Positions 1 to 34,371 of a stretch of 34,371 nt of DNA are shown one piece after another. The notes under the pieces were generated by a model. That model worked only from the letters and a program-made list of their open reading frames with translations. It searched no databases and was not told the DNA's origin. Both the position numbers and the translations under genes were made by a program. Position 1 is the first letter of the stretch. Every line of letters begins with the position of its first letter. This stretch comes from Burkholderiaceae bacterium (GTDB lineage Bacteria; Pseudomonadota; Gammaproteobacteria; Burkholderiales; Burkholderiaceae), in contig CANCQD010000010.1 in NCBI GenBank assembly GCA_947380285.1, positions 1-34,371 of the forward strand. Direction: 5' to 3'.

Positions 1-231
1 TCAGTGTTGGAATTTATTAAGACTGATAGGTATCAGACTAGGAAGGTAGAGCGTTTTCCCAAGTCCGATAACTTAATCATTTCTCAAAACCCAGCTTTTC
101 TTCTGAGTGATTCGGAAGACCGAAAGTTGTTTGAATCAGAATATCAAAAAGTAGCTAGCCTATATTACAAAGGCCAGCCAAATTTTCCTGATCTATTAAA
201 TCGGATTAGTCAGCATCTAAAGGTTTTGTAG
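1..231 (+). CDS. 3' end of an unrecognised gene (5'-truncated by window)
   Basis: The frame is open from the first base and stops with TAG at 229-231. Only the last ~76 codons are present, so the true start probably lies before the window. An internal GTG/TTG at 4-9 could be a start but has no visible ribosome-binding site in the window. The product is basic and hydrophilic (KVERFPKSDNL, LLNRISQHLKVL), with no signal peptide, membrane segment or motif that I recognise. It is followed directly by the repeat element that begins at 242. Confidence 0.5.
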   Translation, partial: SVLEFIKTDRYQTRKVERFPKSDNLIISQNPAFLLSDSEDRKLFESEYQKVASLYYKGQPNFPDLLNRISQHLKVL

Positions 232-241
232 GTAAATCCAT

Positions 242-401
242 TTTGGAGCAACGTAGTGTTAGATGGTTGCTCCAAATATCCTTTAGTTTCGAAAACCAAA
301 GACCGATAGAGCTCTTCTAGTAAATTCGTGAATTTGCTTGCACACCAACACTGATAACCCGCAGACCCCCTGTTTATAAGGGTCTACCTTGGGCTTCTGC
401 T
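242..401 (+). repeat. Structured repeat element, copy 1 (island end, fused to tRNA 3' half)
   Basis: A non-coding element of ~160 bp with related copies at 9882, 21776 and, degenerate, 11190. It contains an 11-bp inverted repeat TTTGGAGCAAC (242-252) / GTTGCTCCAAA (266-276), a second hairpin-like stretch around 280-300 (CTTTAGTTTC / GAAAACCAAAG), and an AGACCC / GGGTCT stem around 363-384. It ends at TCTGCT, directly abutting CTCATAA, the anticodon loop sequence of the tRNA at 22126. I read it as the end of an inserted block, perhaps also encoding a structured RNA. The function is unknown. Confidence 0.7.
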
Positions 402-446
402 CTCATAATCCTTTGGTCCCAGGTTCAAGTCCTGGTGGGCCCACCA
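402..446 (+). pseudogene. tRNA(CAU) 3'-half remnant, copy 1
   Basis: It begins with the anticodon loop CTCATAA and runs through the 3' anticodon strand, variable loop, T arm (CCAGG-TTCAAGT-CCTGG) and TGGGCCC-A-CCA. It is identical over this stretch to the spliced 3' half of the tRNA at 22126-22413. The matching 5' half is absent: the preceding bases cannot form the anticodon stem, so this is not a functional tRNA. It has the form of an attR-type scar from integration into the anticodon loop. No intron is present. Confidence 0.85.
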
Positions 447-455
447 ATGAAATCA

Positions 456-487
456 ACGACTTAGGGAGAAATCCCTAAGTCGTTTTT
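456..487 (+). terminator. Rho-independent terminator after tRNA remnant 1
   Basis: A perfect 12-bp stem, ACGACTTAGGGA (456-467) and TCCCTAAGTCGT (472-483), with a GAAA loop and a run of T to 487. The same structure follows the second remnant at 10095, with one base changed in the stem. Confidence 0.85.
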
Positions 488-633
488 CTGCAAATCATCC
501 ATTGTGCCCAATAGATATATAGACCTTCCAGTGTAGTAATAAGCTAAACACAAAAGACAAACCCTTAAATTGGTTTGGAGACCATTTCTAACTTAGAATT
601 GGGTATCGGCATAAAGAGTGAACGAGGTTAAAT

Positions 634-1473
634 ATGGCTTCAGGATTTAAGGGTAAAAGCAAGAATGTTGCCTTGGAAGAGCTTGTAGCTAAGGTTCCCA
701 ACGGCGCCTCTTTAGCCTTGGGTGGTAGTTTCTTGCATCGCGGTCCTTTTGCATTTGTAAGGGAGCTCATTCGCCAGAAAAAAACTCAGCTTGAAATTAT
801 GAAGCAGTCTCCTGGTTACGATATCGATATTTTGTGTAGAGCAGGAATTGTAAAAAAGGTAAGGGCTGGTATTGTCGCAATGGAAGGTAACTTTGGTTTA
901 GCGCCTTCTTATAGAAAAGCAATTGAGTCAAAAGTAGTAGAGCTAGAGGAACATGCTTGTGCAACATTGACGGCAGGTTTGAGGGCGGCAGCCTATGGAG
1001 TTCCATTCCAACCCTGTGGCGGTTTACAAGGTAGTGAAATTCCCGATATTAATGGCTGGAAGAAAATAGATGATCCTTACAGTCAAGGTGAGCCAGTTTG
1101 GGTGATACCAGCCATTTCTCCTGATATAGCAATTATTCACGCTAATGAAGTTGATCGGCATGGGAATGTCCGTGTCTATGGCACCTCGCATTGGGATCGA
1201 ATCATGAGTCGCTCCTCAAAAACAGTATTAGTTACAGCAGAGAAATTGGTGGAAGACCATATATTTACAGATCAACCCGAGATGACATTGATTCCATACT
1301 TTATGGTTGAAGCTTTTTCAATTGTTCCTCAGGGAGCATGGCCAGGTTCTTGTTGGCCTGACTATGAAATCGATTATCCGGCAGTGGAGGAATATATGAG
1401 TTCCTTGAGTCAAGAAGTTTTGGATGCACATTTGAAAGCCGCATCCAAAAAGTTGGAGTTAATCAATGCCTAA
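634..1473 (+). CDS. Class I CoA-transferase, alpha subunit (GctA/IpdA-like)
   Basis: 279 aa. The N-terminal glycine-rich CoA-binding loop GASLALGGSFLHRGPFA (about residues 24-40) and the order of motifs match the alpha subunit of family I CoA-transferases (glutaconate CoA-transferase, IpdA). Subunits of this family form alpha/beta complexes that move CoA between acyl-CoA and free acids, or hydrolyse/open ring CoA esters (IpdAB). A GAGG ribosome-binding site lies 7 bases before the ATG. The beta subunit follows with an 8-bp overlap. Together they face the minus-strand lar/ligase operon, which suggests shared acyl-CoA catabolism. The substrate cannot be read from the sequence. Confidence 0.85.
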   Translation: MASGFKGKSKNVALEELVAKVPNGASLALGGSFLHRGPFAFVRELIRQKKTQLEIMKQSPGYDIDILCRAGIVKKVRAGIVAMEGNFGLAPSYRKAIESKVVELEEHACATLTAGLRAAAYGVPFQPCGGLQGSEIPDINGWKKIDDPYSQGEPVWVIPAISPDIAIIHANEVDRHGNVRVYGTSHWDRIMSRSSKTVLVTAEKLVEDHIFTDQPEMTLIPYFMVEAFSIVPQGAWPGSCWPDYEIDYPAVEEYMSSLSQEVLDAHLKAASKKLELINA

Positions 1474-2221
1474 TCCATGGTCCCCATTCTCGTATATCGT
1501 AACCAATCTAGCCAGATTTATTCGGCCTAATGAAATCACTTTTAGCGGAGTAAATTCAAGTATGCCGATGCTGGCCTGTTTAATGGCTAAGCGTGCTTAT
1601 GATTGGGATTATGTTTATATCAATGTGGCTGGAGGCGTGGATCCAGAACCCTCATCTATTCCATTATCTAGTTCAGATCCGGTATTGGCTGAAAACACTG
1701 CGTCAATTTTTGATAACGAAGATTTTTATGATCTCTGTACCAGAGGACGTATGGACCTTACTTTTTTGGGGGCCGCACAAATTGATGGCGATGGGTCTGC
1801 CAATAATTCTGTCATTGGTGATTGGCATAACCCAAAAGTGCGCTTACCTGGAGGTGGTGGTGGAGCGGTAATGTTGCCAACTGCTAGGCGAGCTTGTACT
1901 TGGCGTACTGAGCACTCGAAGAGAACATTGGTTGATAAGTTAGATTTCCGAACCTCTTGGGGAGGATTTCATGGGGTAGTGACCCCCATTGCGGTATTTA
2001 TAAAGCGTGATGGACGTTTAGCCCTAGAGAGTTGGCATCCTGAGTCGAGCCTAGAAGAGGTCAAAGAAAGAACAGGGTTTACGTTTGATGCTTCACAAGC
2101 AAAACCAACGGATTATCCTACAGCTACAGAAATTGAAGCCTTGCGATCACTTGATCCGCATGGTCACTTTGAGCGTGATGCCGCTGTGAGCATCCGTATT
2201 GCAGCACACGCAGCTCCATAA
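1466..2221 (+). CDS. Class I CoA-transferase, beta subunit (GctB/IpdB-like)
   Basis: 251 aa, start ATG overlapping the alpha-subunit stop. Family features: FLGAAQIDGDGSANNSVIGD, then a glycine loop PGGGGGA (about residues 128-134). In glutaconate CoA-transferase the catalytic Glu sits in a VESG motif of the beta subunit. Here the corresponding stretch reads NVAGG (about residues 51-55), so the Glu appears to be Ala. That resembles IpdB-type proteins rather than true transferases; I made this alignment from memory. The last 58 bp overlap the 3' end of the convergent larB. Confidence 0.82.
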   Translation: MPNPWSPFSYIVTNLARFIRPNEITFSGVNSSMPMLACLMAKRAYDWDYVYINVAGGVDPEPSSIPLSSSDPVLAENTASIFDNEDFYDLCTRGRMDLTFLGAAQIDGDGSANNSVIGDWHNPKVRLPGGGGGAVMLPTARRACTWRTEHSKRTLVDKLDFRTSWGGFHGVVTPIAVFIKRDGRLALESWHPESSLEEVKERTGFTFDASQAKPTDYPTATEIEALRSLDPHGHFERDAAVSIRIAAHAAP

Positions 2222-2832
2222 CCATTATCAATATTGACGACTACTATTCCTGAAGAGCAGCTACTTAAGGCTGCATTGAGGGCAGTGCGCCCACCTTCAG
2301 CAGCACCATAGCCCACTGAAGTAGGGATGGCAATAATGGCGCTGTTCACTAAACCACCTAAAACAGTAGGCAGTGCGCCATCCATTCCTGCGGCTACTAT
2401 AATGATAGGGAATTTAGCGAGCTCATCAAGTCGTTCGAGGAGCCGCCATAAGCCGGCTACCCCAATATCATGGATTAATTCAGAGCGATGACCAAAAAAA
2501 GCTAAGGTTCGAGCAGCTTCTATAGCAACTGCCGCATCACTGGTTCCTGCGCTAATAATGGCAATATTCTTCTCAGTAGATAGAGGGTGGGGCTTAGAAA
2601 AAAATCCAGTATTAGAGATGGGATCAAAATCAATTTTATTCTTCAGCTTTTCTGAAATGCCCTCTAATTTAGTCTGAGTAAGATGGGTTAACAGAATTGA
2701 TTTTTCATGCTGCATAACCGCTTCGAGAATATTGCTGATTTGTCCGGAAGTTTTTCCACCACAAAAAACAGCTTCACCTAAACCCGTACGCTCCTGGCGA
2801 TTCACATCAAGCTTAAAGTCAGGCGATTGCAT
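2164..2832 (-). CDS. larB: LarB, pyridinium-3,5-biscarboxylate mononucleotide synthase (nickel-pincer cofactor)
   Basis: About 222 aa from the ATG at 2832. LarB carboxylates the pyridine ring of nicotinic acid adenine dinucleotide and hydrolyses it, the first step of nickel-pincer nucleotide synthesis. The C-terminal half has the PurE-like domain: IAIISAGTSDAAVAIEAA, VAAGMDGALPTVLGGL and PTSVGYGAAEGG. The N-terminus RTGLGEAVFCGGKT is the usual LarB opening. I prefer the start at 2832 because it overlaps the larE stop by 14 bp in the usual operon manner; a longer open frame reaches 2880. It is the last gene of the minus-strand operon. Confidence 0.9.
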   Translation of the reverse strand: MQSPDFKLDVNRQERTGLGEAVFCGGKTSGQISNILEAVMQHEKSILLTHLTQTKLEGISEKLKNKIDFDPISNTGFFSKPHPLSTEKNIAIISAGTSDAAVAIEAARTLAFFGHRSELIHDIGVAGLWRLLERLDELAKFPIIIVAAGMDGALPTVLGGLVNSAIIAIPTSVGYGAAEGGRTALNAALSSCSSGIVVVNIDNGYGAACAAIRMLTAASRSK

Positions 2833-3667
2833 GTTTGTTTCCAATAAAAGCGCTGCCAGTAACATAGAGTACAAACTCAATTACTTTGTCGGGATGAGTC
2901 TCATCTACAATTTTTCGAATGGTATTTGTAAGATGGATTTTGACTGAGGATTGATCGTCAGCCAACAGAAAATTGAGGCTGTCATCATCCAATTCAACGG
3001 ATACTGATTTAGTGCGAATACGACATCTCACAACTGAAGCCTTTATGGATTGACGTATAAGATTCTCAACTCGATGCACTAGCTGAAGAGTACTTACTTG
3101 AATAGGTATTCCAGTTTCAATGCGACTGGATAGACAGGGCGATGCAGGGAGATTTGCAAGTTCTCCAAGGCCCAACTCAAGGGCGATAGACCTAATCATG
3201 ACTTTATTAACCCCCCATTTTGCAAAGGGATGAATAACGTCGAGATTGGATGCTGCCTCTAATCCGGGCCGATACTCCAATAGATCATCAGCATTAGTGC
3301 CCGAAAAAATTTGTGCTGAGGTTTTCTTTGATATTGTAGAGATTGCTGTATAAAGGGACTGTTTACAATAAAAGCATCGATTGATGGGATTTGTTAAATA
3401 GCGCTCATCACTAAATTCACCTGAGAAAATTTCTATTAGGTTCCAGCCATACTTAGCAGAAAGAGCGCGCACACGCTCTGTAGCCTCCGGAGGTACCGCA
3501 GGTGAGATAGCATGAAATACTTCCAAAGAGTCATTACTTAGTAGGCCAGCTATTCTCGTTAGGGTGATGCTGTCAATCCCCCCGCTGAGAGCAATCGCAA
3601 CTTTAGGAAATCCACTGATTTCCCCCTTAATGAGTTCAATTTTTTCCGTAAGCTGGTTATTTAGCAT
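2819..3667 (-). CDS. larE: LarE, pincer-cofactor sulfurtransferase
   Basis: 282 aa. LarE is a PP-loop ATPase that adenylates the LarB product and converts its carboxylates to thiocarboxylates. The PP-loop SGGIDS is at residues 28-33. C178 in ASPCLSSR corresponds to the sacrificial cysteine of Lactobacillus plantarum LarE. Two further cysteines, C98 and C101 (RCFYCK), are present, so this may be a multi-cysteine type able to use an iron-sulfur cluster for catalytic sulfur transfer rather than sacrificing its own cysteine (inference). It overlaps larC by 11 bp and larB by 14 bp. Confidence 0.9.
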   Translation of the reverse strand: MLNNQLTEKIELIKGEISGFPKVAIALSGGIDSITLTRIAGLLSNDSLEVFHAISPAVPPEATERVRALSAKYGWNLIEIFSGEFSDERYLTNPINRCFYCKQSLYTAISTISKKTSAQIFSGTNADDLLEYRPGLEAASNLDVIHPFAKWGVNKVMIRSIALELGLGELANLPASPCLSSRIETGIPIQVSTLQLVHRVENLIRQSIKASVVRCRIRTKSVSVELDDDSLNFLLADDQSSVKIHLTNTIRKIVDETHPDKVIEFVLYVTGSAFIGNKHAIA

Positions 3668-4889
3668 CTTTTTTTAAAACTTGTTGTTCTGAGATTTGCT
3701 TATTTATTGATCTTTGCGAGGCGCTAGAGGAGATTGCTGCTATATCTGAAATTTCTGCCTTGGCAGTTACTTCATTATTAGGCCTCTTCGCAATCTTCAC
3801 TCTACTTTTAGGTTGTTCAAGACTAACCTCTGATCGACTTAATATTTTTCTTTCTACTTTTGAGATGCGTAGGCCCAAAGTGCTTGTTTCAATAAAGCAT
3901 TGCTCACATACAGATTCCAGGGCGTCAGGCTTGACCAAAATTTGGACTTGCGTCAGCATTCGCCCTTTTTTCCCAAATAGAGATCCTTGGTAAACCTCAA
4001 TGACGCCTGGGCATTGTCGTAGTGCATCGAGACCAATGGCTAAATCTTCTGAGGTTTGATCATCGATTTCAAAAGTAATAGTGGAGATGTAGTCATGATT
4101 AGCAGATTGCTCGGTAGCTTCGAAAGCTAGGCATCGCAGCACATTAGAAATATTGGCAAGCTTTTTGCTGCCAAAACCATTGCCATAATTTGCAATCGAT
4201 GTGCTTGAGAATTGATGGGGTTTAGAGATCGACAGTAAGTATTTCACAATAGTTGCCCCGGTCGGAGTTACTCGTTCACCTTGTATCCCATCATCTACCA
4301 CCGAAATACCCTGCATGAGAATTGCAGTTGCAGGGGCTGGTACCGGTAAGAGGCCATGAGCAGTTTTAACAGTTCCGCCCCCGATAGGTAATGCTGAAAA
4401 AGTCCACTCCATACTTCCGAGGGCATCAATAAAATAAGCTGCTGCAACAAAGTCGATAATCGAGTCCCATGCCCCAACCTCATGAAAGCTAACTTCTTCT
4501 GGTTTGATGCCGTGAACTTGGGATTCTGCTTTAGCTAAAAGTGAGAATAAATTGAGCGCATGAGAAATGACTTCAGCCTTGAGACTAGAATTTTTCAGCA
4601 GTGTGCAAATATGGGCGTATTGAACATGGTCATGGTTATGACTATGCCCATGATCATCATGGTGATGAGAATGGGTATGCTCAATAGCATCGAAGCGCAA
4701 TCCCTCGAGGATGCCGTCATGATGTTTTACAAACTCTACTCTTCCTTTGGATGATTGAGGAAATTTTTCTATTTCTTCTATCATGGCCTGAGCAAGCTCG
4801 GGAAAAGTATCAGCAAGAGCTGCAACGAACATATCTCCTGCAATACCACCAACTAAGTCAAGATGAATACGAGTAATTTTTTTTATCAC
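3657..4889 (-). CDS. larC: LarC, nickel-insertion cyclometallase of the pincer cofactor
   Basis: 410 aa, one continuous frame. In L. plantarum LarC is made by a programmed frameshift between larC1 and larC2; here none is needed. LarC inserts nickel into the bis-thiocarboxylated pyridinium mononucleotide using CTP. Visible features: the N-terminal HLDLVGGIAGDMFVAAL, a His-rich segment at residues 71-88 (likely nickel holding), VSFHEVGAWDSIIDFVAAA, and GERVTPTGATIVKYL. The C-terminal ~60 residues are low-complexity and basic (RVKIAKRPNNE). The gene starts 2 bp after larA ends. Confidence 0.92.
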   Translation of the reverse strand: MIKKITRIHLDLVGGIAGDMFVAALADTFPELAQAMIEEIEKFPQSSKGRVEFVKHHDGILEGLRFDAIEHTHSHHHDDHGHSHNHDHVQYAHICTLLKNSSLKAEVISHALNLFSLLAKAESQVHGIKPEEVSFHEVGAWDSIIDFVAAAYFIDALGSMEWTFSALPIGGGTVKTAHGLLPVPAPATAILMQGISVVDDGIQGERVTPTGATIVKYLLSISKPHQFSSTSIANYGNGFGSKKLANISNVLRCLAFEATEQSANHDYISTITFEIDDQTSEDLAIGLDALRQCPGVIEVYQGSLFGKKGRMLTQVQILVKPDALESVCEQCFIETSTLGLRISKVERKILSRSEVSLEQPKSRVKIAKRPNNEVTAKAEISDIAAISSSASQRSINKQISEQQVLKKDAK

Positions 4890-4891
4890 TC

Positions 4892-6292
4892 TTAGGCATC
4901 CACGCGAAACTTGACTCTAGGTTTACTCCAAAAGCTGGGCGCAACTACTACTCTGGGATTTCCCCCAACTATTTTTTTGGCAATTTTCCATGCAGCCTCG
5001 AAGTTTGGCGTCGTATTCATCCCTATGGCCCTAAAGGCAGCTGGATTGGAGGTGCCGGCCATGATAACGGCTCCAGCGCGATTTAGCGTGTATTCATTTT
5101 CATACAGCAACCAGAAGGGATGGAGTGGGGGATAGCCATGACAATGGGTGTATTGATGAATATATTCGGGGTTATTGTTAAATTCATCCTCGAAATCAAT
5201 GAGCCCTCGGGGACTGTGCAGGGTTCCATACACTTCGATTATTTTTTTGTAAGATGGGTAGAGTTGCGGATCGATGTAACCTGTAGTGGGAGATACTGCA
5301 ATCACTACGCCGCCTTCGCGCAGCACAGGTCCTTGTGCATTGTAGCGAGGGAGAGTAAAGGTTCCGGCGCCAGCAATTAAAGTGTTATTTGCATTGCCGT
5401 AGGAAAAGCTGGCTGATAGACCAACAATCAAAACATCTGCTTGGGGCGCATCATAGACAAAACGACTGGATGCTAATTCCCAGGCTGGGGCTTTGATAGC
5501 GCTTGCATGTCCTGCATGCACTCCAATCATTTTTCCACCTATGCCATTAATGGAATTAATGTAAAAGACTTGTTTGCCGATAGCTTGCTCCATAAAGGAA
5601 CTCATTTCGTCTTTTACGTTGACTGGTTTTTTCTTTTCACCAGCAGTTACTTTGATCGCATCTGGATCTGGGATTGCATTAATACTGTGGTGAGATGCAA
5701 TACTCTTCGTAGAGGCAAGACCGATGCACACTCCAGTACCCGTATAGCTTGGGCCTTGCGCAGACGATACATTGCCTTGATAAATCATTAAGTCTGCATC
5801 TAAATAGCGCTTATTGTGTTCTACGTATCTTCCGCTTTCCGTAATTCCGAGATAAGTCAGTTCATCTTGGTTGGAGCAGTCATGATTGACGATAGCATTA
5901 AGACGCCAGAAGCGATTGAATAAGGTCGGACCAAGATGATTGGCTAATTCTGTGCGAGTAGGTTTGCGGTGATTGCTAGAGGCGCAAATGAATAAAATAT
6001 CTCGATCTTTTATACCCGCGCGATTAAGCTCCTCTACTAAAATAGGTAAGATGGTTCTTGCTGGTAAATTTGGTCTTGTAATGTCATCAAAACCAATTGC
6101 TACTTTCATTCCTGGCTTAGCCAACGAAGATAGTGCTGGCATTCCTAGAGGATTAGCTAGGGCATTTAAAACAGCCTCGCGTGCATTCTCAATTAGAGCG
6201 CCTTCTTCGTATTCGATAATTGATGAGCTATCTGGTACTTCAATATCAATTTTTCGGTCCCCATAATCGACCGCTACTTTCTTGGTCCCCAT
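4892..6292 (-). CDS. larA: LarA-family nickel-pincer racemase/epimerase, divergent
   Basis: 466 aa, DUF2088/LarA family. LarA enzymes use the nickel-pincer nucleotide to racemise lactate or epimerise other 2-hydroxy acids by hydride transfer. Seen: FDDITRPNLPART (residues 68-80, the family DDxTRP box), and H108 in ASSNHRKPT, matching the catalytic His108 region. The usual GGAK-type segment carrying the cofactor-anchoring Lys184 and the second catalytic His appear altered: the region reads SSAQGPSYTGTGVCIG (177-192), followed by STKSIASHHS with K196 and H201/H202. It is therefore probably not a standard lactate racemase, and the substrate may be another hydroxy acid. The adjacent ligase and larC lie within 2-3 bp, so it is cotranscribed. 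Confidence 0.85.
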   Translation of the reverse strand: MGTKKVAVDYGDRKIDIEVPDSSSIIEYEEGALIENAREAVLNALANPLGMPALSSLAKPGMKVAIGFDDITRPNLPARTILPILVEELNRAGIKDRDILFICASSNHRKPTRTELANHLGPTLFNRFWRLNAIVNHDCSNQDELTYLGITESGRYVEHNKRYLDADLMIYQGNVSSAQGPSYTGTGVCIGLASTKSIASHHSINAIPDPDAIKVTAGEKKKPVNVKDEMSSFMEQAIGKQVFYINSINGIGGKMIGVHAGHASAIKAPAWELASSRFVYDAPQADVLIVGLSASFSYGNANNTLIAGAGTFTLPRYNAQGPVLREGGVVIAVSPTTGYIDPQLYPSYKKIIEVYGTLHSPRGLIDFEDEFNNNPEYIHQYTHCHGYPPLHPFWLLYENEYTLNRAGAVIMAGTSNPAAFRAIGMNTTPNFEAAWKIAKKIVGGNPRVVVAPSFWSKPRVKFRVDA

Positions 6293-6295
6293 TGA

Positions 6296-7816
6296 TTAGC
6301 CCTTTGCTGTTGAAAATGCTGCCCGTAAGTCATTTCTGGTTACCTTACCCATAGCGTTACGAGGTAATTTATCACTAAAGGCGATGTATTCAGGAACTTT
6401 AAAGGGGCTAAGCCGTTCGCGGCAGAATTTGATAATGGAATCAGGGTTTATGTCTCCGGAAGAAACTACGACCAGACCAACACATTCACCCCAAATTGGA
6501 TCAGCAAGGCCCACAGCGGCAGCTTCAATAACATCTGGATGCATGGCTGCTACTTGCTCTACCTCTAGAGGAGATATATTTTCACCGCCCCGAATAATCA
6601 TTTCTTTTTTTCTACCGACAATGAAGACAAAACCTTCTTCATCAATGGTGGCTAAGTCACCCGAATGAAGCCAGCCATTCTTAATAGTAGAGCTAGTGTT
6701 GCTAGGATCTAGATAATATTCTTTCATGATTAATTCACTCTGAATTAATAATTCACCCACTTCATTTATGCCTAAAGTATTGTTGTTTGCGTCAACAATT
6801 TTCACCTTTTGCGGGGCTAAAGCTTGCCCAATCGAGCCAAACTTTCTTTTTCCATTGATGGGATTCATGGTGTTAATTGCAGTTGTTTCTGTAAGTCCAA
6901 ACGTCTCTAAAAGTAAATTTCTTCCAAAACGATTTTCAAAACGCTCAGCTAATTCTTTAGAGGTCGGTGCAGATGCAACTTTAATGTAATTCAAAGAAAT
7001 TTCATCTGAGGAGGGCGCCTGCTTTTCATGCTCAAGTAGAAGAGACAAAATAGTAGGGGAGACACTAGATGAATTGACTGCGTAGTTCTTGCATTCATGC
7101 CAAAAATTACTGGCAGAGAAACGCTTGCGCAGCACAACGCTAGCACCTCGATATAAAAACGGTAAGTTACTAAACATCAGTCCATTAGTATGAAAGAGAG
7201 GCATGACGCACAAGGTACGATCACTTTCTTGAATTTCAAAACCTTGACTCACAATTTGTGCTGCCGAACATAAATTATGGTGGCTAAGTAAAACCCCCTT
7301 GGGGTTACCTGTGGTTCCTGAGGTGTAGAGCAATAAGGCGCCATCATCAGCGGTAATATTCTTAATCTCGAGAGCACTATCAGAATAATTTATTAATTCG
7401 TCATCACGGTGAGCTGTAATAGCTACATTTTCTGGGGCGCGCAATACTAAAATTTTGGGTTCATGCTTTATTAGGGGCAAAGTATTACTTATAACCTCTA
7501 TGAATTCGGCAGAAATGACGATACATTTACTTTGCGCGTGATTAAGAATGTAGGCAAATTCAGGAGGAGTTAAGCGATTATTGATAGGGTTTGCAATTGC
7601 TCCAGCTTTAAATGCTCCGAAATACCCCGCTATCAGCAAAGAATCGTTTAGGGAGATAAAACTTACTTTGTCTCCAATGCCGACTCCAGCAGATTGAAAG
7701 AAATGGGAAAATTGGTTTGATAGCTTATCCAAGTCTTGATAGCTAAGAACCTCATCCTCAAAAAAGATGGCAGGTTTCTGGCTACTATGACGAGTAATAA
7801 TTTCTTGGGTGAGCAT
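6296..7816 (-). CDS. AMP-forming acyl-CoA synthetase/ligase
   Basis: 506 aa, class I adenylate-forming enzyme. It activates a carboxylic acid to acyl-AMP and then acyl-CoA. Seen: P-loop YTSGTTGNPKG (164-174), adenine motif FGLTETT, hinge region SGDLATIDEEGFVFIVGRKKEMI, GGENISPLEVE, and C-terminal catalytic Lys at about 491 in PRNAMGKVTR. Length is normal. It sits between the TctC receptor gene (13 bp upstream) and larA (3 bp downstream), so it probably activates the hydroxy acid or a derivative handled by LarA. The substrate is unknown. Confidence 0.9.
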   Translation of the reverse strand: MLTQEIITRHSSQKPAIFFEDEVLSYQDLDKLSNQFSHFFQSAGVGIGDKVSFISLNDSLLIAGYFGAFKAGAIANPINNRLTPPEFAYILNHAQSKCIVISAEFIEVISNTLPLIKHEPKILVLRAPENVAITAHRDDELINYSDSALEIKNITADDGALLLYTSGTTGNPKGVLLSHHNLCSAAQIVSQGFEIQESDRTLCVMPLFHTNGLMFSNLPFLYRGASVVLRKRFSASNFWHECKNYAVNSSSVSPTILSLLLEHEKQAPSSDEISLNYIKVASAPTSKELAERFENRFGRNLLLETFGLTETTAINTMNPINGKRKFGSIGQALAPQKVKIVDANNNTLGINEVGELLIQSELIMKEYYLDPSNTSSTIKNGWLHSGDLATIDEEGFVFIVGRKKEMIIRGGENISPLEVEQVAAMHPDVIEAAAVGLADPIWGECVGLVVVSSGDINPDSIIKFCRERLSPFKVPEYIAFSDKLPRNAMGKVTRNDLRAAFSTAKG

Positions 7817-7829
7817 ATTTAATATGGCT

Positions 7830-8810
7830 TCAATTTAGTGCGGATGAGGAACGTTTGACAACATTGGCCCATTTAGCCATTTCATCTTTTAGTAAGCGGC
7901 AAGTTTCTTCGGGAGTGGTGCCTAATGCTTCGGATCCTTGTTTTTTAAATGCACCTATTACTTCTGGTGTTTTTGATAAAGCCTGAACTTCACGTGAAAG
8001 TCGGTTAACGATTTCAGGCGATGTACCGACCGGTGCAAGTATGGCATAGGCGTTCGTTACTTCGTATCCAGGCACACCTTGCTCTTGCACAGTAGGGAGG
8101 TCCGGTAACGAAGGGGCACGTTTAGCACTGGTAACGCCTAAGAGTCTTATCTTTCCAGTACTTACTTGCGGAAGGAGGGCGGGCAATGTCTCAAAAACTA
8201 TATCAATCTGTCCGCCAAGCAGGTCTGCTACTGCAGGACCACTGCCCTTGTAAGGAATATGCAGCAACTGTGTATTTGTCATTGCTTTAAATAATTCTCC
8301 TGCCATTTGCTGGGGGGTGCCAGGGCCGGCTGAGCCGAAACTTAATTTATTTGGTTGGGCTTTGGCCAAGGCAATGAGTTCTTGAACATTCTTTGCTGGT
8401 AGGGAGCTATTGACAGCTAATACCATCGGTGTTGATGATGTCATGGAAACACATGCAAAAGCAGTGGCGAAATCATATGCAGGTTTCTGTGATGGCATCG
8501 CAGCATGGATAGAGTGACTTCCAAGCGCGCCTAGTAAAAACGTATAGCCATCTGGAGGAGATTTAGCTACTGCCTCAGCGCCAATTTCGCCGCCAGCGCC
8601 GGCTCGATTATCAACAACAAAAGACTGTCCAAATTTTTCACTCAAAAATTGAGCATAGACTCGCCCTGAAGCGTCACTTGCACCACCGGGAGGAAAAGGA
8701 ACGACTATTTTGATTGGCTTATTAGGCCATGCTTGCGCGCTTACAAGAGAGGTGACGGACGCCAGTATTAAACCCAAAAACCCGATGCGTAATTTTTGCT
8801 TTAGTCCCAT
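7830..8810 (-). CDS. TctC/Bug-family periplasmic solute-binding receptor
   Basis: 326 aa. Signal peptide at residues 1-26 (hydrophobic run ending LVSAQA). The family opening WPNKPIKIVVPFPPGGASD and the YKGSGPAVADLLGGQID motif (about 190-210) are typical of tripartite tricarboxylate receptors. These bind carboxylates (citrate, hydroxy acids, aromatic acids) in the periplasm. No TctA/TctB membrane genes lie nearby, as is common for the large orphan Bug set of Burkholderiales. It is the first gene of the operon with the ligase and lar genes, so its ligand is probably the same acid. Confidence 0.92.
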   Translation of the reverse strand: MGLKQKLRIGFLGLILASVTSLVSAQAWPNKPIKIVVPFPPGGASDASGRVYAQFLSEKFGQSFVVDNRAGAGGEIGAEAVAKSPPDGYTFLLGALGSHSIHAAMPSQKPAYDFATAFACVSMTSSTPMVLAVNSSLPAKNVQELIALAKAQPNKLSFGSAGPGTPQQMAGELFKAMTNTQLLHIPYKGSGPAVADLLGGQIDIVFETLPALLPQVSTGKIRLLGVTSAKRAPSLPDLPTVQEQGVPGYEVTNAYAILAPVGTSPEIVNRLSREVQALSKTPEVIGAFKKQGSEALGTTPEETCRLLKDEMAKWANVVKRSSSALN

Positions 8811-8879
8811 AGATGTCTCGATATATATTTTGGTTTTAGAAATAAATTTTAGTACTTAGGATTAGAACCCTAAATAATC

Positions 8880-8908
8880 TTGACCTTATAGAACTTTACC
8901 ACTAGGAT
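8880..8908 (+). promoter_or_regulatory. Possible sigma-70 promoter towards hupE
   Basis: TTGACC (8880-8885), a 17-bp spacer, then TAGGAT (8903-8908). It lies in the 243-bp divergent region between the tctC-type gene and the hupE-type gene, ~145 bp before the latter. The -35 box is good and the -10 box moderate. There is no supporting evidence beyond spacing. Confidence 0.25.
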
Positions 8909-9053
8909 TGAATAAGAAGTAAAGGAAATGACGACATTCATTAGGCAAGATGGTTAGCCTTCTATTTTGGACAAGCGGGCGCTAAAGCAAAAAATAATGG
9001 TTAATTAAATTAGCCTTACTATAACTACTTAATAAATATTTGGCGGTGCAAAT

Positions 9054-9647
9054 ATGAAGCCTGTAAAGATATTCTTCTTCTTCTTTTTCCTATGTTTTGC
9101 TAATTTGCTGATGGCTCATCCAGGTCATATTGGAGGCCCTGGATTTATGCAAGGTTTTTTACATCCATTGAGCGGCTTTGACCACTTTCTAGTGATTCTA
9201 TTGGTAGGTTTTTGGAGTGTTTTTGTACTGAACATTTTCTGGCTTGGCCCTTTGATTTTTATGGCGGGCATGATTCTTGGAGTTTTCTTTGGGCTGACAG
9301 ACGTCAACATTGAATGGCTTGAACTTGGTATTTCAATATCAGTCATGGCTCTCGGCCTTTTCATTTTCCTTAAGAAAAAGCTGGATCTACGTATGAGCCT
9401 TTTCCTTATGGCAATATTCGGCGCGTTTCATGGTTTGGCTCATGTTCAGTATTTGAATTTTATGCATAGTGGCTTTATTTATAAATCGCTTGAGGATTTA
9501 AGTGGATTATTACTTGCAACATTTGCTCTCCATCTTCTGGGGGCTGCGGTAGCCAAAATATCGAAGCATAAAATTTCATTAGTGAGTCAAGGCGCTGGTT
9601 CTATTGCTTTCATCTATGGACTTATACTTACTGCTCGCCTTATCTAG
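9054..9647 (+). CDS. hupE: HupE/UreJ-family nickel permease
   Basis: 197 aa. Signal-like N-terminus, then AHPGH and the family motif HPLSGFDHFLVILLVG (about residues 38-53), GAFHGLAHV in the middle, and six or so membrane segments. HupE/UreJ proteins move nickel across the membrane for hydrogenase or urease; neither enzyme is in the window. It stands divergent from an operon that makes a nickel-pincer cofactor, so I infer that it supplies nickel to LarC. Cobalt transport is an alternative. Confidence 0.85.
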   Translation: MKPVKIFFFFFFLCFANLLMAHPGHIGGPGFMQGFLHPLSGFDHFLVILLVGFWSVFVLNIFWLGPLIFMAGMILGVFFGLTDVNIEWLELGISISVMALGLFIFLKKKLDLRMSLFLMAIFGAFHGLAHVQYLNFMHSGFIYKSLEDLSGLLLATFALHLLGAAVAKISKHKISLVSQGAGSIAFIYGLILTARLI

Positions 9648-9808
9648 TTTTATTAGATTGAAGCAACCTAGATATTATTCAAGAAAATTAGCAGCAAGCA
9701 TTTTACTAATCTGATTAATTAAATCTTTCATCAAAAAGCATCAGGTTGAGGGTCTATCAGTAGCCGCTTAAGCGGCAAATAAAAAAGCCCCGAAAAACTG
9801 ATTCTATA

Positions 9809-9835
9809 TGGCGGATCGGGCGACATTCGAACGTC
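9809..9835 (-). pseudogene. Possible fossil 3' end of another tRNA
   Basis: The minus strand reads GACGTTCGAATGTC followed by GCCCGATCCGCCA: a T-arm-like TTCGAAT and a terminal CCA. The T stem does not pair properly and no rest of a tRNA is found. It may be an old attachment scar of a different element. Weak call. Confidence 0.25.
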
Positions 9836-9841
9836 TTAAAC

Positions 9842-9856
9842 ATTACTTTAAGTAAC
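9842..9856. repeat. Palindrome related to the integrase-flanking repeat
   Basis: ATTACTT-T-AAGTAAC, 14 of 15 positions in the pattern GTTACTT-N-AAGTAAC found in longer perfect form at 24126 and 25623. It lies just before repeat element copy 2. Confidence 0.5.
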
Positions 9857-9881
9857 ACTCACCAACCATAAGTAAAAACTA

Positions 9882-10040
9882 TTTGGAGCAACGAAGTGTT
9901 AGATGGTTGCTCCAAAATTCTTTGGTTTTCGAAACCAAAGAGTGAGAGACTGCTTCTCTTAAATCCACGAATTTGCTTACACACCGACACTGACCACCCG
10001 CAGAGCCCCTTTTTATATGGGTCTATCTTGGGTGTCTGCT
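9882..10040 (+). repeat. Structured repeat element, copy 2
   Basis: Closely matches 242-401 over its whole length. The inverted repeat TTTGGAGCAAC (9882-9892) / GTTGCTCCAAA (9906-9916) is perfect. The second hairpin CTTTGGTTT-TCG-AAACCAAAG is also perfect here. It ends TCTGCT against the anticodon-loop sequence at 10041. With copy 1 it forms direct repeats flanking the CoA-transferase/lar/hupE module. Confidence 0.75.
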
Positions 10041-10085
10041 CTCATAATCCTTTGGTCCCAGGTTCAAGTCCTGGTGGGCTCACCA
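10041..10085 (+). pseudogene. tRNA(CAU) 3'-half remnant, copy 2
   Basis: Same 45-nt segment as 402-446, from CTCATAA to CCA, with one change (C to T at 10080) that would weaken the acceptor stem. There is no 5' half and no intron. It has the same flank and terminator as copy 1. Confidence 0.85.
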
Positions 10086-10094
10086 ATGAAATCA

Positions 10095-10126
10095 ACGACT
10101 TAGGGAGAAATTCCTAAGTCGTTTTT
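10095..10126 (+). terminator. Rho-independent terminator after tRNA remnant 2
   Basis: Same hairpin as at 456-487, ACGACTTAGGGA-GAAA-TTCCTAAGTCGT, now with one G-T pair, followed by five T. This and the remnant before it are almost base-identical to copy 1, which shows a recent duplication or strong conservation. Confidence 0.8.
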
Positions 10127-10251
10127 CTATTTGTAAAACTAAGTGCTTAAGTAGTATCTGGGGGATTGGGCTATTCTGATGATAAGTACCAATTGACTTA
10201 CATGTAAACCCTCTGCATTCTATTTTTTTTACCAAAAATGATAGGGTTGAT

Positions 10252-11022
10252 ATGTGCCAATTGTGTGATGATAAGTCTGAGTCAAGCCATAAACCAATGC
10301 AGCCAGCTAGGCGTTCACTATTAAAGCTAGCTAGTTCAACTCCTCTTTGGGTTGCTGGACTTGGCTCATCATCAATGATGGTAGGTGCGAGAGCGGATGA
10401 TGCACATCCAGCTCCTAAACCAGGAAACATTATTACTCCTGATCAGGCGCTCGAAAGATTGATGAAAGGCAATGGCCGTTATGTAAACGGTAATATCAAT
10501 ACAGACGATTCATTTAAAAGTGCGGCAGCAGCATTAAAGAATGGACAAAACCCGTATGCAATTATTTTGTCCTGCGCAGATTCACGTGTTAGTCCTGAAT
10601 TATGTTTTGATGAAGGTCCTGGAGATTTATTTGTAAACCGAATTGCTGGAAATTACGTCACCACAGATCTTCTAGGTAGCATAGAGTATGGCGCCTTAGT
10701 ACTAAAGGCCCCACTTATTATGGTGCTTGGGCATACAGAATGCGGAGCCGTAAAGGCGGCGATGAAAGCGGAAGAAGAAAATACAAGCTTTCCAGGTCAT
10801 ATTCAATCCATTGCCTCTCATATAGGTGCAGCAGTGCGAGCTACAAAACAACAAGGCGGTAAAGTCACAACAACCGATGTGGTTAAGGCTAATATCAGAA
10901 TTAACGTAACTTACCTACAGCAATCTACTCCAATCATCAGACAGTTAGTACAAGAAAATAAAGTAAAAGTTGTTGGTGGAATTTATAGCCTAGAGGATGG
11001 AACGGTAAGCATGGTTAACTAA
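10252..11022 (+). CDS. Exported beta-carbonic anhydrase (Tat signal)
   Basis: 256 aa. Beta-class carbonic anhydrase interconverting CO2 and bicarbonate. Zinc ligands C108, H161 and C164 are visible (SCADSR and GHTECGA), with the D110/R112 dyad. The N-terminus has a twin-arginine signal RRSLLKLAS (20-28), a hydrophobic stretch and an ARADDAHP cleavage region, so it acts in the periplasm. The N-terminus also carries CQLC (residues 2-5) before the Tat motif. No neighbour shares its strand closely. It forms its own block between two tRNA remnants. Confidence 0.93.
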   Translation: MCQLCDDKSESSHKPMQPARRSLLKLASSTPLWVAGLGSSSMMVGARADDAHPAPKPGNIITPDQALERLMKGNGRYVNGNINTDDSFKSAAAALKNGQNPYAIILSCADSRVSPELCFDEGPGDLFVNRIAGNYVTTDLLGSIEYGALVLKAPLIMVLGHTECGAVKAAMKAEEENTSFPGHIQSIASHIGAAVRATKQQGGKVTTTDVVKANIRINVTYLQQSTPIIRQLVQENKVKVVGGIYSLEDGTVSMVN

Positions 11023-11189
11023 AAGTCTATGGGAGGAGTTATCACGATAGATTGTCATTCATGGTTGCGGTTGCTTTGGATTTATTAGCCGCTATCCAGA
11101 AAAGTAAGCATTACTTTCTTTAAGTAGTACTTACAATTTATTCAAAAAAATACCTTGGGAAAACAAGGAATTTAAGCCATTTTTCTAAA

Positions 11190-11258
11190 AATTTTTGATG
11201 TTCAAAACCAAGAGTCAGAGAGTTTGTTTTTTAGTTTCATTAACTTTAGCCGTCTGCC
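11190..11258 (+). repeat. Degenerate copy of the structured repeat element
   Basis: From TTTTTGATGTTCAAAACC onwards it can be matched to the second-hairpin part of the element at 21810-21840 and ends CGTCTGCC against the tRNA remnant. The first inverted repeat and the AGACCC/GGGTCT stem are not recognisable. It looks like an older, decayed insertion end. Confidence 0.5.
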
Positions 11259-11303
11259 CTGATAATCCTTAAGTCCCAGGCTCAGGTCCTAGTGGGCGTA
11301 CCA
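11259..11303 (+). pseudogene. tRNA(CAU) 3'-half remnant, degenerate copy
   Basis: CTGATAATCC...GTCCCAGG...GGTCCTAGTGGGCGTACCA. The arrangement of the 3' half of the tRNA is clear but several bases have changed, including the anticodon position. It is followed by the same GAAAAGC spacer and terminator as the intact tRNA at 22126, not the terminator of copies 1 and 2. Confidence 0.75.
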
Positions 11304-11310
11304 GAAAAGC

Positions 11311-11340
11311 AAACCCTCATCAGAAATGGTGAGGGTTTTG
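11311..11340 (+). terminator. Rho-independent terminator after degenerate tRNA remnant
   Basis: AAACCCTCA (11311-11319) pairs with TGAGGGTTT (11330-11338), followed by T/G-rich DNA. Nearly identical to the terminator of the intact tRNA at 22421-22453. Confidence 0.75.
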
Positions 11341-11351
11341 TCATTTGAGAA

Positions 11352-11531
11352 CTACCCCTCTAAATCCTCGCTATCTTCATCGATTCGATATTCCACTTTA
11401 AATTTTTTTAACATGGTGGGTGAGGGTGAATTGATATCGTGGGCAGTTGGATCAGTTAAATAGCAATAACCATAAAAGGGTATTGGTTCTTTTTCAACAA
11501 GCTCGCGATCATCAGTAGTAAAGGTAGTCAT
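11352..11531 (-). CDS. Small hypothetical protein
   Basis: 59 aa from the ATG at 11531, preceded by GGGAG at a spacing of seven bases, which supports translation. Acidic C-terminus (RIDEDSEDLEG) and no membrane segment. The segment IPFYGYCYLTDPTAHDIN looks structured but I do not recognise a family. It stands alone on the minus strand. Confidence 0.5.
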   Translation of the reverse strand: MTTFTTDDRELVEKEPIPFYGYCYLTDPTAHDINSPSPTMLKKFKVEYRIDEDSEDLEG

Positions 11532-11837
11532 CAATGCTCTCCCTAAATGAATTAGAAGTGGTTACCTATGGGCTGTTAGAGCAAGCTGAGGAGACCGGAA
11601 AGGAGCAGAATTGCTCTTCATCTCCCATAAGTAGATTCTATTATTTATGAATGAATATGACACTTCTATCATTAATTGAAATATTTTTTTTGTAATTTTA
11701 AATAGTGAAATTGTCATATATGGGATTGATAAACAGGCCTCAATTATGACAAAAGTGGATGCAAAAATTCATATAGATGTCATATGAAAGGTAGAGCATC
11801 TTATTCAAGTTCAATGCCAAATTGAAGGAGAGAAAAA
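11532..11837. other. AT-rich intergenic region, no gene seen
   Basis: Divergent region between the small minus-strand gene and the plus-strand pair at 11838. It contains repeated TGTCATAT strings (around 11712 and 11777) and TATGAC/GTCATA pairs that might be an operator for the pair, but no clear promoter. Confidence 0.35.
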
Positions 11838-12080
11838 ATGCTAGATCAAGACATGAGTGACAAGGTTATTAATTTAAGAAGAAAGGCTGCGGAGTTTTTC
11901 CAAAAAGCAGCGTGGAATCAATTGTTAGCTTTAGATAACTATCAAAAGAATAATTTCATAGCTGCTGAACGTTTTGCCCAGCTCTCTTTTGATGATCAAA
12001 TGAATGGGGTAGAGTGCGCAGAGCTGGCCGATGCAGAGTCACTTATATTTCTAGATCTCAATATTGAGGAAGAATATTGA
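11838..12080 (+). CDS. Small hypothetical helical protein
   Basis: 80 aa with a strong ribosome-binding site GGAGAG six bases before ATG. Predicted almost all helix and rich in Ala, Gln and Glu (RRKAAEFFQKAAWNQL, AAERFAQLSF). No signal peptide. It overlaps the next gene by 4 bp (TTGA), so the two are probably translationally coupled. Family not recognised. Confidence 0.6.
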   Translation: MLDQDMSDKVINLRRKAAEFFQKAAWNQLLALDNYQKNNFIAAERFAQLSFDDQMNGVECAELADAESLIFLDLNIEEEY

Positions 12081-12682
12081 GCATTAATAGATTCTCCCAG
12101 CTGGGTAATTTTATTGTGAAGCGAGCATTTCTTTTGTGCTTTTTAATGGGCGGTCAATCTTGTTATGCAACCTCCGAGCTCACTCCCTATGATTTGCAGG
12201 TATTGGTAGAAAAATTAGGTACCAGTTTTAAGGTGCAAGCTAGCTACATAGCACCAGTTAGCCAGTGTGAGGCATATACCTTTCTGACAGATTATGAGGA
12301 TGTAAAAACTGCTCCAGGAATTGTTGAGTCAAAAGTGCGCACAAGGAATGGTAATCGGGTCACTGTAGAAAGACTCATTGAGGAGCGGGTTTTATTGTTC
12401 CCTATTCAACTGCGGTCTGAAGTGGAGTTCACCGAGCTACCAAATCAGGGCCTAAATTTTATTCAGATTAAAGGCGATAACAAGGCCTATTCTGGGACAT
12501 GGCGACTACAAGCTAATGAGAAGGGTGTGTTGGTGCGGTATGCCAGCATCATCGAGCCTGACTCTGTAATTCCCAATAGGGTCATAGAATATTTCATGAG
12601 AAATAATATTCGAAAAGGTTTCGAAATGATGGCTGAGGGGATGCATCGCAGCCGAGACAGCCTGAGTTTAGCCTGTAGATAG
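12077..12682 (+). CDS. Exported SRPBCC (START/Bet v1-like) protein
   Basis: 201 aa. Start is TTG overlapping the upstream stop. Hydrophobic signal at residues 15-31 ending SCYATS. The rest fits the polyketide-cyclase/START-like fold: SQCEAYTFLTDYEDVKTAPG, then alternating strands and a C-terminal long helix IEYFMRNNIRKGFEMMAEGM. Such proteins bind lipids or other hydrophobic ligands. The surrounding genes deal with phospholipids, so a periplasmic lipid-binding role is possible (inference). The C-terminal part of the frame converges on psd with 1 bp between them. Confidence 0.7.
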   Translation: MSINRFSQLGNFIVKRAFLLCFLMGGQSCYATSELTPYDLQVLVEKLGTSFKVQASYIAPVSQCEAYTFLTDYEDVKTAPGIVESKVRTRNGNRVTVERLIEERVLLFPIQLRSEVEFTELPNQGLNFIQIKGDNKAYSGTWRLQANEKGVLVRYASIIEPDSVIPNRVIEYFMRNNIRKGFEMMAEGMHRSRDSLSLACR

Positions 12683-12683
12683 C

Positions 12684-13574
12684 TTATGGATATCTCAAGT
12701 ATTCAAATAAAGCCTCACCCATACGTATATGGTCACCCAGATTTAAGCTTGTTAGCAAGTGATAATTTTTTGGAGCAAAAACAATAATAGTTGAGCCGTG
12801 CTGAAACCAGCCCAATTCCTCACCGCGAGCGACAGCAAAGTTGCAGTCAATCTCATTAGGGCCTTTGTACCGAAGATGTAAAAGTAGGTTAATGCAGTGC
12901 ATTCGAATGCTCGCAACCAGAATTGCCGCTACAGGTACCAGAGTCAGAGTCGTATTTTCGGCTCCCTTGTCTGGATGATCTATTTCACATTCAATCACGG
13001 CCCTTTCATTCTTGCAAAAGAGTTTCTCAACTCGCTTCAATGCAATTGGGTTTACATTCCAGGTATCACCAGAGATGTAAGTGATTTTTTTAATTCGCAT
13101 TGCCGTTGGAGCATGAAAGCGGTGGTACATGCTTGAAGTGAGTCGCAAGGTTACATATTCACAACCCTCATAGCTTTCGGCCAAACTCTGATTTGGTATT
13201 AATTCATTTAAGGCATAAGGAAAGCCCTTAGCTTGAAAAACTTCTCCATTACTGACTTTCCCGAATGCGCCAATAAGAGCATCACAGGGACTCACTAGAT
13301 AGCTTGAGTCTTGATGGATTGGCCTTGCATTTGGCTTTAGCTCACGTGTAAAGCATGCATGCATACTTTTAAAGCTCTGATTTTTTGCCTCCGATAGATC
13401 AAGTGCAGAAAAGAATTTCCAAACCTGGATAGAGATATAAGCAATGGCTGGGTTTTCAATTTGACTAAACCAGCCAATAAAGCGAGTAAGCGTATTTCGA
13501 GGAATGCGATTAGTCAGAAGAAAATTGAGATCTTCCTGGGACAGAATGTTTTGGATGGTTTTTTTCATTGACAT
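12684..13574 (-). CDS. psd: Phosphatidylserine decarboxylase proenzyme
   Basis: About 296 aa from the ATG at 13574; an upstream TTG at 13607 would add 11 residues. Converts phosphatidylserine to phosphatidylethanolamine at the membrane after self-cleavage that makes the pyruvoyl group. Family features: VSPCDALIGAFGKV, the YHRFHAPTAMRI His motif, and the self-cleavage site as GST in WFQHGSTIIVF near the C-terminus. Genes nearby (LplT, glycerophosphodiesterase) also act on phospholipid turnover. It is divergent from the aminotransferase gene, with only ~55 bp for both promoters. Confidence 0.92.
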   Translation of the reverse strand: MSMKKTIQNILSQEDLNFLLTNRIPRNTLTRFIGWFSQIENPAIAYISIQVWKFFSALDLSEAKNQSFKSMHACFTRELKPNARPIHQDSSYLVSPCDALIGAFGKVSNGEVFQAKGFPYALNELIPNQSLAESYEGCEYVTLRLTSSMYHRFHAPTAMRIKKITYISGDTWNVNPIALKRVEKLFCKNERAVIECEIDHPDKGAENTTLTLVPVAAILVASIRMHCINLLLHLRYKGPNEIDCNFAVARGEELGWFQHGSTIIVFAPKNYHLLTSLNLGDHIRMGEALFEYLRYP

Positions 13575-13628
13575 AATTTTGTCAAACAAATGAAGTAAAA
13601 GTGTCAAGAAAGAACAATTGGAGTATGT

Positions 13629-15302
13629 ATGAATAGTTGGATCGTATTAAGTATATTCGGTGCAGGGTTCGGAGTGTTGATTGTTCGGAAGGTCTTTACA
13701 AGATTACAGCTATCTAAGGCAAAGCATCCATCTTTAGCTGGCCACTCTCGCATGGCTAAGAGGGTAGCCCGTTTAATTCCTTTTTACTCCTTTAATCGAG
13801 AATCCTTTTTTAAAGTCGATGGTGCGCCAGAAAATATCGCCTCCTTAAGAGAGGCTGGTTTTATGCGCTTATCGCATATCTATCAAGAGCGTTTTGCAAA
13901 ATCAATTGCCCTGACAAATCAAGCGGCTAAAAACATATCAGATCTGCAATTTACCGGTAGGTATCGCGTACCATTTCAATTTAGCCCTTTTGTTAGCGTG
14001 CATTTGAAATCCGGTAGCTTCATGCAGTCGTCATCTGGGGTTACCTTGACTGATTTAGATGGCAATATCTTTTATGACTTAACTGGGTCATATGGCGTCA
14101 ATGTTCTCGGATATGACTTTTATAAAAAAGCCATCGAAGAAGGGGCTAAACGTGTCTCTGAGCTGGGGCCTGTTTTGGGGTTTTATAACCCAATTGTTGC
14201 GGACAATGTAAAGCGTTTGACAACCATTTCGGGATTGGATGAAATATCCTTTCATATGTCTGGCACAGAGGCTGTAATGCAGGCGGTGCGCTTGGCTCGT
14301 TACCACACAAAGCGTAGCCATGTGGTGCGTTTTAATGGCGCCTATCACGGTTGGTGGGAAGATGTTCAGCCTGGCATAGGTAATCCACTTCCCCCTCGGG
14401 AAACCTACACTCTCAAGGAGATGGATCAAGATACCCTGCGCGTGCTTCGTAATCGAAAAAATATTGCCTGCGTATTAGTGAATCCACTACAGGCAATGCA
14501 TCCGAATAAAGGGGCGCCTGGCGATTCATCCCTATTGGATAGTTCACGTAGTGCGCATTATGATCGTGCTGCCTATACCAAATGGCTCCATGAATTAAGG
14601 GAAGTCTGTACAAAGAAGGGAATTGTTCTCATTTTTGATGAGGTATTTGTAGGATTTCGTTTGGCTCAGGGTGGCGCTCAAGAATACTTTGGCGTACGGG
14701 CTGATATGGTGACTTACGGTAAAACCTTAGGCGGTGGCTTGCCGATCGGCGTTGTGTGCGGACGAAGTGATTTAATGAAGCGATTTAGGGAAGAAAAGCC
14801 AGCTGACATTTGTTTTGCAAGAGGAACCTTTAACTCACATCCGTATGTGATGGGTGCTATGCAAGTATTCCTAGAGCAGCTTGAGACTCCAGAAATCCAA
14901 AAAATGTATATGAATTTGGATGAAGTTTGGAATCGTCGCGCCAATCTCTTTAATGAAAAATTAATTTCATTGGATTTGCCAGTCAGGGTTGCGAATATGT
15001 CTAGTATTTGGACCATCTCTTTCACGGAGCCAAGTCGCTACAACTGGATGTTTCAATACTACTTAAAAGAGCAGGGTTTAGCTCTGAGCTGGATTGGTAC
15101 AGGAAGATTTATTTTTAGCCTTAACTACAGTGATATAGACATGTTGGCTGTTCTAGATCGCTTCATTGCTGCAGCCCAGTCCATGAAGCAAGATGCTTGG
15201 TGGTGGAATGGAAACGGCCTGAGCAACAAAGCAATCAAGCGTCAAATTATTAAAGAAATGTTCTTTAGAAAAAAAGGCTTTCAAACTTCATCTGTACTAT
15301 GA
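13629..15302 (+). CDS. Membrane-anchored class III aminotransferase
   Basis: 557 aa, longer than the usual ~430. GGAG lies 5 bases before ATG. Residues 1-20 form one membrane segment (MNSWIVLSIFGAGFGVLIV), followed by a ~100-residue extension before the PLP fold. Class III features: MSGTEAVMQAVRLAR, NGAYHGWW, LIFDEVFVGFR, and the PLP lysine K365 in TYGKTLGGGLPIG. The closest general type is the glutamate-1-semialdehyde aminomutase-like group. With psd, a DUF962-like gene, glycosyltransferase and lplT around it, a lipid-linked amino compound may be the substrate (inference). Confidence 0.85.
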   Translation: MNSWIVLSIFGAGFGVLIVRKVFTRLQLSKAKHPSLAGHSRMAKRVARLIPFYSFNRESFFKVDGAPENIASLREAGFMRLSHIYQERFAKSIALTNQAAKNISDLQFTGRYRVPFQFSPFVSVHLKSGSFMQSSSGVTLTDLDGNIFYDLTGSYGVNVLGYDFYKKAIEEGAKRVSELGPVLGFYNPIVADNVKRLTTISGLDEISFHMSGTEAVMQAVRLARYHTKRSHVVRFNGAYHGWWEDVQPGIGNPLPPRETYTLKEMDQDTLRVLRNRKNIACVLVNPLQAMHPNKGAPGDSSLLDSSRSAHYDRAAYTKWLHELREVCTKKGIVLIFDEVFVGFRLAQGGAQEYFGVRADMVTYGKTLGGGLPIGVVCGRSDLMKRFREEKPADICFARGTFNSHPYVMGAMQVFLEQLETPEIQKMYMNLDEVWNRRANLFNEKLISLDLPVRVANMSSIWTISFTEPSRYNWMFQYYLKEQGLALSWIGTGRFIFSLNYSDIDMLAVLDRFIAAAQSMKQDAWWWNGNGLSNKAIKRQIIKEMFFRKKGFQTSSVL

Positions 15303-15941
15303 ATTTATAGTGCCAAGATTTTCTTCATTGACCTCTATGTGATTCATAGGGTCGATGAGTTGTCCGCGCAATAAATACAGGGGTGCAGTTGCATAAATTT
15401 TTGCATCATGGAATGGGTCCGTAATAATTTTTGTCATCCATGCCAAGGCAGCTTCAACGTCATGAATGAAGAAGAGGTGGAAAGTGCGGAATAACACGCC
15501 ACCAAGACCAAGCCAGAGCCATAAGAGGCCAGTTTGTCGAATAAAACCATCAGTATTGGTGAAGGTATTCAAAGCAATAAATTTTTGCAAGAATACGGGA
15601 TTGAAATAAACCAATACTGGGATTGCCGCCCAAATGGACAAAAGAACAATCTTTCTATTGAGGTTGTAGCCTACTTTGATTTCTTCTTTGTATTCGTGAG
15701 TGGCTTTATTAACCTCGTCATATCCTTTGGGCTCAAAAAAGAAATGTCCGCTTTGACGAGTTGTCATAGCAACTAACCAAGCAAGCAATGAAGCTGCGAT
15801 AGGATCGGTAAAAAGTAAAAAGTAGGCAGTTAAGAAACTCAGAGCACTAACAAAGTGTAGTGATTGATTGATGCGGCTATGGTGATAGTAACGATGATCA
15901 TCCCAGCGCTGTTTTTTTAGGGTTTCAAGAAATTGAATCAA
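15297..15941 (-). CDS. DUF962/Mpo1-like membrane protein
   Basis: 214 aa with about four membrane segments. YHHSRINQSLHFVSAL (19-34) and RQSGHFFFEPKG (62-73) resemble the His motifs of the DUF962 family; yeast Mpo1 of that family is an iron-dependent dioxygenase for 2-hydroxy fatty acids. A third His cluster, FRTFHLFFIHDVEAAL, lies further on (about 151-166). The assignment is by motif memory and is not firm. It converges on the aminotransferase gene with a 6-bp overlap. Confidence 0.5.
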   Translation of the reverse strand: MIQFLETLKKQRWDDHRYYHHSRINQSLHFVSALSFLTAYFLLFTDPIAASLLAWLVAMTTRQSGHFFFEPKGYDEVNKATHEYKEEIKVGYNLNRKIVLLSIWAAIPVLVYFNPVFLQKFIALNTFTNTDGFIRQTGLLWLWLGLGGVLFRTFHLFFIHDVEAALAWMTKIITDPFHDAKIYATAPLYLLRGQLIDPMNHIEVNEENLGTINS

Positions 15942-16087
15942 TTTTGGATCCTCTGAATATTGAAGTGCTACATTACAAAAATATGAATATCACCAATATT
16001 TACAATTTATTTGTGACAATTTTAAGACATGTAAAAAAATTCACAATGTCATAAAACTGTTATTTTCTTCGAGAATACTCATAGCCA

Positions 16088-17329
16088 ATGACATCAAATA
16101 CCTTGGGAGAAAATAGTGACTTAATGCCGAACGCATCGGTAAAAGTGGCTATTGTTACGGAAACATATCCTCCAGAGGTTAATGGAGTGGCTAGCACGAT
16201 CGCTCGGTTTATTAAGGGTTTGGCGGAGCTGGGACATGACATCACGCTCATCCGGCCTCGTCAGGGATTAAAAGATAAGCCTAAAAATGAATCTCATTTC
16301 AAAGAAATACTGACATTGGGAATGCCTATACCGGGTTATAGCTCTCTAAGGATGGGCCTCCCTCAAAAAAATATGCTGTTAAAGCTATGGGCATCTGATA
16401 GGCCTAGTCTTGTCCATATTGTTACTGAAGGTCCTCTGGGTTGGTCAGCGCTACAGGCTGCTAAAAAATTAAATATTCCTATTTGTTCAGATTTCCGAAC
16501 AAATTTCGATGCTTATTCAACTCATTACGGAATAAGCTTCCTAAAGAATTCTATTCAAAGGTATCTTCGATATTTTCATAACAATAGCAACTTCACAATG
16601 GTGCCAACTCAGGAACTCAAAAATCAATTACTGAGTAACGGTTTTGAAAGACTCAAAGTGCTGGCTCGAGGGGTGGATACTGAATTATTTAATCCATCTA
16701 AGCGTTGTCAAGAATTACGCAATCATTGGGGAATTAAGGATCATGAAAAAGTGGTCTTATGCGTCGGTAGACTTGCCTCAGAGAAAAATCTACAAGTCAC
16801 TGTAGATACATTTAAAGCAATGTTACAAGTTAACCCAAATTTAAAAATGGTATGGGTTGGTGAAGGTCCCGAAAAAGGGTCTTTAAAGTTAAGTTGCCCT
16901 AATAGTATCTTTACTGGGGTCCAGAGGGGTGAAGCACTTGCAGCCCATTATGCTAGTGGCGATATCTTTTTATTTTCGAGCCTGAGTGAAACATTTGGCA
17001 ATGTAACAATTGAAGCGATGGCTAGTGGTTTGGCCGTGTTAGCGTACGACTATGCAGCAGCTCGGCAATTTATAAATCATGGTACCAATGGATTTTTAGC
17101 TAGCCTAAATGAGGCCAACTCGTTCGTTGCAGCGGGCCTTTCGTTAATACAAGATGATGTTGACTTGGAAAATTTGAGAGCCCATGCAAGGCAAACAACC
17201 TTAGAAATTTCATGGAATCAAGTCACTAAAAAATTAGAAAACAATTATCACGATTTAATACTAAATTCGCATGCAAAAGATAAACTGGCCTCATCGCCCG
17301 TTTTAAGAGAAATTTATATTAAGCAATGA
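16088..17329 (+). CDS. GT4-family glycosyltransferase
   Basis: 413 aa. A typical GT4 start VKVAIVTETYPPEVNGVAS is preceded by ~18 extra residues, so the ATG at 16124 is an alternative start. Donor-binding C-terminal half: VGRLASEKNLQ, GEGPEKGSL, and the EX7E motif ETFGNVTIE. Resembles mannosyl/sulfoquinovosyl/digalactosyl-type lipid glycosyltransferases. It overlaps lplT by 4 bp (ATGA), and with the downstream phosphodiesterase forms a three-gene operon, so a glycolipid product is likely. Confidence 0.85.
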   Translation: MTSNTLGENSDLMPNASVKVAIVTETYPPEVNGVASTIARFIKGLAELGHDITLIRPRQGLKDKPKNESHFKEILTLGMPIPGYSSLRMGLPQKNMLLKLWASDRPSLVHIVTEGPLGWSALQAAKKLNIPICSDFRTNFDAYSTHYGISFLKNSIQRYLRYFHNNSNFTMVPTQELKNQLLSNGFERLKVLARGVDTELFNPSKRCQELRNHWGIKDHEKVVLCVGRLASEKNLQVTVDTFKAMLQVNPNLKMVWVGEGPEKGSLKLSCPNSIFTGVQRGEALAAHYASGDIFLFSSLSETFGNVTIEAMASGLAVLAYDYAAARQFINHGTNGFLASLNEANSFVAAGLSLIQDDVDLENLRAHARQTTLEISWNQVTKKLENNYHDLILNSHAKDKLASSPVLREIYIKQ

Positions 17330-18627
17330 ATCGTATTTTCTATACGATAGCTTTCTCACAGTTTTTATCATCGCTAGCAGATAATGCATTGCTCATAGTA
17401 TCCATTGCTCTTTTAGTGTCAATGCAAGAGCCTGATTGGTTATCACCTTTACTGAAGATTTTTTTTGTAGTCCCCTATGTTCTTTTTGCCCCATTTGTAG
17501 GTGCTTTTGCAGACTCCAGGCCTAAAGGCCAGGTGATGTTGATTTCTAATATGCTCAAGGCTAGCGGGTGCGGCCTGATGCTTTTTGGTATGCATCCATT
17601 ATTAGGGTATGGCATCGTTGGTATCGGTGCCGCCTTATACGCGCCTGCAAAATATGGAATTTTGACTGAGCTTCTACCATCAGATAAGTTGGTTGCAGCA
17701 AATGGTTGGATGGAAGGTCTGATTATTGGTTCAATTATTTTTGGAACCTTATTGGGAGGATTTCTAATTAGTAATTTTCTGTATGATTTTTTCCAGCTGG
17801 TTAATCTAGATATCTTAAGAGGTGATATTTCCAGTTCTGCAGCAATGGCTATCTATCTGATTTCAGCCATCTATACTTCGGCTGCTTTACTAAATGTACC
17901 TCTATTGAAGGTGGGATTTTGCTATCAAAAGTTGAATCTACATTGTGGCAATTTGGTGCGGGATTTTTCCACTTGTTTTGTGAGCTTGTGGCGAGATCGG
18001 CTAGGTAAACTTTCCTTAACGGTGACCACTTTATTCTGGGGGGCTGGAGCAACCCTTCAATTCCTGATGTTGAAATGGGCAGAATATGCCTTACATATGA
18101 ATCTTTCTGAGAGCGCAGCTTTACAAGCCGTTTCCGCAATAGGGGTTGCGGCAGGGGCTGTTTATGCGGCATGCAAAGTCTCTCTGAAGAATTCCGCTAA
18201 TGTATTGCCCTACGGTGCACTGATGGGCTTAGTAGTCTGTTTAATGGGTATGTATAACGATGAACTCTTACCGCCAATTGTTCTTTTTCAAATGCATTCA
18301 ATTCAATTAACATTGAACGATTTACCGGCCTATTTTTTATTAATACTATTAGGTTGGTTATCGGGTTATTTTGTAGTTCCAATGAATGCCTTATTGCAAC
18401 ACCAAGGTCATTCATTAATGGCAACCGGTCAATCTATAGCTGTTCAGGGTTTTAGTGAGAACTTAGCAGTGTTGTTTATGCTCCTCGTCTACTCTATTCT
18501 CCTGTGGATAAATATCAGCTTGCCGCTCATCATTATTGGCTTTGGTGGGACAGTCTTTTTGGCTATGGTGCTGATCATGTATCAGTATTTTGGGTCAAAA
18601 AATAGCACTCTAAATGCGATTTCCTAA
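17326..18627 (+). CDS. lplT: Lysophospholipid transporter LplT (MFS)
   Basis: 433 aa with about 12 membrane segments. The N-terminus (SQFLSSLADNALLIVSIALL), APFVGAFADSRPKGQVM and GAALYAPAKYGILTELLP are typical of LplT, which flips lysophosphatidylethanolamine inward for re-acylation. The usual partner Aas is not in the window. It starts inside the glycosyltransferase stop and ends 14 bp inside the next gene, so the three are translationally coupled. Confidence 0.9.
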   Translation: MNRIFYTIAFSQFLSSLADNALLIVSIALLVSMQEPDWLSPLLKIFFVVPYVLFAPFVGAFADSRPKGQVMLISNMLKASGCGLMLFGMHPLLGYGIVGIGAALYAPAKYGILTELLPSDKLVAANGWMEGLIIGSIIFGTLLGGFLISNFLYDFFQLVNLDILRGDISSSAAMAIYLISAIYTSAALLNVPLLKVGFCYQKLNLHCGNLVRDFSTCFVSLWRDRLGKLSLTVTTLFWGAGATLQFLMLKWAEYALHMNLSESAALQAVSAIGVAAGAVYAACKVSLKNSANVLPYGALMGLVVCLMGMYNDELLPPIVLFQMHSIQLTLNDLPAYFLLILLGWLSGYFVVPMNALLQHQGHSLMATGQSIAVQGFSENLAVLFMLLVYSILLWINISLPLIIIGFGGTVFLAMVLIMYQYFGSKNSTLNAIS

Positions 18628-19837
18628 AACATTATCCCCTTTACTTGTAGCGCTCTTGCTTTTAACCAGCATGTCGGGATTTGCACAAGAAATACAGTTC
18701 GGGGTAAGACCATATTATCTAATTGATGCCATGAAAGATGGCCCCTTAAAAAGCAAGCTTAGAAGTTGTGCTGGAATGACCCCCTATCGGTCTTCATTTT
18801 CAATAGCACACCGTGGCGCTCCCTTAGAGTTTCCCGAGCATACGGTTCAGTCAAATAAAGCAGCTGCTTTGATGGGGGCCGGTATTTTTGAATGTGATGT
18901 CACTTTTACTAAAGATAAGCAATTGGTTTGTCGTCATGCACAAAATGATTTACAAGGAACAACGAATATTTTGTTAACAAATTTACAAGAAAAGTGTGCA
19001 AAGCCTTTTACTCCAGCAAATGGAGCGCAGCCTGCGGAAGCGGAGTGTCGTACAACTGATATTACTTTAGAGGAATTTAAAACCCTGCGTGGCAAGATGG
19101 ATGGGTTTAATAAAAATGCCAAGGATATTCAGTCTTATATGGCAGGTACACCATCTTGGAGGACTGAACTATATTCCGAGGCTGGTGGTACTTTGCTAAC
19201 ACATCAGGAATCTATCGCATTATTTAAACAATTTGGCGGCAAATTTACTCCTGAGCTAAAAGAGGCAGTTGTTCCGATGCCCTTCTTAGGATTTACCCAA
19301 GAGCAATATGCTCAAGCGCTAATTAATGAATATAAGAGGGCTGGTATATCTCCTAAAGACGTTTTCCCGCAATCATTTAATTTGAACGATGTGCTTTACT
19401 GGATTCAGAATGAACCAGAGTTTGGAAGACAGGCGATTTACTTGGATGGCAGATATGAGCAGAAAGAGTTTAATGCTGCTAAGCCGGAATTATTAAAACC
19501 AACTATGCAAGAGCTGTATGCAAAAGGAGTGCGTTACATCGCTCCCCCGATATGGGTTTTGTTGACCACTGGTGGTAATGGAGAAATTATTCCATCGCCT
19601 TATGCCAAGGCAGCAAAAGATGCGGGATTGAATATCATTACATGGTCTTTAGAGCGTGATGGCCCTATGAATCAGGGGGGAGCTTGGTATCATCAATCAA
19701 TCAAGTCAGCCATTAACTCTGATGGCCAAATTTATGATCTTTTGGATGTCCTGGCCAAGCAAGTTGGCGTTCAAGGAGTATTTTCAGACTGGCCTGCAAC
19801 AGTTACTTATTATGCTAACTGTATGGGGCTTGAGTAA
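18614..19837 (+). CDS. Exported glycerophosphodiester phosphodiesterase
   Basis: 407 aa with a signal peptide at residues 1-24 (LLVALLLLTSMSGFAQ). GDPD-domain features: HRG at 66-68, PEHT (74-77), FECDVTFTKD (92-101) and H108. It hydrolyses glycerophosphodiesters from deacylated phospholipids to glycerol-3-phosphate, in the periplasm. It overlaps lplT by 14 bp. Length and the insert-rich middle are like the larger GlpQ-type enzymes. Confidence 0.9.
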   Translation: MRFPKTLSPLLVALLLLTSMSGFAQEIQFGVRPYYLIDAMKDGPLKSKLRSCAGMTPYRSSFSIAHRGAPLEFPEHTVQSNKAAALMGAGIFECDVTFTKDKQLVCRHAQNDLQGTTNILLTNLQEKCAKPFTPANGAQPAEAECRTTDITLEEFKTLRGKMDGFNKNAKDIQSYMAGTPSWRTELYSEAGGTLLTHQESIALFKQFGGKFTPELKEAVVPMPFLGFTQEQYAQALINEYKRAGISPKDVFPQSFNLNDVLYWIQNEPEFGRQAIYLDGRYEQKEFNAAKPELLKPTMQELYAKGVRYIAPPIWVLLTTGGNGEIIPSPYAKAAKDAGLNIITWSLERDGPMNQGGAWYHQSIKSAINSDGQIYDLLDVLAKQVGVQGVFSDWPATVTYYANCMGLE

Positions 19838-20059
19838 ATACATAATCAAGTATTTATTGATGTTCTCAAGAGAGGGTGTTGGCACAAGCCTCCTAAGAGG
19901 GGGCTGCAGTGTAGCCGGGCGAGATTTGGGCTCCTGAGTGTTTATCTTAAGTAATGCTTATTTATTCTTTAAAAGGGTAATACCTTATTTTTTGCCATTT
20001 TGACCATCCTATAATCTAGATGATCTTTCTCTATCTCCTGTGTTGCAAATAAGCCAATA

Positions 20060-21748
20060 ATGAAAAATTTCAAAACCTATTTCACTACCTTTCTGCTTTT
20101 AACTTCAGTTCAGGTATTTGCCGATACTGCAACGGTTTATTTCAATGGCGATATCCTCACTATGGAGGGTGATAAACCACAGTATGTTGAGGCGGTCGTT
20201 GTTAAAGATAAGAAGATTGTCTTTACCGGCAATTTGCGAGATGCATTAAGTAAGGCCGATGCTAATCCAACTATGCTGGATTTAAAAGGGCAAACCTTAA
20301 TGCCAGGGTTTATTGATGCGTGGGGCCACTTTACATTGATTGCTCAGAATACTCTGAGCGTTAATCTGGGTTATTTTTCAGAGAAGCCTCCACATACCAC
20401 CCAGGAGATCATTGGTCGCTTGAAGGCTGAAGCTCAACCATTTAATGGTTGGATCATTGGTTCGGAGTATGCGGATGCCTTTCTGACTGATGGCCCTTTA
20501 ACGATTGCACAATTAGATCAGGCGTTTCCCAATCAACCAGTATTTTTAAATAACATTTCTACTTTGACTGGGATTGTGAACACTGCAGGACTAAAGAAGC
20601 TAGGGTTTACCAAAAAAACCAAAGTGACACAAGGTATGCTTCCAGTTGATCCAAAAACCGGCAAGCTTACTGGTGAATTGATCGGCGGCCCTAATTTCGA
20701 GGCAACAGCAAAGGTATTCGGTAAGTATTCTCATGACTTAACCATGGAAACCTATCGCAAGGCTGAAAAAGTTTATACCTCCAATGGATATACTACTGCG
20801 CAAAGTTATCAAACTACCACCCAAGATATTAGCAATATGCGCCAGGCAGTGGATCGCAATGTGATTAGCTTAGATCTGATTGCGCTGCCCACCTATGATG
20901 TGGTTGACCAATTGCTAGCGACTAACAAAAGTTACCCATTTGGAATCTATACCAAGGGAGATGGTGGCTTTAAGGTTGCAGGAATTTTGGTTGAAACTGA
21001 TGGTGCGCCACAATTGCGTTTGGCTTATTTCACTAAACCCTATATCGATACCACGGGCTTTCCAAAAAATTGGCGCGGTATGGCTGTTGCCTCTCAGGAT
21101 TTAGTGAATAAATATGCCAAGTTAGCCTATGAAAAAAATATCCAGTACTTCGGTTACTCCAATGGGGATGCCGGTATTGATATGGCACTTTCTGGAATTA
21201 CCAAGGCAATAAAAGAAACGGGCATTACCGAAGACCGCAGATCAGTAATCTCACATTCCTTCTTTGTTCGTGATGATCAACTCGACCAATACAAGGCTAA
21301 TAAAATCCTGCCCCAATTTATGCCTAACCACATCTGGATGTATGGGGATGTGTATAGACAGATTCTGGGGGACGAGAGAGCCAATAGTATGGTTCCGCTC
21401 AATTTAGCCAAAGCAAAAGGCATGCAATTTGGACTTCATAATGACACGCCATCATCAGGGCCTAGCGCATTGTTTACGATTTGGACCGCGGTTAATCGAA
21501 AGACCTATGGAGGTAGTACTTTAGGACCTGATCAACGGCTTGATCCCTATACAGCGTTACGTGGCTTTACTTCTGTGCCTGCATACCAGTACAAAGAAGA
21601 GGCGTCAAAGGGTAGCATTACTGCTGGAAAACTTGCGGATATGGTGTTACTCGATCGCAATCCACTGAAGATAGACCCAATAGAAATCAAGGACATTCAA
21701 ATTTTGAAGACCATTAAGAATGGTAAAGATTTGTATGTTCATCCATAG
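20060..21748 (+). CDS. Exported amidohydrolase (YtcJ/Amidohydro_3-like)
   Basis: 562 aa. Signal peptide at residues 1-21 (TFLLLTSVQVFAD). Amidohydrolase-3 layout: strand-rich start YFNGDILTMEG, metal site GFIDAWGHF, ISHSFFVRDDQ, GLHNDTPSSGP with the catalytic Asp, and the C-terminal GKLADMVLLDRNP. In most members the first site reads GFIDxHxH; here the first His is Trp (W88-G89-H90), so metal binding or substrate may differ. There is no clear ribosome-binding site. It stands alone before repeat element copy 3. Confidence 0.85.
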   Translation: MKNFKTYFTTFLLLTSVQVFADTATVYFNGDILTMEGDKPQYVEAVVVKDKKIVFTGNLRDALSKADANPTMLDLKGQTLMPGFIDAWGHFTLIAQNTLSVNLGYFSEKPPHTTQEIIGRLKAEAQPFNGWIIGSEYADAFLTDGPLTIAQLDQAFPNQPVFLNNISTLTGIVNTAGLKKLGFTKKTKVTQGMLPVDPKTGKLTGELIGGPNFEATAKVFGKYSHDLTMETYRKAEKVYTSNGYTTAQSYQTTTQDISNMRQAVDRNVISLDLIALPTYDVVDQLLATNKSYPFGIYTKGDGGFKVAGILVETDGAPQLRLAYFTKPYIDTTGFPKNWRGMAVASQDLVNKYAKLAYEKNIQYFGYSNGDAGIDMALSGITKAIKETGITEDRRSVISHSFFVRDDQLDQYKANKILPQFMPNHIWMYGDVYRQILGDERANSMVPLNLAKAKGMQFGLHNDTPSSGPSALFTIWTAVNRKTYGGSTLGPDQRLDPYTALRGFTSVPAYQYKEEASKGSITAGKLADMVLLDRNPLKIDPIEIKDIQILKTIKNGKDLYVHP

Positions 21749-21775
21749 TTAGACATAGCATTTCCCAAGACATTA

Positions 21776-21950
21776 TTTAGAGCAACGAGGTGTTAGATGC
21801 TTGCTTCAAAAACCTTTGATTTTGAAAACCAAAGACCGAGAGACCGCCTCCTTTAAATCGATGAATTTTCTTATACACCGATTGACCACCCGCAGACCCA
21901 CTGTTTATATGGGTCTATCATGGGCTTCTGCTCTCGTAAGAAAGAAGCCC
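21776..21950 (+). repeat. Structured repeat element, copy 3 (not fused to the tRNA)
   Basis: Matches copies 1 and 2 up to TCTGCTCTC. There copies 1 and 2 continue as tRNA 3' half, whereas this one continues GTAAGAAAGAAGCCC and closes a hairpin GGGCTTCT (21922-21929) / AGAAGCCC (21943-21950). It may therefore show the element's unrecombined end. The AGACCC/GGGTCT stem around 21895-21915 is kept. Confidence 0.7.
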
Positions 21951-22125
21951 TAGGGGTCTTGTAGTTAAGACCTCAATAGATTCAAGAGGTTAGTGGTGAA
22001 TTAGGCGGTTTAAATTCACTACACACCGACTACACACCAGGGTATTTTTCATGGTGTGTAGTAAATGCGGTTTTAGTGTGGTTTTGAAGCAGTTAAGTAA
22101 TACAAAACTGTATGTAAAGATTAAC
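21951..22125. other. Inverted-repeat region before the tRNA
   Basis: No gene. Contains GGTCTT/AAGACC (21955-21973), CTACACACC as a direct repeat ending before 22039, and a perfect 10-bp inverted repeat CTACACACCA (22030-22039) / TGGTGTGTAG (22052-22061) around a T-rich loop. Could hold integrase arm sites or an old terminator. The tRNA promoter should lie in 22085-22120. Confidence 0.5.
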
Positions 22126-22413
22126 GGGCCTATAGCTCAGTTGGTTAGAGCAGAGGACTCATAGCGAAAGTTGTGCCTTATGCGTGGAAACTGCATAAGG
22201 GATGGTGTCAAATTCGGAGAAAGCTAAAGGTAGAAATATCCAAGCTAACGCCGAGCCAAGCTTCAGCATGAAAGTGCTGTTGAAGGTGTAGAGACTAGAC
22301 GGCACCCATCTAAGTTGAGCAATCGATATGATGAAGGCATAGTCCAGGGAGTAGTGAAAGCTACACAAACCGGAATCCTTTGGTCCCAGGTTCAAGTCCT
22401 GGTGGGCCCACCA
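22126..22413 (+). tRNA. tRNA with CAU anticodon (probably tRNA-Ile2), interrupted by a group I intron
   Basis: Exon 1 22126-22162 and exon 2 22374-22413 join to a normal 77-nt tRNA. Acceptor GGGCCTA/TGGGCCC, D arm with AGCTCAGTTGGTTAGAGC, anticodon arm GAGGA-CTCATAA-TCCTT, T arm CCAGG-TTCAAGT-CCTGG, discriminator A and encoded CCA. The anticodon CAU is read as Met by rule. The body resembles tRNA-Ile2, whose C34 is lysidinylated by TilS, and the same intron type sits in Azoarcus tRNA-Ile(CAU), so Ile is the better call. Elongator Met is the alternative. Confidence 0.9.
22163..22373 (+). ncRNA. Self-splicing group I intron (IC3, Azoarcus type), 211 nt
   Basis: Lies between U36 and A37 of the tRNA. 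P1 is a clear hairpin: the exon end CAU plus AGC, a GAAA loop, then GUU and the guide GUG, giving the conserved U-G pair at the 5' splice site. Downstream, blocks such as AAGGGATGGTGTCAAATTCGG less its last base, GCCGAGCCAAGC, GGTGTAGAGACTAGACGGCA, GGCATAGTCCAGGGAGT and the terminal ACACAAACCGG (ending in omega-G) match my recollection of the Azoarcus ribozyme core nearly base for base. Peripheral stems P2, P6 and P8 differ in sequence but keep pairing (for example CCTTATGCG/TGCATAAGG). It has no open reading frame of its own. Confidence 0.95.
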
Positions 22414-22420
22414 GAAAAGC

Positions 22421-22453
22421 AAACCCTCATCAGAAATGGTGGGGGTTTTGTCT
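22421..22453 (+). terminator. Terminator of the intron-containing tRNA
   Basis: AAACCCTCA...TGGGGGTTTTG with downstream T-rich DNA. Same hairpin as after the degenerate remnant at 11311, with one changed stem base. Confidence 0.75.
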
Positions 22454-22474
22454 TTTCGATGATAGAGTTTTGTA

Positions 22475-23332
22475 ATGGCTACCCATAATCAACATCACTA
22501 CTTACCCGCCGCTTACTTTAAGTCATGGTGTGGAGCAGATGGTAGATTGAAGTATTTCACTTATAAGGATGGAAAACCCATCGCTGGCCTGGCGCATAGA
22601 AAACACATAACTAAGGCGTTAAATCTGTATTCTGTGTTTGGCGCACCAGATGCAAAAATTCAGCAAATTGAAAAAGATTTTTTCTCGCCATTGATCGATA
22701 CGCCAGGAGCAAAGATTCACGAAAAACTTTTATTAAAGAATAATGAGCCACTCAGCAAAGAGGAGAGGCATCTATGGGTGAAATACATACTGGCATTGAG
22801 GGCTAGAACGCCTGAAGCTGTTGAGAAAATAAGGGTATTAAGCAAAGAAATGATTGAACAGGTTTTGCTTGACTCTCAAGAAGAGTATGAATCTATCAGA
22901 CCTCTTGGAGCTCCAGGGACTTTGAGGGAATGTATTGAAAGTTGGTTTATTGAAAATATTGGCGTTTTAAGAGTTTTGCCTTCGGTAATTGAAATAGAGA
23001 CAACTAGGAATGCTCTTTTGGATATGCATTGGGTCTGTTTTGATGTTACCAAAAGTGGAGGCGAATTTATTACTTCAGACAGGCCTTTAACATGGCACAA
23101 GTCTCCGCAAGATGAAGATTTTTTTCTTGCGCTTCCGTTGAGTCCATCTTTAGGTTTTGTAATTGCAAAGAGCGCCATCACACTTGAAAAGTTGAGCAGC
23201 TTAAATCGCCTTGAGCTTGTCTCTAGATTTAATGAGTCAACAATTTCAAATTCAAAAAATTATGTTTATTCAGCTTGTGGCTACGAAGATAATTTAATTT
23301 TTAACAAAATTAGCAAATCACCTACTAAATGA
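22475..23332 (+). CDS. DUF4238 protein
   Basis: 285 aa. The N-terminus THNQHHYLPAAYFKSW (3-18) is the hallmark of DUF4238, a family of unknown biochemical role often seen in accessory and defence regions. The middle is helical with FFSPLIDTPGAKIHEK and a later WVCFDVTKSGGEFITSDRPL segment that is also family-typical. No signal peptide or membrane segment. It begins 60 bp after the tRNA and overlaps the serine-protease gene by 4 bp (ATGA), so the two are coupled. Effector or nuclease activity is speculation. Confidence 0.75.
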   Translation: MATHNQHHYLPAAYFKSWCGADGRLKYFTYKDGKPIAGLAHRKHITKALNLYSVFGAPDAKIQQIEKDFFSPLIDTPGAKIHEKLLLKNNEPLSKEERHLWVKYILALRARTPEAVEKIRVLSKEMIEQVLLDSQEEYESIRPLGAPGTLRECIESWFIENIGVLRVLPSVIEIETTRNALLDMHWVCFDVTKSGGEFITSDRPLTWHKSPQDEDFFLALPLSPSLGFVIAKSAITLEKLSSLNRLELVSRFNESTISNSKNYVYSACGYEDNLIFNKISKSPTK

Positions 23333-24108
23333 CAGATCACCCGATTTCATTGGAGCAAGCAGTTAATCTCATGAAGGGGGATCTTGGCGTTGCTTATCGT
23401 GAAATTCTTTCTAAATCATGCTGCCCCATATTTTGGTATCGAACTGATATTGCCCCTACCAAGGTCGAGCACAATGGAACGCTAACCATTCTTCAGACGC
23501 CGAAAAAAATTATAGGAATAACGGCTGCTCATGTAATACGACAATTTGAAAAAGATATTCAGATAAATGAATTTAGGCTGCAGCTAATGAATGAGGTCTT
23601 TGATGACTTTATGAGTTTGGTAATTGATATATCTGACAAGCGTGATTTAGCAACAATTGAACTATCTCAAGATATTGTGAGTAGGTTGGGAAAGACCCCA
23701 GTTGATTGGCCTCCAATTCCTCCAGAAGAAGGTAAGGGGATCATGTTGTCAGGGTTTCCAAACATAGAGTTAATTGAAGATGTGCGCGAAGCTAGCTGGG
23801 GGTTGTTTACTGCATTGGGAGTGGCACGAACCGTTACCTTGGATCAGATTACATGGCTAATTGAGCCCGAGCATAATATCCCCACTCCGAAAATTCCAAC
23901 GCCACCCCCTTTATATGATCTTGGTGGAATTAGTGGTGGCCCACTAATCAGCTGGTTTGAGAGTGAACAGCATGTAGCCCACTATAGGTTATCTGGAATC
24001 ATTACTGAGCATCCGAGCTATAAAGAAAATCTTGATTTTCCGCCGATTGAGCGATTGGCAGCGTCCCGTGCTGATTGTATTTCTGAAAATGGGGTGATTA
24101 TTTTTTGA
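23329..24108 (+). CDS. Trypsin-like serine protease, cytoplasmic
   Basis: 259 aa. A chymotrypsin-fold triad can be read: H68 in GITAAHVI, D106 in DKRDLATIEL, and S202 in GGISGGPL, spaced as in the family. No signal peptide or membrane segment, so it should act inside the cell, unlike DegP/HtrA. No PDZ domain. Residues 182-194 are Pro-rich (NIPTPKIPTPPPL), a likely surface loop. Coupled to the DUF4238 gene by a 4-bp overlap, which suggests protease and substrate or effector. The family assignment is by motif only. Confidence 0.7.
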   Translation: MTDHPISLEQAVNLMKGDLGVAYREILSKSCCPIFWYRTDIAPTKVEHNGTLTILQTPKKIIGITAAHVIRQFEKDIQINEFRLQLMNEVFDDFMSLVIDISDKRDLATIELSQDIVSRLGKTPVDWPPIPPEEGKGIMLSGFPNIELIEDVREASWGLFTALGVARTVTLDQITWLIEPEHNIPTPKIPTPPPLYDLGGISGGPLISWFESEQHVAHYRLSGIITEHPSYKENLDFPPIERLAASRADCISENGVIIF

Positions 24109-24125
24109 AATAAATCCGAATCAAT

Positions 24126-24150
24126 CAAGCGTTACTTAAAGTAACGCTTG
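24126..24150. repeat. 25-bp palindrome, left of integrase
   Basis: Arms CAAGCGTTACTT and AAGTAACGCTTG around a single A, perfect over 12 bp. It lies 18 bp after the protease stop. An identical copy lies at 25623-25647, so the pair encloses the integrase gene. There is no following T-run. Confidence 0.9.
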
Positions 24151-24262
24151 CCCCCCATTATTTTCCAATAATCTCCACAACTAGCCACAAGTTCTTTTGG
24201 CTAAATTGACCCCTGTTTTTCCTCCAATCAGGTTGTCCTAGCTGGTGGTCAGAAGCTAAAGT

Positions 24263-25615
24263 ATGTGTATGGCAATTAAAAAAGAAAGTACATATCAACT
24301 CATACACCGTAACTTAACCCTCTACCAACGCGAACATAGTACCGTATGGCAATGTCGCTATAAGGTGGATAACAAGTGGATACGGGCTACTACAAAAGAG
24401 ACCCAGCTCGACTTGGCGGTTAATAAAGCTAAAGAGCTAATGGTAGAAGCAGAGATTCGTAAGCGGTCTGGCATCCCAGTTGTGACCAAACGCTTTAAAG
24501 ATATTGCCATGCTAGCTATTGATCGCATGGAGCGGGACTTGAAGGGCGGCTTGGGTAAATCAATCTACAAAGACTACATCCGCATTATTAATGAGCATTT
24601 CATCCCCAGTCTTGGGCAACGGCTTATTACCAATATTGACTATGATGCCCTGCAGCAGTACTACGATGACCGTGAAGCTAAGTATGGCATGGCACTATCA
24701 AATAGCAATCGTAAGACTCAAAATGCTGCATTTAATAGAGTCTTTGATGAAGCCATTGTTCGGGGTTACTTAACTGAGAGTAATCGTCCCAAGTTAGATG
24801 GTAAGACTAAGGAGAGTGTGCGTCGCCCAGCGTTTGAGCTGCATGAACTCAGAGCATTATTAAAGCTACTGGGCCCATACATAGAATCAGGTAGAACGCG
24901 GGATGTGCGCGAGCGTAGAGAGATTCTGAGAGACTATGTAGAGATGCTAGTTGATACAGGTGCAAGGCCGGGTATTGAGTTGCTGGATATGAAATGGAAG
25001 CAAATCCGTTTCATGATGAATCCTATTAGTACTGTTACAGATCAATTGGATGAAGACGGGGAAGTCATTGAAGTGCATAGCCTAAACCGTAGTTGCGAGA
25101 TGACGGTTAAAGGTAAAACAGGGCAAAGACAGATTATTGGTCGCTTACCAAGCATTAGAGTCTTAGAGCGTATTGCTATGCGTAATTATGGCGTAGCGAG
25201 CTCAATTAAAGATCCATTGGCTGAGCTAATTAAACCTACCAATGATGACTACATCTTTAGAACCAAAGAAGGTAGAGACTTAAGTGATGTCTTAAACCAT
25301 ATGTTTGATGGCTTTTTAGCAGATCATGGTTTGCTCATTGATACCAAGACCAATCAGAAGCGGGTGTTCTATAGCCTACGCCATACCTATGCCACGTTAG
25401 CGCTTACTCACGATATGGTGCCAATACATACACTGGCTAAGCAGATGGGTACTAGTGTTTTAATGATTGAGCGGCACTATAGCCATTTACAGGTAATACA
25501 GGCTATTGAGCAATTACGAGGGGCAAATACTAGAAAGCTTATTGAGGCTGATAGTAGGGCTGCAGATAACTATCCTAGTAAGAAGCGGGTAGAACGAGAG
25601 CTGCGGGCAGCTTAG
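24263..25615 (+). CDS. Tyrosine-family integrase
   Basis: 450 aa. An N-terminal arm-binding part (WQCRYKVDNKWIRATT), a SAM-like core-binding domain about 80-180, then the catalytic domain: R235 in DTGARPG, YSLRHTYATL with R373 and H374, and the nucleophile Y406 in RHYSHL. The first His of HxxR is Tyr and the LGH box reads MGT, so some general positions differ, as in many island integrases. ATG at 24263 or 24269. It lies ~1.85 kb downstream of the tRNA 3' end, fitting integration at that tRNA. Confidence 0.92.
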   Translation: MCMAIKKESTYQLIHRNLTLYQREHSTVWQCRYKVDNKWIRATTKETQLDLAVNKAKELMVEAEIRKRSGIPVVTKRFKDIAMLAIDRMERDLKGGLGKSIYKDYIRIINEHFIPSLGQRLITNIDYDALQQYYDDREAKYGMALSNSNRKTQNAAFNRVFDEAIVRGYLTESNRPKLDGKTKESVRRPAFELHELRALLKLLGPYIESGRTRDVRERREILRDYVEMLVDTGARPGIELLDMKWKQIRFMMNPISTVTDQLDEDGEVIEVHSLNRSCEMTVKGKTGQRQIIGRLPSIRVLERIAMRNYGVASSIKDPLAELIKPTNDDYIFRTKEGRDLSDVLNHMFDGFLADHGLLIDTKTNQKRVFYSLRHTYATLALTHDMVPIHTLAKQMGTSVLMIERHYSHLQVIQAIEQLRGANTRKLIEADSRAADNYPSKKRVERELRAA

Positions 25616-25622
25616 GTCGGGA

Positions 25623-25647
25623 CAAGCGTTACTTAAAGTAACGCTTG
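25623..25647. repeat. 25-bp palindrome, right of integrase
   Basis: Identical to 24126-24150, 8 bp after the integrase stop. Confidence 0.9.
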
Positions 25648-25712
25648 CGATTTAGAGCTCTCGTGACCAACGGATTAAAAAATGTAAGAATTGTGTCTGA
25701 CAGCTACCAAAA

Positions 25713-25731
25713 CCTTAACCTTAACCTTAAC
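25713..25731. repeat. Short CCTTAA tandem repeat
   Basis: Three consecutive CCTTAA units in the region between convergent genes. Probably just a slippage repeat. Confidence 0.6.
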
Positions 25732-25811
25732 CTGCCAAGGAGCAGGTGTGACATAGGCTGGTTTTCTGATCTCGATTAGATCTAAACGGAGCATGGTGGT
25801 TTCGACACCAG

Positions 25812-25832
25812 TTTGTCGGGTAAACCGACAAA
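25812..25832. repeat. Palindrome TTTGTCGG type, copy 1
   Basis: TTTGTCGGGT-A-AACCGACAAA, one mismatch. It lies between the convergent integrase and T5orf172 genes, immediately after the latter's stop. Could be a two-way terminator. A longer perfect copy lies at 28801. Confidence 0.75.
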
Positions 25833-25833
25833 A

Positions 25834-26388
25834 TTACTGAGTGTGAACAAGCACAGATTCAATCACTTCAATAGCCCGTTTACCTGAGCACTTGAAGATT
25901 TCCTTTGCAACAACTATGGTGCCGCCTTTAACAAACTGCCTTTCTTGTTTGTACTTGGCAAGAAGGTTGTGAATAATTCTTTCTGCCTGACCAGAATCAT
26001 CAATGCGGACAGAAAATTTCAGCTTCCAGTCCTTTATGTTTCCATAACCTTGTTTATTTGCACTAATAAGTCTTTCTGTTGAGGAATTGGCTACACCTAC
26101 TTTGACCAATTTATTACTTGGTGAATACATGACATATAAATCACCTGGAGTTGTCTCCCTTTTCTGAATTGCAATATTCGCGGGATGGCACACTACACAA
26201 TGGCCATATCTATCTTTAAGTGCATGATTTTTTCTTCGACATCTGGACAGGCCAATTGCAATAAGAAATCCACCATCCTTCATTTGCTTGCGGTAATCGC
26301 TTTTAGATAGGCCTGTTGCATCAAAGACTTGATCTACAGGAATACGATGCCTTTCCAGAAATAGCAGTTGGTTCTGTGTAAGCTTCAT
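25834..26388 (-). CDS. T5orf172 (GIY-YIG-like) domain protein A
   Basis: 184 aa. C-terminal half about 80-150 fits the T5orf172/Mug113 type of the GIY-YIG superfamily: GDLYVMYSPSNKLVKVGVAN, then helices and QAERIIHNLLAKYKQ. The N-terminal half has a helix-turn-helix-like start and CRRKNHALKDRYGHCVVC, a possible zinc site (C49/C65/C68 by eye). Probably DNA binding with nuclease fold; activity not shown. It precedes a second T5orf172 gene on the same strand with 16 bp between the frames. Confidence 0.65.
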   Translation of the reverse strand: MKLTQNQLLFLERHRIPVDQVFDATGLSKSDYRKQMKDGGFLIAIGLSRCRRKNHALKDRYGHCVVCHPANIAIQKRETTPGDLYVMYSPSNKLVKVGVANSSTERLISANKQGYGNIKDWKLKFSVRIDDSGQAERIIHNLLAKYKQERQFVKGGTIVVAKEIFKCSGKRAIEVIESVLVHTQ

Positions 26389-26404
26389 TTATCTGGCGCT
26401 CATT

Positions 26405-27025
26405 TTATTTAATGCTCAAAATTTCATTCTTTAAAATTTCGGGATCTAAGTAATACCACTCATTAGAATCACCGTAGGTATTCCCAGAGTGTCGTAAATG
26501 TGAATATTTTTTAGCAATCGCTAATTCTTGGTTAAAAGGATTTAAAACATCTACCTCATAAAAATATAGATCAACTTCATATCCATATTTGTTTATATAT
26601 TTATTTACTCTTATATCAATATCCATATGTGTAGCACCAAGTTTGCACTGACCTGGCCTAGAGTTCGAAACAAGTACATATAGTGTCCCAAAATAATTAT
26701 TTTCTAGCCATCTCGGCGCTACTTGATAAGGAACATCAATTTCATAGTCATTATTTTCAAGCGCTCTGATTAATCTAATCGAGTGCCATCTTCTTAAATT
26801 TTTCTTAGACTTTTCCATCTCATAAAGCTTTTTTGAGATTTCAATTCCCTCCAGCCTGAGAACTTCTTTTGCTACATCATCGTATTGATGTATATATAAA
26901 TTTCTCACAAGATCGTGAATCATTTCAGTCATTACAGAATAGTCATCATCATCGCTATCGCGATATGACCTATCGTAGAATCCTTTATAGACGCTATATA
27001 AATCTACTGGCATTAATAACCTCAA
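26405..27025 (-). CDS. T5orf172 (GIY-YIG-like) domain protein B
   Basis: 206 aa. Residues about 112-200 carry the T5orf172 pattern: GTLYVLVSNSRPGQCKLGAT, a middle helix, then GNTYGDSNEWYYLD, the family's usual (S/T)EWF-like box. The N-terminal ~100 residues are acidic then helical (RDSDDDDYSVMTEMIHD) and unfamiliar. The start may be the ATG at 27013 (MPVDLY). First gene of a two-gene minus-strand unit. It is divergent from the NERD-helicase gene with under 80 bp between, suggesting shared control. Confidence 0.65.
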   Translation of the reverse strand: MRLLMPVDLYSVYKGFYDRSYRDSDDDDYSVMTEMIHDLVRNLYIHQYDDVAKEVLRLEGIEISKKLYEMEKSKKNLRRWHSIRLIRALENNDYEIDVPYQVAPRWLENNYFGTLYVLVSNSRPGQCKLGATHMDIDIRVNKYINKYGYEVDLYFYEVDVLNPFNQELAIAKKYSHLRHSGNTYGDSNEWYYLDPEILKNEILSIK

Positions 27026-27103
27026 ACTCCTATTAAGTCTTCTGAAGATAGGTTACTATTTTAGTGTTAATTATTAGATATATGGCAATCTTGCATACTG
27101 AGT

Positions 27104-28774
27104 ATGGCTCAACTTTTCCCTGAAGACTTTCAAGTTACTGAGACTGAGCGCAGATTCAGTGGGGAGCTAGCGACTTTACTTTGCTTAAAGAACGAGCTTT
27201 CTGATCAACATTGCGTTTTTCATGGCGTTCATTGGACCAAGGTTGAGGATGAGGCAACTGTTTATGGTGAAATAGACTTTCTCGTTGTTAACCCCTACGG
27301 AAAGATATTAGCAATTGAACAAAAAGAAACTGCTATTGAGACTAATAGTCAAGGCGAGTTGGTTGCTATCTACAAACGTACAGATGGCCAACGCAAAGAA
27401 AAAAATATTCGTAGTCAAGTAACGCGAAACATTCAGTCATTACGGCAAGAATTCTCCAAAAGATATAAGAACCAATCATTGCATATAGAGCATTTGCTGT
27501 ATTTGCCAACAGCCAATCTTCATGGGCAAATTCCTGCCAGCATTGCTTTAGGTAGAGTAGTTGATGCATCCGAGGCTAAGTATTTGCCTGAGATCATTCG
27601 AAGGATTCTGGAGGAAAGTCCTATGCCTACTGGTGCTGATGTGGCTGACGCTCTCACTGTTAGAGAATTCCTTTCTGAAAAAGCATGTGTAGCTCCTCAA
27701 TTGGGCTTGCTGGGTAATTCAGCTAGAGAAATGACTACAAGGCTCTCAATTGGGCTCTCAGAATGGTGTGAGCGATTAGAGTTCTCTCCTTTTAGGTTGT
27801 GGGTGCAGGGAACCGCTGGCTCTGGAAAGACGCAACTAGCATTAAAAGAGCTCAGACTAGCAAAAGCCAATGGTCAGACTGCAATGTACCTCTGTTTTAA
27901 CCGTCCTTTGGTTGATGCGATGAAGCTATCTGCTCCAGAGCCAAATAACTGTATGACTTTCCATGAGCTAGCAGAGTTATTGGCAAAGCAAAACGGTATA
28001 CAAGTGAACTTTCAGGAAGATGGGGTTTTTCCTAAGTTAGCTAACTATCTAGTTGAGAATATTTCGAAATTAGGTGGTCAGCTAGATGTTTTAGTAATCG
28101 ATGAAGGTCAGGACTTCGAACATGCATGGGGCAAATCACTTACAACTATGGTCAAAGATAAAGGCAGGATTATTTGGCTAGAAGATCCTTCTCAAGACTT
28201 ATATGGAAGGTGGAGCACAGATTGGCCTAGTTGGGTCAAGATCACATCTCCAGTGAACTATCGATCCCCTCAACGAATCGTTAGTCTGATTAATGCCCTC
28301 GAATTAACGGAGAGCCAGCTGGAAGCTGGAAATGGTTATGCGGGAATGATCCCAAATATTGACCCTTATCAGCCAGGCATGGAAATTGAGGCTACTGAAA
28401 ATGCAATTCAAGATTTGATTGCAGATGGTTATGCACCTGAGTCAATTGCCGTCCTCAGTTTTAGAGGGGTATCAAGCAGCAAGCTGCTCTCAGACGATAT
28501 CTCTGAATTAGCAGGGTTGAAGATTAGAAAATTTACTGGCTATGACAATCATGGCCATGCTCTTTGGTCGGATGGCCAGTTGTTTATTGATACTTTATTT
28601 CGCTTCAAGGGGCAATGTGCGGATGCAGTCGTTCTAACAGAAATCGATTTTGAGGACTGGAATGAAAACGTTAAAAAGCGCTTATTTGTAGGATTATCAA
28701 GAGCAAGGCTTATGGCTACTCTAGTGGTTACAGACAGGGCATCAGCCTTATTAGATAAAAAACTAGGCCTTTAA
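27104..28774 (+). CDS. NERD-nuclease/UvrD-like helicase fusion
   Basis: 556 aa. The N-terminal ~130 residues resemble a NERD-type nuclease core: GEIDFLVVNPYGKILAIEQKE with E56, D58, E72 and K74. A superfamily 1 helicase domain follows: Walker A GTAGSGKT (236-243), Walker B VLVIDEGQDF, IIWLEDPSQDLYG, SPVNYRSP, and near the end RFKGQCADAVVL and KRLFVGLSRAR. Such fusions are frequent in defence islands and act on foreign or damaged DNA (family-level knowledge). It is flanked by the T5orf172 pair and followed by a palindromic repeat. Confidence 0.82.
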   Translation: MAQLFPEDFQVTETERRFSGELATLLCLKNELSDQHCVFHGVHWTKVEDEATVYGEIDFLVVNPYGKILAIEQKETAIETNSQGELVAIYKRTDGQRKEKNIRSQVTRNIQSLRQEFSKRYKNQSLHIEHLLYLPTANLHGQIPASIALGRVVDASEAKYLPEIIRRILEESPMPTGADVADALTVREFLSEKACVAPQLGLLGNSAREMTTRLSIGLSEWCERLEFSPFRLWVQGTAGSGKTQLALKELRLAKANGQTAMYLCFNRPLVDAMKLSAPEPNNCMTFHELAELLAKQNGIQVNFQEDGVFPKLANYLVENISKLGGQLDVLVIDEGQDFEHAWGKSLTTMVKDKGRIIWLEDPSQDLYGRWSTDWPSWVKITSPVNYRSPQRIVSLINALELTESQLEAGNGYAGMIPNIDPYQPGMEIEATENAIQDLIADGYAPESIAVLSFRGVSSSKLLSDDISELAGLKIRKFTGYDNHGHALWSDGQLFIDTLFRFKGQCADAVVLTEIDFEDWNENVKKRLFVGLSRARLMATLVVTDRASALLDKKLGL

Positions 28775-28800
28775 GACCCCTTTGTATTGCCCTTAAAGGC

Positions 28801-28827
28801 AAATTTGTCGGTTAAACCGACAAATTT
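28801..28827. repeat. Palindrome TTTGTCGG type, copy 2
   Basis: Arms AAATTTGTCGGTT and AACCGACAAATTT around a central A, perfect over 13 bp. It lies 26 bp after the helicase stop, and with copy 1 brackets the T5orf172/helicase block. Confidence 0.85.
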
Positions 28828-28854
28828 ATATCTCTAACTCCATATTTTCTTCAT

Positions 28855-28884
28855 TAGCTCAATCTATGAGCTTCTAGGTTTTTA
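28855..28884 (+). promoter_or_regulatory. Operator-like inverted repeat, site A
   Basis: AGCTC-AATCTAT-GAGCT followed by TCTAGGTTTTTA, ending ~34 bp before the ATG at 28918. One of three sites of the same design in this island (see 31595 and 33553). Likely an operator overlapping the promoter. Confidence 0.6.
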
Positions 28885-28917
28885 CAATCAATCTTGGAAA
28901 ACCACAAAGGAGAAATC

Positions 28918-29280
28918 ATGCGTGACTACACATATATAAATGGCGCTCGCTTCACGATTAATAATCTATTTCGTAGCTTGCGGTTCGATATAGATCGTTT
29001 AGATATGAGCTGGGTGGATGCCGAAAAGCCAGAGTTTTGTAGGGGGTTGCGAGTGGTCGATAACGATACAGGCAATACCGTTACGGTTGATGGAGAAGAT
29101 GCTGATAATTTGATCTATAGCCTAACTTATATTTTTAGCAAAGAAGATGGGCATGACACATTTAGGGCGTCTACCGATGCTTATCTTATTGTGGCAGTAG
29201 AGACTAAAGAGTATTTGGTTTCAAGTCAGAAAAAGAACCCAGAGGGAAAGCCTGAAGCAATGGAGGCAGTTATCCATTAG
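28918..29280 (+). CDS. Hypothetical protein
   Basis: 120 aa from the ATG at 28918, with AAAGGAG six bases upstream; this decides the start over the TTG at 28894. Soluble and acidic, with strands around RGLRVVDNDTGNTVTVDGED. No recognised family. It is preceded by operator-like site A, so it is probably the first gene of the unit running to the zinc-ribbon membrane protein. Confidence 0.6.
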   Translation: MRDYTYINGARFTINNLFRSLRFDIDRLDMSWVDAEKPEFCRGLRVVDNDTGNTVTVDGEDADNLIYSLTYIFSKEDGHDTFRASTDAYLIVAVETKEYLVSSQKKNPEGKPEAMEAVIH

Positions 29281-29371
29281 GCGAACCACGAAGTGATTAG
29301 TAGTAGAGGGTAGATTTAAACCAAATTGCCTGACCCTGACATTTGTCCAAAAGGCTAAAAAGGAGAGAAGT

Positions 29372-29647
29372 ATGAACGTGCAATTAATACACATTGAGCA
29401 GTTAAATACTAAGAGGTTCTCGGCAATCTTGAAGCCCCAAAAATCAAAAGAATATGAATATATTGCTATCGCTATTGAGTATGAGAACTCTTATTACTAC
29501 TGGGCAAAAGGGGTGAGTTTGAAGATTGCCAAGCATGAGTTCGAGCGCATCAAAGCCAATCCTAAACTGTATTATTTTTCAACTGCGCTAAAACTACATT
29601 TTCGAGTTGAGAGTCAATTGCAAAAAGAGTTGGATAATGGACTTTGA
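29372..29647 (+). CDS. Hypothetical protein
   Basis: 91 aa with AAGGAGAG before the ATG. Alternating strands and charged helices (YIAIAIEYENSYYYWAKG, KHEFERIKANPK). No motif recognised. Its 3' end overlaps the HD-domain gene by 11 bp. Confidence 0.55.
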   Translation: MNVQLIHIEQLNTKRFSAILKPQKSKEYEYIAIAIEYENSYYYWAKGVSLKIAKHEFERIKANPKLYYFSTALKLHFRVESQLQKELDNGL

Positions 29648-30125
29648 CCGATCTGGATTGATTACCCTGATTCGATCAGAATTCAGGCTTGATTGGTATG
29701 GAATTCATGGGGCTAATCATTGGGCTAGAGTACTGAACCATGGCAAGAATATCGGGCAGATTCGCAAAGCAGACTTACTTGTAGTCGAGCTCTTTGGTTT
29801 CTTGCATGATAGTTGTCGCCTCAACGATGAACGCGATCCTAAGCATGGTGAACGCGCAGCAGAATTTGCTCATGGCATTCATGGGGACTACTACTGTCTA
29901 AAGCCTGAGCAGCTAGATAAGTTGTGCCATGCACTCAAGCATCACTCTGGTGGTGAGGTTTCAACTAATGAAACTATTCAGACTTGCTGGGATGCTGATC
30001 GATTAGATCTAGGTAGGGTTGGAATCTTTCCTTCACCTCAATTTCTATCTCAAGAAGCTAATATCTTTATTGACCTTGCATACGACTGGAGTACGCAAGC
30101 TCCTAGGAGAAGTCATGTCAGATGA
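29637..30125 (+). CDS. HD-domain phosphohydrolase
   Basis: 162 aa from the ATG at 29637, inside the upstream gene's end. HD signature: H24/H28 in GIHGANHW, H57-D58 in LFGFLHDS, HALKHHSGG (about 98-106) and D119 in CWDADRLDL. Such proteins hydrolyse phosphate esters, often of nucleotides, with bound metal ions. Substrate unknown. It lies in a small operon ending with a zinc-ribbon membrane protein. Confidence 0.8.
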   Translation: MDFDRSGLITLIRSEFRLDWYGIHGANHWARVLNHGKNIGQIRKADLLVVELFGFLHDSCRLNDERDPKHGERAAEFAHGIHGDYYCLKPEQLDKLCHALKHHSGGEVSTNETIQTCWDADRLDLGRVGIFPSPQFLSQEANIFIDLAYDWSTQAPRRSHVR

Positions 30126-30570
30126 CAATGGCTCTGGTGGAATTGTTAGCACCATTATTTCTATATTGATATTGGCTGCAATCTGGCCATACATATTAGC
30201 CTTACTTGGCCTTTATATTGCCTATATGGTAGCTATGGCAGTATTGGAATGGATGTCCCAAAATCCACTGATTGTAGTTTTAATCCTTCTCGGTACATTA
30301 TCAGTGTACGCAATTTGTCGATACAGGCTAATACCTATGGCGTGGAGGTGGTTGATAGAAAATCTACTGCCTAAGGCGAAAGAGGTAGCCCTACGTCAAA
30401 ATCATATGTCAAACGAGATACCAAACTTAGCGCAGAGAAAGTTTATTCCCTCTACAAACCTATACTGTTATTGGTGCACTAAAAAGCTTGGCATAAAAGC
30501 TTGGGAAAAAGGTAGTAAATATTATTGCGATGATTGCAAAGACCAAATAGATGCTGGGATTAAGTCGTGA
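30115..30570 (+). CDS. Small membrane protein with C-terminal zinc ribbon
   Basis: 151 aa from the ATG at 30115, preceded by AGGAGA; it overlaps the HD gene by 11 bp. Two membrane segments (about 10-40 and 50-67) and a C-terminal CYWC...CDDC four-cysteine zinc ribbon (about 116-140). The ORF could start earlier in frame at 30019 but this overlaps the HD gene in another frame. Role unknown. It converges on the WYL regulator gene. Confidence 0.65.
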   Translation: MSDDNGSGGIVSTIISILILAAIWPYILALLGLYIAYMVAMAVLEWMSQNPLIVVLILLGTLSVYAICRYRLIPMAWRWLIENLLPKAKEVALRQNHMSNEIPNLAQRKFIPSTNLYCYWCTKKLGIKAWEKGSKYYCDDCKDQIDAGIKS

Positions 30571-31542
30571 TTAAGCATAGCTTTTGATTGCTTTTTGAAG
30601 CTCTGCCTTAACTTTATTTTTAAGGACTGCTGGTGCCAATACTTCTACGTTTGAACCATGCTTCAGAATTTCCATTACAAGTTCAGGATCTTGGTTGTAG
30701 TCAAACTCAAGGATATAGTGACCACTCTTATCAAAGGTACTCACTTGCTGGCCATGCCAGTTCTCTCCAGAAACCCATCTTGCCCTTTCTGGAGTAAAGC
30801 GTAATTTGGCTCTCTGGGTGGCTTTTCCTGAAAAGATTCCATAACTTTCGGAGAATGTTTCCTGTAGCTGTTTATCTGATATGTCATCCGCCTTCTTAGT
30901 GGTAACTAGGGCAGTCCTAATGCCATCTAGAGCAAAGCTTCTAAGAGCCTTTCTGAGGTGGCAGTAAGCATCTAAATACCAGTTCTCTTTGTAAAAAATA
31001 AGGCGTTGTGGTGAGATTTCACGCTCAGTTAGCTCATCTTTTTGTTTGTTGTAATGGGTAATAAAAAGACGATTGCGTTTCAACAGAGCGCTGCCAATTT
31101 CTGAGAAGTTTTCAATAGAGTTTTTACGAGTGCCCGTGCCAATTACTTTAATTCTTTTTCTGAGCTCTTTTGTTGGCGTTTCTTTTTGCCCAAGAATGCC
31201 ATCAATGATTGCATTTAATGGCTCAATATGAGGGCCAATCAGACCGCCTTGATCAAGCGAAGATATAAGGTGTTGCATTAGCACTAAAGCAGTAGCCTCT
31301 TTTTCGCTAAACCATAGTCCTGGAAGCTCTAGTTTTTTAGCATCTTCAGGATTTTTGAATTTATAGCCTCCATCATGCCGATCAAAAACAATCGATGCAT
31401 TCATCCTGTCGCGTAGGTAGTCGAGATCTCGTTTAAAGGTGGCTAAAGACACCTCAAGCTCATCTAAAAAAGTCTGAGTAGGCACACATTTGCGGTGCTG
31501 AATCATATATGTAATCTTATGAAGTCGCTGCATATCGCTCAT
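30571..31542 (-). CDS. WYL-domain transcriptional regulator
   Basis: 323 aa from the ATG at 31542, with AAAGGAG five bases upstream. An N-terminal winged helix (QRLHKITYMIQHRK through FKRDLDYLRDRM), then the WYL domain with NWYLDAYCH and RSFALDGI, and a C-terminal WCX-like part. WYL regulators bind inverted repeats and often control phage-defence genes, sensing nucleic acid or nucleotides. It faces the 31655 operon across a ~110-bp region that contains operator-like site B, so self-control and control of the three site-bearing units is likely (inference). Confidence 0.85.
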   Translation of the reverse strand: MSDMQRLHKITYMIQHRKCVPTQTFLDELEVSLATFKRDLDYLRDRMNASIVFDRHDGGYKFKNPEDAKKLELPGLWFSEKEATALVLMQHLISSLDQGGLIGPHIEPLNAIIDGILGQKETPTKELRKRIKVIGTGTRKNSIENFSEIGSALLKRNRLFITHYNKQKDELTEREISPQRLIFYKENWYLDAYCHLRKALRSFALDGIRTALVTTKKADDISDKQLQETFSESYGIFSGKATQRAKLRFTPERARWVSGENWHGQQVSTFDKSGHYILEFDYNQDPELVMEILKHGSNVEVLAPAVLKNKVKAELQKAIKSYA

Positions 31543-31594
31543 AACCACTCCTTTAATTAGCCAGTCTTACAAGTTTACAACTTTATTTGTTGAA

Positions 31595-31624
31595 AGGCTC
31601 ATTTAATGAGCTTTTAGGTCATTA
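31595..31624 (+). promoter_or_regulatory. Operator-like inverted repeat, site B
   Basis: AGGCTC-ATTTAAT-GAGCTT followed by TTAGGTCATTA. Between the WYL gene and the 31655 operon. One arm base differs from the other sites. Confidence 0.6.
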
Positions 31625-31654
31625 ACCTTATTTCAATGGCTTATAGGGGGTTAA

Positions 31655-31843
31655 ATGATCAAATTTATCGGTATTTTCTTCATGTTTCTCAGTTGGGCAG
31701 CCCAGTCCACTGGTGGTTTCGATATTAAGTTGAGCCTTTGGTTTTTATTTGGCCTCTTTCTTGTATGCAGTCAGGGGATCTTTGGCCACTTGATATTTGT
31801 GGAGCGAGAAAAGATCAGGGCGCAATACAGGAGAAGAAGATGA
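31655..31843 (+). CDS. Small membrane protein
   Basis: 62 aa with two membrane segments (3-20 and 28-48) and a basic tail KIRAQYRRRR. First gene of a three-gene unit: its stop overlaps the next start (ATGA). Downstream of operator-like site B. Not recognised. Confidence 0.55.
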   Translation: MIKFIGIFFMFLSWAAQSTGGFDIKLSLWFLFGLFLVCSQGIFGHLIFVEREKIRAQYRRRR

Positions 31844-32190
31844 AAAAGTTAAATTGCGAGATAGGCGACTTAGCAATTACGGTTAACTGTAAGGTGCCAG
31901 AAAATCTAGGCAGTATTGTGCGAGTTAAATCTGCTATTGGCATTAAGCAGTGGGGTGCTAGTGAAGAAGCACTCTTTAGCTGGGATGTTGAAATTGCTAC
32001 TGAACGCGGATGGCTTGTCTACGAGTATGGTGGTTATCCGGAGACTGCCAAGAGCGGTCCAGTGCCCGATCAATATCTAAGAAGAATCTCACCTCCCAAA
32101 GGTTATCTATTGGAAGAGTTTTCAGACTCTGAAGAATTGCAAATCAATTTTCATGAAGTAGAAATTTTCGAAAGTGAGACCAATGTCTAG
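31840..32190 (+). CDS. Hypothetical protein, paralogue 1
   Basis: 116 aa from the ATG at 31840, coupled to the upstream stop. Strand-rich: CEIGDLAITVNCKVPENLGS and VPDQYLRRISPPKG. The next gene product has the same layout, so the two arose by tandem duplication. No known family recognised. A longer frame from 31738 overlaps the membrane protein and is unlikely to be the start. Confidence 0.6.
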   Translation: MKKLNCEIGDLAITVNCKVPENLGSIVRVKSAIGIKQWGASEEALFSWDVEIATERGWLVYEYGGYPETAKSGPVPDQYLRRISPPKGYLLEEFSDSEELQINFHEVEIFESETNV

Positions 32191-32533
32191 AAACGGTCAT
32201 ATTCACTTGCGTTGCGAGTTAGGTAGCGTTGCCATGATTGTTGACAGTAAATTCTCTGTGAATCGAGGCTTGATTGTAAAAGTTATAGAGCCAATGGGTT
32301 TGATGAGATGGCCAGACTTTGGGACATCAGTAATGCCTATTTGGCGTGTAAGGGTGCTCGCTCAAGGTCACACGATTTGTTATCACCTTCCCAAGAAAGG
32401 GGAGCTGCACCATGTGAAGGTAGGCTTAGTGCCAGATAGATTCTTACGTTGCCTTACGCCGTTGTCTGGACAAATGCGTTTTGAGTTTGAAGATTATGAG
32501 CCTGAGCCCAACTTAGAGCCTATGACTTTATAG
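32183..32533 (+). CDS. Hypothetical protein, paralogue 2
   Basis: 116 aa from the ATG at 32183, overlapping paralogue 1 by 8 bp. Shares CELGSVAMIVDSKFSVNRG and VPDRFLRCLTPLSG with paralogue 1. The C-terminus is acidic and Pro/Glu rich. Function unknown. Confidence 0.6.
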   Translation: MSRNGHIHLRCELGSVAMIVDSKFSVNRGLIVKVIEPMGLMRWPDFGTSVMPIWRVRVLAQGHTICYHLPKKGELHHVKVGLVPDRFLRCLTPLSGQMRFEFEDYEPEPNLEPMTL

Positions 32534-32685
32534 ATCTCCACTTGTCCAAGCCACTGACCTAGTTCCAAAATTTTTGTACCGTGATAAAGCGATAACCTTC
32601 ACTACCTTTTTCACTCAGGATAGTAACAACCGTATCAATATTTGAGGATATAGGTGCTAATCTAATGAGTTCTTATTCGTAAGTT

Positions 32686-32988
32686 TCATTTTTTAGCGGG
32701 TGAGTAACCGATCCTATTCCCATTGTTATCAAATACGTTAGTGACTCCGGTAGGTGACTGGGTTTCATATCCAATTCGATTACCGTTATTGTCATAAACC
32801 CCATTGGTTGAGTTGTAGTTAAGCGGGCTATTTTGATAATTTAGTGGTGAATTATTGTAGTTCAATGGGGAGTTGTTGTAGTTGAGCGGGCTGTTGTTGT
32901 AATTCAAGGGTGAGCTATCCCAATTAGTAACTTGAGCATTGCAGCCGCTTGAAATGAGAATAGCGCTTATATAAAGTAATTTTTTCAT
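32686..32988 (-). CDS. Putative lipoprotein with SPLNYNN heptad repeats
   Basis: About 100 aa from the ATG at 32988. Signal peptide with a lipobox-like ISSGC. Then five SPLNY units spaced as heptads, and a C-terminal module YDNNGNRIGYETQSPTGV and VFDNNGNRIGY, resembling the 4-fold beta flower type of small exported proteins. The third gene of a minus-strand cluster; the 33194 product shares its C-terminal module. Role unknown; surface or envelope location inferred. Confidence 0.7.
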   Translation of the reverse strand: MKKLLYISAILISSGCNAQVTNWDSSPLNYNNSPLNYNNSPLNYNNSPLNYQNSPLNYNSTNGVYDNNGNRIGYETQSPTGVTNVFDNNGNRIGYSPAKK

Positions 32989-32998
32989 CAAGTTTCCC

Positions 32999-33190
32999 TT
33001 AGGATTTCTTGGAATATTTGTGACGAGATGGTGTGTAGTTAGTACTTAAATCTTTCCAGCAGTAATAGCAATTTTCACTACTGCTGGGATTGTTATATTT
33101 TTGTGAACTCTTTTTGCCTCCACCATCTGTGCGGGCAAAACTAGGTATGGCAAAGCAAATTAGCAATACTGTGATGGTCAAATTCTTCAT
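32999..33190 (-). CDS. Small exported cysteine-containing protein
   Basis: 63 aa. Signal peptide at residues 1-19 (MKNLTITVLLICFAIPSFA), then a Gly/Ser/Lys-rich mature part with CYYC. Lies 3 bp after the 33194 gene and 10 bp before the heptad-repeat gene. Not recognised; the CxxC could bind metal or form a disulfide. Confidence 0.6.
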   Translation of the reverse strand: MKNLTITVLLICFAIPSFARTDGGGKKSSQKYNNPSSSENCYYCWKDLSTNYTPSRHKYSKKS

Positions 33191-33193
33191 TTT

Positions 33194-33508
33194 TTACCAA
33201 CCTTTAACTGTAGGAGTTTGGGGCACTTGACGTGGTGTATTGATAGTAGTATTCGGCGTTGAATAAACTGGAGTCGTTGTAGTACCTTGGTAAGTGCCTT
33301 GCGGGCTATAGAAACTAGTTTGTCCGTTATCTGTTTGATAAGACTGAACGCTCTGACCAGTTGCGTTATAGACATTGGTAACACCGCTCGGTGAGGTTTG
33401 GCTGTAGCCTAAATAGTTACCGGTGGGGCCATAAATGGCTTGAGCAGATAAACTACGTGCCAATAAAACTGCCTGAGCAATCAAAAATAGTGGGACAAGG
33501 TATTTCAT
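33194..33508 (-). CDS. Small exported protein, beta-flower-like module
   Basis: 104 aa. Signal peptide at residues 1-23 (to SLSAQA), then IYGPTGNYLGYSQTSPSGV and TNVYNATG, matching the C-terminal module of the heptad-repeat protein, and a Thr/Pro-rich tail. First gene of the minus-strand cluster, downstream of operator-like site C. Confidence 0.65.
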   Translation of the reverse strand: MKYLVPLFLIAQAVLLARSLSAQAIYGPTGNYLGYSQTSPSGVTNVYNATGQSVQSYQTDNGQTSFYSPQGTYQGTTTTPVYSTPNTTINTPRQVPQTPTVKGW

Positions 33509-33552
33509 GGGCGCCTCTCAAAGTTCTTATTAACTAAGCAACAAATTCAGAA

Positions 33553-33582
33553 TAAAAACCTAGAAGCTCATTAGGCGAGCTT
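33553..33582 (-). promoter_or_regulatory. Operator-like inverted repeat, site C
   Basis: On the minus strand: AAGCTC-GCCTAAT-GAGCTT followed by CTAGGTTTTTA. Perfect 6-bp arms. Lies ~45-75 bp before the ATG at 33508. The closest match to site A including the following TAGGTTTTTA. Confidence 0.65.
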
Positions 33583-33636
33583 CCAGCTCAGCACAATCAA
33601 AATTACTGAAATAAAACAGGATTTCATTAAGAGCCC

Positions 33637-33924
33637 ATGCTAAGCACCCTTGTATTTGTTACCCTCATGCCGCTTCAGGTATCGCCGACCGGTAAATCGC
33701 AGGTGCCGCTCTCAAGACCGCTGGCAGTTGCTGCATTTGTTGATAGCGCCAGAATTTTAGGCTTACCAAAGTTCAAGATTAGAGATAGCAATGGAAATAT
33801 TTATATAGCCAACAAAGCAATGATGCAGGAGCCTTTTGCACTAGTTCACCAGCATGCTGGCATGCCAATAGTAAGTGATATCAGTATGCGAAAAGCCTAC
33901 ATTAATTCGTTTGTACGTCGCTAA
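33637..33924 (+). CDS. Hypothetical protein
   Basis: 95 aa. No clear ribosome-binding site. A short hydrophobic N-terminus could be a weak signal peptide. FKIRDSNGNIYIANKAMM recalls the NGN turns of neighbouring exported proteins, but no family is certain. It is followed after 18 bp by another plus-strand gene. Confidence 0.5.
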   Translation: MLSTLVFVTLMPLQVSPTGKSQVPLSRPLAVAAFVDSARILGLPKFKIRDSNGNIYIANKAMMQEPFALVHQHAGMPIVSDISMRKAYINSFVRR

Positions 33925-33942
33925 AAATTATTAGGAGAAAGT

Positions 33943-34371
33943 ATGAAATTAATTCGATCCTTCCCTTTAAGCTTATTCATAATTTTGGGTGTCATTATAT
34001 CTATTCCGCCAATTGCCTACGGATCATTTCACTATATGCATCCCGTAGATCCAGATGCAGTCTATACAAAGTATGGCCTACTGAAAGTAGAGTGGAGGAA
34101 GTTTTCTGAGAATGATAACTTCACGGAGTATCTTGGAAAAGAGCAGTATTTTGATGAGGATTCATTAACGGCTGATGTTTTGGTTTTGCGAAGTTATCAA
34201 AAACCGCAAACATCGATACATGAGAACTCTAAAATTATTTATTCATCTGCTGTCATGCACCAATCTGTCAATTGCAGAAATAGAACAGTTTCGGTTAAGG
34301 ATTTAATGATGTTTTCTAAATCACTAAGTAAGGGCTCATTGGTTAAAGACCTTTATGACTTGGACTGGGAT
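33943..34371 (+). CDS. Exported protein, surface-adhesin E-like (3' truncated by window)
   Basis: The first 143 codons are in the window. ATG has AGGAGAAA before it. Signal peptide-like N-terminus (FPLSLFIILGVIISIPPIAYG). Then a pattern of YFDEDSLTADVLVLRSY, YSSAVMHQSVNCRNRTVSV and SKSLSKGSLV that resembles the surface-adhesin E/CNP1-like family: strand, Ser, conserved Cys, then a final G. Not certain. It overlaps no other gene. Confidence 0.5.
   Translation, partial: MKLIRSFPLSLFIILGVIISIPPIAYGSFHYMHPVDPDAVYTKYGLLKVEWRKFSENDNFTEYLGKEQYFDEDSLTADVLVLRSYQKPQTSIHENSKIIYSSAVMHQSVNCRNRTVSVKDLMMFSKSLSKGSLVKDLYDLDWD

Follow-up and report, generated by a model that had tools for sequence, protein, structure and literature searches.

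Why should a tRNA gene that stands beside an integrated element carry a group I intron at the very point where such elements recombine? The question arises from a 34,371-nt stretch of DNA from a Burkholderiaceae bacterium (contig CANCQD010000010.1; hereafter the window), across which ARAGORN found no tRNA when run without introns. With introns allowed, it called a tRNA(cat) at 22126-22413 with an intron of 211 nt and a product of 77 nt. The intron splits this tRNA(CAU) at 36/37, cutting the loop between CTCAT and AA, and cmscan matched RF00028 (Intron_gpI) at 22150-22366 of the forward strand, over the whole model (1-253), with 55.3 bits (gathering score 50) and E 1.4e-11. Thus, the group I intron that the initial annotation had placed in the anticodon loop proved to be real. 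The P1 helix proposed with it, formed by the anticodon and the guide GUG, was upheld as well: the guide pairs with the anticodon CAU (22160-22162), and the splice site is marked by a U.G pair. An alignment of introns from many taxa showed the P1 columns (21-23 paired with 8-6), the U.G pair, and the terminal G of the intron without variation in 25 of 25 sequences. When the intron was folded together with 8 exon bases on each side, the z score was -2.75 and 1 of 200 shuffles was equally stable; at least one compensatory change was present in 27 of the 58 predicted pairs, in line with core helices maintained by such changes. These results indicated that the intron is conserved as a structure, and it presumably splices out to leave a normal tRNA. 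ARAGORN labelled the gene Met(cat); judging from the body of the tRNA, it is probably an isoleucine tRNA, tRNA-Ile(CAU).

The intron class had been described as rare, an assessment that did not hold: an exact pattern of the intron core matched 114 stretches in genome_contigs, many of them in Polynucleobacter and some genomes with multiple copies, and ARAGORN called a tRNA in 94 of 115 core-pattern matches, 89 of these with the anticodon CAT. Searches of phage and plasmid records gave 87 and 8 matches, respectively, none covering more than 80% of the query. The longest (34-39% of the query, 72-77% identity) lay in intron sequence and came from Agrobacterium phage Atu_ph07, Alteromonas phages, and a Comamonas plasmid; the match to a Legionella plasmid was confined to the exons. 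A PDB sequence search returned no useful match (best E 0.023).

We addressed the relation of this gene to integration by counting att junctions over the window and 120 fetched regions (designated by L-numbers); the 5' half of the tRNA was found in at least 129 of the 151 genomes searched, and the regions were taken from 87 genomes. The att core is the 7-bp anticodon loop CTCATAA of tRNA(CAU); these seven bases close the displaced 5' halves and open the displaced 3' halves. Junctions with CTC[AG]TAA comprised 52 unbroken tRNAs, 42 joints of the tRNA 5' half through the core to an element (attL), 24 joints of an element through the core to the tRNA 3' half (attR), and 15 element-core-element joints; at 21 more core sites a single side was recognised. 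By these four junction classes the core is common to both element ends and to the empty site; the element of the window itself is covered at its left end only. In Polynucleobacter, the native target is the tRNA(CAU) copy after rpoD, and by its arrangement and its close matches the window probably belongs to that genus. This anatomy indicates that the elements recombine within the anticodon loop of the single native tRNA(CAU) behind rpoD, or at the displaced half of an earlier element. The core used in the window (table 1) is one base away from the usual one.

After integration, the order is a displaced 5' half, about 200 bp with repeats, and a complete tRNA. The complete tRNA has an upstream region of its own; the element thus splits the host tRNA(CAU) and supplies a substitute. 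As read from the sequence, the intron-bearing gene is a second complete tRNA brought by an integrative element of freshwater bacteria. The core and the spare tRNA lie 186-187 bp apart in the window and 120-225 bp apart in other loci. Repeats similar to those of the window, CTTACACACCGCTTACACAC, were observed in L017, L077, L080, L105, L237, L238, and L243, and such ACACACC-type repeats may well be the arm sites of the integrase. A conserved right end, as in the window, precedes most of the displaced 3' halves compared. The two other copies that the initial annotation described as joined at the anticodon loop were recovered as intronless 3' halves (first and second rows of table 1). Its view of this tRNA as an integration target was correct in part: the joints at the anticodon loop and the link with integration stood, but the intron-bearing gene is the second copy borne by the element. 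Integration into the intron-bearing tRNA itself was considered and dropped, since the 3' halves at 402 and 10041 carry an intronless loop and the intron-bearing gene lies behind the att core. A second type of element, at L131, L139, and L160 (first 5' half), uses the same loop with an integrase about 35% identical to that of the window, and restores the tRNA at its right end; the restored tRNA in L139 has no intron and is preceded by a duplicated rpoD end.

Table 1. Features of the tRNA(CAU) integration locus in the window.
Feature	Position	Strand	Basis or remark
Displaced intronless 3' half (attR scar), core CTCATAA, 45/45	402..446	+	Sequence comparison
Displaced intronless 3' half, 44/45 (1 mismatch)	10041..10085	+	
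Decayed 3' half, 37/45 (8 mismatches)	11259..11303	+	
Right end of neighbouring (left) element, ...GACCACCCGCAGACCC...CTTCTGCT	21876..21932	+	Conserved right end
Att core, element-element junction, CTCGTAA	21933..21939	+	15 such junctions with CTC[AG]TAA
Element left end (GAAAGAAGCCC...), attP-type region, core to spare tRNA	21940..22125	+	Matched in relatives
Two ACTACACACC repeats	22017..22039	+	Sequence; putative integrase arm-type sites
5' exon, spare tRNA(CAU)	22126..22162	+	ARAGORN
Group I intron, 211 nt	22163..22373	+	cmscan, ARAGORN, alignment
Internal guide GUG (P1)	22173..22175	+	Pairs with CAU in 25/25
Terminal G of intron	22373..22373	+	Invariant in 25/25
3' exon including encoded CCA	22374..22413	+	ARAGORN
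Remaining element to window edge, right end outside	22414..34371	+	DUF4238, T5orf172, NERD-helicase, WYL-WCX proteins
Element integrase, 450 aa, tyrosine recombinase family	24263..25615	+	PHROG phrog_1 integrase, E 4.3e-32

The integrase of the window had no match in Pfam or NCBIfam; its phrog_1 match places it in the tyrosine recombinase family, as expected for a tRNA-targeting element, and proteins 94-97% identical to it were present in 12 other fetched regions. Among segments of at least 5 kb, 18 of the 33 that start with a displaced 5' half, repeats, and a complete tRNA contained an intact integrase; none was found in the 22 led by a bare native tRNA or 3' half, and 1 of the 10 led by an intron remnant had one. 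None of the window segments 446-10085, 10085-11303, and 11303-22413 contained an intact integrase, and all three look like dead remnants. To the right of the spare tRNA, no second att half was found within the window. In a quick integrase tree, in which long branches were flagged, the spare-tRNA integrases fell into one 20-row clade (support 99), inside which the integrases of L238, L246, and L248 were also placed. A search of viral_contigs yielded no locus with an attP-like pattern and no relative of the integrase. The cargo at 22475-31548, with the protein families named in table 1, would fit a defence or regulatory load.

The comparison of relatives with and without the intron, which the initial annotation had proposed, separated the two kinds of gene copy. 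The intron was present in 52 of the 58 element-borne full copies (48 at 36/37 and 4 at 33/34; 6 without) and in 2 of the 45 native copies behind rpoD (43 without), for which Fisher's test gave p 7e-20 with shared ancestry ignored; since element copies share ancestry, the 52 of 58 represent far fewer independent events. Four full copies that were assigned to neither kind were all intronless. In six genomes in which both kinds were noted, the intron was in the spare copy only in four and in neither copy in two. All four full copies found in strain MWH-HuK1 (at most 3 mismatches) bear the intron, so this cell would depend on splicing. The 3' half was retained in 52 of 52 intron-bearing copies with enough flank. 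Copies with an unbroken loop comprised 53 unsplit and 44 split ones, the latter including 27 native, 14 unassigned, and 3 labelled element-borne; of these three, one (L121) has a core that lacks element-like flanks, and another (L150) starts with decayed sequence. Two loci provide clear examples of hits on spare copies without an intron: in L163, two consecutive displaced 5' halves stand before an intron-bearing copy, and in L247, a second element lies inside the spare tRNA of the first. Exceptions were found on both sides. The element-borne copies of L134, L142, L144, L148, L208, and L213 have an unchanged loop and no intron, and two of these loci, L142 and L148, encode intact integrases with 96-97% identity to that of the window; conversely, the intron is present in the rpoD-side copies of L125 and L127. 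One element-borne intron tRNA (L153:3761, oriented coordinates) has the anticodon TAT instead of CAT.

We consider it likely, judging from sequence comparison, that the intron hides the rescue tRNA of the element from the element's own integrase while splicing restores the RNA. The element splits the native tRNA(CAU) in its loop and supplies, behind its left end, an entire tRNA(CAU) together with an upstream region for it. If this rescue copy were intronless, it would be a perfect att site for the same integrase and its relatives, open to splitting by the next element or to recombination with the nearby attL, with loss of the attachment region. The intron would erase the att site in the DNA of the rescue gene, and self-splicing would remake the normal tRNA in the RNA; later elements would then be steered to the displaced ends, at which no gene is damaged by insertion. 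Certain relatives would reach the same result through an altered anticodon stem beside the loop. To our knowledge, all group I introns known in bacterial tRNAs sit in the anticodon loop, and the position alone thus proves nothing. The arguments for protection of the rescue copy are the junction anatomy, the contrast between element-borne and native copies, the recurrence with diverse integrases, the 33/34 introns, the altered stems, the hits on unshielded spares, and the structural conservation of the intron. What tells against it are the six intronless, unchanged spares, two of them (L142 and L148) with near-identical and intact integrases, the shared ancestry of the element copies, the intron in rpoD-side L125 and L127, the 30 of 53 loci of other taxa that lack an upstream core, and L238.

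An upstream core was sought at 82 of the 89 CAT calls, 7 having been dropped because of short upstream sequence or an intron longer than 300 nt. An att core was present 110-300 nt before the intron-bearing tRNA at 29 of 29 Polynucleobacter loci and at 23 of 53 other loci, compared with 7 matches for two control 7-mers taken jointly over the same 82 loci. At the other 30 of these 53 loci no att core was found upstream, so that the intron also persists without a visible element. These data indicate that the spare-tRNA layout recurs in other Proteobacteria. An integrase lies just behind the intron-bearing tRNA in L017 and L077 (52% and 44% identical to that of the window), and the same arrangement was observed in L105 (59%) and L080 (39%), both truncated, the latter by the contig end, and in L024 (58.5% over a short piece); integrases 66% identical in L116, 38-39% in L122, L136, and L151, and 33% in L247 extend the range. 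In Methylophilaceae and Oxalobacteraceae, the elongator tRNA-Met(CAU) is used, and at the alphaproteobacterial loci L056 and L094 both the displaced half and the spare resemble tRNA-Lys, although the ARAGORN calls were Arg and Tyr.

The same site is also broken in two other ways. A related intron at 33/34, one anticodon earlier, splits the loop between CT and CATAA in L119, L133, L183, and L207, and this type was also found in the tRNA-Met of L247. The L207 intron reached 33.2 bits (E 7e-6) with RF00028, short of the gathering score of 50, and those of L119 and L133 gave no RF00028 match at gathering score. Loci chosen by their integrase provided the other way: a sample of 14 of 399 genomes of the order with a match led to L237 and L243, and a family search (3 of 26 genomes) led to L264. 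At all three, a displaced 5' half and repeats precede a spare tRNA that has no intron and whose anticodon stem is altered beside the loop (GGCGA/TCGCT in L237, GTCGA/TCGAT in L243, and GAGAA/TTCTT in L264; the split native half has GAGGA or GGGGA). Integrase identities were 49-53% for L237 and L243, and 87% between L264 and L237. From the way tyrosine recombinases act, these stem bases would be the natural binding arms of the crossover site. The spare of L237 differs throughout and so may be of foreign origin instead of being a modified copy. Elsewhere in the integrase-chosen sample, L235 has the intron; L238, L239, L242, L245, L256, and L258 show the ordinary order of an unmodified tRNA or half, repeats, and integrase; L246 has a 5' half and repeats with no spare; and the remaining loci had no tRNA close by. 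L238 is the difficult case among these, for its integrase belongs to the spare-tRNA clade, yet it has no spare copy and its tRNA is unmodified.

Could the intron be a mere passenger? It might be a neutral or selfish sequence, gained once or a few times in an ancestral spare tRNA and spread with the element, with no role in integration, and we regard this as unlikely although it could produce much of the pattern. The integrases and spare copies of different species are so alike (94-97%) that a single acquisition and later transfer account for many of the 52 cases; moreover, 211 nt is too short for an open reading frame of the intron's own, cells can evidently live with or without it, to judge from the 6 intronless spares among 58 and from many tRNAs elsewhere, and splicing would make such a passenger harmless. 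Passive spread, however, leaves unexplained why 43 of 45 native copies, in the same genomes, are intronless, why the pairing of spare and intron recurs with integrases that are 33-66% identical, and why a second intron position and three altered stems break the same site.

That the intron protects the tRNA of the host from integration, as proposed for archaeal tRNA introns, is very improbable. The broken att core, the intron in the rpoD-side genes of L125 and L127, and the 30 of 53 loci of other taxa without an upstream core are compatible with such a defence, but the distribution in Polynucleobacter runs the other way, with the host copy intronless in 43 of 45 cases and the element copy intron-bearing in 52 of 58. 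With introns so infrequent in the native copies behind rpoD, what they seem to shield is the rescue tRNA and not the host. We attach just as little weight to control of the tRNA supply, for instance by growth state or GTP level, with the effect on the att site incidental. Group I splicing requires a guanosine cofactor, which would make such control conceivable, as would the MWH-HuK1 genome, in which all four full copies found are intron-bearing; however, regulation accounts neither for the intronless native copies nor for the stem changes in relatives. Escape from anticodon nucleases was rejected because the mature tRNA is unchanged. Concealment of the rescue tRNA from the integrase thus remained the reading that we preferred, and it can be set beside several known systems.

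The initial annotation likened the intron to the Azoarcus tRNA-Ile ribozyme, and we take the intron of Azoarcus BH72 tRNA-Ile to be inserted after U36 of tRNA(CAU), to be about 205-220 nt long, and to have a CAU/GUG P1; the window intron presumably agrees with this type in its RF00028 match, its length, its position after U36 of tRNA(CAU), and its P1. In the portion available to us, a review of bacterial group I introns names the tRNA-Ile structure of Azoarcus and makes no mention of an integrase or a genomic island (PMC3984707). Unlike the Azoarcus type as described, the host of the intron is here an element-borne second tRNA behind an att site. The elements resemble tRNA-targeting islands with tyrosine integrases in having a tRNA att site, displaced halves as direct repeats, an integrase beside the tRNA, and tandem arrays. 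Usual islands, however, rebuild the target from a 3' half that matches it and have the repeats between tRNA and integrase (as in L238, L239, L242, L245, and L256), whereas the elements described here carry a whole separate tRNA after the repeats.

The closest precedent is archaeal. An available part of one study proposes that introns imported with a mobile element could exclude further elements (PMC3293823, Sugahara et al. 2012), and the hypothesis of Randau and Soell on tRNA introns versus integration is cited in the accessible text of another paper (PMC4390854). As far as these portions go, both cases have in common that a tRNA intron removes an integration site and that the element may itself bring the intron. 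The archaeal introns described there are bulge-helix-bulge introns at 24/25, come from one population, and are cut by a protein enzyme, whereas those considered here are ribozyme introns that lie exactly in the 7-bp crossover and occur in dozens of genomes, with a second intron position and altered stems in addition. The tycheposons of Methylophilaceae are, in the accessible portion of their description, islands that begin with tRNA-Met(cat) and hold a tyrosine recombinase, and the word intron is absent from its main text (PMC10872708). The likeness to our elements rests, so far as that portion shows, on the tRNA-Met border and the tyrosine recombinase. Ca. Methylopumilus universalis (L055) has an intron-bearing tRNA-Met(CAU) as well as a displaced 5' half, and no integrase of the window integrase family was detected there.

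A literature search that missed most subscription journals gave no prior description of bacterial group I introns in island-borne tRNAs. A shielding role for a bacterial tRNA intron may thus be new, as no earlier description was found in bacteria, with the archaeal idea preceding it. Bacterial tRNA introns are mostly seen as harmless passengers; if our reading is true, one of them has a concrete job, by which an essential gene becomes invisible to a recombinase at the DNA level with its RNA unchanged. It would lend strong bacterial support to an idea that has up to now been argued from the tRNA introns of archaea, and would explain the crowded island arrays behind rpoD in Polynucleobacter. A wider proposal, for and against which we find the case evenly balanced, is that elements of Proteobacteria that split tRNA(CAU) would generally carry a rescue tRNA made invisible to the integrase, by an intron at either of two positions or by an altered stem, and that the group I introns of ordinary-looking bacterial tRNA genes, perhaps including that of Azoarcus, would be relics of such elements, their use having been to erase the att site in the DNA and leave the RNA whole. 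For annotation, the practical consequence is that tRNA finders run without introns miss such genes.

Several minor observations concern the same loci. In L143, L157, L158, L160, and L162, a 3' piece of the intron together with the tRNA 3' half is joined to the same kind of gene end, and across several genomes these joints sit at nearly one base of the intron core. They look like deletion scars that were carried along; a separate att site inside the intron core, used by an element with an intron-core attB, was also considered. RF01718 (Polynucleobacter-1 RNA, function unknown) was matched at L017:523-666 and L077:6979-7119, on the opposite strand and 3-6 kb downstream of the intron-bearing tRNA, and had no match at gathering score in the Polynucleobacter loci scanned. 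The spare-tRNA region of L040, a record titled as a Klebsiella pneumoniae MAG, is near-identical to that of the Nevskiaceae record L077, and the title may be a mislabel.
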